Assembly: GCF_020387415.1 (NCBI RefSeq)
Contig: NZ_JAGWCB010000018.1
Span: forward strand, 310,001 to 374,000
From: Ideonella benzenivorans
Lineage (GTDB): Bacteria; Pseudomonadota; Gammaproteobacteria; Burkholderiales; Burkholderiaceae_C
Length of the DNA stretch: 64,000 bases
Reading direction: 5' to 3'
The notes below the pieces were generated by a model, which was not told where the DNA came from, searched no databases, and was given only the letters and a program-made list of their open reading frames with translations. Made by a program: the position numbers and the translations under genes. This document shows positions 1 through 64,000 of this stretch, piece by piece (the stretch's first letter is position 1; the number at the start of each line of letters is the position of its first letter).

Positions 1-907
1 CCAGCACCAAGCTGGCCACCCCGTCGCGGGTCAGGGTGAAGGTCTCCGGCCGACCGGTGAACGGATGGGCCACGGTGATCCGGCGCGGCAGGCTGGCCAG
101 CAGCGCACGCCACTGTCCGCGCAGGTCCGGGTACATGGCCCGGCAGGCCGGGTCGCGGGCGCAGTCGTCGAACAGGCTGTCCAGCGCCGCCTGAGCCCCG
201 CGGGCGAAGCTCAGCGGCAGCACCATGTCCGGCGGCGCCACACCATCGAGCACCACGCGCCGCACCTGGCCCGGGAACTGGCGCAGGTACTCCAGCGCCG
301 CCCGCGTGCCATACGAGGCGCCCACCAGGTTCCAGCGGCGCACGCCCAGGGCCTGGCGCACGGCGTCCAGGTCCTGCATCGCGATGACGGTCGTGAACTG
401 GCGCAGGTCGCCATCGGGCCGTTTTTCCAGCCTGGCGCGGCAGCGTTGCAGTGCCTGCACCTGTGCGGTGGGGTCGGCCGCCTCGGCCAGGGACCGGTCG
501 GGCGCATCGTCGTCACAGCGCAGCGGCGCGCTGCGGCCGGTGCCGCGCTGATCGACCAGGATCACATCGCGCCGGTTCAGCGTGCGGGCCATCATCTGCG
601 CGATCGGCCCGGCCAGCTCGATGGCGCTCTGCCCCGGCCCGCCGGCCAGGAACACCACCGGGTCGGGCTGGCGTCGGCGCGCCACGGCTGGCAGCACCGC
701 CACCTGCAGGTCGATCTGCGCGCCCTGCGGCCGGGTCGGGTCCAGCGGGCGGCGCAGCACGCCGCACCGGGCATCCACCTCCACCCCCTTGAGCCGGCAG
801 GTCGACAGCGTCAACACGGGCGCCGCGTCGGCCGGGGTGGCGGCACGCGCCAGGCCCCCCACCGCCATCAGCCCCCCCATGCACAGCCCAGCCCACATGC
901 GCCGCAT
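1..907 (-). CDS. exported alpha/beta hydrolase (TAP/prolyl aminopeptidase-like), 3' end cut by window
   Basis: Reading leftward from ATG at 907 gives an open frame of 302 residues that leaves the window, so the C-terminus is missing. The first 22 or so residues form a signal peptide ending near ARA-A. The oxyanion stretch FLAGGPGQS, the DQRGTGRS motif and the nucleophile elbow GASYGT are all visible, which is typical of tripeptidyl/prolyl aminopeptidase-like serine hydrolases exported to the periplasm. The Asp and His of the triad should lie beyond the left edge. The gene starts 32 bases after the stop of the thioredoxin-like gene and is probably co-transcribed with it. The substrate cannot be told from sequence. 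Confidence 0.85.
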   Translation of the reverse strand, partial: MRRMWAGLCMGGLMAVGGLARAATPADAAPVLTLSTCRLKGVEVDARCGVLRRPLDPTRPQGAQIDLQVAVLPAVARRRQPDPVVFLAGGPGQSAIELAGPIAQMMARTLNRRDVILVDQRGTGRSAPLRCDDDAPDRSLAEAADPTAQVQALQRCRARLEKRPDGDLRQFTTVIAMQDLDAVRQALGVRRWNLVGASYGTRAALEYLRQFPGQVRRVVLDGVAPPDMVLPLSFARGAQAALDSLFDDCARDPACRAMYPDLRGQWRALLASLPRRITVAHPFTGRPETFTLTRDGVASLVL

Positions 908-939
908 GCGGGGGGTTCTCAGCGCTCCGCCCCGCACCC

Positions 940-2550
940 TCAGCCCTTGAGCAGGCCGTCGCAGGTGGCCTTCTGGCCATCGGCCGCGGGCTGGCGGGCA
1001 CACACCGGTGACAGCTGGGCCCGCAAACGGCCCAGGGCCGCCGCGTGGCGCCCCTGGGCGTTCCACGTCACCAACTGCCCGCCCACCTTTTGCAAGGCAC
1101 GGGCGCTGCGTTCGTAGAAGGCGCCGTTCTGCGCGCCGGCCTCGGCGAACACCTGACCCGCCACCTTCTCGATCGTGGCCTCGTCCTGCGGGGCCAGCTC
1201 CACCAGCGCGCCCACGTAGTTGGCGCCCCACTGCAGGCGGGTGGCCGGCCCCTGGCTGCGGGCCCAGGCCTGGCCGTACCAGCGCAAGGCGCCGGCGCTG
1301 TCGCCCAGGCGGCGGGCGTTGCTCCCCAGCTGGCTCATCAGGTAGTACGGGGCATGGCTCTTGGCCAGGTTGGCCTGGAGCAGCGCATTGCTGTCCTGCC
1401 ACAAGCCGGCCTGGCCCAGCGCGTGGGCCGCGCCGGTGATCACCGCCTGGCGCTCATAGCCGTCGGTGATCTCGCGGTCCATGCGGGCGGCCAGGGCCCG
1501 GACCTCCTGCGTCAGCGCCTTGGGCAGCTGGGGGTGCACGGTGTCCTGGGGCTGGTCCAGCCGGGCCAGGTCCACCCGGGCCATCAGGGCCGAGAGCCGG
1601 TCGCTGCGCGACAGCGTGGCATCGGCCTGCAGCCGGGTCAGCGCTGCGTCGGTGGCCTGCACCAGCGCGGTCCGGGCCGGGCCGGCCTGCGGCGCCAAGG
1701 CGCGCACGATGTCGGGCGCCGCGTTCACCAGCACATCCATCTGCGCCCGGCTGGCAGCCGGGTCGGCCAGCAGCTGGCGCACCCGCGGCGCGGTGGCCGT
1801 GCCCCCGGGCACCGGCTGGCCCGGGGCCGTCTCGGCCAGGGCCTTCAGCAGCAGGCGGGTGGCCGCATCGGCCGCGGCGGGTGGACAGGCCGCCGCCAGC
1901 TGGCCCAGCAGCGCGCCCCGGCGCGGGGCCGGCACCAGCTGGGCCTCGTCGGTGTCCCAGGAATAGAAGGCGAGCATGCGCCAGTCGTTGGCGCTGAGGG
2001 CCTTGCCGGCACGTGCCTCGGCCAGCACCGCCTGGATGGGACGGCCACCGGCCAGGCCCATCTGCAGCAGGTTCATCACCTGTGCGGCCTCGGCCTCACC
2101 CGGCAGACGGGTGATCTCCTGGCCCTTTGGGCTGAACAGGATCAGCGTCGGGTAGCCGCGCACCTTGAAGTGCGCGCCCAGCTTCTGCGCCCCCGGGGCG
2201 TCACCGTCGATGTGCACCGCCACGACGCTGCGCGAGCGCTCGATGAAGTCCTGCCGGTTGAACAGCGTGGCCTTGAGCTGGTTGCACGGCGGGCACCAGC
2301 TGGCCCCCCAGTACACCAGCACCGGCTTGTGCTGCGCCTGGCCCTGGGCAAAGGCCCGGTCGATGTCGGCCTGGGCGGCGGCGTCCAGCCAGGCCACGCC
2401 ACCGGTGGCCGCCGGCGACGGAGCCGCCCAGTCCGGCGTGACCAGCGCAGCGCCCAGCAAGCCGGCCGCGAGCAGGCCGCGCCACCGCGGGCGCGACGGA
2501 ACAAGAAGGCGAGAGGGATTCAAAGGCCGGTTCGGCACGACGCACTCCAT
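940..2550 (-). CDS. thioredoxin-fold exported protein with WCPPC active site and long helical C-terminal region
   Basis: The N-terminus has a hydrophobic signal-like segment (LLAAGLLGAALV), followed by a thioredoxin domain with the redox motif WCPPC and the cis-proline region GYPTLILF. The remaining 350 or so residues are Ala/Leu-rich and probably helical, which is much longer than a plain thioredoxin (about 110 residues). Periplasmic disulfide reductase/isomerase or thiol delivery is the likely role. The start is uncertain: ATG at 2568, ATG at 2550 and GTG at 2538 are all in frame; only the GTG has a GGAG a few bases upstream. It precedes the exported hydrolase in the same direction. Confidence 0.8.
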   Translation of the reverse strand: MECVVPNRPLNPSRLLVPSRPRWRGLLAAGLLGAALVTPDWAAPSPAATGGVAWLDAAAQADIDRAFAQGQAQHKPVLVYWGASWCPPCNQLKATLFNRQDFIERSRSVVAVHIDGDAPGAQKLGAHFKVRGYPTLILFSPKGQEITRLPGEAEAAQVMNLLQMGLAGGRPIQAVLAEARAGKALSANDWRMLAFYSWDTDEAQLVPAPRRGALLGQLAAACPPAAADAATRLLLKALAETAPGQPVPGGTATAPRVRQLLADPAASRAQMDVLVNAAPDIVRALAPQAGPARTALVQATDAALTRLQADATLSRSDRLSALMARVDLARLDQPQDTVHPQLPKALTQEVRALAARMDREITDGYERQAVITGAAHALGQAGLWQDSNALLQANLAKSHAPYYLMSQLGSNARRLGDSAGALRWYGQAWARSQGPATRLQWGANYVGALVELAPQDEATIEKVAGQVFAEAGAQNGAFYERSARALQKVGGQLVTWNAQGRHAAALGRLRAQLSPVCARQPAADGQKATCDGLLKG

Positions 2551-2684
2551 GTCAACGGCAACGGGCATCGCCCGGGGCTTGTGGCCCGGCTCGCCCGGCC
2601 GGCCCGGTCTGTCGGGCGGTCCAAGGGGGAAAGCGCCCGATTTTGCGCGATCATGCGGGCGGCCTGCCCACCCTCCCCCCCACC

Positions 2685-3227
2685 GTGACGAAGACCCTCT
2701 TCCAGACCGAGCGCCTGCGGGTGCGTGAACTGGCCCCCGGCGACGAACCCCTGCTGGCCGAATTGCATGGCGACCCGGCGGTGGCGCGCTGGCTGGGCGA
2801 TGGCACCCCGCTGACCGCCGAGATGTGCCTGGCCTGGGTGCGGGTGTCGATGCACAACTATGCCCACCAGGGTTATGGCTATTGCGCGGTGTTCGAGCGC
2901 GCGCACGGCGACTTCGTCGGCGGCTGCGGCCTGATCCACCCGCCAGGCGAGCCGCGCCGGCCGGTGGAGGTCATTTACGCGCTGCGGCCGGCCTGCTGGG
3001 GCCGGGGCTACGCCCAGGAGCTGGTGCCGGCCATGCTGGATTGGGGTGCCCGCCACGCCGGGTTGCATGAGATCTGGGCCACCGTGATGCCTGACAACCT
3101 GGCCTCGGCCCGGGTGCTGGCCCACGCGGGCATGCGCTGGCAGCACACCCGGCCCGATGCCGACGGCCAGCCCACGGCCACCTGGTGCTGGCAGGCACCG
3201 ACGCAGAGCCCCGCCAAGGGCGACTGA
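2685..3227 (+). CDS. GNAT family N-acetyltransferase (RimJ/RimL-like)
   Basis: About 180 residues beginning with the typical RimJ/RimL opening (ETERLRVRELAPGDE-like). It has the acetyl-CoA loop region around WGRGYAQE and the late motif NLASARVLAHAGM, which is diagnostic of this subfamily. The GTG at 2685 is preferred because homology to the fold begins there; an upstream ATG at 2643 would add 14 residues unlike the family. Such enzymes acetylate ribosomal protein N-termini or small amines, and the substrate here is unknown. It stands alone, divergent from the thioredoxin-like gene. Confidence 0.85.
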   Translation: MTKTLFQTERLRVRELAPGDEPLLAELHGDPAVARWLGDGTPLTAEMCLAWVRVSMHNYAHQGYGYCAVFERAHGDFVGGCGLIHPPGEPRRPVEVIYALRPACWGRGYAQELVPAMLDWGARHAGLHEIWATVMPDNLASARVLAHAGMRWQHTRPDADGQPTATWCWQAPTQSPAKGD

Positions 3228-3351
3228 GACGCGTCCTCGGAGCGCTCGGCATCGGCCCGCGCCAGGTCCATCCACAACACCAGCAGCAGCACGAAGGGGC
3301 ACCGCGGCGCCAGCCGTCAGCGGCCGCAGATCGGCGGACCGGCGCGAAATG

Positions 3352-4302
3352 CTACGCCAGCGCCTCGCCCAGCATGTCCACGAAGGCCCGGGTTTTGGCC
3401 GGCATCAGGCGCCGGCCCGGGAACACCGCCCAGAACGGCTCCGGCGGCAGCCGCCACTCCGGCAGCAACCGCACCAGCCGGCCGGCCGCCACCCGCGGCT
3501 GGGCCAGCCGGTCCGCCGCCGCGGTCACGCCCAGGCCGGCCGCGGCCATCTCCAGCAGCAGGGCCGGCAGATTGGCCTGGGTGCTGTGCAGTGGCAGCCC
3601 GGTCCAGACCTCCTGCCCGCCATCCGCCCCGTGGCGCGACAGCGCCCACGGGCGGGCCGGCCGGCCCGGCGCGGCCAGCGCCAGCCCATGGGGGGTGCCG
3701 CCATCGGCCGCCGGCTCCCGCAGCTGCGCGGGGTGGTGCCAATCCCGCGCATGGTCGGCGACCCAGTCGGGTGCGGCGTAGAGGCCGCCCTCGAAGGTCG
3801 CGACGCGGCGGGCGCTGAGCGTCGCGTCATCGGGCAAGGCACCGCCGCGCAGGGCCAGGTCGTAGTTCTCGGCCACCAGGTCGACCCGCCGCGGCGACAG
3901 GTCCAGCTCCAGCGTCACCCGGGGATGGGCCTGGGCGAAGGCGGCCAGCGCCGGCGCCAGCACGCCCACCGCCAGGTCGGCCGGCATCGACACCCGCAGC
4001 AGGCCGCTGGGCTGGGCCTGGCGGTGCTCGGACAGCGCCAGCGTGGCATCCGTCTGCGCGACCACCTCGCGGGCATGTTCCAGCACCGCGGCCCCGAACT
4101 CGGTCAGCGTCAGGCGCCGGGTGGTGCGGCGCATCAGGCGCTCACCCAGCCGCTCCTCCAGGGCCGAGATGCGGCGCGACAGCGTGGACTTGGGCCAGCC
4201 CAGCTGGCTGGCGGCCAGCGTGAAGCTGCCCGCCTCGGCCACCTGGGCGAAGAGCAACAGATCGGTCGGGTCCAGCCAGGACGGGGGATGCGCACTGTTC
4301 AT
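3352..4302 (-). CDS. LysR family transcriptional regulator
   Basis: A 316-residue protein with an N-terminal winged helix-turn-helix (FAQVAEAGSFTLAASQLGWPKSTLSRR written in parts: residues about 15-45) and a periplasmic-binding-like effector domain, the usual LTTR length and order. ATG at 4302 is chosen because the HTH then starts near residue 12; the open frame extends upstream to 4395 without family similarity. It is transcribed divergently from the azoreductase/pirin pair, the standard arrangement for a LysR activator of its neighbour. An inverted repeat TGTTC-N8-GAACA lies just upstream of its start. The effector is probably a quinone, azo dye or other electrophile, which is inference from the targets. 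Confidence 0.9.
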   Translation of the reverse strand: MNSAHPPSWLDPTDLLLFAQVAEAGSFTLAASQLGWPKSTLSRRISALEERLGERLMRRTTRRLTLTEFGAAVLEHAREVVAQTDATLALSEHRQAQPSGLLRVSMPADLAVGVLAPALAAFAQAHPRVTLELDLSPRRVDLVAENYDLALRGGALPDDATLSARRVATFEGGLYAAPDWVADHARDWHHPAQLREPAADGGTPHGLALAAPGRPARPWALSRHGADGGQEVWTGLPLHSTQANLPALLLEMAAAGLGVTAAADRLAQPRVAAGRLVRLLPEWRLPPEPFWAVFPGRRLMPAKTRAFVDMLGEALA

Positions 4303-4310
4303 CGGCTCAT

Positions 4311-4328
4311 TGTTCCACTGACAGAACA
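4311..4328. promoter_or_regulatory. candidate LysR operator (inverted repeat TGTTC-N8-GAACA)
   Basis: Perfect 5-bp arms separated by 8 bases lie in the 116-bp divergent region between the LysR gene and azoR, close to the LysR start. LysR sites are usually dyads of about this size, though the classical T-N11-A core is not exact here. A regulator-binding role is inferred from position and symmetry only. Confidence 0.4.
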
Positions 4329-4418
4329 AACAAACCCATGAAACCCGGTTTATCGCCCAGGAGCCCGTGAATACAGTGGAGCCATCGAGATTCAATCCCC
4401 CCTTTCGGACCCCACACC

Positions 4419-5030
4419 ATGAAGCTCCTGCAAATCAACGGCAGCGCCCGCCGCGTCGAACAAGGCGCTATCTCCACCCTGCTGGCCAATGAGCTCAGCG
4501 CCGCGTTGCTGGCGGCCCACCCGGGCAGCCGCGCCACGGTGCGCGACTTGGCGGTGCAGCCGCACCCGATGCTGGATGAAGCCGCCCTGAGCGCCTTGTT
4601 CACGCCGGCCGAGCAGCGCAGCCCCGCCCAGGCCGCCCGCGTCACGCTGGACGATCTGGCGATCGAAGAGATCCAGGCCGCCGACACCCTGGTGCTGGGC
4701 GTGCCGATGTACAACTTCGGCATCTCCAGCCAGCTGAAGAACTGGTTCGACGCCATCGCCCGGGCCCGCGTCACCTTCCGCTACACCGCGCACGGTGCCG
4801 AAGGCCTGCTGACCGGCAAGACCGTGTATGCGGTGCTGGCCCGCGGTGGCATCCACCGCGACCAACCCAGCGACACCATCGTGCCCTACCTGCGCACCCT
4901 GCTGGACTTTCTGGGCATGACCGATGTGCACTTCATCTACGCCGAGGGCCTGGCCCTGGGCCCCGAAGCCCAGGCCAAGGCGCTGGCCGAGGCCCGCGCC
5001 GAGATCGCCCGCCTGACCACCGCCCGCTGA
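4419..5030 (+). CDS. azoR: FMN-dependent NADH-azoreductase (NAD(P)H:quinone oxidoreductase)
   Basis: The 203-residue product opens with the flavodoxin-like phosphate loop QINGSARR and contains [21 protein letters not shown], seen in parts at about residues 94-115, which is the FMN/substrate signature of AzoR. Length matches the family (about 200). AzoR reduces azo compounds and quinones by two-electron transfer from NADH in the cytoplasm, protecting against electrophile stress. It is the first gene of a pair with pirin, 51 bp apart, under the divergent LysR regulator. Confidence 0.92.
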
Positions 5031-5081
5031 AAGCCGACGGCTGCCGCAGGCCGTCGCCCCATCCCCTTGCAAGGAATTGCC

Positions 5082-5942
5082 ATGACCGCTGTCCAACACC
5101 CCCGCACCGTCGAACGCCTGGTGACCGGTGTCGCCACCCAGGATGGCGCCGGCGTCAAGCTCACCCGCGTGCTCACGCACGAACTGCAGCGCCGGCTGGA
5201 CCCCTTCCTGATGCTGGACAACTTCGGCTCGGACGAGGCAGCCGACTACATCGCCGGCTTCCCCAACCATCCGCACCGCGGCTTCGAGACGGTGACCTAC
5301 ATGATCGCCGGCCGCATGCGCCACCGCGACTCGGCCGGCCACGAGGGCTTGCTGGAGAACGGCGGTGTGCAATGGATGACCGCCGGCCGCGGCCTGATCC
5401 ACAGCGAGCTGCCCGAGCAGGAGGAAGGCCGGATGGAGGGCTTCCAGCTCTGGCTGAACCTGCCGGCCAAGGACAAGATGGTGCCGGCCTGGTACCGCGA
5501 CATCCCGACCCAGGCCATCCCGGAATGGCGGGGCGAGGGCGTGACCGCACGGGTGATCGCCGGCCGCACGCACGAGGTGGTCGGCGCGATCGAGCGCGCC
5601 CACACCGAGCCGCTCTACCTGGACCTGCATCTGGCGCCAGGGGCCTCGTTCAGCCAGCCGCTGGCCCCGGTGTTCAACGCCTTCGCCTTTCCCTACCGGG
5701 GCCGGGTGACGCTGGGCGCGGAAGCCCGCGAGGTCACGGCCGGCCACATGGCCATCCTGGCCAACACCCCGGTCAGCGACGGCGTCACGCTGACCAACCC
5801 GGGGCCGGAGGAGGCCCGCGTGCTGCTGATCGCCGGCCGGCCGCTGGCTGAACCCATCGCCCAGTACGGCCCGTTCGTGATGAACACGCAGGAAGAGATC
5901 TTCCAGGCCGTGTCGGACTTTCGCGCCGGACGGCTGGGCTGA
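5082..5942 (+). CDS. pirin family protein (bicupin)
   Basis: A 286-residue pirin: the N-terminal cupin carries the metal site HPHRGFETVTY and the matching downstream stretch MTAGRGLIHSE, and a C-terminal cupin follows. Bacterial pirins such as YhhW have quercetin 2,3-dioxygenase activity and others act as redox-sensing partners. The ATG at 5082 is used because AAGGAA lies just upstream; a TTG at 5067 is in frame but less likely. It follows azoR in the same direction, consistent with a shared response to quinones or flavonoids. A strong terminator follows at 5968. Confidence 0.92.
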   Translation: MTAVQHPRTVERLVTGVATQDGAGVKLTRVLTHELQRRLDPFLMLDNFGSDEAADYIAGFPNHPHRGFETVTYMIAGRMRHRDSAGHEGLLENGGVQWMTAGRGLIHSELPEQEEGRMEGFQLWLNLPAKDKMVPAWYRDIPTQAIPEWRGEGVTARVIAGRTHEVVGAIERAHTEPLYLDLHLAPGASFSQPLAPVFNAFAFPYRGRVTLGAEAREVTAGHMAILANTPVSDGVTLTNPGPEEARVLLIAGRPLAEPIAQYGPFVMNTQEEIFQAVSDFRAGRLG

Positions 5943-5967
5943 GCCCGGGCCCTGTCAGGGGCATGAA

Positions 5968-5993
5968 AAAAGCCACCCCGCGGGGTGGCTTTT
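5968..5993. terminator. bidirectional intrinsic terminator
   Basis: Perfect hairpin with arms AAAAGCCACCCCG and CGGGGTGGCTTTT, A-tract on one side and T-tract on the other. It can stop the azoR-pirin transcript on the plus strand and the DUF4397 gene on the minus strand, which converge here. Confidence 0.93.
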
Positions 5994-6020
5994 CACGTTG
6001 GCAGCGCCGAGGCGCCCGGA

Positions 6021-7343
6021 TCAACGGTCCTGCAGCAGCAGCGCGATCGGGCTGTTGCTCGCGTTGTCCAGGATGTACATCGTGTACACACCGGCCGACG
6101 CCAGGGAGATGCCATCGCTGGTCGTCGTGGTGTAGATGGTCGGGATCGGCGCGGCCGGGGCGGTCACACCGATCACCGCGTTCGTCACCGCCGACTTGCT
6201 GACATAGGTCGACGCGGTGCTGGACGCGTACTGGGTCGGCGCGAACTGAACGCCGCTGAACAGGGCGTTCAGGCTCACCGTCAGCGTCAGCGGATAGCTG
6301 GCATCGCTGTTGGACGCGTGGATCAGACGCATCTTGTAGTTGCCCGACGTGGTGGGCAGGCGGTTGTCGTCGGTGATCACGGTCACCTTCGCGTCGGCCA
6401 CCGAGCTGCCGGTCACGACCAGCGTGGTGTCGCTGCCGGCCGCCAGCGTGAGCGAGCTGCTGCTCAGCGAGCCACCGGCCACCGTGGTGTTGACCGCATA
6501 GGTGCCCGCGGCGACCTGGATGTACGGGTTCTGCACCGCCGGCGAAGTCACGGCGGAAACGATCGGAGTCGAGCCCAAGGACAGCGTCACGCTCTGACCA
6601 CTCGTCAGCGCCGAGATCACACGCACCCGGGCCTGAGTGTTGGTGTACTGGGTGGCCGCGCCTTCCTGCTTCAGCACAATCGCGCCCACCAGCACGCCAC
6701 CGGTGGTCGGGGTCAGCACCAGGTTGTAGACGCCCTCGCTGTCGAAGCTGACGTTGTCCACGTCCAGCAGCACGGTGGCGTTGTCGCCCGTCGCCGTGAC
6801 GCGCAGACGGTAGGTGCCGCTGGCCACGGTGCCGTATGACGAGCTGTTACCGCCGCCCACGTCCGACTGCACCGCCGTCGAGGAGGCCAGGTCGTCGGTC
6901 GAGGCGGTCAGGTACACGTCCACGGAGCCGGCGTCGGTGGCCGTGTTCAGGACGCGGAAGTACATCTTGCCGCTGTCGGCGCTGTCCTGATCCTCGGTGA
7001 TCATCATCGACTTCAGGGCGCCGGCCCAGCCATAGGCCACCACGGTGTAGTGGGTGTCGCCGCTGTAGGTGCGCGAGGTGGTGGTCAGCTCGGTGCTCGA
7101 ACCGGCCGAGGTCAACGCCGTCGCAAAGGAACCCGAGTCACAGTCTGCATAGCCGCTCACGCTGCCATAGGCCACGCTGCTGGACTTCTCCGAGTCATCG
7201 ACGTACAGGTCCAGACTGCTGTAGCCTGGGCTGGCGTTGAGCAGGCGCACCTTGGTGCTGCCACTGTTGTTGCCGCCGCAGGCGGACAGCACGCCGGTCA
7301 GAGGAAGGCCGGCCATCAGGCCCAGCAGGGTTCTTTTCTTCAT
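6021..7343 (-). CDS. DUF4397 domain lipoprotein
   Basis: A 440-residue protein with a lipoprotein signal (MKKRTLLGLMAG then lipobox LSAC followed by GG), so it should be anchored in the outer or inner membrane by Cys-19. The mature part starts with VRLLNASPGYSSLDLYVDD, the hallmark of DUF4397, and related repeats (YFRVLNTA, VRVISALTSG, MRLIHASNSD) suggest four tandem beta-rich units of about 100 residues. Composition is Ser/Thr/Gly rich, as in surface adhesin-like domains. ATG at 7343 is chosen over the longer frame because it begins the signal peptide. Function is unknown in the family; a cell-surface structural or binding role is a guess. Confidence 0.88.
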   Translation of the reverse strand: MKKRTLLGLMAGLPLTGVLSACGGNNSGSTKVRLLNASPGYSSLDLYVDDSEKSSSVAYGSVSGYADCDSGSFATALTSAGSSTELTTTSRTYSGDTHYTVVAYGWAGALKSMMITEDQDSADSGKMYFRVLNTATDAGSVDVYLTASTDDLASSTAVQSDVGGGNSSSYGTVASGTYRLRVTATGDNATVLLDVDNVSFDSEGVYNLVLTPTTGGVLVGAIVLKQEGAATQYTNTQARVRVISALTSGQSVTLSLGSTPIVSAVTSPAVQNPYIQVAAGTYAVNTTVAGGSLSSSSLTLAAGSDTTLVVTGSSVADAKVTVITDDNRLPTTSGNYKMRLIHASNSDASYPLTLTVSLNALFSGVQFAPTQYASSTASTYVSKSAVTNAVIGVTAPAAPIPTIYTTTTSDGISLASAGVYTMYILDNASNSPIALLLQDR

Positions 7344-7637
7344 TCGAAGGTCCAGTCTGTTGCAGACAAAGTGAATCAAGGGCGCGCGGGATTGTGAGGC
7401 GGCCTGTATTGCTGGCCTGTTGCCATCTGCAAGGCGCTGGTGAACCGGCGCCCCCCACCTGGAAGCCCGCATGATATGCCGAACGTGGCGATGCCAGGCA
7501 GACCCGGGTGACGCGACAAAGTTCACGGCCCCCGCCTCGGTTCGCACGGCGCAGTGCCGCCATTTCAGGCACAGTGGAAGGCAACTCACGGGAAAAGAGA
7601 GGCAGCTGGCCGTTTTTCCCTCCATGGAGACCCCACC

Positions 7638-8006
7638 ATGCTGATCTCACCCGTCCCTGCCGCCCCGGTCGCCCCCATCCAGTCCACCCACCCCAGCCCG
7701 CCCGCCGTCCAGGGCGTGGCCGCGGTGGAGCCGGTGCACGCCATCGGGGAAGACCAGGCCCGGCTCAGCCGCGAGCTGGACCAGGCGCTGCATGCCATGG
7801 ACACCCTGCGCAGCGAGCTGGCCGCCAGCCAGGCGCGGCTGGCCGTGGCCTCGCACAGCGTCGCCCAGCAAGCCCGCCAGGTGGCCCCCACGCCCACCGA
7901 CAGCGCCGACACCGATCTGGCGTCCGGCAACCAGCGCTATGCCACGCAGAGCGCGCTGAACCAGGCCCATCAGGCCCAGCACAGCGCGCTGTCCCTGACG
8001 GCCTGA
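7638..8006 (+). CDS. small hypothetical protein, Ala/Gln-rich with a coiled-coil segment
   Basis: A 122-residue acidic protein with no recognised family. It has a Pro-rich N-terminus, a predicted helical coiled-coil around residues 38-80 (LSRELDQALHAMDTLRSELA, with heptad-like leucines) and a low-complexity tail. ATG at 7638 has GGAGA about nine bases upstream; an upstream in-frame ATG at 7554 is possible. The 294 bp upstream, back to the DUF4397 gene, hold only the divergent promoters. It converges on the M13 peptidase gene, five bases apart. Confidence 0.55.
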   Translation: MLISPVPAAPVAPIQSTHPSPPAVQGVAAVEPVHAIGEDQARLSRELDQALHAMDTLRSELAASQARLAVASHSVAQQARQVAPTPTDSADTDLASGNQRYATQSALNQAHQAQHSALSLTA

Positions 8007-8011
8007 AGGCC

Positions 8012-10087
8012 TCACCAGATGCGGATGCGGTCCGCAGGCGCCTTGTACATCCTGTCGCCCGGCTTGACGCCGAAGGCCGCCTCGAAAGCATCGTGGTTCA
8101 TCACCGTGCCGTTGGCACGGAATTCCGGCGGCGAATGCGGGTCGGCCGTCAGCAGCTGCAGCTGCAGTTCATCGCGGTACTTCGAGCGCCAGGCGTGGGC
8201 GAAGCTGTAGAAGAAGCGCTGATCCCCGCTCAGGCCATTGATCACCGGCGGGGTCGCGCCGTTCAGCGACAGCTTCCAGGCCTTGTAGGCGATCTGCAGC
8301 CCGGAGAGGTCGGCGATGTTCTCGCCCAGCGTCAGCTCGCCATTGACCTTGTGGCCCGGCAGGGGCTCGTAGGCGGCGTACTGGGCCACCAGCCGGTCGC
8401 CCAGGGCCTTGAAGGCCTGGGCGTCCTCCGGGGTCCACCAGTTGTCCAGCTTGCCGTCACCGTCGTACTGCGCGCCCTGGTCATCGAAACCATGGCTGAT
8501 CTCGTGGCCGATGATGGCGCCAATGGCCCCATAGTTGGCCGCATCGTCGGCGGCCATGTCGAAGAACGGCGGCTCCAGGATCGCGGCCGGGAACACGATC
8601 TCGTTCATCGCCGGGTTGTAGTAGGCGTTGACCGTCTGCGGCGACATCAGCCACTCGCTGCGGTCCACCGGCTTGCCCATCTTCGCCGCCACCCGCAGGT
8701 GCTCGAACTGGCCCGCACGCTCGGCGTTGCCCACCGGGTCACCGTCCTTGACGGTCAGGCCGCTGTAGTCGCGCCAGGTGTCGGGATAGCCGATCTTGGT
8801 CGTGTACTTGGCCAGCTTCTCGCGGGCCTTGGCCTTGGTGGCCGGGCTCATCCAGCTCAGGCCGTCGATCGAGTCGCCATAGGCCTTGAGCAGGTTGGCC
8901 ACCAGCTGCTGCATCCGGGCCTTGTGGTCGGCCGGGAAGTAGCGGGCGACATACTGCTGGCCCACGGCCTCGCCCAGCGCGGCGTCCAGCGCATCGATGC
9001 CCTGCTGCCAGCGCGGCATGGGCTGTTCACGCCCCTGCAGCGCCTTGCCGCGGAAGGCAAACCGGGCATCCCGCCAGGGCTTGGACAGCAGATTGGCGTA
9101 GCTGTCCATCAGCCGGGCCTGGTAGTACAGCGACCAAGTGCGGGCCGGCACCTCACGCACCGCCTGGGCCAGCGCCTTCACATAGTCGGGCTGCGAGACG
9201 TTGAGCCGCTCCAGCGCCCCCATGTGGGCCGCCTGGAAGAAACCGGCCCAGTCCAGGCCCGGGGCCTGGGCGATCAGTTCGGCCCGGGTCCGAGGGTTCC
9301 AGGTCTTCTGCGCGTCGCGGTTGGCCACCTCGGTCCACTGGGCCTTGGCGAGCCGGGTCTCCAGCTGCATCACGTCGCGGGCGGAGCGGGCGGCATGCCG
9401 CCGGTCGCCCTGCAGGCGGAACAGGGTCTGCAGATAGGCCAGATAGGCGCCGCGGGCCTTGGCCATGCGGGCGTCCTTCGAGAAGTAGTACTCCCGGTTG
9501 GGCAGCCCCAGACCGCTCTGCCAGGTCAGCGGCAGGTTCATCTGCGGCGATTTCGGATCGGGCTGCACGTCCAGCGCCAGCGGCACCGAGGTCACGCCCT
9601 GCAGCTGCCCCATCAGGCGGGCCACATCGGCGGCGCTGCGCAGCCCCTGCGCCTGGGCCAGCAGCGGCTGCAGCGGCGTCTTGCCCGCCTTGTCCATCGC
9701 GGCCTCGTCGGTGAAGGCGCGGAAGTAGGCGGCGATCTTCTGCTCATTGCTGCCGGATCGGTACTGCCCCTTGGACAGCGCCTCGACCAGCGTGCGCACG
9801 CGGGCATCAGCCCGGTCGGCCATCTGGCTGAAGTTGCCGTAGCTGGCCTTGTCGGCCGGAATGGGGGTGTTCTTCAGCCACTCGCCGTTGGCGGCGCGAA
9901 AGAGATCGTCCTGCGGACGGACGGCCAGGTCCTCGCCGCTGCGGTCGAAGGTGGCAGCGCTGGCCGCGGCCGAAGCCGCAGTGGCCATGGAAGCGGCGGC
10001 CGTGGGGCCGGTGGCGGTGCAGGCCGGCAGCGTGCACAGCGCCAGCACGGCCAGGGAAAGGGTGGACAACTTCAGCACAGGTCGCAT
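8012..10087 (-). CDS. M13 family metallopeptidase, lipoprotein (PepO/neprilysin-like)
   Basis: A 691-residue zinc peptidase. The N-terminus is a lipoprotein signal (LAVLALCTLPAC, lipobox LPAC), so the enzyme is exported and membrane anchored. The zinc motif IGHEISHGFDDQ and the third-ligand/catalytic motif ENIADLSGL are intact, as is NAYYNPAMNEIVFPA before them; the protein ends with the family's conserved CxxW-like terminus replaced by a short IRIW tail. M13 enzymes are about 680-700 residues and cleave small peptides. It appears monocistronic, with the start region GTCCACCC facing a 118-bp gap to the methyltransferase gene. Confidence 0.95.
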   Translation of the reverse strand: MRPVLKLSTLSLAVLALCTLPACTATGPTAAASMATAASAAASAATFDRSGEDLAVRPQDDLFRAANGEWLKNTPIPADKASYGNFSQMADRADARVRTLVEALSKGQYRSGSNEQKIAAYFRAFTDEAAMDKAGKTPLQPLLAQAQGLRSAADVARLMGQLQGVTSVPLALDVQPDPKSPQMNLPLTWQSGLGLPNREYYFSKDARMAKARGAYLAYLQTLFRLQGDRRHAARSARDVMQLETRLAKAQWTEVANRDAQKTWNPRTRAELIAQAPGLDWAGFFQAAHMGALERLNVSQPDYVKALAQAVREVPARTWSLYYQARLMDSYANLLSKPWRDARFAFRGKALQGREQPMPRWQQGIDALDAALGEAVGQQYVARYFPADHKARMQQLVANLLKAYGDSIDGLSWMSPATKAKAREKLAKYTTKIGYPDTWRDYSGLTVKDGDPVGNAERAGQFEHLRVAAKMGKPVDRSEWLMSPQTVNAYYNPAMNEIVFPAAILEPPFFDMAADDAANYGAIGAIIGHEISHGFDDQGAQYDGDGKLDNWWTPEDAQAFKALGDRLVAQYAAYEPLPGHKVNGELTLGENIADLSGLQIAYKAWKLSLNGATPPVINGLSGDQRFFYSFAHAWRSKYRDELQLQLLTADPHSPPEFRANGTVMNHDAFEAAFGVKPGDRMYKAPADRIRIW

Positions 10088-10205
10088 CCTGAACGGGTCG
10101 GTTCGTGAAAGCCCGGGGCCACGCTCATGACGCGGCCGCCGGGACGGCGAAGCCGGTCAGACTAGCACGCACCGCTTTGGTTCAATCCGCGGCGCCCCCT
10201 GCGGC

Positions 10206-11480
10206 CTAGGGGGTCGGCAGGTCGGCCTGCAGCAGGCTCTCCAGGCAGTGTTCGTGGATGCCGTAGAAGGCCTTGATCTCGGCGATCTGGCCCAGCACCT
10301 GGGCGCGGCGGGCCTCGTCCACCCGCGCGCCGGCCGGACGCCGCACCGCCAGGATCATCTTGTTCTTGCTGGTGTGCTCCAGCGCGACAAATTCAAACAC
10401 CTGCGCGTCGTAGCCGTTGGCCTCCAGCAGCAGCGCGCGCAGGCTGTCGGTCACCATCTCGGCCTGCTGGCCCAGGTGCACGCCATGCTGCAGCATGGGC
10501 TTGAGCAGCGGCGGCAGCTGCATCTGCGGACGGATCTGTTTGTGGCAGCAGGGGGCGGTCAGGATGATGGACGCCCCCGCGCGGATGCCGGTGTGCAGCG
10601 CGAAGTCGGTGGCGGTGTCGCAGGCGTGCAGCGCCACCATCACGTCCAGGTGCTCGGGCACATGGCTGCGCACATCGCCGCAGACGAAGGACAGGCCATC
10701 CATGTGCCGCCGCAGCGCCGCCGCGCTGCACAGGTTGACCAGGTCCTCGCGCAGCTCCACCCCGGTCACCGTCGCCTGCCAGCCGCGGGCCTGGGTCAGG
10801 TGGTGGTGCATCGCGAAGGTCAGGTAGCCCTTGCCGGAGCCGAAGTCCACCACGCTGACGCGCCCTTCGCGCGGCTGCAGCTTGGCGGCCTCCAGCGCAT
10901 GGTCCAGCACCTCGACGAACTTGTTGATCTGCTTCCACTTGCGCGCCATGGCCGGCACCAGGCGGTGCTGCGCATCGGTCACGCCCAGATCCTCCAGAAA
11001 GGGCAGGTCCAGGCTCAGGAAGCGATGCTTCTCGCGGTCGTGGCCGGTGGCCGCGGCTTTCGGCGCACCGGCCTGCTGCAGGGCCTTGCGCGTGACGCCG
11101 ATGCGCCCGCGCTTGCTGACCATCAGCTGCCACTCCTCGGTGGTGGTGAACAGGTGGGCGTGGCTGAACTCGGTGCCCAGCATGGCCTGCACCGCAGCCA
11201 GGCCCTCGGCCTGCGGCGGGTTCTTGGTGATGTCGCGGGTGGCGTGGTGGTAGAGCAGGCTCAGGCAGGGCTGGCCGCGCAACACCAGCGGCCGGGCCGT
11301 CACCCGCACCAGGTCCGAGCCGCTGCGCCGCGGCTTGCCCAGCACCAGCTTGACGCAACGCTGCTCGGCCAGGCTGGCGGAGAGGGCGTCGAAGAAGCGG
11401 TCGCGCCGGGCCAGCTCGGCCAGCGCGTCAGGGGCATCGGACAGGGTGGAGGCGGTGTCGTCCGCAGCATCGGTACTCAT
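10206..11480 (-). CDS. class I SAM-dependent methyltransferase (Methyltransf_32/METTL25-like)
   Basis: A 424-residue protein whose C-terminal half is a Rossmann methyltransferase: the SAM loop VVDFGSGKGYLTFAMHHHL and the motif VALHACDTATDFALH are characteristic of the Methyltransf_32 (METTL25/GSTCD-like) family, followed by APCCHKQIR with paired cysteines. The N-terminal 170 residues are a family-specific region. Bacterial members are uncharacterised to my knowledge; an RNA or protein target is inference. It lies 27 bp downstream of the response-regulator gene on the same strand, but a shared function is not evident. Confidence 0.85.
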   Translation of the reverse strand: MSTDAADDTASTLSDAPDALAELARRDRFFDALSASLAEQRCVKLVLGKPRRSGSDLVRVTARPLVLRGQPCLSLLYHHATRDITKNPPQAEGLAAVQAMLGTEFSHAHLFTTTEEWQLMVSKRGRIGVTRKALQQAGAPKAAATGHDREKHRFLSLDLPFLEDLGVTDAQHRLVPAMARKWKQINKFVEVLDHALEAAKLQPREGRVSVVDFGSGKGYLTFAMHHHLTQARGWQATVTGVELREDLVNLCSAAALRRHMDGLSFVCGDVRSHVPEHLDVMVALHACDTATDFALHTGIRAGASIILTAPCCHKQIRPQMQLPPLLKPMLQHGVHLGQQAEMVTDSLRALLLEANGYDAQVFEFVALEHTSKNKMILAVRRPAGARVDEARRAQVLGQIAEIKAFYGIHEHCLESLLQADLPTP

Positions 11481-11507
11481 AGGCGGCGATTGTCCGTCAG
11501 CGCCCCC

Positions 11508-12113
11508 TCAGCGGATCTGGGCCAGCAGCGTCGCCACCTCGGCCGCCGAGCGCACGCCCAGCTTGGAGAAGACCTTGGCACGGTGCACCTCCACCGTCCG
11601 CACCGAGATGTGCAGCTCGTCGGCGATGACCTTGTTGAGCCGGCCCGCGGCCACCCGCTGCATCACCTCGCGCTCGCGCTCGGACAGGCTGGCCAGCCGC
11701 GCGGCAGCCTCATCGCCCGCGGCCTGGCTGGCATGCTGGGCCGCCTCCACGGCGAGCGCCTTCTGCACCCGCTCCACCAGCGCGTCGTCGCTGAAGGGCT
11801 TCTCGACGAAGTCGAAGGCGCCCTTCTTCAGCGCCTCCACCGCCATCGGGATGTCGCCATGCCCGGTCAAGAAGATCACCGGCGCCCGGAAGCCCTGCGC
11901 CACCAGCTCGTCGTGCAGTTGCAGGCCCGACATCGGCTCCATGCGCACATCCAGCAGCACGCAGCCGCGCAGCGGGCCGGCAGCCAGCGCGCTCAGAAAA
12001 CTCGGCGCGTCGGGGTAGGCGGCCGTCGCCAGGCCGTGCGACTGCAGCAGAAAGCCCAGTGCGTCGCGCACCGCCGCCTCATCGTCGACCAGGTGCACCA
12101 TCGGGTGTGTCAT
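11508..12113 (-). CDS. dctR: DctR-like response regulator (FixJ/NarL type)
   Basis: A 201-residue regulator: receiver domain starting MVHLVDDEAAVRDAL with phospho-acceptor Asp in LLDVRM and the switch Thr/Lys (FLTGHG, EKPF), then a LuxR-type HTH (LSEREREVMQRVAAG...VRTVEVHRAKVFSKLG in parts). ATG at 12113 follows from the receiver fold. It overlaps the end of the sensor-kinase gene by 35 bases, so the two are translationally coupled. In Rhodobacter the DctS/DctR pair controls the dctPQM dicarboxylate TRAP transporter, which is exactly what lies divergently upstream here, hence the name. Confidence 0.88.
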   Translation of the reverse strand: MTHPMVHLVDDEAAVRDALGFLLQSHGLATAAYPDAPSFLSALAAGPLRGCVLLDVRMEPMSGLQLHDELVAQGFRAPVIFLTGHGDIPMAVEALKKGAFDFVEKPFSDDALVERVQKALAVEAAQHASQAAGDEAAARLASLSEREREVMQRVAAGRLNKVIADELHISVRTVEVHRAKVFSKLGVRSAAEVATLLAQIR

Positions 12114-14136
12114 CAGGCTCTCCAGTGTCGGCCGCCCCGGCCGTGTCCTGCCAGACCGGCAGGGAACAGGAAAATCGCGCGCCGCCCAAGGGGCTGACGC
12201 CGGCATCGAAGGCGCCGTGGTGCACCTCGATCACCGAGCGGCAGATCGCCAGCCCCATGCCCATGCCTTCGGGCTTGGTGGAATAGAACGGCGTGGTGAG
12301 CTGCTCGGCCGTGCGACCGGCCAGGCCGGGGCCGTTGTCGTCCACGTCCAGCCGCACGAAGCCGCCGGCCGTCTCCGTGCCCGAGACGATGATCTGCCGG
12401 GCCAGCCCGGGTGGCCGCTGCACCAGCTCGTCGGCGGCGTTGCGCAGCAGGTTGATCAGCACCTGCTCTATCAGCACCGGGTCGGCCTGCACCTTCGGCA
12501 GCGTGGCGGGCAGGTCCAACGACACCCGCACCTGCTGGCGCTGGAAGTCCCGCTGCAGCAGACCCACCGCCTGCTGGACGATCTCCCGCAGCACGGCCGG
12601 CTCGCGCTGCGGCGCGCGCCGGGTCAGGAACTCGCGGATGCGCCGCACGATGCGACCGGCCTCGGCCGCCTGCTCGCCCTGGCGGCGCAGGGCCTGCATC
12701 ACCATCGCGTCGTCGCAACCCGCCTGCTCCAGCCGCCGCAGCACCCCGGCGTTGTAGCCGGCCACCGCGGTAAGCGGCTGGTTCAGTTGATGCGCCAGGG
12801 CCGAGGCCACCTCGCCCAACGTGGTCAGGCGCGCCTGGTGCGCCAGCGCCTCGGCCTGGTGACGTTCGCGCTCCTCCAGCCGCTTGCGGGTGGTGATGTC
12901 GATGATCGAGCCCATCCAGCCGATCTGCTGGCCGCGTGCGTCCACCAGCGGCGACTCGAACACCATCACCTCGATCCGATGGCCATCGGCGTGGCGCCAC
13001 TCGGCCTCGTAGCCCTCGCGCGGGGCCAGGCCGGCCAGGCCGCGGCGGCTGCGCTGCATGGCCTCGCCGGCCGATTCGGGCGGCCAGTACGGCATGGGCG
13101 GCTTCAGGCCCAACAGCTCTTCGGCCGGCCGGCCCACCATCTCGCAGAAGGTGCGGTTCACATACAGCAGCCGGCCATCGGCGTCGCGCGCGCGCAGGCC
13201 CACCAGCGCCGAGTCCTCCATCGCGCCGCGCCAGGCCACCTCGGTGCGCCAGGCCGCCTCGGCCGCGCTGACCTGCCGCATCTGGCGCCGCAGCAGCAGC
13301 GTGGCGCCGCCGATCAGCAGCAGAAAGCCGCCCACCAGCACCAGCGGCACACCCTGCCACCAGGGCGGCGGCGCCTCGCGCTCGGTCAGCTGCAGGTACA
13401 CGCCGGGCAGGCCGCCCCCCACCAGCACCCGGTAGCTGTCGCGCAAGCCCGCCGCCGCAGGCGCGCGCACCAGTCCATCGGCCGAGGCGATCACCTGGTC
13501 ACTGCCGTCCACCAGCTGCACCTCGTAGCGGCGGGTCAGCCACCAGGGGGTGTCGCGCTTGAGCAGCGCGGTGGGCGAGAAGCGCACCACCACCTTCTCG
13601 CCCGCGACGTCGAAGCGGTTGGTGTCCGGCACGGCCTCGGCCAGCGCAGGGTCGACCGGTGCCACCAGGTGGGCGCTCAGGCCGTCGCGCTCATCCTCGC
13701 GGGTGGCCCGCTTCAGGTCGAACGGCGGCACCGACTGGGCCGGCAGGTGCGCCACGATGCGGTTGTCCACGTCCAGCCAGGTGACGCTCAGCCACAGGCC
13801 ACGCAGCCCCGCCTCCACCTCCGGGTTGGCGGCCAGGGCCTGGCGGTTGCGGGGCATGCGCCGCAGCTGAGCGGCCAGGGCCCGCAGGTGCACCGCCTCC
13901 AGGTCCAGCCGGGCCCGCAGCTGCGCCTCTGCGCTGAGCGCGTCCGAGATCATGGTGTGGTGCGACTCCTCGCGCTCGGCCTGGCTGGTGCGGTAGGCCC
14001 ACAGCACCACCCCGCTGACGAACAGCAGCGACAGCAGCAGCGGCCAGGCCCACAGCCCGCGGCGCAGAGCCGCCGGCAAGGCCGGGCGCAACAGCGCCGC
14101 GGCCGCGGGTGAGGAGGTGTCGAAAGAAGATCGCAT
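12079..14136 (-). CDS. dctS: DctS-like sensor histidine kinase with periplasmic and PAS domains
   Basis: A 685-residue kinase: transmembrane segment near residues 30-50 (LLLSLLFVSGVVLWAY), a periplasmic sensor of about 220 residues, a second membrane segment (LVLVGGFLLLIGGATLLL), a PAS/PAC unit (RDADGRLLYVNRTFCEMVG ... GWMGSIIDIT), the H-box ALAHQLNQPLTAVAGY and an HATPase domain with N box and GMGMGLAI. The order matches DctS/DctB-type C4-dicarboxylate sensors. ATG at 14136 is chosen since the frame beyond it is unlike any family. It is divergent from dctP, so it probably senses the transporter's substrate. The stop overlaps dctR. Confidence 0.88.
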   Translation of the reverse strand: MRSSFDTSSPAAAALLRPALPAALRRGLWAWPLLLSLLFVSGVVLWAYRTSQAEREESHHTMISDALSAEAQLRARLDLEAVHLRALAAQLRRMPRNRQALAANPEVEAGLRGLWLSVTWLDVDNRIVAHLPAQSVPPFDLKRATREDERDGLSAHLVAPVDPALAEAVPDTNRFDVAGEKVVVRFSPTALLKRDTPWWLTRRYEVQLVDGSDQVIASADGLVRAPAAAGLRDSYRVLVGGGLPGVYLQLTEREAPPPWWQGVPLVLVGGFLLLIGGATLLLRRQMRQVSAAEAAWRTEVAWRGAMEDSALVGLRARDADGRLLYVNRTFCEMVGRPAEELLGLKPPMPYWPPESAGEAMQRSRRGLAGLAPREGYEAEWRHADGHRIEVMVFESPLVDARGQQIGWMGSIIDITTRKRLEERERHQAEALAHQARLTTLGEVASALAHQLNQPLTAVAGYNAGVLRRLEQAGCDDAMVMQALRRQGEQAAEAGRIVRRIREFLTRRAPQREPAVLREIVQQAVGLLQRDFQRQQVRVSLDLPATLPKVQADPVLIEQVLINLLRNAADELVQRPPGLARQIIVSGTETAGGFVRLDVDDNGPGLAGRTAEQLTTPFYSTKPEGMGMGLAICRSVIEVHHGAFDAGVSPLGGARFSCSLPVWQDTAGAADTGEPDDTPDGAPGRR

Positions 14137-14234
14137 GGGCGGTCGCAGTCTAGCCAGCGCCAGCGCCAAAACGGCCCGTCGACCGCATCCGGCCTCATGG
14201 ATTACCCGCAAATCACCGCGCCCGCAGGCCGGAA

Positions 14235-14248
14235 TGTGGAATTCCACA
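14235..14248. promoter_or_regulatory. 14-bp perfect palindrome in the dctS/dctP divergent region
   Basis: TGTGGAATTCCACA is a perfect palindrome, extended by GGAA on the left and TTCC on the right after one unpaired G. It lies about 90 bp upstream of the dctP start and 99 bp upstream of dctS. Symmetry and position suggest an operator for the DctR-like regulator, which binds as a dimer in FixJ-type proteins. Confidence 0.5.
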
Positions 14249-14335
14249 GTTCCACGGCCCTCCGCGCGCCCACACACTGCGCGCCGTGCGCCCCGTGCCA
14301 CGCATCGCCTTGTCACAACGACTCAGGAGACAACC

Positions 14336-15364
14336 ATGACCCGCCTCACCCGCCGCCTGGCCCTGGCCACCGCCGCCGTGTCCCTGGCCACCAGCGGCCT
14401 GCTGCTCACCCCCGCCCAGGCCCAGTCGCCCATCGTCATCAAGTTCAGCCACGTGGTGGCCAACGACACGCCCAAGGGCAAGGCCGCCGACTTCTTCGCC
14501 AAGCGCGCGGCCGAGCTGACCAAGGGCCGGGTCAAGGTCGAGGTCTATCCGAACAGCCAGCTCTACAAGGACAAGGAAGAGATGGAGGCCCTGCAGCTGG
14601 GCTCGGTGCAGATGCTGGCGCCCTCGCTGTCCAAGTTCGCCCCGCTGGGCGTGAAGGAGTTCGAGGCCTTCGACCTGCCCTTCATCTTCGACGACTACAC
14701 CGACCTGCACGCCGTCACCCAGGGCCCCGTGGGTGCCAAGCTGCTCAAGAAGCTGGAAAGCCGCGGCATCACCGGCCTGGCCTACTGGGACAACGGCTTC
14801 AAGGTGATGTCGGCCAACAAGCCGCTGAAGTCCCTCGAGGACTACAAGGGCCTGAAGATGCGCATCCAGTCTTCCAAGGTGCTGGACGCGCAGATGCGCG
14901 CCATCGGCGCCCTGCCCCAGGTGCTGGCCTTCTCCGAGACCTACCAGGCCCTGCAGACCGGCGTGGTGGACGGCACCGAGAACCCACCGTCCAACCTCTA
15001 CACCCAGAAGATGCACGAGGTGCAGAAGCACCTGTCCGTGACCAACCACGGCTACCTGGGCTACGCCGTCGTCGTGAACAAGAAGTTCTGGGACGGCCTG
15101 CCCGCCGACCTCCGCGCCCAGCTGACCCAGGCCATGGCCGAGGCCACCAAGGTGGCCAACGACAGCGCCTTCAAGGACAACCAGGATGCGCTGGCCAAAG
15201 TCAAAGCCTCGGGCAAGACGACCATCTACGAACCCAGCAAGGGCGATCGCTTCCTGCTGAAGAAGGCCATGTTCCCGGTGCACAAGCAGATGGCCTCGCG
15301 CATCGGCGACGAGACCCTCCAGGACATCTACAAGGCCACCCACTTCGATCCCACCAAGATGTGA
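14336..15364 (+). CDS. dctP: TRAP transporter substrate-binding protein DctP
   Basis: A 342-residue exported protein with a clear signal peptide (to AQA near residue 27) and the DctP-fold opening IVIKFSHVVANDTPKGKAA. The conserved ligand-site region (Arg in LKMRIQSSKVLDAQ) and the GVVDGTENPPSN motif are present, which is characteristic of dicarboxylate-type DctP. It captures C4-dicarboxylates in the periplasm and hands them to DctQM. ATG at 14336 has AGGAGA upstream. It is the first gene of dctPQM and is divergent from the DctS/DctR-like pair. Confidence 0.95.
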   Translation: MTRLTRRLALATAAVSLATSGLLLTPAQAQSPIVIKFSHVVANDTPKGKAADFFAKRAAELTKGRVKVEVYPNSQLYKDKEEMEALQLGSVQMLAPSLSKFAPLGVKEFEAFDLPFIFDDYTDLHAVTQGPVGAKLLKKLESRGITGLAYWDNGFKVMSANKPLKSLEDYKGLKMRIQSSKVLDAQMRAIGALPQVLAFSETYQALQTGVVDGTENPPSNLYTQKMHEVQKHLSVTNHGYLGYAVVVNKKFWDGLPADLRAQLTQAMAEATKVANDSAFKDNQDALAKVKASGKTTIYEPSKGDRFLLKKAMFPVHKQMASRIGDETLQDIYKATHFDPTKM

Positions 15365-15418
15365 TCGTGGCGGGCCCCGTGCCTGCCCTTCCCCCGCTTT
15401 GTCCAAGGAGAGCCCCCC

Positions 15419-16024
15419 ATGAAATGGCTCGATCACCTGGAAGAGTGGCTGATTGCGACCTTCATGGGCGCCGCCACCCTCATCACCTTCATCGCCGTGC
15501 TGCACCGTTACCTGGTGGGCTTTGAGTCTCCGCTGCAGGACTGGCTGCTGAGCCTGAACTTCGCCTGGACGCAGGAGGCCACCATCTACCTCTTCGTCTG
15601 GATGGCCAAGTTCGGCGCCGCCTACGGCGTGCGCACCGGCATCCACGTCGGCGTGGATGTGCTGATCAACCGCCTGCAGCCCCGGCACCGCCGCAAGGCC
15701 GTGCTGTTCGGTCTGCTGGCCGGCGCCTTCTTCACCGGCGCGGTGGCCACCATGGGCGGCCGCTTCGTCTGGGAGAACGGCGCCCACTACGCCTTCGCCA
15801 GCGCGCTGGGCATGGACGTCTCCCAAATGATCGAAGGCCCCACCACCCCCGATCTGGAATGGCCCACCTGGATCATCTACTGCGCCATCCCGCTGGGCTC
15901 CTCGCTGATGTGCTTCCGCTTCCTGCAAGTGGCCTGGGGCTACCTGCGCACCGGTGAGCTGCCGCACCACGACCACGGCTACGTGGAAGGCCTGGACGAC
16001 GAGACCGAGCAAGCCAAGGCCTGA
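15419..16024 (+). CDS. dctQ: TRAP transporter small membrane subunit DctQ
   Basis: A 201-residue integral membrane protein with four hydrophobic segments and the family motif around GAAYGVRTGIHVGVDVL. DctQ is the four-helix subunit joining the substrate-binding protein to DctM. The C-terminal tail is charged (HHDHG...DDETEQAKA). AAGGAGAG precedes the start. Gaps of 54 bp from dctP and 10 bp to dctM indicate one operon. Confidence 0.95.
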   Translation: MKWLDHLEEWLIATFMGAATLITFIAVLHRYLVGFESPLQDWLLSLNFAWTQEATIYLFVWMAKFGAAYGVRTGIHVGVDVLINRLQPRHRRKAVLFGLLAGAFFTGAVATMGGRFVWENGAHYAFASALGMDVSQMIEGPTTPDLEWPTWIIYCAIPLGSSLMCFRFLQVAWGYLRTGELPHHDHGYVEGLDDETEQAKA

Positions 16025-16034
16025 GGGACCCACC

Positions 16035-17327
16035 ATGAGCGGCATCATCATCTTTTCCCTGCTGCTGGTCTTGATGCTGACCGGCATGCCCATCTCCATC
16101 GCGCTGGGCCTCACCGTCCTGACCTTCATCTTCGGGTTCACGCAGGTGCCCGTCGAGTCGGTGGCGCTCAAGCTGTTCACCGGCATCGAGAAGTTCGAGA
16201 TCATGGCGATCCCGTTCTTCATCCTGGCCGGCAACTTCCTCACCCACGGCGGGGTCGCGCGGCGGATGATCAACTTCGCCACCAGCATGGTGGGCCACTG
16301 GCACGGGGGCCTGGGGCTGGCCGGTGTGGTGGCCTGCGCGCTGTTCGCCGCGGTGTCGGGCTCCTCACCCGCCACCGTGGTGGCCATCGGCTCCATCCTG
16401 CTGCCCGCCATGACCAAGGCCGGCTTCCCGAACAAGTTCGGCGCCGGCATCATCACCACCTCCGGCGCGCTGGGCATCCTGATCCCGCCGTCGATCGTGA
16501 TGGTGATGTACTCGGTCTCCACCAACACCTCGGTGGGCGCGCTGTTCATGGCCGGCGTCATCCCCGGCCTGCTGCTGGCCTTCCTGCTGGGCCTGACGGC
16601 CTGGTGGCGAGCCCGCAAGTTCGACTACCCGCGCATGAAGAAGGCCACGCTGGGCGAGCGCTGGAAGGCCTTCCGTGAATCGGTCTGGGGCCTGCTGCTG
16701 ATCGTCATCGTGATGGGCGGCATCTACACCGGTCTGTTCACACCGACCGAGGCCGCCGCGATGAGCGCCGTCTACGCCTTCATCATCGCCGTGTTCGTCT
16801 ACAAGGACATGGGCCTGAAGGACGTGCCGCGCGTGCTGCTGAGCTCGGCCAACATGAGCGCGATGCTGCTCTACATCATCACCAACGCGGTGCTGTTCAG
16901 CTTCGTGCTCGCCAACGAGAACATCCCGCAGCAGCTGGCCGACTGGCTTGTGGGCATGGGCCTGGGCCCGATCGCCTTCCTGCTGGTGGTCAACGTGCTG
17001 CTGCTGGTGGCGGGCAACTTCATGGAGCCCTCGTCCATCGTGCTGATCATGGCGCCCATCCTGTTCCCGGTGGCCATGAAGCTGGGCATCGACCCGGTGC
17101 ACTTCGGCATCCTGATCGTGGTGAACATGGAGGTGGGCATGTGCCACCCGCCGGTGGGCCTGAACCTGTACGTGGCCTCGGGCATCACCAAGATGGGCAT
17201 CACCGAGCTGACCGTGGCCGTCTGGCCCTGGCTGCTCACCATGCTGGGCTTCCTGATGCTGGTGACCTACTGGCCCACCCTGTCGCTGGCCTTGCCACAG
17301 GCGCTGGGCATGGTGGCGGGCGGCTGA
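16035..17327 (+). CDS. dctM: TRAP transporter large permease DctM
   Basis: A 430-residue permease with about 11-12 hydrophobic segments; it opens MSGIIIFSLLLVLMLTGMPI and contains the conserved AVSGSSPATVVAIGSIL and GILIPPSIVMVMYS motifs of the DctM family. It drives Na+- or H+-coupled uptake of the dicarboxylate delivered by DctP. ATG at 16035 is ten bases after dctQ. The next gene, an acetyltransferase, is convergent, and I see no strong terminator in the 82-bp gap. Confidence 0.95.
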   Translation: MSGIIIFSLLLVLMLTGMPISIALGLTVLTFIFGFTQVPVESVALKLFTGIEKFEIMAIPFFILAGNFLTHGGVARRMINFATSMVGHWHGGLGLAGVVACALFAAVSGSSPATVVAIGSILLPAMTKAGFPNKFGAGIITTSGALGILIPPSIVMVMYSVSTNTSVGALFMAGVIPGLLLAFLLGLTAWWRARKFDYPRMKKATLGERWKAFRESVWGLLLIVIVMGGIYTGLFTPTEAAAMSAVYAFIIAVFVYKDMGLKDVPRVLLSSANMSAMLLYIITNAVLFSFVLANENIPQQLADWLVGMGLGPIAFLLVVNVLLLVAGNFMEPSSIVLIMAPILFPVAMKLGIDPVHFGILIVVNMEVGMCHPPVGLNLYVASGITKMGITELTVAVWPWLLTMLGFLMLVTYWPTLSLALPQALGMVAGG

Positions 17328-17409
17328 TCGCCCCACGGGTCCAGCGCCACCGCGGCCTGGGCCCATTGCGCGTTGACGGTCCACGGCATGCTGGCTCCCT
17401 GGGCCCGTC

Positions 17410-18030
17410 TCAGGGCAGATCGGTCTCGGGCCGGTCGCGCGGCACCAGCACGAGGTAGGCCGGCACCGGCTGGCCGGCCAGCGGCTTGACCATCACCCGC
17501 AGCAGGTTGGTCCGGTCGCTGGACAGGATGTGCTCCCGCAAACGGACCGGCGCAAAGCCACGCCCGGCCCAGAAATGCTCGGCCCGGGTGTTGCCCACCA
17601 CGACGCCCAGGCGCATCCACTGCGCGCCGCCCTGCACCGCCCAGTCCTCCAGGGCCTGGTAGAGGGCGCGGGCCAGACCGCTGCCGTGCAGCCCGGTGGC
17701 CAGCAGGAACAGGGCCACATGCCAGACACCGGGCGCCATCATGTCGCGCACGACGATGGTCACCCCCACCAGCGTGCCATCCGGGCCGAACAGGCCTAGG
17801 CATTCCTGGTCGCGGTAGGGCATCTCGGGCGGCGGCCGGTCGTCGAAGGCCTCCTGGGCCTCGCCGGGCCAGGCTGGGCGGCCGCTGACGACCTCGAAGT
17901 ACAGCGGGTTGGCGTCGTAGAGGGCCTGCAGCAGCGGTACCTCGTCGGCGCGCAAGGGACGGGCATGGTGACCCCGGGCCTGGAAACGCCATTCCGGCGC
18001 CAGGCCGGTCAAAGCATCCGGCAGAGTCAT
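17410..18030 (-). CDS. GNAT family N-acetyltransferase
   Basis: A 206-residue protein with GNAT features: a beta strand GTLVGVTIVVRD, the acetyl-CoA pyrophosphate loop ATGLHGSGLARALYQALEDW, and the WMRLGVVVGNTRAEHFWAGRGF block that matches the late GNAT motif (N-x-x-A-x-x-F/Y...GF). The substrate is unknown. It lies nine bases downstream of another GNAT gene on the same strand, so the two form a small operon of unlike acetyltransferases. Confidence 0.82.
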   Translation of the reverse strand: MTLPDALTGLAPEWRFQARGHHARPLRADEVPLLQALYDANPLYFEVVSGRPAWPGEAQEAFDDRPPPEMPYRDQECLGLFGPDGTLVGVTIVVRDMMAPGVWHVALFLLATGLHGSGLARALYQALEDWAVQGGAQWMRLGVVVGNTRAEHFWAGRGFAPVRLREHILSSDRTNLLRVMVKPLAGQPVPAYLVLVPRDRPETDLP

Positions 18031-18039
18031 CCCGCCATG

Positions 18040-18630
18040 CTACGCCCCAGCCTCGGGCAGACGGGCGTAGAGGCACAGGTTGCGCAGCGAGCCATCCGGG
18101 CCCCGTTGCGCGTGGCGTTGGATGCCTTCCAGCAGAAACCCGCTGCGCTCGGCCACCCGTCGCGAACGGACATTGGCCTCGTCGGCAACCAACTCCACCC
18201 GCTGCATGAACAGCTGGCGGAAAGCCAGCTCGGTGACGGCCCGGACCGCCTCGGTGATCAGGCCCCGGCCGGTGTCGCCGGTGCGGCACCAGTAGCCCAC
18301 CTCGATCTTGGGCACCAGCCATTCGGGCCGGTGCAAACCAGCAAGGCCCACCAGGCGCCTGCTGGCCCGCTCGATCAGCAGGAAAGGGAAATCCTTGCGC
18401 AGCAGGACCTGGGCCTGGCTTTGGCGGCAGAACAGTTCGGAAGCCTGGACCGTGGGCTCGGCCGCCACCCACGGCAGCAGGCCCATGAAGCGGCGCAGTT
18501 CAACGATGGACTCGGCCAGCGCCTCGTGGACCGCCCCCCCATCCCCGGCCTGCGGTGTGCGCAGCAACAGCCGCTCGGTCTCGATCGTGCTGGGCAGATC
18601 CAGCCGCAGGGGATGGAATGGCATGGTCAT
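18040..18630 (-). CDS. GNAT family N-acetyltransferase (RimJ/RimL-like)
   Basis: A 196-residue RimJ/RimL-type enzyme: ETERLLLRTPQAGDGGAVHEA at the N-terminus, then GYWCRTGDTGRGLITEAVRAV (acetyl-CoA loop region) and ELVADEANVRSRRVAERSGF near the end. It is unrelated in detail to its downstream neighbour at 17410 and leads the pair. A ribosomal or small-amine substrate is plausible from family knowledge; nothing nearby narrows it. Confidence 0.88.
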   Translation of the reverse strand: MTMPFHPLRLDLPSTIETERLLLRTPQAGDGGAVHEALAESIVELRRFMGLLPWVAAEPTVQASELFCRQSQAQVLLRKDFPFLLIERASRRLVGLAGLHRPEWLVPKIEVGYWCRTGDTGRGLITEAVRAVTELAFRQLFMQRVELVADEANVRSRRVAERSGFLLEGIQRHAQRGPDGSLRNLCLYARLPEAGA

Positions 18631-18714
18631 CGCACTTCAGCAAGGCCATCGCGCGCACAGCGCGTGGGGGTGACCATTGTGCGTGAGACGACAACGCCCA
18701 CCCCCTGCCCCAGC

Positions 18715-19497
18715 TCAGGCCGCAATGCGTTTGGCGATCGCCCGCTCCAGCCACTGCGGCCCGCCGCCCGACAGCCGGAACAGCCAGCGGGCCATGCCGC
18801 CCACCGGCCAGTGCACCCGGCCCCGGCCACGGGCCTGGGCGGTGCGCCAGACCTGCTCGGCCACGTCCTCGGCGGTCAGCCGCACGCCCAGGCGGCGAAT
18901 GCTCTGCGCGTCCATGTCCTGCACCATCGCGGTCTGCACGAACAGCGGCATCAGGTCCTGCACGCGGATGCCGTCCTTCTCCCACTCGATGCTCAGTGCC
19001 TCGGTCAGCCCGCGCACCGCGAACTTGCTGGCCGAGTAGGTGGCCAGCGAGGCTTGGCCGTAGATCGCCGCGGTGGAGCACAGGTTGATGACCTGCGCGC
19101 CCGGCGTGGCCGCCAGCAGCGGGTGGGCCAGCCAGCAGCCGTTGAGCACCCCGGTGACATTCACGTCGACCACCGCGTGGTGCTTTTCCAGCGGCGACTG
19201 GGCGAAGGGGCCGGAGATCAGGATGCCGGCGTTGTTGACCAGCAGGTCCAGGCGGCCGAAGCGTTCGCGCACGGTGGCCAGGGCCGCCGTCCACTGGGCC
19301 GGCTCGGTCACGTCCAGGGGCAGGCCCAGGCAGCGCGTCTCGCCCAGGCCGCGCACCAGATCGGCCAGGCCGGTGGCGTCGATGTCCCCGGCGATGACGA
19401 ACCAGCCCTCGCGGGCAAAACGGCGGGCGGTGGCGCGGCCGATGCCGGTGGCGGCACCGGTGATCAGGACGCAGCGGCTTGGGGTGTCGTCGGCCAT
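18715..19497 (-). CDS. SDR family oxidoreductase, BVMO operon
   Basis: A 260-residue classical short-chain dehydrogenase: cofactor loop TGAATGIG, LLVNNAGI, and catalytic Ser and YSASK. Its start overlaps the end of the BVMO-esterase gene by 34 bases, so it is the last member of the ALDH-BVMO/esterase-SDR operon. It most likely interconverts the alcohol and ketone that feed or leave the Baeyer-Villiger step. The M. tuberculosis mymA operon has an SDR (Rv3085) in the equivalent company. The Asp in GDIDATG after the second strand suggests a preference for NAD(H). Confidence 0.9.
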   Translation of the reverse strand: MADDTPSRCVLITGAATGIGRATARRFAREGWFVIAGDIDATGLADLVRGLGETRCLGLPLDVTEPAQWTAALATVRERFGRLDLLVNNAGILISGPFAQSPLEKHHAVVDVNVTGVLNGCWLAHPLLAATPGAQVINLCSTAAIYGQASLATYSASKFAVRGLTEALSIEWEKDGIRVQDLMPLFVQTAMVQDMDAQSIRRLGVRLTAEDVAEQVWRTAQARGRGRVHWPVGGMARWLFRLSGGGPQWLERAIAKRIAA

Positions 19498-21977
19498 GGG
19501 GCGGGGGCTCCTTCAGAAGCGGTCGGGGTCGCAAGAGTGGCTGAGGCCGCGGCCCGGGCCATGAAGCGCTGGCTGGCCTGGCCCAGGGCCTGCACCGCGG
19601 CGGCAGCCGAGGCCAGGTAGCCCGCCTGCAGCTGGAACACATGCCAGCGCCGGGCGTGCACCTCCAGCTGCGCCGGCAGGCCGCAGGCCTGGGCGTGGCG
19701 GGCCAGGGCCAGCGCGTGGCCGCGCAGGATCTCCTCCTCACCCACCTGGATGAACAGCGGCGGCAGGCCGGCCAGGTCCTGGCTCAGCGGCTGGTGCTCC
19801 GGCGCGTCGGCCGGCGCGGCGTACCAGCGCAGGGCCTGGGTGAGCCAGCCCGGGCGCAGCATGGGGTCGCGCTGGGCGGGGTCGGTGGAGCCGCCCTCGG
19901 TGCGCAGGTCCGTCACCGGCGAGAGCAGCAGCAGCCCGGCCGCCGGGGCCTCGCCCAAGGCCTTGAGCCGCAGGGCCAGCGCCAGGGCCAGCGCACCACC
20001 GGCCGAATCGCCCGCGATGACGATGCGCCCGGCCGGCAGGCCGCGGGCCCGCAGCGCCCGCCACACCGCCAGCGCGTCGTCCAGCCCCGCGGGGTAAGGG
20101 TGCTCGGGCGCCAGCCGGTAGTCCACCACCCAGACGGGGCATTGCGCGGCCGGGGCCAGGCGGCTGCTCAGGCTGCGGTGGGTGGCCGGGCCGCCCAGGC
20201 AGAAGGCGCCGCCGTGCAGGTAGAGGATGGCGCCGTCGGCGGCCTCGCTGCGGCCGGGCGGGCTGAGGACTTCCACCGGGACGGCGCCGACGCGTTCCTG
20301 GCGCCGCTGCACGCCGCCGCCGGCGAACATGGTGAGCGTCAGCACCCGCGCCACCGCGCGCTGCAGCGGCGCGTTCAGCGGCGGGCCCACCAGCAGGCGG
20401 AAGCTGTGGCGCAGCAGGCTGCGCAGGCCGGCGGCCACCACGGCCTCGCTGCGGCTGGCGGGCTCGCGCAGCTCCACCGCACCGGGCAGGCCGGGGGCCT
20501 CGGCCAGCGGCCGGCTCAGGCGGTAGGCCGACAGCGAGGACCAGCGTGTCCAGGCCCGGAAGCTCAGCGTGAAGCCGGGCCAGTTGGTGGGGTTGTGGCC
20601 GCGGGCGTCGATGTACCAGCTGCGGCAGCCGTTCCACACCGTGGCCGTCAGCCGGCGCTGCACCCAGCGGTTGAAGCGGCCGAAGCGGCCGGGGTCCACC
20701 TCCAGCGCGGTGGCGCCGGCCTGCTGCATCGCCCGCCGGCAGCGCATCACATGGGCGATCTGGCTCTCCAGCATGTAGACGATGGAGTTGTGGCCCAGGT
20801 TGGTGTTGGGCCCGTAGAGCGTGAACAGGTTGGGAAAGCCCGGCACCGTCAGGCCCAGGTAGGCGGCCGCGCCCTCGCGCCAGGCTTCGTCCAGCGTGCG
20901 GCCGTCACGGCCGGTGATGCGCATGGGCGCCAGGAACTCGGTGGCCGCGAAGCCGGTGCCGTAGACCAGCACGTCGGCCGGGTGCAGCCGCCCGTCCACC
21001 GTCTCCACCCCCGCGGGCGTGATGCGGCGGATGCCCTCGGTCACCAGGGCCACGTTGGGCCGGGCCATGGTGGCCAGGTAGGTGGAAGACAGCAGGATGC
21101 GCTTGCAGCCGATGGGGTAGTCGGGCGTCAGGCGCTGGCGCAGCGCGGCGTCGGGCACCTGGCGCTTCAGCAAGCGCTGGAAGGGCCCACCCACCGCCCA
21201 GCGCATCAGGCCCTTGAAGCGGGTGAAGGCCAGGGCCTGGGATTCGTAGTGCAGGTAGATGCCCAGGCGGCGCAGCCGCATGCGCCAGGGCTGGCGCCGC
21301 ATGGCGCTCTGCTCGGCCGCGCTGTAGGGGCGGTCCGGCCGCGGCAGCACATAGGCGGCCGAGCGCTGGAACACGCTGAGCTGGCTCACCCGCGGCGCGA
21401 TGGCCGGCACGAACTGGATGGCCGAGGCACCGGTGCCGATCACCGCCACCCGCTGGCCTTCCAGCGCCACGCCATGGTCCCATTGCGCGGAGTGGAAGCG
21501 CGGGCCGGCGAAGTCCGCCAGGCCGGGGATGTTCGGCAGGGCCGGGCGGCTGAGCTGGCCCACGGCGGTGATCAGCTGGCGGGCCTGCAGGCGCTCGCCA
21601 TCGGCCAGCGTCACCGTCCAGCCCTGGGCGGCATCGTCCCAGGCGGCCTCGCGCACCTCGGTGTGCAGGCGCAGGTGGCGGCGCAGGTCGTACTTGTCGG
21701 CGCAGTGGCGCAGGTAGTCCAGGATCTCGGGCTGGGTGGCGAAGCTGCGCGACCAGTCGGGCTTGGGCTCGAAGGAGAAGGAGTAGAGGTGCGAGGGCAC
21801 GTCGCAGGCGGCGCCGGGGTAGGCGTTGTCGCGCCAGACGCCGCCCACGTCGCCGCCCTTCTCCAGGATCAGGAAGCGGGTCTCGCCGGCCTGGCGCAGC
21901 GCCACGGCCATGCCCAGCCCGGCAAAGCCGCTGCCGATGATCAGGGCGTCCAGCATCTCGGTGTTCGTGTCGGCCAT
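19464..21977 (-). CDS. natural fusion: Baeyer-Villiger monooxygenase plus HSL-type esterase
   Basis: A single 837-residue frame holding two enzymes. Residues 1-500 form a flavoprotein monooxygenase: FAD loop GSGFAG (15-20), BVMO fingerprint FAGPRFHSAQWD (156-167) and NADPH loop GTGASA (181-186). Residues 570-800 form an alpha/beta hydrolase of the hormone-sensitive-lipase family: oxyanion motif LHGGAF (587-592), nucleophile GDSAGG (Ser-658) and His-779 in WHVF; the usual acidic residue appears as Glu near 747-749 rather than Asp. The pair would turn a ketone into an ester and hydrolyse it. ATG at 21977 is eight bases after the ALDH stop. No stop or frameshift separates the domains. Confidence 0.93.
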   Translation of the reverse strand: MADTNTEMLDALIIGSGFAGLGMAVALRQAGETRFLILEKGGDVGGVWRDNAYPGAACDVPSHLYSFSFEPKPDWSRSFATQPEILDYLRHCADKYDLRRHLRLHTEVREAAWDDAAQGWTVTLADGERLQARQLITAVGQLSRPALPNIPGLADFAGPRFHSAQWDHGVALEGQRVAVIGTGASAIQFVPAIAPRVSQLSVFQRSAAYVLPRPDRPYSAAEQSAMRRQPWRMRLRRLGIYLHYESQALAFTRFKGLMRWAVGGPFQRLLKRQVPDAALRQRLTPDYPIGCKRILLSSTYLATMARPNVALVTEGIRRITPAGVETVDGRLHPADVLVYGTGFAATEFLAPMRITGRDGRTLDEAWREGAAAYLGLTVPGFPNLFTLYGPNTNLGHNSIVYMLESQIAHVMRCRRAMQQAGATALEVDPGRFGRFNRWVQRRLTATVWNGCRSWYIDARGHNPTNWPGFTLSFRAWTRWSSLSAYRLSRPLAEAPGLPGAVELREPASRSEAVVAAGLRSLLRHSFRLLVGPPLNAPLQRAVARVLTLTMFAGGGVQRRQERVGAVPVEVLSPPGRSEAADGAILYLHGGAFCLGGPATHRSLSSRLAPAAQCPVWVVDYRLAPEHPYPAGLDDALAVWRALRARGLPAGRIVIAGDSAGGALALALALRLKALGEAPAAGLLLLSPVTDLRTEGGSTDPAQRDPMLRPGWLTQALRWYAAPADAPEHQPLSQDLAGLPPLFIQVGEEEILRGHALALARHAQACGLPAQLEVHARRWHVFQLQAGYLASAAAAVQALGQASQRFMARAAASATLATPTASEGAPAPWPTTPQAAAS

Positions 21978-21985
21978 CGTCTGCC

Positions 21986-23407
21986 TCAACCCAGGCGCTG
22001 CAGCAGGCCCAGCAGGCGCTCGAAGGTGGCGCCGTAGGGCGGGCGGAACAGCGCGGTGCCGGCCCAGCGCGACTGGTGGAACACGGGCTTCAACTTGCTG
22101 AAGGTGTTGAAGCCCCACTCGCCGTGGTAGGCCCCCATGCCGCTGGCGCCCACGCCGCCGAAGGGCTGGTGCTCCTGGCCCAGGTGCCACAGGCAGTCGT
22201 TGACGGTGACGCCGCCGGAGATCGTCTCGCGCAGCACCCGGTCGCGGTGGGCCGTGTCGCGGCCGAACCAGTACAGGGCCAGCGGCCGGTCGCCTTGCTG
22301 GACGTGGCCGATGGCCGCGTCCAGCGAGGGCACTTCCAGGATGGGCAGCACCGGGCCGAAGATCTCCTCGCGCATCAGACGCGCGCCCGCCGGCGGGTTG
22401 AGCACCAAGGTCGGCGCGATCTTGCGCGTGCCCTGCTCCAGCGACTCGTGGGCCGGGTTGACCTGCATGATGGTGGCACCCAGGCCGGCGGCCTCGGCCA
22501 CCATGTCGCGCAGCCGGGCGTGGTGCCGCGGGCTGACGATGGCGGTGTAGTCGGGGTTGTCGCGCAGCGTCGGGTACATGCGCTCGGCCGCGCGGGCGAT
22601 GCGCCGCGCCAGGGCCTCGCCCTGGCCGGTGGGCACCAGCACGTAGTCGGGCGCCACGCAGGTCTGGCCGGCGTTGAGCAGCTTGCCGTAGGCGATGCGC
22701 TGGGCCGCCTCGTCCAGGTCGGCGGAGCTGTCGATGATGGCCGGCGACTTGCCCCCCAGCTCCAGCGTCACCGGCGTCAGGTTGGCGGCGGCGGCCTGGG
22801 CCACCAGCCGGCCCACCGGGGTCGAGCCGGTGAAGAACAGGTGGTCGAAGGGCAGGTGGCTGAAGGCCTGGCCCACGCTGGCGTCGCCGGTCACCACGCT
22901 CATCTCATCGGGCGCGAAGGCCTCGGCCACCGCGTGCGCCAGCAGGGCCGAGAAGGCCGGGGTCAGCTCCGAAGGCTTGATCAGCACCCGGTTGCCCGCG
23001 GCCAGCGCCGCCAGCGCCGGGCCCAGCGAGAGCTGCAGCGGGTAGTTCCAGGGCGCCACCACGCCCACCACGCCCAGCGGCTGGGGCAGCAGGCGGTTGC
23101 GCCCGGGCAGGAAGTGCAGCTGGGTGGGCACGCGCCGCTCGCGCATCCAGCCCTTCAGATGGCGCAGCGCATGGCGCAGGCCGGCGCGCACCACGAAGGC
23201 CTCGGCCAGCCGGGTCTCGTGCGGGCTGCGGCCGCTGAAGTCGGCGCTGATGGCCTGCACCAGGGCCGCTTCGTGGCGGTCCAGCAGCGCCCCCAGGCGC
23301 TGCAGCCGGTCGCGCCGCTCGGCCAGCGTCGGAAAGGGCTGGCGGCCAAAGGCCTGGCGCTGGGCCTCGAAACGGTCCACCAGGGGGGAGGGCGGGGTCT
23401 GCTGCAC
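21986..23407 (-). CDS. aldehyde dehydrogenase (coniferyl-aldehyde dehydrogenase-like)
   Basis: A 473-residue NAD(P)+-dependent aldehyde dehydrogenase with VVAPWNYPLQL, FTGSTPVGR, catalytic Glu in LELGGKSP and catalytic Cys in NAGQTCVAPDY. The length and the C-terminal hydrophobic stretch fit the class 3/coniferyl aldehyde dehydrogenase branch. It is the promoter-proximal gene of the operon, with the BVMO-esterase gene beginning eight bases after its stop, so it probably oxidises the aldehyde made once the ester product is cleaved and its alcohol oxidised. The AraC-type regulator is divergent from it. Confidence 0.93.
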   Translation of the reverse strand: MQQTPPSPLVDRFEAQRQAFGRQPFPTLAERRDRLQRLGALLDRHEAALVQAISADFSGRSPHETRLAEAFVVRAGLRHALRHLKGWMRERRVPTQLHFLPGRNRLLPQPLGVVGVVAPWNYPLQLSLGPALAALAAGNRVLIKPSELTPAFSALLAHAVAEAFAPDEMSVVTGDASVGQAFSHLPFDHLFFTGSTPVGRLVAQAAAANLTPVTLELGGKSPAIIDSSADLDEAAQRIAYGKLLNAGQTCVAPDYVLVPTGQGEALARRIARAAERMYPTLRDNPDYTAIVSPRHHARLRDMVAEAAGLGATIMQVNPAHESLEQGTRKIAPTLVLNPPAGARLMREEIFGPVLPILEVPSLDAAIGHVQQGDRPLALYWFGRDTAHRDRVLRETISGGVTVNDCLWHLGQEHQPFGGVGASGMGAYHGEWGFNTFSKLKPVFHQSRWAGTALFRPPYGATFERLLGLLQRLG

Positions 23408-23459
23408 GGCGTTGTCTCCACGTTGAACCGGCGCCGGGCGGCCGGACCCGGCTCCCGCA

Positions 23460-23469
23460 CGAACGTTCG
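23460..23469. promoter_or_regulatory. palindrome CGAACGTTCG in the ALDH/AraC divergent region
   Basis: A perfect 10-bp palindrome 53 bp upstream of the ALDH start. The same 190-bp region also holds a perfect inverted repeat AGAGGCC (23519-23525) / GGCCTCT (23554-23560) nearer the AraC gene. Either could be a regulator site; AraC proteins more often bind direct repeats, so this is tentative. Confidence 0.3.
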
Positions 23470-23597
23470 ATGCACGGCCGCGATGATGCCGAGCCCACGG
23501 CGCGGCCCCCAGGGCGTCAGAGGCCGTTCACTTTATGATTTGGGCCAATTGATGGCCTCTCAGGGAAAGTCGGGAGGCCCGGGACGGACACCGCGCG

Positions 23598-24638
23598 ATG
23601 AACAACGTCTGGGATTTCCACCGCAGCCCGGCCAGTGTGGCGCTGATGCTGGCCTATGGCCGCGAACAGGGCCTTGCGCCCGCGACGCTGCTGGCCGGCA
23701 GCCGGCTGACCGAGGCCCAGCTGGTCGATCCGAACACCCTGCTCTCGGCCGCCCAGGAACTGGCGGTGGTGAGCCAGCTGCTGCGGGCCCTGGGCCACCC
23801 GCCCGGGCTGGGCCTGGCGGTCGGCGCGCGTTACCACTTCTCGCACTACGGCCTGTGGGGTTACGGCCTGATCACCTGCGCCACCGCGGGCGACGCGCTG
23901 GCGCTGGCGCTGCGCTTCCTGCCGCTCAGCCACGCCTTCACCACCATCGCCTACCGCGAGGAGGGCCCGCTGGGCGTGCTGAGTTTCGGCGCGCCCGACG
24001 TGGCCCCGGGCCTGCAGCGCTTTCTGGTCGAGCGCGACCTGGCCGGCGCGGCGGTGCTGCTGCAGGAGGTGGCCGGCGCCGACGTACCGCTGGCCTGGCT
24101 GCGCCTGCAGGCTCCACGCCCGGCCACCCGCGGTCGCCCCGCCCCGGCGCTGGACCGCCCGGTGGCCGGCGCGGTGCCGCAATGGGGCGCACCCGACACC
24201 AGCCTGGCCTTCGACCGCCGGCTGCTGACGCGGCCCCTGCCGCAGGCCAACGCGCTGACGCTGGCGCAGTGCGAGCAGCTCTGCGCCCAGCTGCTGGAGC
24301 AGCGCCGCGCCCGGCTGGGCACCGCGCAGCAGGTGCGCCAGCAGCTGGCCCACCGTGGCGCCGCCCCGGCCCACCGCACCCTGGGCGCGCTGGCCCGCCA
24401 GCTGCACCTGAGCGAGCGCACCTTGAAGCGCCGCCTGCAGGCCGAGGGCACGTCCCTGCGGGCGCTGCAGGCCCAGGCCCGTCAGGCCCAGGCCCTGGCC
24501 CTGCTGGCCGACGCCCGGCTCAGCCTGGGCGAGGTGGCCGACCGCCTGGGCTTTGCCGACCTCTCCAGCTTTTCCCAGGCCTTCAAGCGCTGGCAGGGGG
24601 TGTCGCCGCGGGCGTACCGCCTTCAGCGCGACGGCTGA
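23598..24638 (+). CDS. AraC family regulator with Arabinose_bd N-terminal domain (VirS/OruR-like)
   Basis: A 346-residue regulator. Residues about 15-200 match the Arabinose_bd-type sensing domain seen in OruR and mycobacterial VirS (LGLAVGARYHFSHYGLWGYG is characteristic), and residues about 255-340 form the AraC double HTH (LSERTLKRRLQAEGTSLRAL; VADRLGFADLSSFSQAFKRW). It is divergent from the ALDH-BVMO/esterase-SDR operon and is the obvious candidate to control it, as VirS controls mymA in M. tuberculosis. The inducer is unknown, presumably a ketone, alcohol or fatty-acid-like compound. Confidence 0.92.
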   Translation: MNNVWDFHRSPASVALMLAYGREQGLAPATLLAGSRLTEAQLVDPNTLLSAAQELAVVSQLLRALGHPPGLGLAVGARYHFSHYGLWGYGLITCATAGDALALALRFLPLSHAFTTIAYREEGPLGVLSFGAPDVAPGLQRFLVERDLAGAAVLLQEVAGADVPLAWLRLQAPRPATRGRPAPALDRPVAGAVPQWGAPDTSLAFDRRLLTRPLPQANALTLAQCEQLCAQLLEQRRARLGTAQQVRQQLAHRGAAPAHRTLGALARQLHLSERTLKRRLQAEGTSLRALQAQARQAQALALLADARLSLGEVADRLGFADLSSFSQAFKRWQGVSPRAYRLQRDG

Positions 24639-24653
24639 GGCCCTGCGCCTCAG
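24635..24653. terminator. candidate bidirectional terminator over two convergent stop codons
   Basis: CTGAGGC-CCTGC-GCCTCAG forms a perfect 7-bp stem that includes the stop codon of the AraC gene and the stop of the Mrr-type gene. There is no T-tract, so termination efficiency is uncertain. Confidence 0.4.
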
Positions 24654-25489
24654 TCCAAGGGCAGGGTGCCCCGGCAAGCGGGGTAGCCGGTGCAGCCCCA
24701 GAACGCCTTGCCGGCGTTGGCGCCGCGCTGGGCCACACGGCGCACCATGACCTGGCCGCAGCGCGGGCACGCCGGCGGCGTCGGCTGAATCGGCGTGGTG
24801 GCTGTCACAGGCGGGGTCGGGGAGGCCGCGGACTGCACCTGCTGGATCAGGCCGAGCAGGCGGGGACCGTCGATCAGCCGGACATGCCGCCCTTCGGCGA
24901 ACGCGCGGGCCTCGTCGGTGAAGCGACCGGAGGTGACGACGAAGCCACTGGCGGCGCCACGGGCGGCCATCACGCCATAGTGGGCGCGCACCACGTCCAC
25001 GCCCACCCGGAAGGCCCGCCATTGCTTGCACTGCACCAGATGGGTCTCGCCATCGCGCCGCAGCACCAGGTCCACGCCGCCGTCGGGGCCGCCACCGCCG
25101 GTCTCCAGCACCTGAAAGCCCTGTTGGCGGAAGATTTCACCCACCAGCTGTTCGAACGCCTGCCACGACATGCCCTGCAGGGCATCGGCCGTCGGGTTGG
25201 CACTGACGTTGGCGACCAACGCCTGGCGCTGGCGGCGGCCGAACCACGACACCCCCGCGCTGACCAGGCACAGCCCCGGCAGCAGGTACTGGCCGGCCCC
25301 GGCCAGGCTGCGCCAGAGCATCTGGCTGATGAACGTTGGGTCCCCGCGGAGGACCGGGGCAGGCTGCTGCGCCACATGGTGCAGCCCCAGGTAGAGCAGC
25401 AGCGCAAGGCCAACGCCGGCCCACCACGGCAGCAGCGCCACCAGCTCCATGAAGTCCTCGAGGGGACTGCTTTTCTTTCGACGTGCCAT
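24650..25489 (-). CDS. membrane-associated Mrr-type restriction endonuclease with C-terminal zinc finger
   Basis: A 279-residue protein: basic N-terminus, two hydrophobic segments (about residues 22-40 and 65-85), an Mrr_cat domain at about 105-215 and a topoisomerase-type C4 zinc ribbon at the C-terminus (CPRCGQVMVRR ... FWGCTGYPACRG). The nuclease core is intact: GQDGGVDL-like GGPDGGVDLVL and QCKQW, the D-(Q/E)-x-K pattern of Mrr. Such proteins cleave modified or foreign DNA, although membrane-bound ones are poorly understood. It stands alone without a methyltransferase, so a modification-dependent role is more likely than a classical type II system. Confidence 0.88.
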   Translation of the reverse strand: MARRKKSSPLEDFMELVALLPWWAGVGLALLLYLGLHHVAQQPAPVLRGDPTFISQMLWRSLAGAGQYLLPGLCLVSAGVSWFGRRQRQALVANVSANPTADALQGMSWQAFEQLVGEIFRQQGFQVLETGGGGPDGGVDLVLRRDGETHLVQCKQWRAFRVGVDVVRAHYGVMAARGAASGFVVTSGRFTDEARAFAEGRHVRLIDGPRLLGLIQQVQSAASPTPPVTATTPIQPTPPACPRCGQVMVRRVAQRGANAGKAFWGCTGYPACRGTLPLD

Positions 25490-25568
25490 GGATCGTTCTC
25501 TCCCTAGAGAGACAGGATCCTAGGGCCGGGGGATGACGGTTCGGAGGTGAATACTGCCGAAACCCGGC

Positions 25569-26249
25569 TCAGAGCCGATGGCCCGACCCGCCGTGGTTCG
25601 TCGAGGTGGCGGCCTGCGGATCGACGTGGATCATCATCCGCACCAGCTCGGCCACGGTGTCGATGCCCAGCTTCTCGCGGATGCGGCAGCGGTGGACCTC
25701 GACGGTCTTCTTGCTGATGCCCAGCTCCTCGCCGATCTCGCGGCTGGACAGGCCATCGATCAACAGGTCCAGCACCTCGCGCTCGCGCGGTGACAGCGTG
25801 GCCAGCTGGTTCTTCATCAGGCGCGCATGCCGCTGCTGACGGTGCAGCTCGGCCGCCAGGTTGACAGCGTCCTGCACGCGGTCGAGCAGGGCCTGGTCGG
25901 AAAAAGGCTTCTCGATGAAGTCGAAGGCGCCGGCCCGCATCGCCCGCACCGACATCGGGATGGTGCCGTGCCCGCTCAGGAACAGGATGGGCAGCTCCGG
26001 GCTGGTGGCGCGCAGCACCTCCTGCAGCTCGAAGCCACCCATCTGCGGCATGCGGATGTCCAGCAGCAGGCAGCCCGGTTGCTCGGGGTCGTGGCTGTCC
26101 AGAAATTCGCGCCCGTTGCGGAACACCTCCACCGGGTGACCCACCGATTCGAGCAGCCAGCGCAGCGAGGTGCGCACCGCGTCGTCGTCGTCGACGACGA
26201 ACACGACCGGGGTGTGGGACGGTGGCTTAGTGGAAGAGCTGGGGTGCAT
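25569..26249 (-). CDS. FixJ/StyR-like response regulator of the aromatic cluster
   Basis: A 226-residue regulator with a receiver domain (VVFVVDDDDAVRTSL, phospho-acceptor in LLLDIRMPQMGGF, Lys in EKPFSD), a short linker and a LuxR-type HTH (LSPREREVLDLLIDGLSSREIGEELG in parts, then KKTVEVHR). It overlaps the kinase gene by 23 bases and is translationally coupled. FixJ-type regulators of this build (StyR, TodT, TutB) activate aromatic degradation operons. The oxygenase operon starts divergently from the kinase, so that operon is its probable target. Confidence 0.9.
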   Translation of the reverse strand: MHPSSSTKPPSHTPVVFVVDDDDAVRTSLRWLLESVGHPVEVFRNGREFLDSHDPEQPGCLLLDIRMPQMGGFELQEVLRATSPELPILFLSGHGTIPMSVRAMRAGAFDFIEKPFSDQALLDRVQDAVNLAAELHRQQRHARLMKNQLATLSPREREVLDLLIDGLSSREIGEELGISKKTVEVHRCRIREKLGIDTVAELVRMMIHVDPQAATSTNHGGSGHRL

Positions 26250-27741
26250 GGTCGACGGCCTCGACCTCGGAGGCCAATGGCAAGGTGAAGTGGAACTTGG
26301 CGCCGCCCGAGGCGCTTTGCGTGACCCACAGGCTGCCGCCGTGGGAATCGATGATGGAGCGGCACAGCGACAGGCCGATGCCCAGGCCTTCCTTCTTGGT
26401 CGTGAAGAAGGCGTCGAAGATCTTGTCTGGGTTGCAGCGCGGCAGGCCGTGGCCACAGTCCTCGATGGACAGGCTCACGGTGCCGGCGGCGGTCAGGTGG
26501 GTGGCCAGGGTCAGCTGGCGCTGGCCCTCGGGCGTGTGCTCCATCGCCTCGATACCGTTGCGGGCGATGTTGGAGATCACCTGCTCGATCAGCACCCAGT
26601 CGCAGTGCACCAGCGCCGGCTCGCGCAGCAGCCGGTAGCGGGTGGCCACGCCACGGGCCCGGGCTTCGATCTCGATGAAGGGCGCGATCTCCTCGACGAT
26701 GGTGCGGATGTCCACCGTCTCGCGGTGGTAGGCGCTCTTGCGGGTGAAGTTGCGCACCGTGCGGATGATGCGGCCGGCCCGTTCGGCCTGCACGCGGGTG
26801 TGCTCCAGCACCTCCATCAGCTCGGGCAGGCCCAGGCTGCCGGCCTGGGCCCGCCGGATGGCGCCACCGACGAAGTTCATGATGGCGAAGAAGGGCTGGT
26901 TCAGCTCATGCGCCAGGGCCGAGGCCATCTCGCCGGTGGTGGACAGGCGCGCCATGTGGCTGAGCTCCAGGTCGCGCTGGCGCACCCGCTCCTCGGCCTC
27001 CAGCCGGGCACTGACGTCGCGGAAGGTCACCAGCAGGCCGTCCACGTGCCGGTCCTCCAGCAGGTTCACGCAGCTGCCCTCCAGCCAGCACCAGCGGCCG
27101 TCGCGGTGCTGGATGCGGCAGGCGAAGGTCTGCTCGCCGGCCGGCTGCAGCGTCAGCTGGCGCAGCAGCTCGCTCAGCCGCTGGGCCTCGGCCGGCTCCA
27201 TGCGCGCGAACACGGCCCGGCCACGCACCTCCCGTTCACGGAACCCCAGCACCTTGCGGATCGACGGCCCCACCCAGGCCACCCGGCCGCGTCGGTCGAG
27301 GATCGCGATGCCGTCGCTGATGTTGCCGATCAGCTGGCGGTAATAGGCCTCGCGCGCGATCAGCCGCTCCTCGGTGGCCTTGCGGTCGGTGATCTCGCGC
27401 ACCAGCGCGATCACCTTGGGCTGGCCGCCGGTGATGATGCGCTTGAGATTCACTTCGGTGGGCACCTGGCTGCCGTCGGGGCGGCGCACCCACCATTCGA
27501 ACAGCTGCGGGCCCTCGTCCACCGCACGGTGAATGTGCGTCAGTGCACCAAGGCCGTCACACCCATGTGGGCGCGAGCTGATGTCCCCCACCCCCATGCG
27601 CGTCAACAGGGGCACGGGCACGCCGGTCATGCGCGCGGCCATGCGGTTGGCATCCAGGATGGCGCCGGTGCGCTCGTCGTGGATGAAGATCGCATCGTTC
27701 GCGTGATCGAACACGTCCTTGTAGTTGGTCGCCAACTGCAT
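26227..27741 (-). CDS. cytoplasmic PAS-PAS sensor histidine kinase of the aromatic cluster
   Basis: A 504-residue kinase without membrane segments. Two PAS/PAC units (about residues 10-125: AIFIHDERTGAILDANRMA; about 130-250: GIAILDRRGRVAWVGPS) are followed by the H-box ALAHELNQPFFAIMNF and an HATPase domain (N box NIARNGIEAM, G box GLGIGLSL). ATG at 27741 has GAGGAAG upstream. A soluble PAS sensor suits direct recognition of an intracellular aromatic, as in StyS or TodS, which are built differently but act similarly. It is divergent from the amidase/oxygenase operon. Confidence 0.9.
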   Translation of the reverse strand: MQLATNYKDVFDHANDAIFIHDERTGAILDANRMAARMTGVPVPLLTRMGVGDISSRPHGCDGLGALTHIHRAVDEGPQLFEWWVRRPDGSQVPTEVNLKRIITGGQPKVIALVREITDRKATEERLIAREAYYRQLIGNISDGIAILDRRGRVAWVGPSIRKVLGFREREVRGRAVFARMEPAEAQRLSELLRQLTLQPAGEQTFACRIQHRDGRWCWLEGSCVNLLEDRHVDGLLVTFRDVSARLEAEERVRQRDLELSHMARLSTTGEMASALAHELNQPFFAIMNFVGGAIRRAQAGSLGLPELMEVLEHTRVQAERAGRIIRTVRNFTRKSAYHRETVDIRTIVEEIAPFIEIEARARGVATRYRLLREPALVHCDWVLIEQVISNIARNGIEAMEHTPEGQRQLTLATHLTAAGTVSLSIEDCGHGLPRCNPDKIFDAFFTTKKEGLGIGLSLCRSIIDSHGGSLWVTQSASGGAKFHFTLPLASEVEAVDHAPQLFH

Positions 27742-27769
27742 TGCGTCTTCCTCAGGAGTGCGGTGTCGC

Positions 27770-27799
27770 AAGCCGGTAAGAACAAGCACCTACTGGCTT
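27770..27799. promoter_or_regulatory. candidate operator: imperfect inverted repeat AAGCCGGTA-N12-TACTGGCTT
   Basis: Nine-base arms match at eight positions and are centred about 21 bp apart, two helical turns, so a dimeric regulator would contact one DNA face. The repeat lies in the 170-bp gap between the kinase gene and the first oxygenase-operon gene, 113 bp upstream of the latter. This fits a FixJ/StyR-like activator site; the role is inferred. Confidence 0.45.
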
Positions 27800-27911
27800 A
27801 GATGCGTTGCCGGATTTGCGCGGGGCCATCCGGTTTCTAACCTTGCAAGCATGTTTCGGGCCGATGTGTTGGGCCCGGAGCGGTCAACAGTTCTAGCTGC
27901 AAGGACGCCCC

Positions 27912-29231
27912 ATGAGCACCCGTGATTCCACTCCCCAGCCTGTCGTCGAGGTCAAGAGCTACACCCGCGGCATCGTCGGCCCCAGCAATGAAATGCTCGG
28001 CCCGGTCGCCGATGGCGGCACCCTGCGCGTGGGCACGCCGCCGGGCTGCTGGGGCCCGATGATCACGCCCAAGTTCCAGGGCGGCCACGAGGTCTCGCAA
28101 CCGGTGGCCGTGGCCGGTGCCGAGGTGGGCGACGCGGTGGCGCTCAAGCTGCGCCACATGGTCGTCACCTCGCTGGCCACCTCGTCGGGCGTGATGTCCT
28201 TTGTCGACGGCCGCTACCTGGGCGACCCCTTCGTCGCCAAGCTCTGCCCCAGCTGCGGCACCGTCAGCCCGCCCAGCCACATCGAGGGTATCGGCGACAA
28301 CGCGGTGCACTGCGACGTCTGCGGCGCCGAGGTCAACGCCTTCCGCTTCGCCAACGGCTATGTGATCGTGCTGGACCAGGACAGCGGCGTCTCGCTGACC
28401 GTGGGCCAGGCGGTGGCCGACCGGCTGGCCACCCAGGCGATGGAATTCGCCCGCCTGCCCGAAGCGGCCGAGCAGCACTCCATCCTGTCGCTGGCCCGCG
28501 CGGACATCGAGGGCCTGGCCGCGCACATGCAGCCCTTCCTCGGCAACATCGGCACCACGCCCTCGCGCGACCTGCCCGACTCGCACAACGCTGGCGACTT
28601 CGGCGCCTTCCTGGTCGATGCACCACACCAGTACGCGATGAGCCAGGCGGAGCTGGACCTGCACAAGACCGATGGCCACATGGACACCAACTCGGTGCGG
28701 GCCGGTGCCATCCTGATCTGCCCCGTCAAGGTGCCCGGGGCCGGTGTCTACCTGGGGGACATGCACGCCCAGCAGGGCAACGGCGAGGTGGCGGGCCATG
28801 CCACCGACGTGGCCGGCTTCACCGAACTGGACGTGCAGGTCATCAAGGGCCTGACGCTGGACGGCCCCATCCTGCTGCAGCGCCCGGACGATCTGCCGCC
28901 GATGGCGCGGCCCATGAGCCCGGAGCAGCGCGCCGCGGTGGAGCGCCTGGCCCAGCGCTACGGCCAGAAGAAGATCGAGCGCAACGGCCCGATCACCTTC
29001 ATCGGCTCGGGCCGCACGCTCAACGACGCCACCCACAACGGCGTGGACCGCGCCGCCAAGGTGACCGGTCTGTCGCCCGACGAGATCCTCAACCGCGCCA
29101 CGATCACCGGCTCGATCGAGATCAGCCGCCTGCCCGGCGTGGTGCGCGTCACCTTCCTGTGCCCGATGGACATCCTGGACCGCCTGGGCATTGGCGCGCT
29201 GGTGCGCGAACAGTACGGGCTCACTGACTGA
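27912..29231 (+). CDS. acetamidase/formamidase family amide hydrolase (FmdA_AmdA)
   Basis: A 439-residue member of the acetamidase/formamidase family. It contains a Cys-containing block (CPSCGTVSPPSH ... CDVCGAEV), the DCHA-like active region as GDMHAQQGNGEVAGHA, and family length. These enzymes release ammonia from short amides such as formamide or acetamide. AAGGAC precedes the ATG. It is the first gene of the aromatic operon, 42 bp before the Rieske oxygenase, so a role on an amide intermediate such as a deformylation or ring-opened amide step is inferred; nitrogen release is the alternative. The CxxC pairs suggest a structural metal site. Confidence 0.88.
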   Translation: MSTRDSTPQPVVEVKSYTRGIVGPSNEMLGPVADGGTLRVGTPPGCWGPMITPKFQGGHEVSQPVAVAGAEVGDAVALKLRHMVVTSLATSSGVMSFVDGRYLGDPFVAKLCPSCGTVSPPSHIEGIGDNAVHCDVCGAEVNAFRFANGYVIVLDQDSGVSLTVGQAVADRLATQAMEFARLPEAAEQHSILSLARADIEGLAAHMQPFLGNIGTTPSRDLPDSHNAGDFGAFLVDAPHQYAMSQAELDLHKTDGHMDTNSVRAGAILICPVKVPGAGVYLGDMHAQQGNGEVAGHATDVAGFTELDVQVIKGLTLDGPILLQRPDDLPPMARPMSPEQRAAVERLAQRYGQKKIERNGPITFIGSGRTLNDATHNGVDRAAKVTGLSPDEILNRATITGSIEISRLPGVVRVTFLCPMDILDRLGIGALVREQYGLTD

Positions 29232-29273
29232 GCCTTTCCATTCCCCGATTCATCCCCTTTCACGGAGCACGCC

Positions 29274-30479
29274 ATGAACGCACCCGCTGAACTGCGCTGG
29301 GCCGCCAAGTACCCCGAGCTGGGCACCGGCCCCATCCCCATCGACCCCTGTGTCTCGCCCGAGTTCTTCGAGCAGGAACGCCAGAAGGTCTTCCTCAAGT
29401 CCTGGCTGAAGGTCGGCCGCGTCGAGGAGATTCCCAACGCCGGCGACTACAAGGTCAAGAAGCTGGACTTCGCCAAGACCTCGGTGATCCTGATCCGCGG
29501 CAAGGACGGCCAGGTGCGCGGCTTCCACAACACCTGCTCGCACCGCGGCAACAAGGTCATCGTCGAGACCGGCGAGGAGACCTTCGGCAAGAACAAGGCC
29601 GCGGTGGTGACCTGCCGCTTCCACGGCTGGGTCTATGACGCCAAGGGCGCCATCGTGCAGGTGCCCGAGGAGCAGAAGTTCCACGCCTGCTTCGAGAAGG
29701 ACAAGAACGCGCTGACGTCGGTGCACACCGACGTCTGGGAAGGCTTCATCTTCGTCAACCTGGACCCGGCCCCGCAGGTGCAGCCGCTGGCCGAGTTCCT
29801 GGGCGGCCTGGGCCAGCACCTGAGCGGCTTCCCGTACCACGAGCTGTCGCACTGCTTCAGCTACCACACCTACCTGGACTGCAACTGGAAGGTGGCGCAC
29901 GACGCCTTTGCCGAGGCCTACCACGTGGCCACCATCCACGCCGGCTCCTTCCCCAATGTGTTCACCTCCGGCCTGCAGAACGTGGAGCTGTTCGGCCCGC
30001 ACCGCACCGCGGCCATCTGCCTGTCGCTGCAGAACGACCCCACCCCGGTGGCCAAGATCGCCAACGCGCTGGCCACCGGCTCGCTGGTGGCGCGCCGCGG
30101 CGCGTCGATGCTGCCGCCGGGTGTCAACCCGGACCACCGCGAGGACTTCGCCTTCGAGCTCTCGGTGATGTTCCCCAACCTGCTGCTGCACGTCTCCGAA
30201 GGCATCTGGTTCACCCACCAGTTCTGGCCGGTGTCGCACAACAAGACCCTGTGGGAAGGCAAGTACTACGTGCGCCCGCCCAAGACCAACGGCCAGCGCT
30301 GGGCCCTGGAGCACGCCCAGTGCCTGCAGCGCAACGCCTGGCTGGAGGACACCGCGACGATGGAGGACACCCAGATCGCGCTCGAGTCCGGTGCCAAGCC
30401 GGTGATGCACCTGCAGGACGACGAGGTCCTGATCCGCCACGGCTACCACGCGCTGGAAGCCGCCATGCACGCCGAATGA
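29274..30479 (+). CDS. Rieske non-heme iron oxygenase, alpha subunit
   Basis: A 401-residue catalytic subunit. The Rieske [2Fe-2S] ligands are C88-x-H90 and C114-xx-H117; the 23 residues between H90 and C114 exceed the usual 15-17. The mononuclear iron triad is H217, H222 (EAYHVATIH) and Asp-365 (MEDTQ), with Glu-214 at the bridging position where many dioxygenases use Asp. It would hydroxylate an aromatic substrate using electrons from the Rieske ferredoxin and reductase encoded about 5 kb downstream. No typical beta subunit follows; the NTF2-fold protein two genes on may fill that place. Confidence 0.93.
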   Translation: MNAPAELRWAAKYPELGTGPIPIDPCVSPEFFEQERQKVFLKSWLKVGRVEEIPNAGDYKVKKLDFAKTSVILIRGKDGQVRGFHNTCSHRGNKVIVETGEETFGKNKAAVVTCRFHGWVYDAKGAIVQVPEEQKFHACFEKDKNALTSVHTDVWEGFIFVNLDPAPQVQPLAEFLGGLGQHLSGFPYHELSHCFSYHTYLDCNWKVAHDAFAEAYHVATIHAGSFPNVFTSGLQNVELFGPHRTAAICLSLQNDPTPVAKIANALATGSLVARRGASMLPPGVNPDHREDFAFELSVMFPNLLLHVSEGIWFTHQFWPVSHNKTLWEGKYYVRPPKTNGQRWALEHAQCLQRNAWLEDTATMEDTQIALESGAKPVMHLQDDEVLIRHGYHALEAAMHAE

Positions 30480-30490
30480 GGAGCCCCACC

Positions 30491-30835
30491 ATGAGCATCA
30501 CCACCCTGCCCAAGTCCTTTGAAGTGCTGGAGCCCCTGGTGCCCAGCTGGGCCCTGGCCACCCAGAACGAGCGCCAGCAGCGGCGCATCCACGCCTCGCG
30601 CGGCGAGCTGCGCGCCTTCTACGAGGCGATGCTGCCGCGCATCGAGGACATCGTCAGCTACGTCGACCGCTACCCGCTGGGCGAGCTGCCGCCCGAGGCC
30701 GAACGCCTGTTCGCGCTGGCCCTGTCGCTGGCCGAGGTGGCGCCGCACATCGAGCTCTACGGCGGCGACCCCAAGGTGCCGCACAGCTTCGACGAGTCGC
30801 GTTTCGTCGCCGACCACGGCGAACAGGTGCTCTGA
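30491..30835 (+). CDS. unknown 114-residue protein between the oxygenase subunits
   Basis: A small, mostly helical acidic protein of no family I can name. Features are a conserved-looking N-terminal FEVLEPLVPSWALAT, a charged helix (NERQQRRIHASRGELRAFYE), LPPEAERLFALALSLAEVAPHIELYG and a C-terminal FDESRF. It starts 11 bases after the Rieske alpha gene and its stop is one base before the NTF2-like gene, so it is tightly coupled to both and is likely a partner or accessory of the oxygenase. It has no Cys pairs, signal peptide or membrane segment. An assembly factor or small subunit is inference. Confidence 0.8.
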   Translation: MSITTLPKSFEVLEPLVPSWALATQNERQQRRIHASRGELRAFYEAMLPRIEDIVSYVDRYPLGELPPEAERLFALALSLAEVAPHIELYGGDPKVPHSFDESRFVADHGEQVL

Positions 30836-30836
30836 G

Positions 30837-31325
30837 ATGGACCTCGCCGGCCTGACCGAACGCCTCACGCGGCTTGAGGACCAAGAGGCCATCCGCACCC
30901 TGGTGGCGACCTATGCGCTGGGGGCGGACCGCCACAACGACCCGGCCATCCTCGGGCCGCTGTTCACCGAGGACGCGGTCTGGGCCTGCGAGGGCTTCGG
31001 CCAGCACCGGGGCGCCGACGAGATCGCCCGCGCCCTGGCCGAGATCGGCCGCACCCGCATTCGCTGGTCGCTGCACTACATGGTGTCGCCGCTGGTGGAG
31101 CGGGCCGACGACGGCGCCACCGCCCGCTGCCGCTGGTACCTCTGGGAGCTGGCCCAGGTGGCCGAGCCCGGCGAGCCCGCAGCGCAGGCGCACTGGATCG
31201 GCGGCTGCTACGACGCCCAGGTGGTGAAGGGCCCGCAGGGCTGGCACTTCGCCCGCGTCGACCTGCAGCTCAAGCTCCTCAGCCCCCACCGCGAAGGCTG
31301 GCAGACCCTGCCGCCTACCCCCTGA
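30837..31325 (+). CDS. SnoaL/NTF2-fold protein, possible oxygenase beta subunit or cofactor-free oxygenase/isomerase
   Basis: A 162-residue SnoaL_4-type protein: ALGADRHNDPAILGPLFTEDAVW, then RIRWSLHYMVSPLV and a conserved acidic strand at the end. NTF2-fold proteins of this size include beta subunits of ring-hydroxylating dioxygenases and small cyclases or isomerases. Its placement directly after the alpha gene and the 114-aa gene supports a beta-like role, but the sequence resembles free SnoaL_4 proteins more than classical beta subunits. An enzyme acting on a hydroxylated heterocycle is the alternative. ATG at 30837 nearly abuts the preceding stop. Confidence 0.82.
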   Translation: MDLAGLTERLTRLEDQEAIRTLVATYALGADRHNDPAILGPLFTEDAVWACEGFGQHRGADEIARALAEIGRTRIRWSLHYMVSPLVERADDGATARCRWYLWELAQVAEPGEPAAQAHWIGGCYDAQVVKGPQGWHFARVDLQLKLLSPHREGWQTLPPTP

Positions 31326-31345
31326 TCCGCATCCAAGGAAGTTTC

Positions 31346-32611
31346 ATGCGCAAGATTTCTCTGATCGGCGGAGGCCAGGCCGGCCTTCTCCTGGGCTTCG
31401 CTCTGCTCGACAAGGGCTATGCCGTCACCCTCTACACCGACCGCAGCCCCGAGCAGGTGCTCAACAGCCGCATCCCCAGCACCGCCTTCCTGTTCAACAG
31501 CTCGCTGCAGTTCGAACGCGAGCTGGGCCTGAACTTCTGGGAGGACGTGGTGCCCTACGGCGAGGGCATGCACGTGGACTTCCGCGGGCCCGATGGCCGC
31601 ATCGGCCTGACCGTGCAGGGCCGCCTGGGCGAACTGAAGGGCCAGGCCCTGGACCAGCGCACCAAGTTCTCCCGCTGGATGCGCGAGTTCAGCCAGCGCG
31701 GCGGCAAGCTGGTGATCCAGTCGGTCTCGGTGACCGACCTGGAGCGCATCGCGGCCGAGAGCGACCTGACCATGGTCGCCGCCGGCAAGGGCCCGATCAA
31801 CGCCTTCTTCGAGCGCGACGAGGTGCGCAGCGCCCACAGCACGCCGCCGCGCCACCTGGCCGCGCTGCTGCTCACCGGCCCGCAGCTGATGGGCGACCGG
31901 CCCTGGGCCCGCGTGCCCTTCCGGCCGCTGCGCTTCAACTTCGTGGCCGGCGTGGGCGAGTTCTTCTCGCTGCCCTTCTACACCCACACCCGGGGCGAGT
32001 GCCGCAGCTTCCTGTTCGAGGCCATTCCCGGCGGCCCGATGGACCGCTTCCAGGCGGCCCGCGACGGCCATGAGCTGCTGGAGATCGCCCGCTCGGTGGT
32101 CGCCGACTTCGCCCCCGACGACCTGCACCACCTGGAGGGTGCCGAGCTGACCGACGAGGACGCCTGGCTCAAGGGCAGCTTCCTGCCCACGGTGCGCAAG
32201 CCGGTCGGCCGCCTGCCCGGTGGCGGGCTGGTGATGGCCATCGGCGACACCGCGGTGCTCAACGACCCGATCGCCGGCCAGGGCGCCAACAACGCGGTGC
32301 GCATGGTGCGCTACCTGGCCGAGCGCATCCAGGCCCAGGGCCAGCAGCCCTTCGACGCCGACTGGATGCAGGACGTGTTCGAGACCTTCTGGAACGCATC
32401 GGCCGTCTTCACCACCGGCTTCACCAACGCGCTGCTGCTGCCGCCGGGCGAGCCGGTGATGGAGGTGCTGGGCGCCGCCTCGGTGCACCCGCCGGTGGCC
32501 GATGCCTTCATGCGCGGTTTCGACAACCCGGCCAACTACTTCCCCTGGATCACCGACGTGGCCCTGGCGCGTGCCTTCGTCGCCGAAAGGACGGTGCGCG
32601 ATGCGGCCTGA
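31346..32611 (+). CDS. StyA-like styrene/indole flavoprotein monooxygenase
   Basis: A 421-residue two-component FAD monooxygenase. The FAD loop is LIGGGQAGLLLGFAL and the second FAD motif is VMAIGDTAVLNDPIAGQGANN; length and order match StyA (about 415). It would epoxidise an alkene or indole C2-C3 bond using FADH2 supplied by the next gene. The product begins an indole dihydrodiol-type route if the SDR that follows oxidises it, as in the iif/ind clusters known from Acinetobacter and Cupriavidus. The stop overlaps the reductase start. Substrate assignment is inference. Confidence 0.9.
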   Translation: MRKISLIGGGQAGLLLGFALLDKGYAVTLYTDRSPEQVLNSRIPSTAFLFNSSLQFERELGLNFWEDVVPYGEGMHVDFRGPDGRIGLTVQGRLGELKGQALDQRTKFSRWMREFSQRGGKLVIQSVSVTDLERIAAESDLTMVAAGKGPINAFFERDEVRSAHSTPPRHLAALLLTGPQLMGDRPWARVPFRPLRFNFVAGVGEFFSLPFYTHTRGECRSFLFEAIPGGPMDRFQAARDGHELLEIARSVVADFAPDDLHHLEGAELTDEDAWLKGSFLPTVRKPVGRLPGGGLVMAIGDTAVLNDPIAGQGANNAVRMVRYLAERIQAQGQQPFDADWMQDVFETFWNASAVFTTGFTNALLLPPGEPVMEVLGAASVHPPVADAFMRGFDNPANYFPWITDVALARAFVAERTVRDAA

Positions 32612-33134
32612 GCCCAGCCCCGTCTGGCGCGACGATGGCGAGGCCGGCGACCCCGCCGCGCTGCGCCGCGCGCTGGGCCTGTTCGCCACCGGCGTCACCG
32701 TGGTGACCACGCTGGCCGACGACGGCCGCCCGGTGGGCATCACCGCCAGCTCCTTCAACACCGTCTCGCTGGACCCGGCGCTGGTGCTGTGGAGCCTGTC
32801 GCGCCGATCGCCGCATGCCGGCCGCTTCCGGCCTGGCCGGCCCTTCGGTGTGAACGTGCTGGCCGGTGACCAGACCGCGCTGTGCCAGCGCTTCGGCCAG
32901 CCCGGCGCCGACAAGTTCGCCGGCCTGAGCACCACGCCCGGCGTGGGCGGCGTGCCCATGCTGCCCGGCGCGGCAGCGCAGTTCGAGTGCGTCGGCTTTG
33001 CCGAGCATCCCGGCGGGGACCACGTGATCGTCGTCGGCCAGGTGCTGCGCCTGCGCTGGCGCGACACCGCCCCGATGGTGTTCTGCCGCGGCCGGCTGGG
33101 CGTGCTGCCCGAAGCCGAGCCGCTGGCGGCCTGA
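32601..33134 (+). CDS. flavin reductase (StyB-like) partner of the monooxygenase
   Basis: A 177-residue member of the flavin_reduct family: LRRALGLFATGVTVVTT, the ITASSFNTVSLDPALVLWSL block and the late C-terminal strand. It supplies reduced flavin from NAD(P)H to the StyA-like enzyme. ATG at 32601 lies inside the end of the upstream gene, an 11-base overlap typical of translational coupling between the two components. The N-terminus carries about 20 residues before the family domain. Confidence 0.92.
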   Translation: MRPEPSPVWRDDGEAGDPAALRRALGLFATGVTVVTTLADDGRPVGITASSFNTVSLDPALVLWSLSRRSPHAGRFRPGRPFGVNVLAGDQTALCQRFGQPGADKFAGLSTTPGVGGVPMLPGAAAQFECVGFAEHPGGDHVIVVGQVLRLRWRDTAPMVFCRGRLGVLPEAEPLAA

Positions 33135-33151
33135 ATCAAGGAGAACGACCC

Positions 33152-33934
33152 ATGCGAGGACTGGACAACAAGGTGGCCATCGTCAGCGGCGGCGCCACGC
33201 TGATCGGCGCGGCGGTGGCGCGGGCCTTCGTGGCCGCCGGCACGCAGGTGCTGGTGGCCGACATCGACGACGCGGGCGGGCAGGCCCTGGCCGCCGAGCT
33301 GGGCCCGGCGCTGCGCTTTCAGCACACCGACCTGGCCGTGGAGGCCGAGGTCGAGGCCTGTGTGGCCGCGGCCCAGGCCCACTTCGGCCGCCTCGACTTC
33401 GTCGTCAACGTGGCGGCCGTCTATGCCGACCAGGGGCCGGGCACCACGCGCGACGAATGGACCCGCTCCTTCGCCGTCAACGTGATCGGCCCGGCGCGGC
33501 TGGTGCAGCTGGCCTGCCCGCACATGGCGCCGGGCAGCGCGGTGGTGAACTTCGGCTCCACCAGCGCGGGCGTGGCCCAGGCCGGCCGCTGGGCCTACCC
33601 GGCCACCAAGGCCGCCGTGCTGCAGCTCACCCGCAGCGAGGCGCTAGACCTGGCCGGCGCCGGCATCCGCGCCAATGCCGTGTCACCCGGCTGGACCTGG
33701 TCGGGCGTGCTCGACCAGATCTCCGGCGGTGACCGGGCCCGGGTCGAGGCCGTGGCCCGCCCCTTCCACATGCTCGGCCGCATCGGCGACCCCACCGAGG
33801 TGGCCGAGGCCGTGCTCTTCCTGTGCTCCGACCACGCCCGCTTCATCACCGGCGCCAACCTGGCCGTCGATGGCGGCTATGCCGCCCTCGGCCCCGAACA
33901 GGGCCTCACCCCCATCCTGGAGTTGCTGTCATGA
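33152..33934 (+). CDS. SDR family dehydrogenase of the aromatic cluster
   Basis: A 260-residue SDR. The cofactor loop is SGGATLIG, a departure from TGxxxGIG; the NAD-selecting acid is in ADIDD, and the catalytic pair is Ser-Tyr-Lys in GSTSAGVAQ...YPATK. The VNVAAVY stretch replaces the usual NNAG. AAGGAGAA precedes ATG at 33152. Following oxygenase components, it fits a dihydrodiol or alcohol dehydrogenase that rearomatises the hydroxylated product. Its stop overlaps the ATG of the porin gene as ATGA. Confidence 0.88.
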   Translation: MRGLDNKVAIVSGGATLIGAAVARAFVAAGTQVLVADIDDAGGQALAAELGPALRFQHTDLAVEAEVEACVAAAQAHFGRLDFVVNVAAVYADQGPGTTRDEWTRSFAVNVIGPARLVQLACPHMAPGSAVVNFGSTSAGVAQAGRWAYPATKAAVLQLTRSEALDLAGAGIRANAVSPGWTWSGVLDQISGGDRARVEAVARPFHMLGRIGDPTEVAEAVLFLCSDHARFITGANLAVDGGYAALGPEQGLTPILELLS

Positions 33935-35103
33935 CCTCGCTGTTCCGCTTCCGCCTGCTGCCGCTGTGCGGCCTGATCCTGGCCGGCCTGGCCACCCTGC
34001 CGGCCCGCGCCACCAACGGCACCATGCCGCACGGCTATGGCATCGCCTCGCAAGGCATGGGCGGCGCCTCCATCGCCTTGCCGCAGGACGCGGTGGCCGC
34101 GGCCAACAACCCCTCGGGCATGGCCCTGCTGGGCGAACAGCTGGAGCTGGGCCTGGCGGTGGTGCTGCCCAAGCCCTCGGCCACCTTCGGCGGCACCACC
34201 TTCGACGGCGGCGGCCTGAAGGCCATCCCGGTGCCCGAGTTCGGCTATGTGCGGCCGCTGGACACCCAGCAGACGGTCGGGGTCTCGGTCTATGGCAATG
34301 GGGTGGCGACCAAGTACCGCCAGTCGATTTCGGGCGGCACCGACAGCGCCAGCGACGGCGCCAACCTGACCCAGGTGATCGTCTCGCCCACCTACGCGCT
34401 CAAGCTCAGCGCCGGCCAGGCGGTGGGGGTTTCGCTGGACCTGGCCTACCAGCGCTTCCGTGTCAACGGCGTGCCCGATGCCAATGGCGTCGAAGGCCAG
34501 GGCTACGAATCCTCCACCGGCGTCGGCCTGAAGCTGGGCTGGACCGGCGAGGTGCTGCCGGGTGTCTCGCTGGGCGCGATGTACGCCTCGCGCATCCACA
34601 TGGGCAAGCTCAAGGCCTACAGCGCGCTGCTGGCCGATGGCGGCCAGTTCGACGTGCCCGAGCGTTACGGCCTGGGCCTGGCGGTGCAGGCCCCGGCCGG
34701 CCTCACCTTCGCCGCCGACGTGATGCGGGTGAACTGGGGCGACCTGGCCTCGCTGGGCAACGCCCTGACCGACCCGCAGCCCGGCTTTGGCTGGCGCAAC
34801 CAGACGGTCGTGCGCGCCGGCGTGGCCTGGGAGGTTCGGCCCCAGTGGACGCTGCGCGCGGGCTACAGCCACGGCACGCAGATCGTCAGCAGCGACAACA
34901 CCACGCTGAACTATCTGGCGCCGGTCACGCCGCAGCAGCACCTGACCCTGGGCGCGACCTGGAAGTTCGACCCCCACCAGTCCCTCAGCCTGGCCTATGC
35001 GCGGGCGATCGGCACCACCGTGCACGGCACCGGCGCCAGCACCGGGGTGGATGTGCGCATGTCGCAAAACTGGCTGGCCGCCGCCTGGTCCTACGCCTGG
35101 TGA
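33931..35103 (+). CDS. OmpP1/FadL/TodX-like outer membrane channel
   Basis: A 390-residue outer membrane protein with a signal peptide ending ARA (residue 27) and the mature start TNGTMPHGYGIASQGMGGAS, the FadL-family plug region with the NPA-like PSG motif in AAANNPSGMALLG. The C-terminus ends in aromatic SYAW, as barrels do. TodX- and FadL-like channels bring hydrophobic aromatics into the periplasm. Position inside the operon indicates uptake of the pathway substrate. It overlaps the SDR gene by four bases. Confidence 0.93.
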   Translation: MTSLFRFRLLPLCGLILAGLATLPARATNGTMPHGYGIASQGMGGASIALPQDAVAAANNPSGMALLGEQLELGLAVVLPKPSATFGGTTFDGGGLKAIPVPEFGYVRPLDTQQTVGVSVYGNGVATKYRQSISGGTDSASDGANLTQVIVSPTYALKLSAGQAVGVSLDLAYQRFRVNGVPDANGVEGQGYESSTGVGLKLGWTGEVLPGVSLGAMYASRIHMGKLKAYSALLADGGQFDVPERYGLGLAVQAPAGLTFAADVMRVNWGDLASLGNALTDPQPGFGWRNQTVVRAGVAWEVRPQWTLRAGYSHGTQIVSSDNTTLNYLAPVTPQQHLTLGATWKFDPHQSLSLAYARAIGTTVHGTGASTGVDVRMSQNWLAAAWSYAW

Positions 35104-35136
35104 GGCACCTCCCACCCTGCCCCTGAAAGCCCGACC

Positions 35137-35475
35137 ATGACGACTCCCTTTCCCCTGACCCCCCTGTGCGCCGTGGCCGACGTGCCCGCCGGCGGCTGCC
35201 GCCGCATCGAACTGCCCGGCCGGCCTCCGCTGGCGGTGTTCCGCATCGACAGCGGCATCCACGTCACCGACGACACCTGCACCCATGGCGATGCCTCGCT
35301 GTGCGATGGCGAGATCGAGGACGGCCTGGTCGAGTGCCCCTACCACCAGGGCGCCTTCGACATCGCCACCGGCAAGCCGGCCGGTGCGCCCTGCACCATC
35401 GCGCTGCGGGTCTATCCGGTGCAGCTGCAGGATGGCCAGGTGTTGGCTGCGCTGCCGGTGCAGGAGCCGGCATGA
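35137..35475 (+). CDS. Rieske-type ferredoxin
   Basis: A 112-residue ferredoxin with ligands C48-x-H50 and C67-xx-H70 (CTHG ... CPYHQG) and the canonical 16-residue spacing. It should carry electrons from the reductase encoded next to the Rieske oxygenase alpha subunit of this operon. Its stop overlaps the reductase ATG (ATGA). Size and motif match BphF/NahAb-type proteins. Confidence 0.94.
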   Translation: MTTPFPLTPLCAVADVPAGGCRRIELPGRPPLAVFRIDSGIHVTDDTCTHGDASLCDGEIEDGLVECPYHQGAFDIATGKPAGAPCTIALRVYPVQLQDGQVLAALPVQEPA

Positions 35476-36488
35476 CGGTGAGCGTGAACGGCGGCGAAGC
35501 CCGCTTCGAGGTGGCCGAGGGCGACACCCTGCTGCGGGCCGCGCTGCGGGCGGGCGTGGCCCTGCCCTACGAATGCGGCGTGGGCGCCTGCGGCTGCTGC
35601 CGCTGCGAGGTGACGCAGGGCCAGGTCGAGGTGTTGTGGGCCGAGGCCCCGGGCCTGAGCGAGCGCGACCGCCGCAAGGGCCGACAACTGGCCTGCCAGT
35701 GCCGGCCGCTGGGCGATGTGGACCTGACACTGCGCCTGGACCCGCGCGGCACCGCCCCCACGCCGCCGCGGCGCCAGGCCGCCACGCTGCGGGCGGTGCG
35801 GCCGCTCACCCACGACCTGCGCGAGTTCGTGTTCCAGACCGAGGCCCCCGCGACCTTCGAGCCCGGCCAGTACGCCTTCCTGGGCCTGCCCGGCCTGGTG
35901 CGCGAGCGGGCCTACTCGATGGCCAACCTGGCCAACGCGGCGGGCGAGTGGCACTTCGGCGTGCGCCGCGTGCCCGGCGGCGAGGCCAGCAACGCGCTGT
36001 TCGACACCCTGCGGCCGGGCGACAGCGTGGCGCTGGACGGCCCCTACGGCATGGCCTGGCTGCGGCCGGACGTGCCGCGCGACATCGTCTGCATCGCCGG
36101 CGGCTCCGGTCTGGCGCCGATGCTGTCGGTGGCCCGGGGCGCGGCCGCCACGCTGCTGCGCGATGGCCCGCGGCGGCTGGACTTCTTCTACGGCGGCCGC
36201 ACGCCGGCCGACCTGTGCGGCCAGGCCGAGCTGGCGGCGCTGGGCGTGGACGGCGACCGACTGCGCTACCACGCGGCCGTCTCCGACGCGGCCGCGGCGA
36301 CGGCTGCCGGCTGGACCGGCGCGGTCGGGCCCATCCACGCCCTGGTCGAACAGACGCTGGGCGCCGCCCTGGCCGAGCGCGAGGTCTACCTGGCCGGCCC
36401 GCCCGGCATGGTGGAGGCCGTGCTGACCCTGCTGCAGGTCACCCACCGGATCCCGCCGGAGCGGATCCACTTCGACCGCTTTTTCTGA
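35472..36488 (+). CDS. ferredoxin-type oxidoreductase: 2Fe-2S, FAD and NAD(P) domains
   Basis: A 338-residue electron-transfer protein. The N-terminal plant-type [2Fe-2S] domain has C35, C40, C43 and a late Cys near 75 (CGVGACGCC). The FAD-binding motif RAYSMAN is near residue 150 and the NAD(P) lobe has IAGGSGLAPMLS. This architecture is that of class IB/III oxygenase reductases (BenC, PhtR, NahAa-like). It would pass electrons from NADH to the Rieske ferredoxin, with which it overlaps by four bases. It completes a three-component Rieske system whose oxygenase gene lies about 5 kb upstream. Confidence 0.94.
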   Translation: MTVSVNGGEARFEVAEGDTLLRAALRAGVALPYECGVGACGCCRCEVTQGQVEVLWAEAPGLSERDRRKGRQLACQCRPLGDVDLTLRLDPRGTAPTPPRRQAATLRAVRPLTHDLREFVFQTEAPATFEPGQYAFLGLPGLVRERAYSMANLANAAGEWHFGVRRVPGGEASNALFDTLRPGDSVALDGPYGMAWLRPDVPRDIVCIAGGSGLAPMLSVARGAAATLLRDGPRRLDFFYGGRTPADLCGQAELAALGVDGDRLRYHAAVSDAAAATAAGWTGAVGPIHALVEQTLGAALAEREVYLAGPPGMVEAVLTLLQVTHRIPPERIHFDRFF

Positions 36489-36499
36489 GGGGCCAACCG

Positions 36500-36772
36500 A
36501 TGGACGCTGCCGATTGGATCGGCCCGCTGGCCGGCGTGCTGAGCACCGCCTCCTTCGTGCCCCAGGCCTGGCACATCCTGCGCCGGCGCCGGGCCGACGA
36601 TGTGTCCTGGGGCACCTACTTGCTGCTGACCGCGGGCGTGGGGCTGTGGATGGCCTACGGCTGGCTGCGCGGCGACCGGCCGCTGCTGTGGACCAATGGC
36701 CTGATCGGCGTGAACGCCGTGGCCATCCTGCTCATGAAGTGGCATTACCAGCGGCGGGCCACCCGCCGCTGA
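36500..36772 (+). CDS. SemiSWEET/PQ-loop-like small membrane transporter
   Basis: A 90-residue protein with three hydrophobic helices and the MtN3/SemiSWEET features: LAGVLSTASFVPQAWHILRR in helix one (PQ-type motif), WGTYLLLTAGVGLWMAYGWL and a final helix NAVAILLMKW. SemiSWEETs dimerise to form a sugar-type uniporter. It starts 11 bases after the reductase gene and may be the last gene of the aromatic operon, though a link to the pathway is not obvious. Its stop and that of the convergent gene lie in one palindrome, TGAGGCGCCTCA. Confidence 0.85.
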   Translation: MDAADWIGPLAGVLSTASFVPQAWHILRRRRADDVSWGTYLLLTAGVGLWMAYGWLRGDRPLLWTNGLIGVNAVAILLMKWHYQRRATRR

Positions 36773-36778
36773 GGCGCC

Positions 36779-37105
36779 TCAACGCCAACCGCTGGGCGGC
36801 ACCGGCAACCGCAGCGCCAGGGCCAGGCCGGTGAAGACCACGAACAGCAGCAGCTCGCCGGCATTGGCCAGCGCGCCCAGCAGGCTCAGCCAGAACGGCA
36901 GCCCCAGGCCGACGGCGCCCACCATCGCCAGCGTCAGCAGGCCGGCCAGCACCCCGTGCACCTTGACGTAGTGCGGCATCCAGCGGCGCAGGGCGTCCAG
37001 GTTGTCCACCCGCATCGCACGGTGCAGGAACAGGTCGCCGCGCGGCGCCTGCATCAGGCCCACGGGAAACAGGTAACGGGTCCACAACGAACGGCTCGAC
37101 GACAT
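36779..37105 (-). CDS. small membrane protein of unknown function
   Basis: A 108-residue protein with a basic N-terminal part (RAMRVDNLDALRRWMPHY) and two hydrophobic helices (VLAGLLTLAMVGAVGLGL; LLLFVVFTGLALAL). I do not recognise a family. ATG at 37105 is preferred because GGGAGC sits six bases upstream; the frame extends to 37150. It converges on the SemiSWEET-like gene with a six-base gap and faces the SQR-like gene across a 283-bp region that holds a 12-bp palindrome CCCGGATCCGGG at 37154. Confidence 0.6.
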   Translation of the reverse strand: MSSSRSLWTRYLFPVGLMQAPRGDLFLHRAMRVDNLDALRRWMPHYVKVHGVLAGLLTLAMVGAVGLGLPFWLSLLGALANAGELLLFVVFTGLALALRLPVPPSGWR

Positions 37106-37388
37106 GCTCGGCTCCCGGAACAGCAGCACTTCAGGCGGGATGTCCGCCATTGTCCCGGATCCGGGTTAACCCTTGATTCCAATGGGACACGGGCCCGGCG
37201 CTTCTGCGCAGTCCGTCACGCCGCCGCCGGCTGACAGCACTGACACCCTTGGCAGCCCTGGCATGGCAGGACTGTCCGAGCACCCCGCCGAAGGCACAGA
37301 GCGGGGCCGCCGCCCAGAGCCAAGTGCTTGAAAACACGCCTGTTTTTCTGACGCCCCCCGCTGGCACGGGGCTTGATAGAGGCGGGGC

Positions 37389-38528
37389 ATGCCCTCTTCC
37401 ACGCCCCGCATCACCGTGCTGGGGGCCGGCTTTGCCGGCCTGTCCACCGTCCGCGCCCTGCGCCGGCAGGCGCCGCACGCCGAGATCACTCTCGTCGCGC
37501 CCCGGGCCGAGCTGCACTACCTGCCCGGCATCATCTGGATCCCGGCCGGCCTGCGCCGGCGCGAGGACCTGGTGGTGCCGCTGGACAACTTCTTCCGGCG
37601 CCAGCGCGTGCAGCATGTGGCGGCGGAGGTCACCGGCCTGGCCGACGGCGGGCGCACGGTGCTGACCAGCGCCGGCCCGCGGGCCAACGACGGCCTGGTC
37701 ATCGCCACCGGCGGACGCTTCCTGAAAAAGCTGCCCGGCATCGAGCACGCCATCACCCCCTGCGAGGGCATTGCCGCGGCCGAGCGCATCCGCGACCGGC
37801 TGCGGGCGATGTCCGGCGGCACCGTCGCGGTGGGCTTCGCCGGCAACTCGAAGGAGCCCAGCGCGGTGCGCGGCGGGCCGATGTTCGAGTTCCTGTTCGG
37901 CATCGACGAGCAGCTGCGCCGCGAGGGCCGGCGGGAGCGCTTCGAGCTGGTCTTCTTCAACCCCTCGACCGAGCCCGGTGCCCGCCTGGGCCCGCAGGCC
38001 GTGCAGCATCTGCTGGGCGAGATGGCCCGGCGCGGCATCCGCACCGTGCTGGGCCACAAGATGGTCCGATTCGAAGCCGATCAGGTGGTGACCGAGGGCG
38101 AGGCCTTCCGGGCCGACCTGATCCTCTTCATGCCCGGCATGACGGGCAACGCCTGGTTCGATGCCACTGAACTGCCCCGCTCGCCCGGGGGCCTGCTGCA
38201 GGCCGACGCGCACTGCCGCGTGCCCGGCTTCGAGCGGGTGGTCGTGGTGGGCGACTCCGGCAGCTTCCCTGGGCCCGACTGGATGCCCAAGCAGGCCCAC
38301 ATGGCCGACCTGCAGGCTCAGGCCGCGGCCACCAACCTGCTGGCCGATCTGGCCGGCCGGCCGTCCCAGGCCACCTTCCCGGTGGAGCTGGTCTGCATCG
38401 TCGACGCGATCGACCACGGCACCCTGATCTGGCGCACCGAGCGCCGCCACCTGATGTGGCCCTCCAGCCGCCTGCTGCACTGGGCCAAGCGCGGCTTCGA
38501 ACGTCACTACCTGAGGCAATACCGATGA
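37389..38528 (+). CDS. SQR-like FAD/NAD(P)-dependent oxidoreductase
   Basis: A 379-residue flavoprotein resembling sulfide:quinone oxidoreductases: FAD loop LGAGFAGLSTVRAL, IATGGRFL, VVVGDSGSF and a C-terminal amphipathic region. Of the three redox cysteines of true SQR, candidates for the first (C125, TPCEG) and last (C336, LVCIV) are present, but the position in the GNSKEPSAVRGGPMFEF block, where SQR has Cys before GPAYEF, is occupied by Ala/Val. It may therefore act on another sulfur species or a quinone only. The truncated haemoglobin gene overlaps its stop, pointing to NO, O2 or sulfide chemistry. Confidence 0.78.
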   Translation: MPSSTPRITVLGAGFAGLSTVRALRRQAPHAEITLVAPRAELHYLPGIIWIPAGLRRREDLVVPLDNFFRRQRVQHVAAEVTGLADGGRTVLTSAGPRANDGLVIATGGRFLKKLPGIEHAITPCEGIAAAERIRDRLRAMSGGTVAVGFAGNSKEPSAVRGGPMFEFLFGIDEQLRREGRRERFELVFFNPSTEPGARLGPQAVQHLLGEMARRGIRTVLGHKMVRFEADQVVTEGEAFRADLILFMPGMTGNAWFDATELPRSPGGLLQADAHCRVPGFERVVVVGDSGSFPGPDWMPKQAHMADLQAQAAATNLLADLAGRPSQATFPVELVCIVDAIDHGTLIWRTERRHLMWPSSRLLHWAKRGFERHYLRQYR

Positions 38529-38947
38529 ACACCTCTCCTGTCCTGAGCCCCTACGACCGCCTGGGCGGCGAAGCCGGCGTGCGCCGTCTGGTCGAGCGCT
38601 TCTACGCGCTGATGGATGAGCTGCCCGAGGCCTACACCGTGCGGCAGATCCACCCCGAGAGCCTGGCCGGCAGCGCCGACAGCCTGTTCAAGTACCTCAG
38701 CGGCTGGTTCGGTGGACCGCCGCTGTACACCGCCGAGAAGGGCCACCCCCGGCTGCGCATGCGCCACCTGCCTTACAGCGTGGGCCCGGTGGAGCGCGAC
38801 GAGTGGATGCTGTGCATGCGCCAGGCCCTGGCCGAGACAGTGGACGACATGGCCCTGCGCGCCCTGCTGGAGAAGGCCTTTGGCGACATGGCCGCGCACA
38901 TGGTCAACAGCGACGGGCGGCGCTGCCCGGGCGAAGCCGCGGCCTGA
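38525..38947 (+). CDS. group II truncated haemoglobin
   Basis: A 140-residue truncated globin. It opens with YDRLGGEAGVRRLVERFYALMDE and has the group II signature LRMRHLPYSVGPVERDEWMLCM, containing the proximal His and Trp-G8. Group II proteins bind O2 and NO and often serve in NO detoxification or redox reactions. The ATG overlaps the stop of the SQR-like gene (ATGA), so the two are translationally coupled. A GC-rich hairpin (38950-38973) follows. Confidence 0.94.
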   Translation: MNTSPVLSPYDRLGGEAGVRRLVERFYALMDELPEAYTVRQIHPESLAGSADSLFKYLSGWFGGPPLYTAEKGHPRLRMRHLPYSVGPVERDEWMLCMRQALAETVDDMALRALLEKAFGDMAAHMVNSDGRRCPGEAAA

Positions 38948-38949
38948 GC

Positions 38950-38973
38950 CCGCGGCCCTTCAGCCGGCCGCGG
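38950..38973. terminator. candidate terminator hairpin between convergent genes
   Basis: CCGCGGCC-N8-GGCCGCGG, a perfect 8-bp stem spanning the end of the globin operon and the stop of the MocR gene. No T-tract is present, so the call is tentative. Confidence 0.4.
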
Positions 38974-40381
38974 CCACCTGGCGGCCCAGCGTGCGCAGGG
39001 CCGCGTCCACCGTGTCGTCCATCGCCCGGCCGCAGCTCAGGCGCACGCAGCCGTCGTAGCGCCGGCCGGTGGAGAACATCGAGCCCGGCGCGATCTTGAT
39101 GCCCCGGGCCAGCGCGGCGTCGAACAGGGCGTCGCCACTGGCGCCCTCGGGCAGCTGCAGCCACAGCAGCATGCCGCCCTCGGGCAGGGTCACCCGGGTG
39201 CCGGGCGGGAAGTGGGTGGCGATGCGGTCGGCATAGGCATCGCGGTGCTGGCGCAGGGCCTCGTTCAGGCGCCGCAGGTGGCGGTCGTAGGCAGGGCTGT
39301 CCAGGAACTCGGCCACCGTGGCCTGGGGCAGCTCCTCGGGGAAGCGGCTCTGGGTGTACTTGAGCATCTCCACCCGGGCCTGCCAGCGCCCGGCCAGCAG
39401 CCAGCCCAGGCGCAGGCCGGGCGCCAGGATCTTGCTCAGCGAGTTGCAGTGGACGACGCCGCCGGCCCGGTCCCAGGCCTTGAGCGGGCGCGCCGGCTGG
39501 GGGCTCATCTCGCCGTAGATGTCGTCCTCGATCAGGGCCACGCCGCGTTCGGCGCACAGGGCCACCAGGGCGGCCTTGCGCTCGTCGGGCATGGTGCAGC
39601 CCAGCGGGTTGTGCAGGGTGGGCATGACGGCGACCGCCTGGATGGACGGGTCACTGTCCAGCGCGAAGGCCAGGGCCTCCACCGACAGGCCGTCGCGCGG
39701 GCTGGTGGGCAGCTCGATGGCGCGCAGGCCCAGGGCTTCGATGATCTGCAGCAGGCCGTAGAAGCTGGGCGACTCCACCGCCACCGTGCCACCGGGCTGG
39801 GTCACCGCCCGCAGGGCCAGGTTCATCGCCTCAGTGGCGCCCTGGGTGATGACGACCTCCTCCGGCGCGGCTGTCACGCCGCGCGCCAGGGCCCGCCGGG
39901 CCAGCGCGGCGCGCAGCAGCGGGTGGCCGTACCGACGGGTCATGCTGACCAGGGCGGTGGGCGCCAGCCGCAGCTTGCGCTGCATGATGCGGGAGAGTGC
40001 CTCGCCCGGATACAGCGCGCTGGGCGCTACTGCCAGCGCCAGGTTCACCGCCACCGGCTGGCGCTGGCCGCGGGCCAGGATCTCCGAGACATGGGCCGAG
40101 ATGCCGACGTAGGCCGCCGGGTCGATGGGCTGCACGCCCGCCTCGGTGGCCGGTGGCAGGCCGCGCCGACGCGGGTGCTGTACGAAGTAGCCGGAACGGG
40201 CCCGGGCCTCCAGCCAGCCCTCGTCCTCCAGTTGACGGCAGGCCTGCAGCGCGGTGGACAGGCTGACGGCGTGGGTGCGCATCAGCGCGCGCACGGAGGG
40301 GAAACGGTCGCCGGGGCGCAGCGAACCGGCCTGGATGGCCGACAGGTACTGGTCGGCGATGCGGCGGTACAGCGGGTTCAT
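38960..40381 (-). CDS. MocR-type GntR/aminotransferase transcriptional regulator
   Basis: A 473-residue MocR protein: GntR winged helix at the N-terminus (LRPGDRFPSVRALMRTHAVSLSTALQACRQLEDEGWLE in parts) fused to a fold-type I aminotransferase domain, with the PLP Lys in SLSKILAPGLRLGWL and the VESPSFYGLLQIIEALG region. MocR regulators bind PLP and control vitamin B6, amino-acid or GABA pathways. It is divergent from a small DUF2917-like gene, with an inverted repeat GACAC-AGA-GTGTC in between; the target is not clear. Confidence 0.92.
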   Translation of the reverse strand: MNPLYRRIADQYLSAIQAGSLRPGDRFPSVRALMRTHAVSLSTALQACRQLEDEGWLEARARSGYFVQHPRRRGLPPATEAGVQPIDPAAYVGISAHVSEILARGQRQPVAVNLALAVAPSALYPGEALSRIMQRKLRLAPTALVSMTRRYGHPLLRAALARRALARGVTAAPEEVVITQGATEAMNLALRAVTQPGGTVAVESPSFYGLLQIIEALGLRAIELPTSPRDGLSVEALAFALDSDPSIQAVAVMPTLHNPLGCTMPDERKAALVALCAERGVALIEDDIYGEMSPQPARPLKAWDRAGGVVHCNSLSKILAPGLRLGWLLAGRWQARVEMLKYTQSRFPEELPQATVAEFLDSPAYDRHLRRLNEALRQHRDAYADRIATHFPPGTRVTLPEGGMLLWLQLPEGASGDALFDAALARGIKIAPGSMFSTGRRYDGCVRLSCGRAMDDTVDAALRTLGRQVAAAG

Positions 40382-40420
40382 GGCGCGGGCCAGTGTGGGT
40401 GCAGGGCCGGAATCACAACA

Positions 40421-40433
40421 GACACAGAGTGTC
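40421..40433. promoter_or_regulatory. candidate MocR operator (GACAC-AGA-GTGTC)
   Basis: Perfect 5-bp inverted repeat with a 3-base spacer, 40 bp upstream of the MocR start in the 155-bp divergent region. GntR-type proteins bind short dyads of this kind. Function is inferred from symmetry and position. Confidence 0.35.
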
Positions 40434-40536
40434 GCGGATCGGACCAGAACAGATCGTGTTGGGGGCTGCTGTTGCGGGGCGCCGCGTACGGGGCTGTGCC
40501 TGCCCGAGCGACGCCCGGCGCCGCACAGTGGAGGCC

Positions 40537-40884
40537 ATGCACACCGCCCCCTTGATCTCCACCATCCCCCTGGCCGCTGGCCAGGGCCTGAGCCTGCGTC
40601 TGCGCCGGGGTGACCGGCTCTGGCTGTCCCAGGGCTGTCTGCAAGTCCGCCCGCCGGCCCAGTGGCTGGGCGAGCGCTGCTGGCAGCCCAGCGCGACCTG
40701 GGTCGAAGGCCATCAGCAGCAGATCGACGACGCCGGCGAATGGCAGTGGCAGGCCCTGACGGCCGTCACGCTGCGGCTGGAGCGACGCCCCACGCCGTGG
40801 ACTCAGCTGGCCGCTGCGCTGGCCGGCCTCAGAGTTCGCTGGCCCGGTCGGCCCGCCCGCGTGCCTTCTCCACCGGGTACTTGA
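40537..40884 (+). CDS. DUF2917-like small protein
   Basis: A 115-residue protein with the opening pattern of DUF2917 members (LAAGQGLSLRLRRGDRLWLSQGCLQV), Trp-rich (seven Trp) and without a signal peptide. Function of the family is unknown. The 3' end overlaps the convergent MazG-like gene by 56 bases, an unusual antisense arrangement, so the true stop or the neighbour's end deserves a check. It is divergent from the MocR gene and could be its target. Confidence 0.55.
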   Translation: MHTAPLISTIPLAAGQGLSLRLRRGDRLWLSQGCLQVRPPAQWLGERCWQPSATWVEGHQQQIDDAGEWQWQALTAVTLRLERRPTPWTQLAAALAGLRVRWPGRPARVPSPPGT

Positions 40885-41215
40885 CCGCGTTGACCACCAT
40901 CTTGCGGGCGGCGGCGTCCAGCAGGTCCACCTCCAGCGCGCTGGCCAGCTGCACCAGGTAGAGCAGCACGTCGGCCATCTCGGCAGCCACCGCGTCCTTG
41001 GCCGGCCCGGCCTGGGCCAGGGCCCGGCTCTGGTCCTCGGTCAGCCACTGGAAGTGCTCCAGCAGCTCACCGGCCTCAACGATCAGCGCCGAGGCCAGGT
41101 TCTTGGGCGCGTGAAAGGGCTGCCAGTCCCGCTCGGCGGCGAAGTCGCGCAGGCGCTGGCTCAGCTGCGCCAGGCTGTCGGGCGCCAGGAAGGGCGGAGA
41201 CGGGGGAGTCGACAT
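40829..41215 (-). CDS. MazG-like nucleotide pyrophosphohydrolase
   Basis: A 128-residue all-helical MazG-fold protein: LRDFAAERDWQPFHAPKNLASALIVEAGELLEHFQW, with the metal site ExxE in IVEAGELLE and ExxD in AEMADVLLYL. These enzymes (RS21-C6/dCTPase-like) hydrolyse dNTPs or nucleotide analogues and clean the nucleotide pool. The gene is followed on the same strand's upstream side by a terminator at 41239. Its 3' end overlaps the DUF2917-like gene. Confidence 0.9.
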   Translation of the reverse strand: MSTPPSPPFLAPDSLAQLSQRLRDFAAERDWQPFHAPKNLASALIVEAGELLEHFQWLTEDQSRALAQAGPAKDAVAAEMADVLLYLVQLASALEVDLLDAAARKMVVNAVKYPVEKARGRADRASEL

Positions 41216-41238
41216 CGATGGCGGGCCTCAGAAATGCA

Positions 41239-41260
41239 AAGAGCCCCTTGCGGGGCTCTT
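41239..41260. terminator. intrinsic terminator for the small Ala/Lys-rich protein gene
   Basis: AAGAGCCCC-TTGC-GGGGCTCTT, a perfect 9-bp stem with A/T flanks, lying between the stop of the 41286 gene and the start of the MazG-like gene. On the minus strand it is correctly placed to end the small secreted-protein transcript. Confidence 0.85.
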
Positions 41261-41285
41261 CAGTGTGCCGCCAAAGCGGCTGCCA

Positions 41286-41498
41286 TCAGTTGCTGGCGGC
41301 GGGGGCAGCGGCTTCAGCCGTCGCAGCCTTCTTCACGGCCTTCTTGGCGTGGTGCTTCTTGACGTGCTTCTTGGCCGGGGCCGAGGTCGCGGCGGCCGGA
41401 GCGGCAGCGGTGTCAGCAGCGGGGGTGGCGGGAGCGTCAGCAGCAAAGGCGCCGGCGGCGAACACGGTGGCGATCAGGGCAGCGAACAGCTTGGTCAT
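41286..41498 (-). CDS. small exported Ala/Lys/His-rich protein
   Basis: A 70-residue protein with a clean signal peptide (MTKLFAALIATVFAAGAFAA) and a mature part made of Ala/Pro/Thr and a basic cluster KKHVKKHHAKKAVKKA. Similar short exported proteins with KKH repeats are frequent in Burkholderiales and resemble acid-shock or histone-tail-like proteins; no function is established. ATG at 41498 is set by the signal peptide. It has its own terminator at 41239. Confidence 0.8.
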   Translation of the reverse strand: MTKLFAALIATVFAAGAFAADAPATPAADTAAAPAAATSAPAKKHVKKHHAKKAVKKAATAEAAAPAASN

Positions 41499-41611
41499 GA
41501 TGACAAGGACCTTCGGGTCCGTGGGTTGAAGATGACTGTTCAACGAGGGGCCCGAACCGGCGGTTGACGGCCTGGCCGACAATCGCGCGAAATTTTTCCT
41601 GCCCGCCCCGC

Positions 41612-42553
41612 GTGACTGCTTCCGCCCTGCTCGACGCCATTGCCCAGCTGCCCCCGCCGACCGGGGCGCAACGCCACTTCCACGGCCGCGGCGGCCGCTT
41701 CCCTGGTTGCGAACACTGGACGCTGGACGCCTACCCGCCCGTCTGGCTGCTCACCAGTTACCAGCCGGTGGAAGACGATGAGCTGGCCGCCCTGCAGGCG
41801 GCCTTCGCGCGCCGCTGGGCCGAGGTCGCCCCCGGCCAGCCGTTGAACCTGGTCTTCCAGCAGCGCGACGAGGTGCGGGCCCAGACCCGGCTGCTGTGCG
41901 GCAGCGTGCCCGAGCCGCACACCGTGGAAGAGCACGGCGCCCGCTACAAGGTGCACCTGCTGCGCGGCTTCAACCACGGCCTGTTCCTGGACATGGCCGA
42001 GGGCCGGCGCTGGGTGCGGGCCCAGGCCGAGGCCCAGCCGGGCCTGGCGGTGCTGAACCTGTTCGCCTACACCTGCGCCTTCTCGGTCGCCGCGCTGCGG
42101 GGCGGGGCCGGCCGGGTGGTCAATGTGGACATGGCCGCCGGGGCGCTGGGCATCGGCAAGGCCAACCACGCCCTCAACGGCCTGGGCGCTGGCGCCAGCT
42201 TCCTGCCGCACGACCTGTTCAGCAGCTGGGGCAAGGTGGGCCGCAGCGGGCCCTACGACCTGGTCATCGCCGACCCGCCCAGCTACCAGAAGGGCAGCTT
42301 CGTGGCCGAGAAGGACTACCCCCGGCTGCTGCGCCGCCTGCCGGACCTGCTGGTGCCCGGCGGGCGGGCGCTGCTGTGCCTGAACTCGCCCAAGCGCACC
42401 GAGGCCGAGCTGCGCGCCTGGGTGGCCGAGCATGCCCCCGCACTGCGCGTGACCGAACGCCTGCCCAACCCACCCGCCTTTGCCGACGCCGACGAGACGC
42501 GCTCGCTCAAGGTGCTGGTGGCGCAGCGCGTGGACGGCGCCCCGGCCGGATAG
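41612..42553 (+). CDS. class I SAM-dependent methyltransferase (RlmI/RlmK-like)
   Basis: A 313-residue methyltransferase with VLNLFAYTCAFSVAALRGGA (SAM loop), the acidic VNVDMA and the catalytic-type DPPSYQKGSF, the DPPxF/Y motif of rRNA m5C and m2G methyltransferases such as RlmI and RlmK. The N-terminal PUA part of RlmI is missing, so the protein is closer to the RlmK-C/YbiN-type stand-alone domain. GTG at 41612 is chosen; the frame runs up to 41564 without similarity. It is followed nine bases later by a GNAT gene. Confidence 0.85.
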   Translation: MTASALLDAIAQLPPPTGAQRHFHGRGGRFPGCEHWTLDAYPPVWLLTSYQPVEDDELAALQAAFARRWAEVAPGQPLNLVFQQRDEVRAQTRLLCGSVPEPHTVEEHGARYKVHLLRGFNHGLFLDMAEGRRWVRAQAEAQPGLAVLNLFAYTCAFSVAALRGGAGRVVNVDMAAGALGIGKANHALNGLGAGASFLPHDLFSSWGKVGRSGPYDLVIADPPSYQKGSFVAEKDYPRLLRRLPDLLVPGGRALLCLNSPKRTEAELRAWVAEHAPALRVTERLPNPPAFADADETRSLKVLVAQRVDGAPAG

Positions 42554-42562
42554 CATGGGCCG

Positions 42563-43111
42563 ATGAGCTTTCCCACGCTGGAGACCCCGCGCCTGCGGCT
42601 GCGCGAACTCACCCTGGACGACGCCCCGGCGCTGCTGGCCATCCACGGCGACGGCCCGGCCATGCGCTATTTCGGCACCGAGCCGCTGACCACCTTGGCG
42701 CAGGCCGAAGCGCTGGTGCACAAGTTCGCCGCCTGGCGCCAGCAGCCCCACCCCGGCGTGCGCTGGGGCCTGGAACGGTGCGCCGATGGGGCCCTGGTGG
42801 GCAGCTGTGGCCTGTTCGGCTGGAACCGCGACTGGGCCAAATGCAGCACCGGCTACGAGCTGGCCGCGAGCGCCCGGGGGCAGGGCTTGATGCGCGAGGC
42901 CCTGCGGGCGGCCTTCGACTGGGGCTTCACCACCATGGAGCTGCACCGCATTGAGGCCCAGATCCACCCGGACAATGCGCCCTCGCTGGCGCTGGCCGAG
43001 GGCCTGGGCTTTGTGCGCGAGGGCCGGCTGCGCGAGGCGGGCTTCTGGAGCGGGCAGCGCCACGACCTCTGGCAACTGGGTCTGCTGCGGACCGACTGGG
43101 CCCCCTGCTGA
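42563..43111 (+). CDS. GNAT family N-acetyltransferase (RimJ/RimL-like)
   Basis: A 182-residue enzyme opening TPRLRLRELTLDDAPALLAIH and containing VGSCGLFGWNRDWAKCSTGYELAASARGQGLMREALRAAFDW in parts, with the acetyl-CoA loop ARGQGLMREA and IHPDNAPSLALAEGLGF near the end. The substrate is unknown. It starts nine bases after the methyltransferase gene, so co-transcription with a likely rRNA methyltransferase may hint at ribosome modification; this is only a suggestion. Confidence 0.9.
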   Translation: MSFPTLETPRLRLRELTLDDAPALLAIHGDGPAMRYFGTEPLTTLAQAEALVHKFAAWRQQPHPGVRWGLERCADGALVGSCGLFGWNRDWAKCSTGYELAASARGQGLMREALRAAFDWGFTTMELHRIEAQIHPDNAPSLALAEGLGFVREGRLREAGFWSGQRHDLWQLGLLRTDWAPC

Positions 43112-43216
43112 ACGCGGGCGCCCCCGGGCACATCAGGCAGGTCCCCGGCCCGGTTTTCCGGGCTTTGCCCCGGGGCGGGGCGCCCAACACTGGCGGCACC
43201 GCGCGAGGAGACCGCC

Positions 43217-43642
43217 ATGAAGCTGCCGTTGTCACTCTGTGCCGGGCTGGCCCTGGCCCTGCCCGCCCACGCTGACCTGACCCCACTGGACACCCCGGCG
43301 CTGCGGGCCGTTGCAGGTCAGGCCGCCGCCCCCAAGCCCGCGCTGCCTAGCTTGGCGGCACTGGTGGCTTGGCTGCCCGACGGCAGCTTCAGCGACAGCA
43401 CGCTCGGCCCCGAGCAGTTCCTGGCCCAGCTGCGCCAGCACGGGCTCAACGACCTGCCCACCGCGCTGTACGACGGCCGGGACGTGACCCAGTGGGTCTT
43501 TGCCGACCACCCATTCGACCTCCGCCTGGACCTGGCCCAGTGGCTCGCGCCGCAGCCCACGCCCAGCCTGCGCCCCCTGGGCACGCTGAGCTTCAGCGGC
43601 CTGAACCTGGGCGGCACGGTGGTCTGGGTCTGGGGACACTGA
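43217..43642 (+). CDS. small exported protein of unknown function
   Basis: A 141-residue protein with a signal peptide (MKLPLSLCAGLALALPAHA). The mature region begins DLTPLDTPALRAVAGQ, like the L-x-x-V-x-GQ starts of several unassigned Burkholderiales secreted proteins, and ends in a hydrophobic strand FSGLNLGGTVVWVWGH. The family is not recognised. CGAGGAGA lies upstream of the ATG. A beta-rich periplasmic or surface protein is the most that can be said. Confidence 0.65.
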   Translation: MKLPLSLCAGLALALPAHADLTPLDTPALRAVAGQAAAPKPALPSLAALVAWLPDGSFSDSTLGPEQFLAQLRQHGLNDLPTALYDGRDVTQWVFADHPFDLRLDLAQWLAPQPTPSLRPLGTLSFSGLNLGGTVVWVWGH

Positions 43643-43689
43643 GCCGGGCAGGGACAATCCATGTCCCCGATCTCTTTGCGGAGCCCCGC

Positions 43690-43938
43690 GTGAAGCCCTA
43701 CACCATCGAAGTCCAGCGTCTGAAGTCCATCCGGCACGACCACCACGGCCTCATCGAAGTGGCCCTGGACGCCCTGGTGACGACCCGACAGCCCACGCGC
43801 GACAGCGAGGACGGCGTGCCGTCGAGCTGCCTGAGCCTGCCGGTGGAGCATGCCCGCACCCTGGTGCTGCTGCTCAAGCAGCAACTGGCCGAGCTGGACA
43901 AGCTGAACCCGCGCAGCCGGCGCTCCGGCCGGGCCTGA
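43690..43938 (+). CDS. small hypothetical protein (82 aa)
   Basis: Starts at GTG 43690. The sequence KPYTIEVQRLKSIRHDHHGLIEVALDALVTT followed by LSLPVEHARTLVLLLKQQLAELDK is shown in parts: an N-terminal beta region and a C-terminal helix. No family recognised. Codon usage is like its neighbours and the frame is closed cleanly before the convergent DUF554 gene, which supports a real gene. It could be longer if an upstream start inside the previous gene is used. Confidence 0.55.
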   Translation: MKPYTIEVQRLKSIRHDHHGLIEVALDALVTTRQPTRDSEDGVPSSCLSLPVEHARTLVLLLKQQLAELDKLNPRSRRSGRA

Positions 43939-43947
43939 CGCCCGGCG

Positions 43948-44664
43948 TCAGCCCAGCAGGCGGCTCCAGAGCGCCGACAGCGGCATGGCCAGCGCCAGGG
44001 CCGGCAGCATGTTGGCCACCGGAAAGGCCTGCAGCCCGCAGATGCGAAAGCCGGTGGCCAGCAGCAGCGCCCCGCCCGTGGCGGAGAAATCCGCCTGCAT
44101 CGCCGGCGTCACCAGCGGCAGGATCAGCACCGCCGCCGCGGCCAGGCACAGCTGGATCGCCAGCTGCGGCAGTGCGATGACCGCCACCGCGTAGCCCAGG
44201 CCGGTCGCGAAGATGGCGGCCGTGAAGAAGTCCAGGAAGGACTTGGTGATCAGCAGCGTGGCGTCGCCGGTCATGCCTTCCTGCATCGAGCCAAACACGC
44301 CGATGCCGCTGGCACAGAACAGCACCGTGATGGCGACAAACTTCTCCAGGAACTGCGCCTGCGACATGCCCGAGGGGGCCGGGGTCACCCGCTCCACCAG
44401 GCGCTTGGCCAGACCGGCCACCGTGCCAATGCCGCGCTCCAGGTAGACCAGCTCGCCGACGATGGTGCCCAGGATGACTGACAGCACCATCACCGGCAGG
44501 TGCGCCACCTTCTGGATCAGCACGACGGACATCGCCATCGCGCACAGGCCGAAGATCTGTGGCAGTGTGGCGCACAGCCGCTGTGGCAGACGCCGGGCCA
44601 GGGCCGCCCCGCCGATCGCACCCAGGAAAATCGCGCTGCTGTTGAGAAAGGGACCGACGATCAT
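43948..44664 (-). CDS. DUF554 family membrane protein
   Basis: A 238-residue integral membrane protein with about seven hydrophobic segments, opening MIVGPFLNSSAIFLGAIGGA and including SGIGVFGSMQEGMTGD and ALLLATGFRICGLQ, the characteristic DUF554 (YdfK-type) pattern. It is conserved in many bacteria with no established function. Convergent with the 82-aa gene (nine bases apart) and divergent from the outer-membrane candidate at 44834. Confidence 0.92.
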   Translation of the reverse strand: MIVGPFLNSSAIFLGAIGGAALARRLPQRLCATLPQIFGLCAMAMSVVLIQKVAHLPVMVLSVILGTIVGELVYLERGIGTVAGLAKRLVERVTPAPSGMSQAQFLEKFVAITVLFCASGIGVFGSMQEGMTGDATLLITKSFLDFFTAAIFATGLGYAVAVIALPQLAIQLCLAAAAVLILPLVTPAMQADFSATGGALLLATGFRICGLQAFPVANMLPALALAMPLSALWSRLLG

Positions 44665-44833
44665 GACGCGGCTCGGCCCGCGTCGTCGTGAGGGAAATGC
44701 ATGGCCGGATTTTGCCCCTGTGAGAATATTTCTGCTGGCGGCCCGCCGAGCCAGCCGGCCGCCCCTGCCGGCGCACGGTGCTAGCCTTGCCCGCCTGAAC
44801 CAACACCGCGATCACGCTCAGGGAGGGAGCAAC

Positions 44834-46357
44834 ATGGTGAAACGACGGCCGGCCGTGGTGGGCTTGGGCCTTCTGGGGCTGCTCGGGTCTGCCGCGACCC
44901 TGGCCCAGGAGGCCCCCACGCCCACCCCCAGCAGCCCCCTGCAGAGCAGCAGCGCGCTGATCGCGCTGGACTACCAGGTGATCCGGGTGCCCGGCGATGA
45001 AGCCATCGACCTGACTGGCTTCCACGTGTACCAGCGGGCCACCGACTGGCTGTACCTGGGCGCCGGCGTGTACGCCCCACTGGCGCGCGGCGCCTATGGC
45101 GGCTTCACCGCCTTCGATGTGGGCGCCCATGTGCGGCAGCGGTTGGGGGGCCCGTGGCTGGCCACCGCGGGCGTGTCCGGCGGCGGTGGTGGTGGTGGCC
45201 GCAGCATCGAGCAGAGCAAGCTGCTGTCCGGCTCGGGGGGCTTCTACAAGGCCTATGTCGGGCTGGGCTACGACTTCGGCCGCTTCTCGGTCGGCGCCAA
45301 CATCGCCAAGATGAAGTTCAGCCATTCGGCCATCGACGGCACCCAGGCCAACGTCTTCCTGGAGATCCCGTACAGCTACCTCACCGGGCCCTTCGCCAGC
45401 CAGGGCCAGGCCCTCGCCCCCGACGACGCGCAGCGCGCCACCGCCGAGACAGGCGAGAACATGCTGACGCTGGTGGCCGACAACTTCATACAGATTCGCC
45501 CCCAGGGGTCCTTCAAGGGCCGGCTGGGCGTGGCCGACCTGCAGTACGCACACTTCATCGCCCCCGACACCTACTGGTACGCCGGCCTGGGCGTGGGCTA
45601 CCACGGCCTGCCGCTCTACAACCAGGTGCTGGGCGGCCTGGGTCAACGGCTGCGCCTGTCGCCCCGCACCCGTCTCTATGCCCAGCTGGGGGTCGGCTCG
45701 GGCGGCTATGCCCCCGAGAAGATCGACACCGATGCCGGGCTGCTGGTCTATCCCAAGCTGTCGGCCGAATACCTGCTCACGCCGGACTGGGGCCTGTCCC
45801 TGTCCGGCGGCTACTTGATGGCGCCCAAGGGCTCGTCGAAGAACGTCACCTACGGCCTGGCCCTGACCCATCACCTGGGCGGCCCACGCGGCGGCTGGGG
45901 CGACAGCTTCAGCACGCCGACCTACCAGGCCTTCCGCATCGGCCTTTTCCAGCAGACCGAATTCCAGGTGCGCTACCGCGACACCGACCGGGGCACGCTG
46001 CGGATGGCGGGCGTGCAGGCCGACGCCATGCTCAACGCGCACTGGTACCTGCCGCTGCAGGCCGCGGTGGCGTACAGCGCCTACCTGGGCTATCCCGGTT
46101 ATGGCGAACTGCTGGCCGGCATCGGTGTCCAGACGCCGGCCGCTCCGCTGCAGGCCTTTGGCCAGCTGATGGGCGGCACCAACGTGCATGGCCCGGCCGT
46201 CAAGGCCAGCGCCGGTCTGCGCTACACCCTGAACGACCGGCTGGCGCTGAACCTGAATGCCGGCCGCACCGAGGCCCGCAGCTCGTCCGGCCAGCATTTC
46301 AGTGCCAACAGCGTGGGGCTGGGGGTGGATTACCTGCTGGCGGTGCCGGTGCGCTGA
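44834..46357 (+). CDS. exported beta-rich protein, probable outer membrane beta-barrel
   Basis: A 507-residue protein with a signal peptide ending TLA-Q and alternating aromatic/glycine beta strands throughout (FHVYQRATDWLYLGAGVYA, KAYVGLGYDFGRFSVGANI, YWYAGLGVGYHGL, YLMAPKGS). It also has a run of seven glycines at about residue 115. The C-terminus LGVDYLLAVPVR lacks the usual terminal Phe. I recognise no family; a surface barrel, possibly of two 8-strand halves, is inference. GGGAGG precedes the ATG. It leads the small gene at 46367. Confidence 0.75.
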   Translation: MVKRRPAVVGLGLLGLLGSAATLAQEAPTPTPSSPLQSSSALIALDYQVIRVPGDEAIDLTGFHVYQRATDWLYLGAGVYAPLARGAYGGFTAFDVGAHVRQRLGGPWLATAGVSGGGGGGGRSIEQSKLLSGSGGFYKAYVGLGYDFGRFSVGANIAKMKFSHSAIDGTQANVFLEIPYSYLTGPFASQGQALAPDDAQRATAETGENMLTLVADNFIQIRPQGSFKGRLGVADLQYAHFIAPDTYWYAGLGVGYHGLPLYNQVLGGLGQRLRLSPRTRLYAQLGVGSGGYAPEKIDTDAGLLVYPKLSAEYLLTPDWGLSLSGGYLMAPKGSSKNVTYGLALTHHLGGPRGGWGDSFSTPTYQAFRIGLFQQTEFQVRYRDTDRGTLRMAGVQADAMLNAHWYLPLQAAVAYSAYLGYPGYGELLAGIGVQTPAAPLQAFGQLMGGTNVHGPAVKASAGLRYTLNDRLALNLNAGRTEARSSSGQHFSANSVGLGVDYLLAVPVR

Positions 46358-46366
46358 GCCCACGCG

Positions 46367-46729
46367 ATGCAGCAGCTCTACGTCGCCTCCCTGCTGGCCA
46401 ACTTCTTCGAGGCCGGCGGGTCCATCCAGGTGCTGCTGGGCGACATGGACCGCGCGCAGTACGAGGCCTCGCGCCTGGCCCGGCCCGAGATCGAGCGCCA
46501 CCTCAAAACCATGGCCGACAGCGCCCAGGCCCTGCCCGAGGAGGTGCGCGCCCAGATGCCCAAGGTGGACTGGCCCGCCTGGGCGGCGCTGGCCACGCTG
46601 GTCCCGCCGCGCGACGAAGCTGCGCGGGCCCGGGTGTGGACGGTGCTGTCCACCTGGCTGCCGCCGGCCGGGCTGGAACTGCGGCGCTACCGGGCGCGCT
46701 TGCCCGGCCTGTGGGCGTTCAGCCCCTGA
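46367..46729 (+). CDS. hypothetical protein, weakly HepT/DUF86-like
   Basis: A 120-residue, largely helical protein. The stretch RHLKTMADSAQALPEEVRAQMPKVDW (parts, about residues 43-68) recalls the HepT-like toxin/DUF86 pattern in which a helix is followed by LPxExRxxxPxxPW, but the RNase motif Rx4HxY is missing and no antitoxin nucleotidyltransferase adjoins it. It starts ten bases after the outer-membrane candidate and is probably co-transcribed. The HepT resemblance may be chance or an inactive relic. Confidence 0.55.
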   Translation: MQQLYVASLLANFFEAGGSIQVLLGDMDRAQYEASRLARPEIERHLKTMADSAQALPEEVRAQMPKVDWPAWAALATLVPPRDEAARARVWTVLSTWLPPAGLELRRYRARLPGLWAFSP

Positions 46730-46747
46730 GTCGCACCGGCCGACAGG

Positions 46748-48337
46748 TCAGCGCCCAGCCGGGGCGGAAGGGTGGCCCAGTGTGAAGACGCTGACGGCCT
46801 CGGTCAGCCGCGTGGCCTGACCGCGCAGGCTTTCTGCGGCGGCCGCGCTCTCTTCCACCAACGCGGCGTTCTGCTGGGTCATCTGGTCGAGCTGCTGCAC
46901 CGCGCTGTTGACCTGCACGATGCCTTGCGACTGCTGTTCGGCGGCCCCGGAGAGCTCGTTGATCAGCTGGCTGACCTGGTGGATCTGCGAGACGATCGCC
47001 CCCATCGAGGTCCCGGCGGCATCCACCTGCCGCGCGCCGATCTCGACCTTCTCCACGCTCACACCGATCAGTCGCTTGATCTCCCGCGCGGCTTCGGCCG
47101 AGCGGCCGGCCAGGCTGCGCACCTCGCTGGCCACCACCGCAAAGCCACGGCCTTGCTCACCGGCCCGGGCCGCTTCAACCGCCGCGTTCAGCGCCAGGAT
47201 GTTGGTCTGAAAGGCAATGCCGTCGATCACGCCGATGATGTCGGCAATGCGCTGGGACGAGGTGGTGATGTCCTGCATGGTGTGGACCACCTCGGACATC
47301 TGTTCGCCGCCCTGGGCCGCCGCCGCCGAGGCCTGGGTGGCCAGCTGGTCGGCATGGCGGGCCGTGTCCGCGCTGCTGCGGATGGTGCCGGCAATCTCCT
47401 CCATCGACGAGGCCGTCTCCTGCAGGTTGCTGGCCTGCTGCTCGGTGCGCTGGCTGAGGTCGGCGTTGCCGGTGGAAATCTGGCTCGACGCGGTGGCGAT
47501 GCTGTCGCTGCCGCTGCGGATCTGCTCGACGATGGTGGCCAGGCTGTGCTGCATGCTGCCCAGCGAGGCCAGCACGCTGCCATGCGGCGCCTGCGCAGCG
47601 GCCGGCAGCGGGCTCAGATCACCATCGGCAATGCGCTGCGCCATCGCCCCCAGCGCGGCAGGCTCGGCGCCCAGCGCCTGGCCCAGGCGGCGCGAGAGCT
47701 GCAGTGACAAGACCACCCCCGCCACCAGCGACAGCAGGATGGCGCCGAGCGTGACCCGCTGGGCCAGCGCGTAGTCCGCGGTGCTGCGGGCCTGCAACTC
47801 GGCATTGCGGTTGGTCTGGTAGGTCACGATCTGGCTGATGGCATCCTGCAGCGCCTGCATGGACGGGCCGCTGTGCTCGGTGAGCCAGCGGCCCGCCTCA
47901 TCCCGCTGCCCCTGTTTCACCAGCTCCGCGAAGCGCTGGAACTCCGGCACGGCCCGCTTGTCGTTGATCTCATAGACGGCATCCACCAGACGGGACGCCT
48001 CCGCATCGTCGCGGTAGCGCTGGCGCAGCTCCTCACGGCCCTTTAGAAAACGCTGCAGGGCGGTGTTGATGCGCTTCATCGTGGCCTGGATGGCCGCAGG
48101 GTCGGTGATCACCATGGTGGTCATGATCGACTCCACCCCGATGTGCACCTGGACCGACACATCCTGGGCCAGGGCGAGCTTGACCCCGGCATCGCTGACC
48201 AGATCATCCAGGTTCTGGTGGGTTCGCTGCAGGTGCCACAGCGCAATGCCCCCGCTCAGGGCACACAACAACGTGAGCAGGCCAAAAGCGGCCATCAACT
48301 TGATGCGCAGGGGCAGCTGGTCAAACTTTGAGGTCAT
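46748..48337 (-). CDS. methyl-accepting chemotaxis protein
   Basis: A 529-residue chemoreceptor: N-terminal transmembrane segment (LMAAFGLLTLLCALSGGIAL), a periplasmic four-helix-bundle ligand domain (about residues 35-185), second membrane segment (VTLGAILLSLVAGVVLSLQL), HAMP-like region and a signalling domain with the hairpin tip IIGVIDGIAFQTNILALNAAVEAARAGEQGRGFAVVA, shown here only as the family marker in parts. ATG at 48337 is placed at the membrane segment's cytosolic side. No che genes lie nearby, so it is an orphan receptor. Confidence 0.94.
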   Translation of the reverse strand: MTSKFDQLPLRIKLMAAFGLLTLLCALSGGIALWHLQRTHQNLDDLVSDAGVKLALAQDVSVQVHIGVESIMTTMVITDPAAIQATMKRINTALQRFLKGREELRQRYRDDAEASRLVDAVYEINDKRAVPEFQRFAELVKQGQRDEAGRWLTEHSGPSMQALQDAISQIVTYQTNRNAELQARSTADYALAQRVTLGAILLSLVAGVVLSLQLSRRLGQALGAEPAALGAMAQRIADGDLSPLPAAAQAPHGSVLASLGSMQHSLATIVEQIRSGSDSIATASSQISTGNADLSQRTEQQASNLQETASSMEEIAGTIRSSADTARHADQLATQASAAAAQGGEQMSEVVHTMQDITTSSQRIADIIGVIDGIAFQTNILALNAAVEAARAGEQGRGFAVVASEVRSLAGRSAEAAREIKRLIGVSVEKVEIGARQVDAAGTSMGAIVSQIHQVSQLINELSGAAEQQSQGIVQVNSAVQQLDQMTQQNAALVEESAAAAESLRGQATRLTEAVSVFTLGHPSAPAGR

Positions 48338-48403
48338 CGCTGAACAGGAAGAGGTCAAGGCAAAACGTCCACACAGGCCTGCGCCTGTGCCGGACGACAT
48401 TGC

Positions 48404-48730
48404 TTGAAACATCGACCTTTCCCTCGCAGACTTAAAACATCAGCGGCATGTTTTTCCATTGACCTGCTCCCCCCAGGCCGTGCCAAGTTCTGGTGGTGGG
48501 CGCTCTTCTGCCTGCTGGGCGGCTTGATCCTGGGCGTGATCAGCCACAAGCTGTCCGCGATCTTTTCCCTGGCCACCCTGGTGCCGTACCTGGCCGTGGC
48601 CGCGCGCCGCCTGCATGACACCGACCGCAGCGGCTGGCTCCAGCTCGTCGGCCTGATTCCGTTTGTCGGCTGGCTTGTTTTGATCTATTGGCTTGCCCAG
48701 GAAAGCAAAAGCGGCAGCCGGTGGGCGTGA
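48404..48730 (+). pseudogene. DUF805 membrane protein, apparently shortened at the N-terminus
   Basis: The frame from a TTG at 48404 gives 108 residues with two or three hydrophobic helices (WALFCLLGGLILGVIS; LVGLIPFVGWLVLIYWLA) and the DUF805 marker VAARRLHDTDRSGWLQLVGLIP. Complete DUF805 proteins begin with a Gly-Arg-Ala motif preceded by about 20 residues; here GRAKFWWW is present but upstream sequence is unrelated and there is no ATG or good ribosome site. It is probably a decayed gene or one with an unusual start. It ends 14 bases before the convergent hsdR stop. Confidence 0.55.
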
Positions 48731-48743
48731 GAGGTACCGGCGC

Positions 48744-51700
48744 CTAAGCTGCCCACTTCCGACCCCGGATGGCGTACTCCACCATCAGGTCGTACACGTT
48801 GTCGCACTTCTGCTTGAATGCGGTGCGGTCGTAGGTCTCGGGCAGGTCCTGGTCGAGCACCCGCTCGATCTCGGCCCGCACCTGCTTTTGCGTCTGGGCG
48901 TTCATGTGCCAGCCCTGCACCAGCACCTTGGGTTGCTCGGCCACCAGGCGCTGTAGCAAGTGCTTGGCCGCCAGCTTCACACGCTGGGTTTCGTCCTGGG
49001 TGAGGGCGTCCTTCTTGAGCAGGTCAAAGATCTCGAGTTCGTCTTCGGTCAGCCCTTCCCGGATGGCCCGCTCGGCTTCCTCTTTGAGTGACTGTGCGAA
49101 GGCGGTCAGCTCTTCGTAATAGTTCTCTGTGGCGGTGGCGCCTGAGTTGTAGGTGTCGATCACCTTCTGCAGCCGCTGCACGAAATCGCCCCGCGTGCTG
49201 TTCTGGGCCAGCATCTCGGCCAGCTTGCGCTGCAGAAAGGCCTGCAGGTCCGCGATCTCGATGTTCTTGTAGGGGGCCCGCTGGAATTCTTCCCGCAGCT
49301 TCTCGACATTGACCTTGCTGAGGTCCCAGGCCTTGCCGCGCTGGACGATCTTGAACTGGGCTTCGAACTCCTTGGCCGCCAAGACCTCGGCCTTGTCCAC
49401 CACCACGCTGGCGTCCATCAGGGCCTCGAGGCGCTGCACGGCGTTGTCGATGTCGGCCTGCTCGACGATGGCATCCATCACCCCGCGCAGGAACTGGAAG
49501 GCCGACACCACCTGGCTCTTGCCCTGCCCCAACACCTCCGGCTTGCACGCTTCGTACAGCGAGGAAATGGTGTTCTCGTAGACATTGAAGGACTTGCGCT
49601 GCTCCTCGCTGGCCAGCAGCGTGTCCGCAAAGCCGTTGAACCGCCCCAGCTTGGTGAACACGTCGCCGCTGTCCAGGGCTTCATGCAAGGCCACCCCCTG
49701 GGTGTGGCAGAAGGCGAAGCCCTGTTCGATGGCCTCGTCCAGCAGGGCAAAGAGCTGGCTCTTGTCCTGCACAGGCAGCTCTTCGTCGTCCGGCCCGGCC
49801 GCGTAGTCGCGCAGGGCCTTCTTCATCCGTCGGAAGACGTTGTAGTAGTCCACGATCTCGCCATGGCGCTTGGCCACACCGTGGATCTCGTGACCGGTCA
49901 CCCGGTTGGCCCGCGCGATGGTCTGCATCAGCGTGTGGCCCTGCATGGGCTTGTCCAGGTACAGCGTGCTCACCGTGGGGGCGTCAAAGCCCGTCAGCCA
50001 CATGGCGCAGACAAACACCAGCTGCAGCGGGTGTTCCGGGTCCTTGAAATTGAACTCGATGTCGTGGCCATGGGCGTCCAGCGCGTTCATGCGCTGGCGG
50101 TGAGGCTTGATGTCGAGGTTCTTCTTGGCGAACTTCTCTTCCTCGCCCGCTTCCTCGCTGACGATCACCGCCATCTGCGCCGTGCTCATCCAGGCCTTGA
50201 GCTGCTTCAGGCGCTGCCGCTCCACATCATTCTGCGTGGCCGTGATGCGCCCGTTCAGCGCCTTGATCTCCGCCTTCCACAGGGCCTGCACCTTGTCGTA
50301 CATGGTCACAGCGGTGAACTTGTCCACCGAGATGACGATGCCCTTGCCCAGGTAGCCTCGGCGAGGAAAGTGGAAGACGATGTCGCGGGCAATGGTCTCG
50401 AGCCGGTCGTCCACCTTGATGACCGCCATCTCCTGGGCGAAGCGCTTTTCCAGCTTGGCCTGGGCCGGCTCGTCCAGGTTCTCGTCCTCCAGAATCTCGG
50501 CGAACTCCTCGCTCAGGTCGTCGTTCTGGATCAGCACCTCCGGCACGCGCTTCTCGTAGAACAGCGGCACGGTGGCGCCGTCTTCCACGCTCTGCTGGAA
50601 GTTGTACTCCGACACGTAATCGCCGAACCAGGCGTTGGTCTTGCGTTCCTGGCCCAGCAGCGGCGTGCCGGTGAAGGCCAGGAAGTTCGCGTTCGGCAGG
50701 CCGGCGCGCATGTTCTCGGCGAGGCCCGCGTACTGGGTGCGGTGCGCCTCGTCCACGATGACGACGATGTCGTCGCGGTCGGACAGCAGCGGGTAGTCCT
50801 TGCCCTTCTCGAAGCGGAACTTCTGGATCAGCGTGAACACGACGCGCTTGTTCTTGCCCAGCATCTCGCGCAGTTGGGCGCTGCCCTTGGGCCGCACATC
50901 GTCCGTGGGCGCCACCACGCCGGTGTGCAGGAAGTTGCGGTAGATCTGCCCGTCCAGGTCATCCCGGTCGGTCACCACGACGAAGGTGAAGTTGCCGGTG
51001 AGCTTGCGGAAGATCTTGCGCGTGTAGAACACCATCGAAAAGCTCTTGCCCGAGCCCTGGGTGTGCCAGAACACGCCGAGCCTGCCGCCCAGCTCGCGCC
51101 GGCGCTGGAACTGCGCGAAGGCGTTGTTCACCCCGATGAACTGGTGGTTCTGCGCGATGACCTTCTGCGTCTCGCGGTAGAACACGCAGAAGTTCTCCAC
51201 GTAGTCCAGCAGCCGCTCGGGCGTCAGCAGACCCAGCACCGCCCGTTCCACGCTCAGGCCCTGGGCGGCAATGGCCGGGCGGTCCAGCTTTTCCTTCTCG
51301 TCGTCCACCCGCAGCCAGGTGAAGAAGTGCTCCCATTGCGCGGTGATGCTGCCCAGCCGGGTCTCGATGCCATTGCTCAGCAGGCACAGCGCGTTGGCGG
51401 TGAAGAGCTGCGGGATCTCGGCCTTGTAGGTGGTCAGGTTGTCGTCGAAGGCCGCGCGCAGCTTCACGTTGCTGTTCTTCAGCTCGATGAACACCAGGGG
51501 CAGGCCGTTCACGTACAGCAGCACGTCGGGCCGGCGGTAGCCAAGCTCGCCGCGCACCCACAACTGGCTCACCGCCAGGTAGTGGTTGCGGCCGCTGCGC
51601 GGGTCATGCGCCTCGAAATCGATGACCTTCAGCCGCTCGGTCACCGTCTGCCCCACCTGCGGCCCGGCCTCGGGCTTGTAGCTCACCGGCACGCCGTCGC

Positions 51701-52004
51701 GGATCAGGGCATCCATCTCGCGGTTGGCCGCCACCAGGCTCATGGCCGTGCGTGGCTGCACCAGCTGGGCCAGGGCCTGGTCCACCGCGTGGGCCGGGGC
51801 CTGCGGGTTCAGCCGCTCCAGCGCGGCGCGCACGCGGTTGGCCAGGATCACCTCGCGCTTGTCCGCACGGCCAGAGCCGTCGTTCAGGTCATCGGGCTGG
51901 GCCGTGAAGCAGTTCAGCGCATCGAAGCCGCACAGGTGCTGCAGCCGCTGCAGCAGGGCCTGCTCGATGTCGTCTTCGCTGATGAAATTCTTCGCGGCGG
52001 CCAC
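48744..52004 (-). CDS. hsdR: type I restriction enzyme, R (motor/nuclease) subunit
   Basis: A 1086-residue HsdR. The N-terminal PD-(D/E)xK nuclease is shown by PDVLLYVNGLPLVFIELKN; the SF2 translocase has Walker A GSGKSFSM and Walker B DEAHRTQY, plus the late helicase motif for RecA-like lobe two (AMWLTGFDAPTVSTLYLDKP). It cleaves DNA after ATP-driven translocation when the target is unmethylated. It is the last gene of the operon, 41 bp downstream of hsdS, transcribed leftward toward the chemotaxis gene. No frameshift or early stop is seen, so the subunit is likely active. Confidence 0.95.
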   Translation of the reverse strand: MAAAKNFISEDDIEQALLQRLQHLCGFDALNCFTAQPDDLNDGSGRADKREVILANRVRAALERLNPQAPAHAVDQALAQLVQPRTAMSLVAANREMDALIRDGVPVSYKPEAGPQVGQTVTERLKVIDFEAHDPRSGRNHYLAVSQLWVRGELGYRRPDVLLYVNGLPLVFIELKNSNVKLRAAFDDNLTTYKAEIPQLFTANALCLLSNGIETRLGSITAQWEHFFTWLRVDDEKEKLDRPAIAAQGLSVERAVLGLLTPERLLDYVENFCVFYRETQKVIAQNHQFIGVNNAFAQFQRRRELGGRLGVFWHTQGSGKSFSMVFYTRKIFRKLTGNFTFVVVTDRDDLDGQIYRNFLHTGVVAPTDDVRPKGSAQLREMLGKNKRVVFTLIQKFRFEKGKDYPLLSDRDDIVVIVDEAHRTQYAGLAENMRAGLPNANFLAFTGTPLLGQERKTNAWFGDYVSEYNFQQSVEDGATVPLFYEKRVPEVLIQNDDLSEEFAEILEDENLDEPAQAKLEKRFAQEMAVIKVDDRLETIARDIVFHFPRRGYLGKGIVISVDKFTAVTMYDKVQALWKAEIKALNGRITATQNDVERQRLKQLKAWMSTAQMAVIVSEEAGEEEKFAKKNLDIKPHRQRMNALDAHGHDIEFNFKDPEHPLQLVFVCAMWLTGFDAPTVSTLYLDKPMQGHTLMQTIARANRVTGHEIHGVAKRHGEIVDYYNVFRRMKKALRDYAAGPDDEELPVQDKSQLFALLDEAIEQGFAFCHTQGVALHEALDSGDVFTKLGRFNGFADTLLASEEQRKSFNVYENTISSLYEACKPEVLGQGKSQVVSAFQFLRGVMDAIVEQADIDNAVQRLEALMDASVVVDKAEVLAAKEFEAQFKIVQRGKAWDLSKVNVEKLREEFQRAPYKNIEIADLQAFLQRKLAEMLAQNSTRGDFVQRLQKVIDTYNSGATATENYYEELTAFAQSLKEEAERAIREGLTEDELEIFDLLKKDALTQDETQRVKLAAKHLLQRLVAEQPKVLVQGWHMNAQTQKQVRAEIERVLDQDLPETYDRTAFKQKCDNVYDLMVEYAIRGRKWAA

Positions 52005-52045
52005 GTCACCTCCCTGGTGTTGCTGCTTGTGGAGAAGAAGACCTG

Positions 52046-53425
52046 CTAAGGGGCTATCGCCTCACGCGGCGCGGCCTCTGCGGGCGGCGGCTGCATGCTG
52101 GGCGGGAACTGGATGTCTAGCGCGTCGACGCGGAGTTTGCCGGAGATCAGGCGGGGGAGCAGTGCATCGCGCATATCGCTCAACCTCCGGCTGCTCTGGG
52201 CAAGTTGCTCCGCCTGTTGAAGCATGGGCTCTGCAATCAGCGACACCCGATCTTGCAAAGCACGGGGCGGCATCGCCACACTTTGCGCGAGGATGAGGTC
52301 AGGCTTCAAATGGAGAACATTCGCCCCGTTGGCGAACTCCTTGATGTGGCTTGCGAACCCCGAGAAGCGCAGGAACAAGTAGAGATACGTCGGGTCGATT
52401 TTCTTTGGTTCTAGCTTGATGACATCCAGCGAAATGACAGCGCCCCTCTCGCCGAGGTCCGGCACCCGCGCGGCTCGCCCGACGACCACCCGGTCCTGCG
52501 TCATGTCGGTGACCGCCATGACGATGTCTCCCTGTTTGACCAACTGCTCGCTCTTGAACTCACCCTTGTAGTGTTTCAATCCACCCGCACGGTAGCCGCC
52601 ACCTCGGTTGAAAGACTTCAGTGTCACGAAGGGCATGGCCGTCGGGTCATCGACCAGATCGTCCGAGGCGTAGGACTTGCCTTTCACGATGCCGCAGTGT
52701 TGCCCAAGCTTCACCACTTCCCAGCCTTCTGGAATACCTTTCGAGAAGGTGGCGGCCTCACAGCCCGGAAATCGCATCCGCACAAACCACTCGCGGTAGA
52801 TCTCTTCGGCCATGGACTCCAGCAAGGCGATGCGGCGCTGGTTGTTGGCGATCAGGTCGTCAATCGTGCCCAGAATCGCAGCGATCTTTTCCTGCTTGTC
52901 GGGCGGTGGGAGGATGACCGGCAGTCGATGCTGCTCAGTGATGCCGAGGTAGGCACGAGTTGAGCCAGACCCGGCCAGCATTTGCAGCGTCTGCTGGAAC
53001 AAGGAGCTGTCAAAGTAGGCCTTCAGGTACCTGTTGCTGAGCGCCGCTTTGTTCTTGACGCGGTAGTAGGTCACCTGGGGCGTCAGCATGATGTACGGAT
53101 GCCGGTCGTAAGCCACGATGGCGGTTTCACCAATCGTGGCCTTGTGCGTCAATAACACGTCGCCGTTCTTTGCGAATCCCTTGCGTAGACTTTCGGCCTG
53201 ACGCTCGGTGATGAAGGCGCATTGGTCATAGTCAACGCGACCGTTCTTGAGATCGCTCGCCATCACGAACGGCACGCCCTCGGAAACGAAGTCCGCTGAC
53301 TTGGGGTGAATTTCTCCGTGGTTACCGTCGATAGGTCGCTCCAAGACGCCTCGTTTGACCAGATCACCTACGGTCGTGAGCTCAAAACTTGCGTCCCGTA
53401 CGCCGATGGCTTCTCTCTTGTCCAT
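52046..53425 (-). CDS. hsdS: type I restriction-modification specificity subunit
   Basis: A 459-residue HsdS with two target-recognition domains separated by a conserved helix (about residues 175-215: KQEKIAAILGTIDDLIANNQRRIALLESM in parts) and a second conserved helix at the C-terminus (SSRRLSDMRDALLPRLISGKLRV). It fixes the bipartite DNA target of the methylase and nuclease. Parts of this gene are visibly less GC-rich than the flanking genes, typical of hsdS target domains that move by recombination. Its ATG overlaps the hsdM stop by one base. Confidence 0.94.
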   Translation of the reverse strand: MDKREAIGVRDASFELTTVGDLVKRGVLERPIDGNHGEIHPKSADFVSEGVPFVMASDLKNGRVDYDQCAFITERQAESLRKGFAKNGDVLLTHKATIGETAIVAYDRHPYIMLTPQVTYYRVKNKAALSNRYLKAYFDSSLFQQTLQMLAGSGSTRAYLGITEQHRLPVILPPPDKQEKIAAILGTIDDLIANNQRRIALLESMAEEIYREWFVRMRFPGCEAATFSKGIPEGWEVVKLGQHCGIVKGKSYASDDLVDDPTAMPFVTLKSFNRGGGYRAGGLKHYKGEFKSEQLVKQGDIVMAVTDMTQDRVVVGRAARVPDLGERGAVISLDVIKLEPKKIDPTYLYLFLRFSGFASHIKEFANGANVLHLKPDLILAQSVAMPPRALQDRVSLIAEPMLQQAEQLAQSSRRLSDMRDALLPRLISGKLRVDALDIQFPPSMQPPPAEAAPREAIAP

Positions 53426-55539
53426 CAGTGGCCCCCAAGGATGGCCGCAAGGTTCTTGGTCAACGCCCCCTCAAGCGCGTGCGCTTCAGCTGTGAATGAT
53501 TCCAGTTCGGCGTGCTGTTCTGCGATCGCAGCTAGGAACTCTTCCTCCGTCTTCCCATCCTCCTCAATCACCACGCCCACATACCGCCCCGGGTTCAGAG
53601 ACCAATCCTGCTCAGCAATTTCCTCGCGGCTGGCCAGCTTGCACAGGCCGGTGACGTCTTCGTAGGCGGCCTGGGGGAAGCGCTCCTGCAGCCAGCTCAC
53701 ATGCTGGTAGTTCAGCTCGGCGACCTTCAGCTCGTCGTGCAAGGCCTGCACCGCCGCCTTCACGCCCTTGGTCTGGCGGTTGGCGGTGGCACGCTTGCCG
53801 TCTGCCTTGGCGGCCTCAGCCTGACGCTTGTCCATCTCGCGGATGGCCTTGTCCAGCGCCTTCACCGCCGCGTGCAGGCCGGTGAAGAAGGGCGTGAACT
53901 GGGCGCGCAGCAGGTGCTGGGCGGTGTTACGGTCTTCCACGCTGTGCTTCTGGCCGCGGGTGCGTTCGTGCTGGGCCTGGGCTTGTTCCAGCGTGGCGAG
54001 CTGGCCCCACTGGGTCTGCAGCGCGGCGATGGCGTCGCGGGCGACCTGGCTGGTTTCGGCGTCGGCGGCTTCTTCGGCCAGCACGGTCAGCAGGCGCTCG
54101 CTCAGCGTGGGCAGTTGTTCGGCAGCCTCCTTCAGCTGGGCCATGCCCTGGTGCAGGTAGGCGTCCACCTGGTCCACAAACTCCTGGCGCCGGCCCTTGT
54201 GCAGGCGGGGGATGAGGGCGATGTTCTGGATCTGCGCGTCGCTCAGCTCACGGTGGGCGCGGTCCACCTGGGTGAAGATGTTGCGGGCGTCGATGAACAG
54301 CACCTTGTCATCGGTCTTGCCCTTGTCGAAGAACCACAGCGTGGCCGGCAACGTGACGGTGTAGAACAGGTTGGACGGCAGCGTGAGCATGCCGTAGATG
54401 AGGTTCTGCTCGATCAGCGTGCGGCGGATGTCGGCCTCGGAGTGGCGGGCATCGCTGGCCGAGTTGGCCATGACCAGCGCCGCGCGGCCGCCAGGCTTGA
54501 GCGACGTGGCGAAGAGGTTGATCCAGAGGTAGTTGGCGTTGGGCACTGTCTCGACGGCCTTTTCCTTGCCGTCCTTGCCCTCTGATTTCTTGGCCTTGGT
54601 CTTGTTGCGCGGCACGCCGTAGGTGTTGAAGCGGCGGTCCTTCTCCACGGCGTCCAGCGTCACGTCGTCCACGTTGAAGGGCGGGTTGGCCATCACGTAG
54701 TCGAAGGCGCCGAAGGCGTTGAAGGGGTCTTCGTAGTAGGTGTTGGCCTGCTTGATGTCGCCGCGCAGGTTGTTCACGGCCAGGTTCATCTTGGCAAGCT
54801 TGACGGTCTCCAGCGTCTTCTCGGTGCCGCAGACGAAGACGTCCAGGTCGGCGGCCTTGTCGGCCTGGTGCTGCAGGATGAACTCGGCCGACTGCACGAA
54901 CATGCCGCCGGAGCCGCAGGCCGGGTCGAACACCTTGCCGCCGTGGGGCTCGATGATCTCGGTCATCAGCTTGACGACGGAGCGCGGCGTGAAGAACTCA
55001 CCGCCGCCCTGGCCTTCGCTGAGCGCGAAGTTGGCTAGAAAGTACTCGTAGATCTGGCCGAACACGTCGCCCGAGGCATCCACCGGGATGTCGGAGAAGA
55101 GCTTGAGCAGGTCCTTGGGGATGTGCTGGTTCTTGGGGCTGCGGGTGAAGCGGTCGTACTCTTCCTGCGGCAGCACGCCCAGCAGCTCGGGCTTGGTGTT
55201 CTCGATGCTGGCCATCGCGCGGCGGATGGCCTTGGCGATGTCTTCCTTCTCGGGCAGATTCAGCAGGTGGTCGTAGCGGGCAAAGTCCTTCAGGTAGAAG
55301 CCGCACTTCTCGATGGCGATTTCTTCCAGGGTGCGTTCGCGCCGGGTGCCCTTGAGCTTCTGGTATTCCTGCAGGATGGCCGGCTCGTGCTGGCGGTATT
55401 TGTTGTCAGCGAACTTCAGGAAGATCAGGCCCAGCACCGGGGTGCTGTACTCGCTGGCCTTGAGGTCGGAGTTGGCGCGCAGCTTGTCGGCGGCGGCCCA
55501 GAGGTCTTTTTCGAGTTGCTTGAGCTGGTTGCGGTTCAT
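53425..55539 (-). CDS. hsdM: type I restriction-modification DNA methyltransferase subunit
   Basis: A 704-residue N6-adenine methylase. The N-terminal HsdM_N part (LEKDLWAAADKLRANSDLKASEY) precedes a gamma-type MTase with SAM motif FDPACGSGGMFVQS and catalytic NPPFN. It is longer than common HsdM (about 500 residues) owing to a long C-terminal helical extension from about residue 455, possibly for HsdS contact. It lies 20 bases after the AlbA_2 gene in the same operon. Confidence 0.95.
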   Translation of the reverse strand: MNRNQLKQLEKDLWAAADKLRANSDLKASEYSTPVLGLIFLKFADNKYRQHEPAILQEYQKLKGTRRERTLEEIAIEKCGFYLKDFARYDHLLNLPEKEDIAKAIRRAMASIENTKPELLGVLPQEEYDRFTRSPKNQHIPKDLLKLFSDIPVDASGDVFGQIYEYFLANFALSEGQGGGEFFTPRSVVKLMTEIIEPHGGKVFDPACGSGGMFVQSAEFILQHQADKAADLDVFVCGTEKTLETVKLAKMNLAVNNLRGDIKQANTYYEDPFNAFGAFDYVMANPPFNVDDVTLDAVEKDRRFNTYGVPRNKTKAKKSEGKDGKEKAVETVPNANYLWINLFATSLKPGGRAALVMANSASDARHSEADIRRTLIEQNLIYGMLTLPSNLFYTVTLPATLWFFDKGKTDDKVLFIDARNIFTQVDRAHRELSDAQIQNIALIPRLHKGRRQEFVDQVDAYLHQGMAQLKEAAEQLPTLSERLLTVLAEEAADAETSQVARDAIAALQTQWGQLATLEQAQAQHERTRGQKHSVEDRNTAQHLLRAQFTPFFTGLHAAVKALDKAIREMDKRQAEAAKADGKRATANRQTKGVKAAVQALHDELKVAELNYQHVSWLQERFPQAAYEDVTGLCKLASREEIAEQDWSLNPGRYVGVVIEEDGKTEEEFLAAIAEQHAELESFTAEAHALEGALTKNLAAILGGH

Positions 55540-55559
55540 GGCCCGGCAATGGCAGGCCC

Positions 55560-57017
55560 TCAGGCCCAGTAGGGGATGTATTCGGCGAACTTGTTGCCGC
55601 TGCTGGCGTCCTTGCGCTTGATGCGCCCGGCGGCCACGGCGTCGGCAATCAGGTTGGTGATGCTGTTGCGCTGCTTGTCGTGCAGCTGAAAGCGTTGGCG
55701 CAGCGAGGTGTTGGTCAGCGTCTGGCTGGAGAGGTACTGCAGCACGGCGTGCTGGTAGCAGGCTTCGATTCGATCGGGCGTGCCCATGTCGGCAAAGGCA
55801 CGGGGCGCGCAGAGGGTGACGCTGAAGGCGTTTTCGTGTGCGGTGATCTGCAGCGGAGGCAGACCGAACAGCTCGATGTCCTGGATGACTTTCTGGAAGC
55901 CGGTGCCGCGCTCCTCACAGATGCGGTAGCGCCGGAAGGCCGAGGCCAGCTTCTCGTTGCGGGATTCGGGTGTGGCGCCGATCAGGCGATCGGGCTTCTT
56001 GCCGGGCAGCAGGGTACCCGGGTTGGTGATGGTGATGCGGTCGCTGTAGAGATCGATCATGGGCCCGGCGCCCCCCACCTGGAAGTCCTGGTGGATGAGA
56101 GCGTTGGCGATCAACTCGCGCAGGGCCAGTTCCGGGTAGACGCACACGTCCTGGCGCAGCGACTGGCGGATGACCTCGGAATGCGGCAGCACGGAGCGCA
56201 GATGGCGGATCAGGCCTTCAAAGCCGATGGCGTAGCCGCGCTGGCCGTCCAGTTCGTCAATGGCTTCCACCTTGTTGGTGCCGCGGTACCGCACCAGGCG
56301 GATGGCCTTGCGGCTCAGATTGGGAAACTGGTCCAGCTGGCGCGCCGCGGCAATGGCCCCGAAGTGGGTGATGTAGTGACCGCGCCCATCGGCCACGGTC
56401 AGCCCTTCTTCCTGCAGCCAGCGGCCGAGGGCGTCTTCGTCCGCCGGCAACGGGCGCTCCAGCAGGCGGGCGATTGCCGCCAGGTCCAGCAGGGCTTCCA
56501 CCTCGGACAGCTGGAGCAAGGGTGAGGCGCGCAGATCCTCCCAGCGTTGGGGGGCGCTGTTCATCATCAGGGCGCCCACCTCTTGGCGGGAGGCCTTGCG
56601 GGTGGAGCCGCCGGAGCGGATCCAGGTTTCCTCGATGGACTTTCCGCGCCGGTGGACAGGCTTGATGCCTTGCTCCGGCACATGGACGAAGAGCAGCATC
56701 CCTTCTGCGTGGCCGTGGAGCGCGTGATCCAGGGCGATGGGGGGCTCCACGGCCTCCCGTGCCAGGTTGCTGAGGGTGCCGATGATGCGCTCCACCTCGT
56801 CCTGGGCAATGCCCTGCACCTGCCCGCTGTTGCTCACCCCGAAGACCAGGGTGCCACCGCCCGCCAGGTTGGCCAGAGCCATCAGGTGCTCGGCCAGGCG
56901 GTCCTTGTGGGTGGAGAGGCTGCTCTTCCAGTCCAGCTCGTTGAGCTCATGGGGAACCGGTTGCAGGCTCTCCTGCAGCACTGCTGCGGCTTGGGCGACC
57001 CAGTGCTTGCTGCTCAT
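55560..57017 (-). CDS. AlbA_2/Schlafen-type putative ATP-binding regulator linked to the R-M operon
   Basis: A 485-residue protein: AlbA_2 (Slfn-like) domain at about residues 25-150 (ELDWKSSLSTHKDRLAEHLMALANLAGGGTLVFGVSNSG in parts), a middle region and an HATPase_c_4-type part at about 300-380 (ELALRELIANALIHQDFQ ... DRITITNPGTLLPG) followed by a winged-helix-like C-terminus. Such genes commonly accompany type I R-M systems and are thought to regulate or add to defence; the role is not settled. It is the first gene of the operon, 167 bp downstream of gyrB, and candidate operators precede it. Confidence 0.88.
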   Translation of the reverse strand: MSSKHWVAQAAAVLQESLQPVPHELNELDWKSSLSTHKDRLAEHLMALANLAGGGTLVFGVSNSGQVQGIAQDEVERIIGTLSNLAREAVEPPIALDHALHGHAEGMLLFVHVPEQGIKPVHRRGKSIEETWIRSGGSTRKASRQEVGALMMNSAPQRWEDLRASPLLQLSEVEALLDLAAIARLLERPLPADEDALGRWLQEEGLTVADGRGHYITHFGAIAAARQLDQFPNLSRKAIRLVRYRGTNKVEAIDELDGQRGYAIGFEGLIRHLRSVLPHSEVIRQSLRQDVCVYPELALRELIANALIHQDFQVGGAGPMIDLYSDRITITNPGTLLPGKKPDRLIGATPESRNEKLASAFRRYRICEERGTGFQKVIQDIELFGLPPLQITAHENAFSVTLCAPRAFADMGTPDRIEACYQHAVLQYLSSQTLTNTSLRQRFQLHDKQRNSITNLIADAVAAGRIKRKDASSGNKFAEYIPYWA

Positions 57018-57036
57018 GTGATGACAAGTGCTTGAT

Positions 57037-57054
57037 CTGAAAAGAGATTTTCAG
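57037..57054. promoter_or_regulatory. inverted repeat CTGAAAA-GAGA-TTTTCAG upstream of the R-M operon
   Basis: A perfect 7-bp dyad with a 4-base centre, 20 bases upstream of the AlbA_2-gene start. It would cover the early transcript or promoter of the R-M operon and could bind the AlbA_2 or another regulator, or form an mRNA hairpin near the ribosome site. Inferred from symmetry and location. Confidence 0.45.
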
Positions 57055-57057
57055 AAT

Positions 57058-57077
57058 TTCCGGATTCGGGTGTGATA
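57058..57077 (+). repeat. 20-bp direct repeat, copy 1 (gyrB/R-M gap)
   Basis: TTCCGGATTCGGGTGTGATA. It matches copy 2 (57160-57179) at 19 of 20 positions, 102 bp away, and its GGTGTGATA end recurs alone at 57117-57125. All lie in the gap between gyrB and the R-M operon, so they may be operator repeats, or remnants of insertion of the R-M block. Confidence 0.75.
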
Positions 57078-57098
57078 CCGGGACACTGGGCGGCTCAG

Positions 57099-57118
57099 CC
57101 GCGGGAAAAACCCCGCGG
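57099..57118. terminator. candidate hairpin between gyrB and the R-M operon
   Basis: CCGCGGG / CCCGCGG form a perfect 7-bp stem around AAAAAC. On the minus strand it could terminate gyrB transcription before the R-M genes, though no T-tract follows. It lies between the two 20-bp direct repeats. Confidence 0.4.
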
Positions 57119-57159
57119 TGTGATAGCAAGTTGTTGATTTAACGGGATGAATCGACGGC

Positions 57160-57179
57160 TTCCGGATTCGGATGTGATA
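57160..57179 (+). repeat. 20-bp direct repeat, copy 2 (gyrB/R-M gap)
   Basis: TTCCGGATTCGGATGTGATA, one base different from copy 1. It lies six bases downstream of the gyrB stop (minus-strand sense). Confidence 0.75.
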
Positions 57180-57184
57180 ACCGA

Positions 57185-59794
<2,610 letters not shown>

Positions 59795-59834
59795 TCAGAG
59801 GCGGTCCCGCTTGTGCTGTGGAGGCAGGGGGCGG

Positions 59835-60941
59835 TCAGATCCGCATCGGCATCACGACGTACTTGAAGCCGTCCTGCCCGGGCACGGTGATCAGCGCGGC
59901 GGAGCTGCCGTCGTGCAGCGCGATCTGCACCATTTCGCTGTCCATGTTGGCCAGCGCGTCCATCAGGTAGGTCACGTTGAAGCCGATCTCGATGGCGGGG
60001 CCGCCGTAGTCGATCTCGAGTTCTTCCTTGGCCTCTTCCTGCTCGGCGTTGCTGGAGGCGATGCGCAGCGCGCCCGGCTCCACGTTCATGCGCACGCCCT
60101 TGAACTTCTCGCTGGTCAGGATGGCGGCGCGCTGCAGGCTGGCCAGCAGCGGGGCCCGGCCCAGCACGATCAGGTTCTGGTGGTTCTTCGGGATGACGCG
60201 GTTGTAGTCGGGGTACTTGCCCTCGACCAGCTTGGTCACGAATTCCATGCCCGAGAAGCTGAACCGCGCCTGGTTGCCGGCGAACTGCAGCTCGATCGGG
60301 TCCTCGCCGGTGCCCAAGAGGCGCATCAGCTCCAGCACCGTCTTGCGCGGCAGGATGACCTCCTGCTTGGGCATGTCGGTCTCCAGCTCGGCCTGGGCCA
60401 GGGCCAGGCGGCTGCCGTCGGTGGCCACCAGGGTCAGGGTCTTGCCCTCGGCCACGAACAGGATGCCGTTGAGGTAGTAGCGGATGTCATGCACCGCCAT
60501 CGCGAAGTGCACCTGGTCGATCAGGCCCTTGAGCACCTTCTGCGGCACGCTGAAGGCCGGGCCGAAGTCGACCGCCTCATTGACCAGCGGGAAGTCCTCG
60601 GCCGGCAAGGTCTGCAGCGTGAAGCGGCTCTTGCCGCCCTGCAGGGTCAGCTTGTTGCCGTTGGCGCTCAGGCTGACGATCTGATCGGCCGGCATGGAGC
60701 GCAGGATGTCGATCAACTTGCGCGCGCCCACCGTGGTGCTGAAGCTGCCCTCGTCACCGCCCAGCTCGGCGGTGGTGCGCACCTGAATCTCCAGGTCGCT
60801 GGTGGTCAGTTCGGTGCTGGCGCCGTTCTTGCGCAGCAGCACGTTGGCGAGGATGGGCAGGGTATGACGCCGCTCGACGATGCCGGAAACCGCCTGGAGG
60901 GCACCCAGCACTTGTTGTTGCGCGGCTTTCAAAACAATCAT
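59835..60941 (-). CDS. dnaN: DNA polymerase III beta sliding clamp
   Basis: A 368-residue three-domain clamp, opening IVLKAAQQQVLGALQAVSGIVERR and ending in the typical ITVPGQDGFKYVVMPMRI pattern (YVVMPMR is diagnostic). It forms the ring that tethers the replicative polymerase. It lies 221 bp downstream of dnaA on the same strand. The gap carries near-DnaA-box sequences. Confidence 0.97.
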   Translation of the reverse strand: MIVLKAAQQQVLGALQAVSGIVERRHTLPILANVLLRKNGASTELTTSDLEIQVRTTAELGGDEGSFSTTVGARKLIDILRSMPADQIVSLSANGNKLTLQGGKSRFTLQTLPAEDFPLVNEAVDFGPAFSVPQKVLKGLIDQVHFAMAVHDIRYYLNGILFVAEGKTLTLVATDGSRLALAQAELETDMPKQEVILPRKTVLELMRLLGTGEDPIELQFAGNQARFSFSGMEFVTKLVEGKYPDYNRVIPKNHQNLIVLGRAPLLASLQRAAILTSEKFKGVRMNVEPGALRIASSNAEQEEAKEELEIDYGGPAIEIGFNVTYLMDALANMDSEMVQIALHDGSSAALITVPGQDGFKYVVMPMRI

Positions 60942-61162
60942 GTCTTCCTCTTTCAGATGGGTCGTTGTAGTAGGAACGGACCACCGTTGTGGAAAACGCC
61001 ATTTTCACCTGTTTTGACAGGCAGTTAGCAGGCGGCTTTCTATGGGGATGAACGGGGGGCTTGCGATGGGGTCAAGGTACAACAACTTCGGCCCGATCGC
61101 CGGGGCGGTGGACAAGCTCGGTGTTGTCCCAAACTTGTCCCCAGCCCGGTTCCGGGCGGCGT
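60942..61162. other. dnaA-dnaN intergenic region with one DnaA-box match
   Basis: This 221-bp gap contains TGTGGAAAA at 60989-60997, whose complement TTTTCCACA fits the loose box TTWTNCACA, and TGGACAAGC near 61112. There is no cluster of strong boxes. It probably holds the dnaN promoter and may contribute to DnaA autoregulation rather than being the main origin. Confidence 0.35.
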
Positions 61163-62701
61163 TCAGCCCTTGAGGGTCTGCTCCAGCACGTGCAGCTGCT
61201 GGTTCAGCTCGGTGTCCTTCTGCCGCTCGCCACCGATCTTGCGCACCGCGTGCAGCACGGTCGTGTGGTCGCGGCCGCCGAACAGCTCGCCGATCTCGGG
61301 CAGGCTCTTCTGGGTCAGCTCCTTGGCCAGGTACATCGCAATCTGGCGCGGCCGGGCGATGCTGGCCGGGCGCTTTTTGCTGTACATGTCGGCGATCTTG
61401 ATCTTGTAGAAGTCGGCCACCGTCTTCTGGATGTTCTCCACCGAGATCTGCCGGTTCTGGATCGACAGCAGGTCCTTGAGCGCCTCGCGCGCCAGGTGGA
61501 TGGTGATGTCCTTGTGGCTGAACTTGGCGTAGGCCAGCACCTTGCGCAGCGCGCCTTCCAGCTCGCGCACGTTGGCGCGCACGTTCTTGGCCACGAAGAA
61601 GGCCACGTCCTCGGGCATGGGGGCGCCCTCGGCCTTGGCCTTGGCCAGCAGAATGGCCACCCGCATCTCCAGCTCGGGCGGCTCGATGGCCACCGTCAGC
61701 CCGGCGTCGAAGCGGCTGGTCAGCCGCTCGTCAATGTCCACCAGCCCCTTGGGGTAGGTGTCGCTGGTCATGATGATGTGGGCCTTCTTGGCCAGCAGCG
61801 CCTCGAAGGCGTTGAAGAACTCTTCCTGCGTGCGCTCCTTGCCGGCGAAGAACTGCACATCGTCGATCAGCAGCAGGTCCAGCTGGTGGTACTTGGCCTT
61901 GAGCTCGTCGAAGGTCTTGCGCTGGTAGTTCTTCACCACGTCGGAGATGAACTGCTCGGCGTGCAGGTACAGCACGCGGGCGTTCGGGTTGTCCTTGAGC
62001 AGGGCATTGCCCACCGCGTGGATCAAGTGGGTCTTGCCCAGGCCCACGCCGCCGTAGATGAACAGCGGGTTGTACATGACACCCGGCGCGCCGGCCACGT
62101 GCAGCGCAGCGGTGCGGGCCATCTGGTTGGCCCGGCCGGGCACCAGGGTGTCGAAGGTCAGCGCCGGGTTCAGGCGGCTGCGGCTGGCGGGGCTGGGCGC
62201 GGCCGGGGCCCGGGCCTCGGCCGGCACGCTGGGGGCTCGGCGCTCAACCGGCGCGCCATCGGCCATCGGACGGGCCTGGGCGCCGGGCGCGTTGTCCAAC
62301 GCCGGGCCGTCGGCCGGCAGCAGGGCGGCCTGCTGGCGCGCGGCCGCATGGCCTTGCGCCGCGTTCACCATGGCCCGGTGCAACACCGCCGCGGCGCTGT
62401 TGGGCCGCGAAGGCAGGGGACGGGCACCCAGCGCAGGGCCTTCCCGCGGGGCGAGCGACAACTCCAGGCGCACCGGCTTGCCGGCGAGCTCGGTCAGCAC
62501 CGTTTCGATGCGGGCGGAATACTGGGACCGGATCCAGTCCAGCTTGAAGCGGTTGGGCACGCGCAGGCTGACGACGGTCCCCGCCTCGCCATCCTCCGTG
62601 ACGTCGGCCGGGGGCAGGGGTCGGATCCAGGTGGTGTACTGTTGTTCGGGCAGTTCGGTTGCGAGTCGCTCGCAGCCCCTCTGCCACAGGTCAATGCTCA
62701 T
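61163..62701 (-). CDS. dnaA: chromosomal replication initiator protein
   Basis: A 512-residue DnaA: N-terminal domain I ([20 protein letters not shown]), a long variable Ala/Pro-rich linker (about residues 90-170), AAA+ core with Walker A GGVGLGKT and Walker [10 protein letters not shown], and the C-terminal DNA-binding signature [11 protein letters not shown]. It binds DnaA boxes and opens the origin. It reads leftward, opposite to rpmH-rnpA-yidD. The ATG overlaps a TTGTCCACA sequence (62701-62709), suggesting autoregulation. Confidence 0.98.
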
Positions 62702-62956
62702 GTGGACAATTCTTCTTGAGCGGCCGCATTCTACGCACTCCTCGGGCGGCCTGGTGCGAGGTTATCCACAGTTTCTTCCGCGGGGTCAAGCCCCTCGCGG
62801 GAGCGCATGCTGCCGTGCAAGTGTTTGACCGGACTGGCGTTTTTTGGTCTAATCGTGGGTTTCCCGAACGCCTGGGTGGGTCTCGTCTTGCCTGGGCTCC
62901 GCTAGCCCCAAGCCTTTGGCCGCCTTCAAGGCCAGGGCCCACAGTAGGTACTCACC
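62702..62956. other. probable oriC: dnaA-rpmH divergent region with DnaA boxes
   Basis: A 255-bp non-coding gap between dnaA and rpmH. It has one perfect DnaA box TTATCCACA (62762-62770), a close variant TTGTCCACA across the dnaA start (62701-62709), and an AT-enriched run TTTTTTGG near 62840. In Burkholderiales the origin lies near dnaA, usually in this gap. More box-like sites continue inside rnpA. The rpmH promoter is also here. The exact unwinding element cannot be fixed from sequence alone. Confidence 0.65.
62825..62853 (+). promoter_or_regulatory. sigma-70 promoter for rpmH-rnpA-yidD
   Basis: The -35 TTGACC (62825-62830), a 17-bp spacer and the -10 TCTAAT (62848-62853) lie about 100 bp upstream of rpmH. 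The match and spacing are strong for this GC-rich genome. Confidence 0.75.
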
Positions 62957-63094
62957 ATGAAGCGCACCTATCAGCCTTCCAAGGTCCGTCGCGCCCGTAC
63001 GCACGGTTTTCTCGTCCGTATGAAGACCCGCGGTGGTCGCGCCGTCATCAACGCGCGTCGCGCCAAGGGCCGCAAGCAGCTCTCGCGGGTCTGA
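62957..63094 (+). CDS. rpmH: 50S ribosomal protein L34
   Basis: A 45-residue, strongly basic protein with the universal L34 sequence ([20 protein letters not shown] and later [13 protein letters not shown]). It is a structural component of the large ribosomal subunit near the exit tunnel. It starts the rpmH-rnpA-yidD operon and is followed by rnpA ten bases after the stop. A good promoter lies upstream at 62825. Confidence 0.98.
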
Positions 63095-63104
63095 TCCCGT
63101 CGCC

Positions 63105-63623
63105 ATGATCGGCCGCATCGTGCGTCCGGCCGATTTTGAGCGCGTGCTCGCCGCACCGCAGCGTTCCCGCAGTGCTCACTTCGCCATCCACCATGTGACG
63201 GGCGGGCCGTTGGCATGCCGCGTTGCGGTGTTGTCCACGGGTCTTGCACCGGTTGTCCCGGGCTTGTCACCAGAGTTGTCCACAAGCGCTCTCCCCGCTG
63301 CGGGTGAGGCTGTGGATGAGTCCGTTGGCACCGGCCATTGGCTGGGCCTGGTGGTGCCCAAGCGGCATGCCAAGCGAGCGGTCACCCGCAACCTGATCAA
63401 GCGTCAGGCGCGTGCCGCCATGGCGCGACATCTCGCCACCCTGCCCTCGGGCTTGTGGGTGGTGCGTCTGCGTGCGCCGTTCGACCGCCAGCAGTTCGCC
63501 AGCCCGGCCTCCGAGGCACTGCGCGAGGCGGCCCATGCGGAGATGGAACAGCTGTTCGACCGTGCCATCCACCAGCCACTGCCCCCCGGCGGTGGCCGGC
63601 CGCGTTCGCGCGCCCGAGCCTGA
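63105..63623 (+). CDS. rnpA: ribonuclease P protein component, with an internal insertion
   Basis: A 172-residue RnpA, about 50 longer than E. coli (119). The RNR-type motif KRHAKRAVTRNLIKRQAR and the downstream LRAPFD region are intact, so it should bind the RNase P RNA and mature tRNA 5' ends. An insertion of about 37 residues (about 41-77, Leu-Ser-Thr and Pro rich) sits between the first strand and HWLGLVVPK. The DNA of this insert encodes several DnaA-box-like sequences (TTGTCCACG 63231, TTGTCCACA 63276, TGTGGATGA 63311). Comparable extended RnpA proteins occur in other Burkholderiales, by recollection only. Confidence 0.92.
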   Translation: MIGRIVRPADFERVLAAPQRSRSAHFAIHHVTGGPLACRVAVLSTGLAPVVPGLSPELSTSALPAAGEAVDESVGTGHWLGLVVPKRHAKRAVTRNLIKRQARAAMARHLATLPSGLWVVRLRAPFDRQQFASPASEALREAAHAEMEQLFDRAIHQPLPPGGGRPRSRARA

Positions 63624-63647
63624 GCGGTCCGTTTGGCCGAGCCGCCC

Positions 63648-64000
63648 ATGACGTCCATGCCTCCCCTGCGCCTGCTGCCGCGTCGGCTGCTGCAGGTTGC
63701 TGTGCGTGGCTACCGCCTCTTGCTGAGCCCCTGGCTGGGCAACCAGTGCCGTTTCGAGCCCACCTGCTCGCGCTATGCGCTGCAGGCGCTGGAACGTCAC
63801 GGTGCCGCGGCCGGCAGCTATCTGGCGGCGGTGCGCATCCTGCGCTGCGCCCCCTGGTGCACCGGGGGCTGCGACCCGGTGCCACCGGAACGGCCCCGGC
63901 TGTTCCGGCACCTGCTGCCCGGCGCCACCCTGCCGACCGAATCCCCCGAGACCGGGACGCCGGCTGACACACCCTCGTCAGCCGACCCGGCCACCCTCGT
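63648..64000 (+). CDS. yidD: membrane protein insertion efficiency factor YidD, 3' end cut by window
   Basis: The frame opens at ATG 63648 and runs off the right edge with 117 residues visible. The YidD core is clear: RGYRLLLSPWLGNQCRFEPTCSRYALQALERHG (seen in parts), with the Cys triad CRFEPTCS and CAPWC. The family is about 70-90 residues, so this one has a longer Pro/Ala-rich tail. It assists YidC-mediated membrane insertion, and yidC would be expected to follow beyond the window. It lies 24 bp after rnpA. Confidence 0.9.
   Translation, partial: MTSMPPLRLLPRRLLQVAVRGYRLLLSPWLGNQCRFEPTCSRYALQALERHGAAAGSYLAAVRILRCAPWCTGGCDPVPPERPRLFRHLLPGATLPTESPETGTPADTPSSADPATL

Follow-up and report, generated by a model that had tools for sequence, protein, structure and literature searches.

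A run of ten genes at positions 27912-36488 of the window (the whole stretch of 64,000 nucleotides of Ideonella benzenivorans DNA analysed here) combines a StyA-like flavoprotein monooxygenase with a Rieske oxygenase, which raises the question of what compound two oxygenase systems in one operon would attack. The reading favoured here, and considered fairly probable, is that of an inducible operon serving growth on skatole (3-methylindole), or on a 3-substituted indole close to it, by a four-step route ending in catechol. Gut and manure bacteria produce skatole, a toxic compound with a foul, faecal odour, and according to a 2026 paper on Rhodococcus the later steps of its breakdown have yet to be elucidated (PMC13101512). 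With its core kept across Beta- and Gammaproteobacteria, this operon of ten to eleven genes would offer candidate enzymes for the remaining skatole steps, among them the opening of the lactam and the formation of catechol.

Gene content and organization

All ten reading frames are open and lie on the + strand in a single direction, in the order given by the first-pass annotation, and the tight spacing it described was also found (gaps between neighbours of 42, 11, 1, 20, -11, 17, -4, 33 and -4 bp). According to a Pfam/NCBIfam scan, the run begins with an acetamidase/formamidase-family amidase of 439 aa (27912..29231; PF03069, 136.6 bits), followed by a Rieske oxygenase alpha subunit of 401 aa (29274..30479; PF00355 and PF00848), a 114-aa protein of an unnamed family without Pfam or NCBIfam match (30491..30835) and a SnoaL/NTF2-fold protein of 162 aa (30837..31325; SnoaL_4 PF13577, 76.1 bits). 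Next are the StyA-like Group E flavoprotein monooxygenase of 421 aa (31346..32611; PF17885), its flavin reductase partner of 177 aa (32601..33134; PF01613, 130.7 bits), an SDR dehydrogenase of 260 aa (33152..33934; PF13561) and a FadL/TodX-like outer-membrane protein of 390 aa (33931..35103; Toluene_X/FadL PF03349). The run closes with a Rieske-type ferredoxin of 112 aa (35137..35475; PF00355; 104.4 bits with the HcaC-type NCBIfam model, cut-off 113) and a BenC/AntC-like ferredoxin reductase of 338 aa with Fer2, FAD and NAD domains (35472..36488; PF00111, PF00970 and PF00175).

An eleventh gene, absent from the first-pass annotation, encodes a SemiSWEET/PQ-loop transporter-like protein (36485..36772, + strand; PF04193; SemiSWEET_2 73.9 bits, cut-off of 80 not reached); it overlaps the ferredoxin reductase gene by 4 bp and is probably the last gene of the operon. 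A tRNA-Cys call at 24407-24503 was taken as false, as it sits inside an AraC gene on the other strand.

A divergent kinase/regulator pair on the - strand had likewise not been listed. It consists of a FixJ-like response regulator with receiver and LuxR-type HTH domains (25569..26195; PF00072 and PF00196) and a FixL-like PAS-domain sensor histidine kinase (26227..27789; Pfam PAS, HisKA and HATPase_c). The best NCBIfam matches of the pair were FixJ (203.6 bits, cut-off 255) and FixL (225.6 bits, cut-off 850), both below cut-off. The frame of the regulator opens further upstream, its start being uncertain, and the true start of the kinase may be at about 27741. Between the kinase and amidase genes, the block CCGGTAAGAACAAGCACCTACTGGCTTAGATGCGTTGCCGGATTT (27773..27817) is conserved in an alignment of seven Ideonella, Zoogloea and Parasulfuritortus loci; no match to its core pattern was obtained in L048, L067 or L068. 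The block is a candidate regulator-binding site or promoter region. A promoter scan yielded no sigma-70-like sites, a result of little weight at 70% G+C.

Conservation across genomes

The comparison set comprised the 13 genomes found to encode a StyA-like protein with 50% or more identity to that of the window, the window's own genome included; the StyA of Ideonella oryzae NS12-5 reaches 98% identity. Core genes in the same order were present in 12 of them, from Ideonella, Zoogloea, Parasulfuritortus, genome G360 and two Acinetobacter plasmids, i.e. from Beta- and Gammaproteobacteria. The search for the gene set in other genomes, suggested by the first-pass annotation, thus found both oxygenases clustered in 12 of 13 cases, and the proposal that both systems attack one compound sequentially is rendered probable by this conserved operon. 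The exception, G168, has StyA alone (orphan locus L047), and no Rieske alpha subunit was found in that genome at 1e-30; conversely, a Rieske module without StyA occurs in Novosphingobium (L070). The two oxygenases are therefore kept together yet separable.

FixL-like kinase and FixJ-like regulator genes were present in all 12 clusters, each of which also has the amidase gene directly before that of the Rieske alpha subunit. The FadL/TodX-like gene was detected in eight of the 12 and is regarded as accessory to the cluster; the SemiSWEET-like gene was detected in six. The order in the Acinetobacter loci L067 and L068 is amidase, Rieske alpha, hypothetical protein, NTF2 protein, StyA, reductase, SDR, ferredoxin and ferredoxin reductase. 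In G360, two further genes and the regulator separate the StyA half from the Rieske half, and no relatives of the ferredoxin or its reductase were found within the 20 kb read.

StyA-like monooxygenase, reductase and SDR

The StyA-like protein scored 177.2 bits with the NCBIfam model of StyA (NF045732), below the cut-off of 550, and is therefore not StyA itself. A styrene operon was rejected on this score and on the lack of any styrene-pathway isomerase or aldehyde dehydrogenase family among the ten proteins of the run and nine flanking proteins. In a phylogenetic tree, 11 StyA proteins of Rieske clusters were separated from 19 of the indole type with a support of 100/100. Published fingerprints are S-Q-M-V/I-I for indole monooxygenases (IMO) and N-V-H-Y-H for styrene monooxygenases (SMO), and skatole monooxygenases are reported to carry neither (PMC13101512). 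The IMO fingerprint was found in all 19 indole-type proteins and in none of the 11 from Rieske clusters; the window protein reads S-A-L-G-M at five aligned positions (own alignment, in which the sixth position was not placed). Like the SkaMO branch it lacks both fingerprints, although such a lack is weak evidence, being shared by L066 and L069. The protein is thus a candidate skatole-type Group E monooxygenase, and gene order together with reported features suggests kinship to SkaA (QIX49842.1), p38 gene1687 (XEZ56878) and Burkholderia IifC1 (APT36898; accessions as given in PMC13101512).

The StyA proteins of Rieske clusters are 38-42% identical to the IifC candidate of Acinetobacter baumannii (L084), compared with 56-63% for 17 of 18 further StyA loci read in this family (30% for the remaining one, L066); the SDR of the window shares 47% identity with the L084 IifB candidate. 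A relative of the dienelactone-hydrolase-like IifA was found in none of the 12 Rieske clusters and, within the stretch read, in just six of the 18 other loci, so that many of the latter lack IifA too. The first-pass annotation had likened the StyA/reductase/SDR trio to the iif/ind indole clusters. The data do not support this tie: StyA falls in a separate branch without the indole-monooxygenase fingerprint, all 12 clusters lack a relative of IifA, and the regulators are FixL/FixJ-like here as against an AraC-family gene in L116, L118 and L119 (three annotated trio loci read, outside the family sample).

Rieske oxygenase and its putative partners

The Rieske alpha subunit has intact cluster ligands (CSHR and CRFHGW), and Glu is found at the bridging position, which is occupied by Asp in many Rieske alpha subunits. 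The operon thereby encodes an alpha subunit carrying the Rieske and iron-site motifs together with a Rieske ferredoxin and an FAD-containing reductase. Regarding the earlier description as a complete three-component system, the electron transfer chain is thus confirmed, with the NTF2 protein standing as a candidate beta subunit. This protein matches PF13577 and PF12680 and did not match PF00866, the classical beta-subunit family, at 0.001, a family that AntB of L084 does match. Kinship to IifA or AntB was rejected, phmmer giving no match to either protein of L084; the best blastp hit (E 0.019) was to the N-terminal part of IifA. The NTF2 protein may be a beta-like subunit or a separate enzyme. 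The alpha subunit scored 82.5 and 74.3 bits with the anthranilate dioxygenase profiles (cut-offs 671.9 and 750, respectively), whereas AntA of L084 reached 956 bits (cut-off 671.9).

Of 17 relatives of the Rieske alpha subunit found in plasmids, 15 have a gene of the 114-aa family beside them, which suggests that the protein is probably an unrecognised partner of the alpha subunit; a small family without Pfam or NCBIfam entry thus appears to travel with one Rieske oxygenase lineage. An AlphaFold model built with nine close rows was of low confidence (pLDDT 64.8) and had no PDB match at E 0.001. For five members of the family, a Pfam scan up to E 10 gave QCR10 (E 0.091) as the sole match, which was taken as chance. 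The family was found in at least two of 399 Burkholderiales genomes, that of the window and G897 (profile search with at most 11 candidates scored per genome), and a close link to IacB is unlikely, provided that iac genes are present in this sample. Searches of open-licence PMC papers for the operon or the 114-aa family gave no hit naming the whole gene set, which may still be described elsewhere.

Amidase

Relatives of the amidase outside the cluster (53-74% identity) had no Rieske or StyA relatives nearby in six of six regions (L110-L115), so that this type of amidase is not specific to the pathway; a role as lactam or amide hydrolase is proposed. Cupriavidus sp. KK10 is a reported skatole degrader, and a region of its plasmid holds one of these amidase relatives, with a PAS kinase as well as a FixJ-like regulator nearby. 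KK10 was rejected as a second skatole degrader with the cluster, which is lacking at this amidase region.

Proposed pathway

In the first step, the StyA-like oxygenase with its flavin reductase would oxidise the C2=C3 bond of skatole, and the SDR would then oxidise the hydrated product to 3-hydroxy-3-methyloxindole. The IifA reaction presumably needs a hydrogen at the carbon that is quaternary in this compound, and would therefore be blocked. The amidase may instead open the lactam to 2-(2-aminophenyl)-2-hydroxypropanoate, whose ring would be dioxygenated at the carbon bearing the amino group and the adjacent one by a Rieske oxygenase formed from the alpha subunit, the 114-aa protein and perhaps the NTF2 protein, and fed by the ferredoxin and its reductase. 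Ammonia and the three-carbon side chain would leave, yielding catechol. The side chain would be released as pyruvate by a retro-aldol cleavage, either spontaneous or catalysed by the NTF2 protein (atom balance C9H10O5 = C6H6O2 + C3H4O3). That skatole is converted all the way to catechol, pyruvate and ammonia in this manner, via the amidase, the Rieske oxygenase with its helical partner of about 114 aa and the retro-aldol cleavage, is a tentative and rather doubtful proposal; such chemistry is not described in the literature consulted.

Regarding the fate of catechol, CatA (TIGR02439, 414.3 bits, cut-off 392) is encoded right after sdr in G360, L067 has catA, catC and a muconate cycloisomerase gene nearby, and no cat genes were found in the stretch read of L068. 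The window's own genome encodes a catechol 2,3-dioxygenase (441.5 bits, cut-off 320.2); no intradiol dioxygenase was found in it.

Support for skatole comes from Acinetobacter piscicola p38, where genes 1687 and 1688 (StyA/reductase) degrade skatole and indole, and genes 1684, 1687 and 1690 are listed as raised on skatole (PMC11434297). These induction and oxidation data, transferred to the cluster by matching gene order, point to a probable skatole-type substrate in I. benzenivorans.

A rival reading is an indole operon of the iif/ind type, with which the trio is shared, plus an added Rieske oxygenase that would act as an anthranilate dioxygenase. In L084 the iif genes are followed by antABC (all three over the cut-offs), and in p38 gene1687 oxidises indole too and gene1684 (Rieske alpha) is also listed as raised on indole (PMC11434297). 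However, tree, fingerprint and the lack of an IifA relative in any of the 12 clusters led to the rejection of an indole operon as first choice, the alpha subunit is far below the anthranilate dioxygenase cut-offs, unlike AntA of L084, and an amidase would not be needed for indole; this explanation is judged quite unlikely. It is unlikely that the true substrate is a different 3-substituted or N-heterocyclic compound (indole-3-acetate, oxindoles or quinoline-type) and the activity on skatole incidental. This reading would accommodate the identity of only 51% between the StyA-like proteins of the window and the Acinetobacter plasmids, the parallel of gene roles with the iac auxin cluster and the amidase-Rieske-114 aa-NTF2-ferredoxin module without StyA in Novosphingobium, but no IacA-like (acyl-CoA-dehydrogenase-type) or MarR protein was found among the 19 run and flank proteins scanned, and of the characterised gene sets the one that matches best is that induced by skatole in p38 (PMC11434297). 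That two unrelated catabolic functions merely share a promoter is very improbable: each half does occur alone (L047 and L070) and the halves are parted in G360, but in 12 genomes from both Beta- and Gammaproteobacteria they stand together in conserved order, and the gaps in the window are at most 42 bp.

Comparison with known systems

Going by their numbering and annotation, genes 1684 (Rieske alpha), 1687 (StyA), 1688 (reductase) and 1690 (HcaC ferredoxin) of p38 correspond to the order in the window, and this register also matches L067 and L068. Within the gene1684-1690 region only the StyA/reductase pair was expressed by the authors, and the word 'amidase' is absent from the main text (PMC11434297). 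The Rhodococcus ska cluster, by its description, shares a StyA-type oxygenase without SMO or IMO fingerprint, a three-component ring-hydroxylating oxygenase and a LuxR-type regulator; it differs in gene order (skaCDZEFGHAIJKRLB), with skaB 7 kb from skaA, and Gram-negative SkaMOs are under 40% identical to Rhodococcus SkaA (PMC13101512). The iif/ind clusters share the trio of StyA-like protein, flavin reductase and SDR, whereas the window has the amidase and the Rieske module and neither an IifA relative nor an AraC gene in the run. Plasmid pABRDHK22 of Novosphingobium sp. EMRT-2 (L070) shares the order amidase, Rieske alpha (65%), 114-aa family, NTF2 protein and ferredoxin, but has no relative of StyA, flavin reductase or SDR, and its amidase matches that of the window over 13% of the length only (44%).

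The iac auxin cluster, as described in two reports (PMC7225977; PMC11676955), shares a flavin oxygenase, a flavin reductase, an SDR, a Rieske oxygenase, an amidase and a small unknown protein, but its first-step oxygenase belongs to another family. In the A. baumannii record PF00866 gave two matches, and no iac cluster was found at the one that was read, antB, which lies near the iif genes. The product of the iac pathway is catechol, and the two reports leave a gap after a 3-hydroxy-oxindole (PMC7225977; PMC11676955). If the route proposed here is true, applying the same chemistry to DOAA, an intermediate of auxin degradation, would yield catechol and oxaloacetate (C10H10O7 = C6H6O2 + C4H4O5) and would fill that gap.

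Operon organization

The source genome comprises 4.49 Mb in 21 contigs. Gene calls with family matches (Pfam, NCBIfam) place ten genes on the forward strand at 27912-36488, encoding an amidase, a Rieske alpha subunit, a 114-aa protein, an NTF2/SnoaL protein, a StyA-like flavoprotein, a flavin reductase, an SDR, a FadL/TodX-like porin, a Rieske ferredoxin and a ferredoxin reductase. The intergenic gaps are, in order, 42, 11, 1, 20, -11, 17, -4, 33 and -4 bp; the one-directional run of the first-pass annotation is confirmed, with each gap at most 42 bp, and extended. A SemiSWEET-like gene follows directly on the same strand with a 4-bp overlap with the ferredoxin reductase gene, and genes for a FixJ-like regulator and a FixL-like PAS kinase, both scoring under the curated cut-offs, lie upstream on the reverse strand. 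The proteins encoded by the cluster share 92-100% identity with their counterparts in Ideonella oryzae NS12-5.

On motif inspection the Rieske ligand motifs of the alpha subunit are intact, and its iron-site stretch, NWKVAHDAFAEAYHVATIH, contains Glu at the position of the bridging residue, which is Asp in many dioxygenases. Within the kinase-amidase spacer, a block at 27773-27817 is conserved in seven aligned loci of Ideonella, Zoogloea and Parasulfuritortus, much of the remaining spacer being variable among the same loci; a search for the core pattern of this block gave no match in locus L048 or in two Acinetobacter plasmid loci (L067, L068).

Elsewhere in the window, two genes with a 4-bp overlap lie downstream of the operon (37389-38947, forward strand) and encode a pyridine-nucleotide-disulphide oxidoreductase and a bacterial globin. 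An Mrr_cat restriction-endonuclease-like protein with a weak topoisomerase-type zinc ribbon is encoded at 24650-25489 (reverse strand), between an AraC regulator and the FixJ-like response regulator; I. oryzae has an open frame whose first residues are similar. The lowest-G+C stretch of the window, at 48744-57017 (reverse strand), encodes a type I restriction-modification set made up of HsdR, HsdS and HsdM together with a Schlafen/AlbA_2 protein.

Conservation of the cluster

A pattern scan of the genome-contig collection, which reaches close relatives only, yielded 11 loci. Nine, with StyA identities of 77-98%, came from eight genomes: six of Zoogloea, Parasulfuritortus cantonensis and I. oryzae. 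One Zoogloea genome, a MAG, seems to have its cluster divided between two contigs. In the other two loci (StyA identity 37-42%) the remaining cluster genes were absent, save a flavin reductase in one. The two Acinetobacter plasmids, which originate from pig faeces and manure, encode a StyA of 51% identity. A StyA relative (1e-40) occurred in 31 of 399 genomes of the same family, close only in the window's genome, G168 (72%) and G360 (63%); five other genomes of the window's genus in this sample had none at that threshold.

Contig scan, plasmids and family sample together gave 13 genomes that encode a close StyA. Twelve share the gene order amidase, Rieske alpha, 114-aa protein, NTF2, StyA, reductase, SDR, which bears out the proposed pairing of two oxygenases in one operon. 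Kinase and regulator accompany all 12 clusters, ferredoxin and ferredoxin reductase 11 (neither was found in 20 kb around the G360 cluster), the porin eight and SemiSWEET six. G360 carries two extra genes and the regulator between NTF2 and StyA; both Acinetobacter plasmids have a transporter gene ahead of the amidase, with kinase and regulator at the opposite end. G168 has an orphan StyA (C31, 1797-3056): no other cluster gene, flavin reductase, SDR and Rieske included, was found in the first 20 kb of the contig, and a search of the whole genome at E 1e-30 gave no Rieske alpha. A StyA relative occurs in 28 further genomes of the family; surroundings were read for 18, and none of these 18 loci had relatives of the amidase, Rieske alpha or 114-aa protein (1e-5). 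A sample of 369 genomes from the class gave three with a Rieske alpha match at E 1e-100 and one of 399 genomes from the order gave a single one, the window's own counted.

Relation to indole monooxygenases

The first-pass annotation had likened the StyA/reductase/SDR trio to the iif/ind indole clusters, a likeness that the StyA-like protein does not sustain. In a maximum-likelihood tree of 35 proteins with groups assigned beforehand (11 Rieske-cluster, 19 indole-type from 17 family loci, L073 and the A. baumannii record L084, and five in neither group), Rieske-cluster and indole-type StyA are split with 100/100 support. The G168 orphan falls inside the Rieske side, whereas L044 and L046 group on the side of the indole-type proteins; L066 and L069, both on long branches, stand beside the Rieske side, their placement unsure. 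At the five positions of the indole fingerprint (PMC13101512) placeable by alignment, S-Q-M-V/I-I occurs in 19/19 indole-type and 0/11 Rieske-cluster proteins, the window's having S-A-L-G-M. Skatole monooxygenases are reported without the fingerprint in that source. Three indole-type loci (L050, L051, L073) have two StyA-like genes in tandem.

The IifA candidate of L084 belongs to the dienelactone-hydrolase family in Pfam. IifA is described as a two-domain protein in PMC7225977; a SnoaL part was detected in a relative of the candidate (L116) and not in the L084 protein itself. Relatives occur in 6 of the 18 family loci and in none of the 12 Rieske clusters, an absence that alone says little because the other 12 indole-type loci lack IifA too.

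The 114-aa protein

This protein had no match in Pfam or NCBIfam; its predicted model is mostly helical, of low confidence, and had no match among solved folds. Because its gene adjoins Rieske alpha across plasmids and genomes, the product is probably a partner subunit of one Rieske lineage. A plasmid search (E 0.01) found 25 places encoding a relative, 17 directly adjoining a Rieske alpha gene by coordinates. The eight counted as without one are a Cupriavidus necator place and seven Sphingobium/Sphingomonas places of equal score, two of which were inspected and five assumed alike. Conversely, 15 of 17 plasmid places with a Rieske alpha relative (E 1e-50) have a 114-aa relative, the exceptions being match H34 and one of the two places of H27. 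A profile search of 399 Burkholderiales genomes found relatives in two, the window's genome and G897, both beside Rieske alpha; the window's genome has four further Rieske alpha genes, none with a 114-aa relative within 1.5 kb.

On plasmids of Sphingomonas MM-1 (L080) and Sphingobium TKS (L085), linC, EthD and a 114-aa relative lie between IS6100 copies without a Rieske alpha. A Novosphingobium EMRT-2 plasmid (L070, 7778-21291) has three Rieske alpha genes, each beside a 114-aa relative and two also beside an NTF2 protein.

Proposed pathway

The operon would serve growth on skatole (3-methylindole) or a closely related 3-substituted indole, ending in catechol. Catechol as product is favoured by dioxygenase genes nearby or in the same genome: in G360 a catechol 1,2-dioxygenase gene (414.3 bits, cut-off 392) directly follows the SDR, and L067 has catA, catC and a muconate cycloisomerase gene on the opposite strand, some 3 kb ahead of the amidase (none of the three was found in the stretch of L068 read). 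The window's genome has no intradiol dioxygenase and encodes a catechol 2,3-dioxygenase on another contig (441.5 bits, cut-off 320.2).

Turnover by IifA yields anthranilate, and anthranilate 1,2-dioxygenase attacks the amino carbon and its neighbour. In indole catabolism the IifA substrate is 3-hydroxyindolin-2-one (PMC7225977). With a methyl group at C3 the lactam has no hydrogen there, and an IifA-type step would therefore be closed. The amidase and Rieske system may replace it by lactam opening, dioxygenation at the amino carbon and its neighbour, and loss of ammonia and the side chain, a route that balances in atoms and in which each step is a candidate. DOAA is the auxin analogue of this lactam; its way to catechol is given as unknown in PMC7225977, and PMC9613470 reports a requirement for iacC in one strain and an involvement of iacCDF in a second. 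The NTF2 protein did not match a classical beta-subunit model, which counts against the skatole reading, as do amidase relatives (53-74% identity) without Rieske or StyA relatives in 6/6 regions read. One of these is from Cupriavidus sp. KK10, a reported skatole degrader (L111, 5020-11308; 68% identity, rest of the cluster absent), where FixJ-like regulators and a PAS kinase are divergent from the amidase. The interest of the cluster lies in the downstream steps and the unnamed Rieske partner.

Comparison with skatole-degrading systems

In Acinetobacter piscicola p38, according to PMC11434297, the StyA-like gene 1687 in combination with the reductase gene 1688 degrades both skatole and indole, and 1650/1651 indole only. 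Genes listed there as raised on skatole are 1684 for Rieske alpha, 1687, and 1690 for an HcaC-type ferredoxin; 1684 is raised on indole as well. This last response and the lack of IifA in most indole-type loci slightly lower the confidence in the skatole reading, and since the Acinetobacter StyA is only 51% identical the substrate may differ. By gene count, p38 1684-1690, compared here by gene number, is in register with L067 and L068, which encode Rieske alpha, a hypothetical protein, NTF2, StyA, reductase, SDR and ferredoxin. Gene order, fingerprint and company make it reasonably likely that the window's cluster belongs with the skatole-type clusters.
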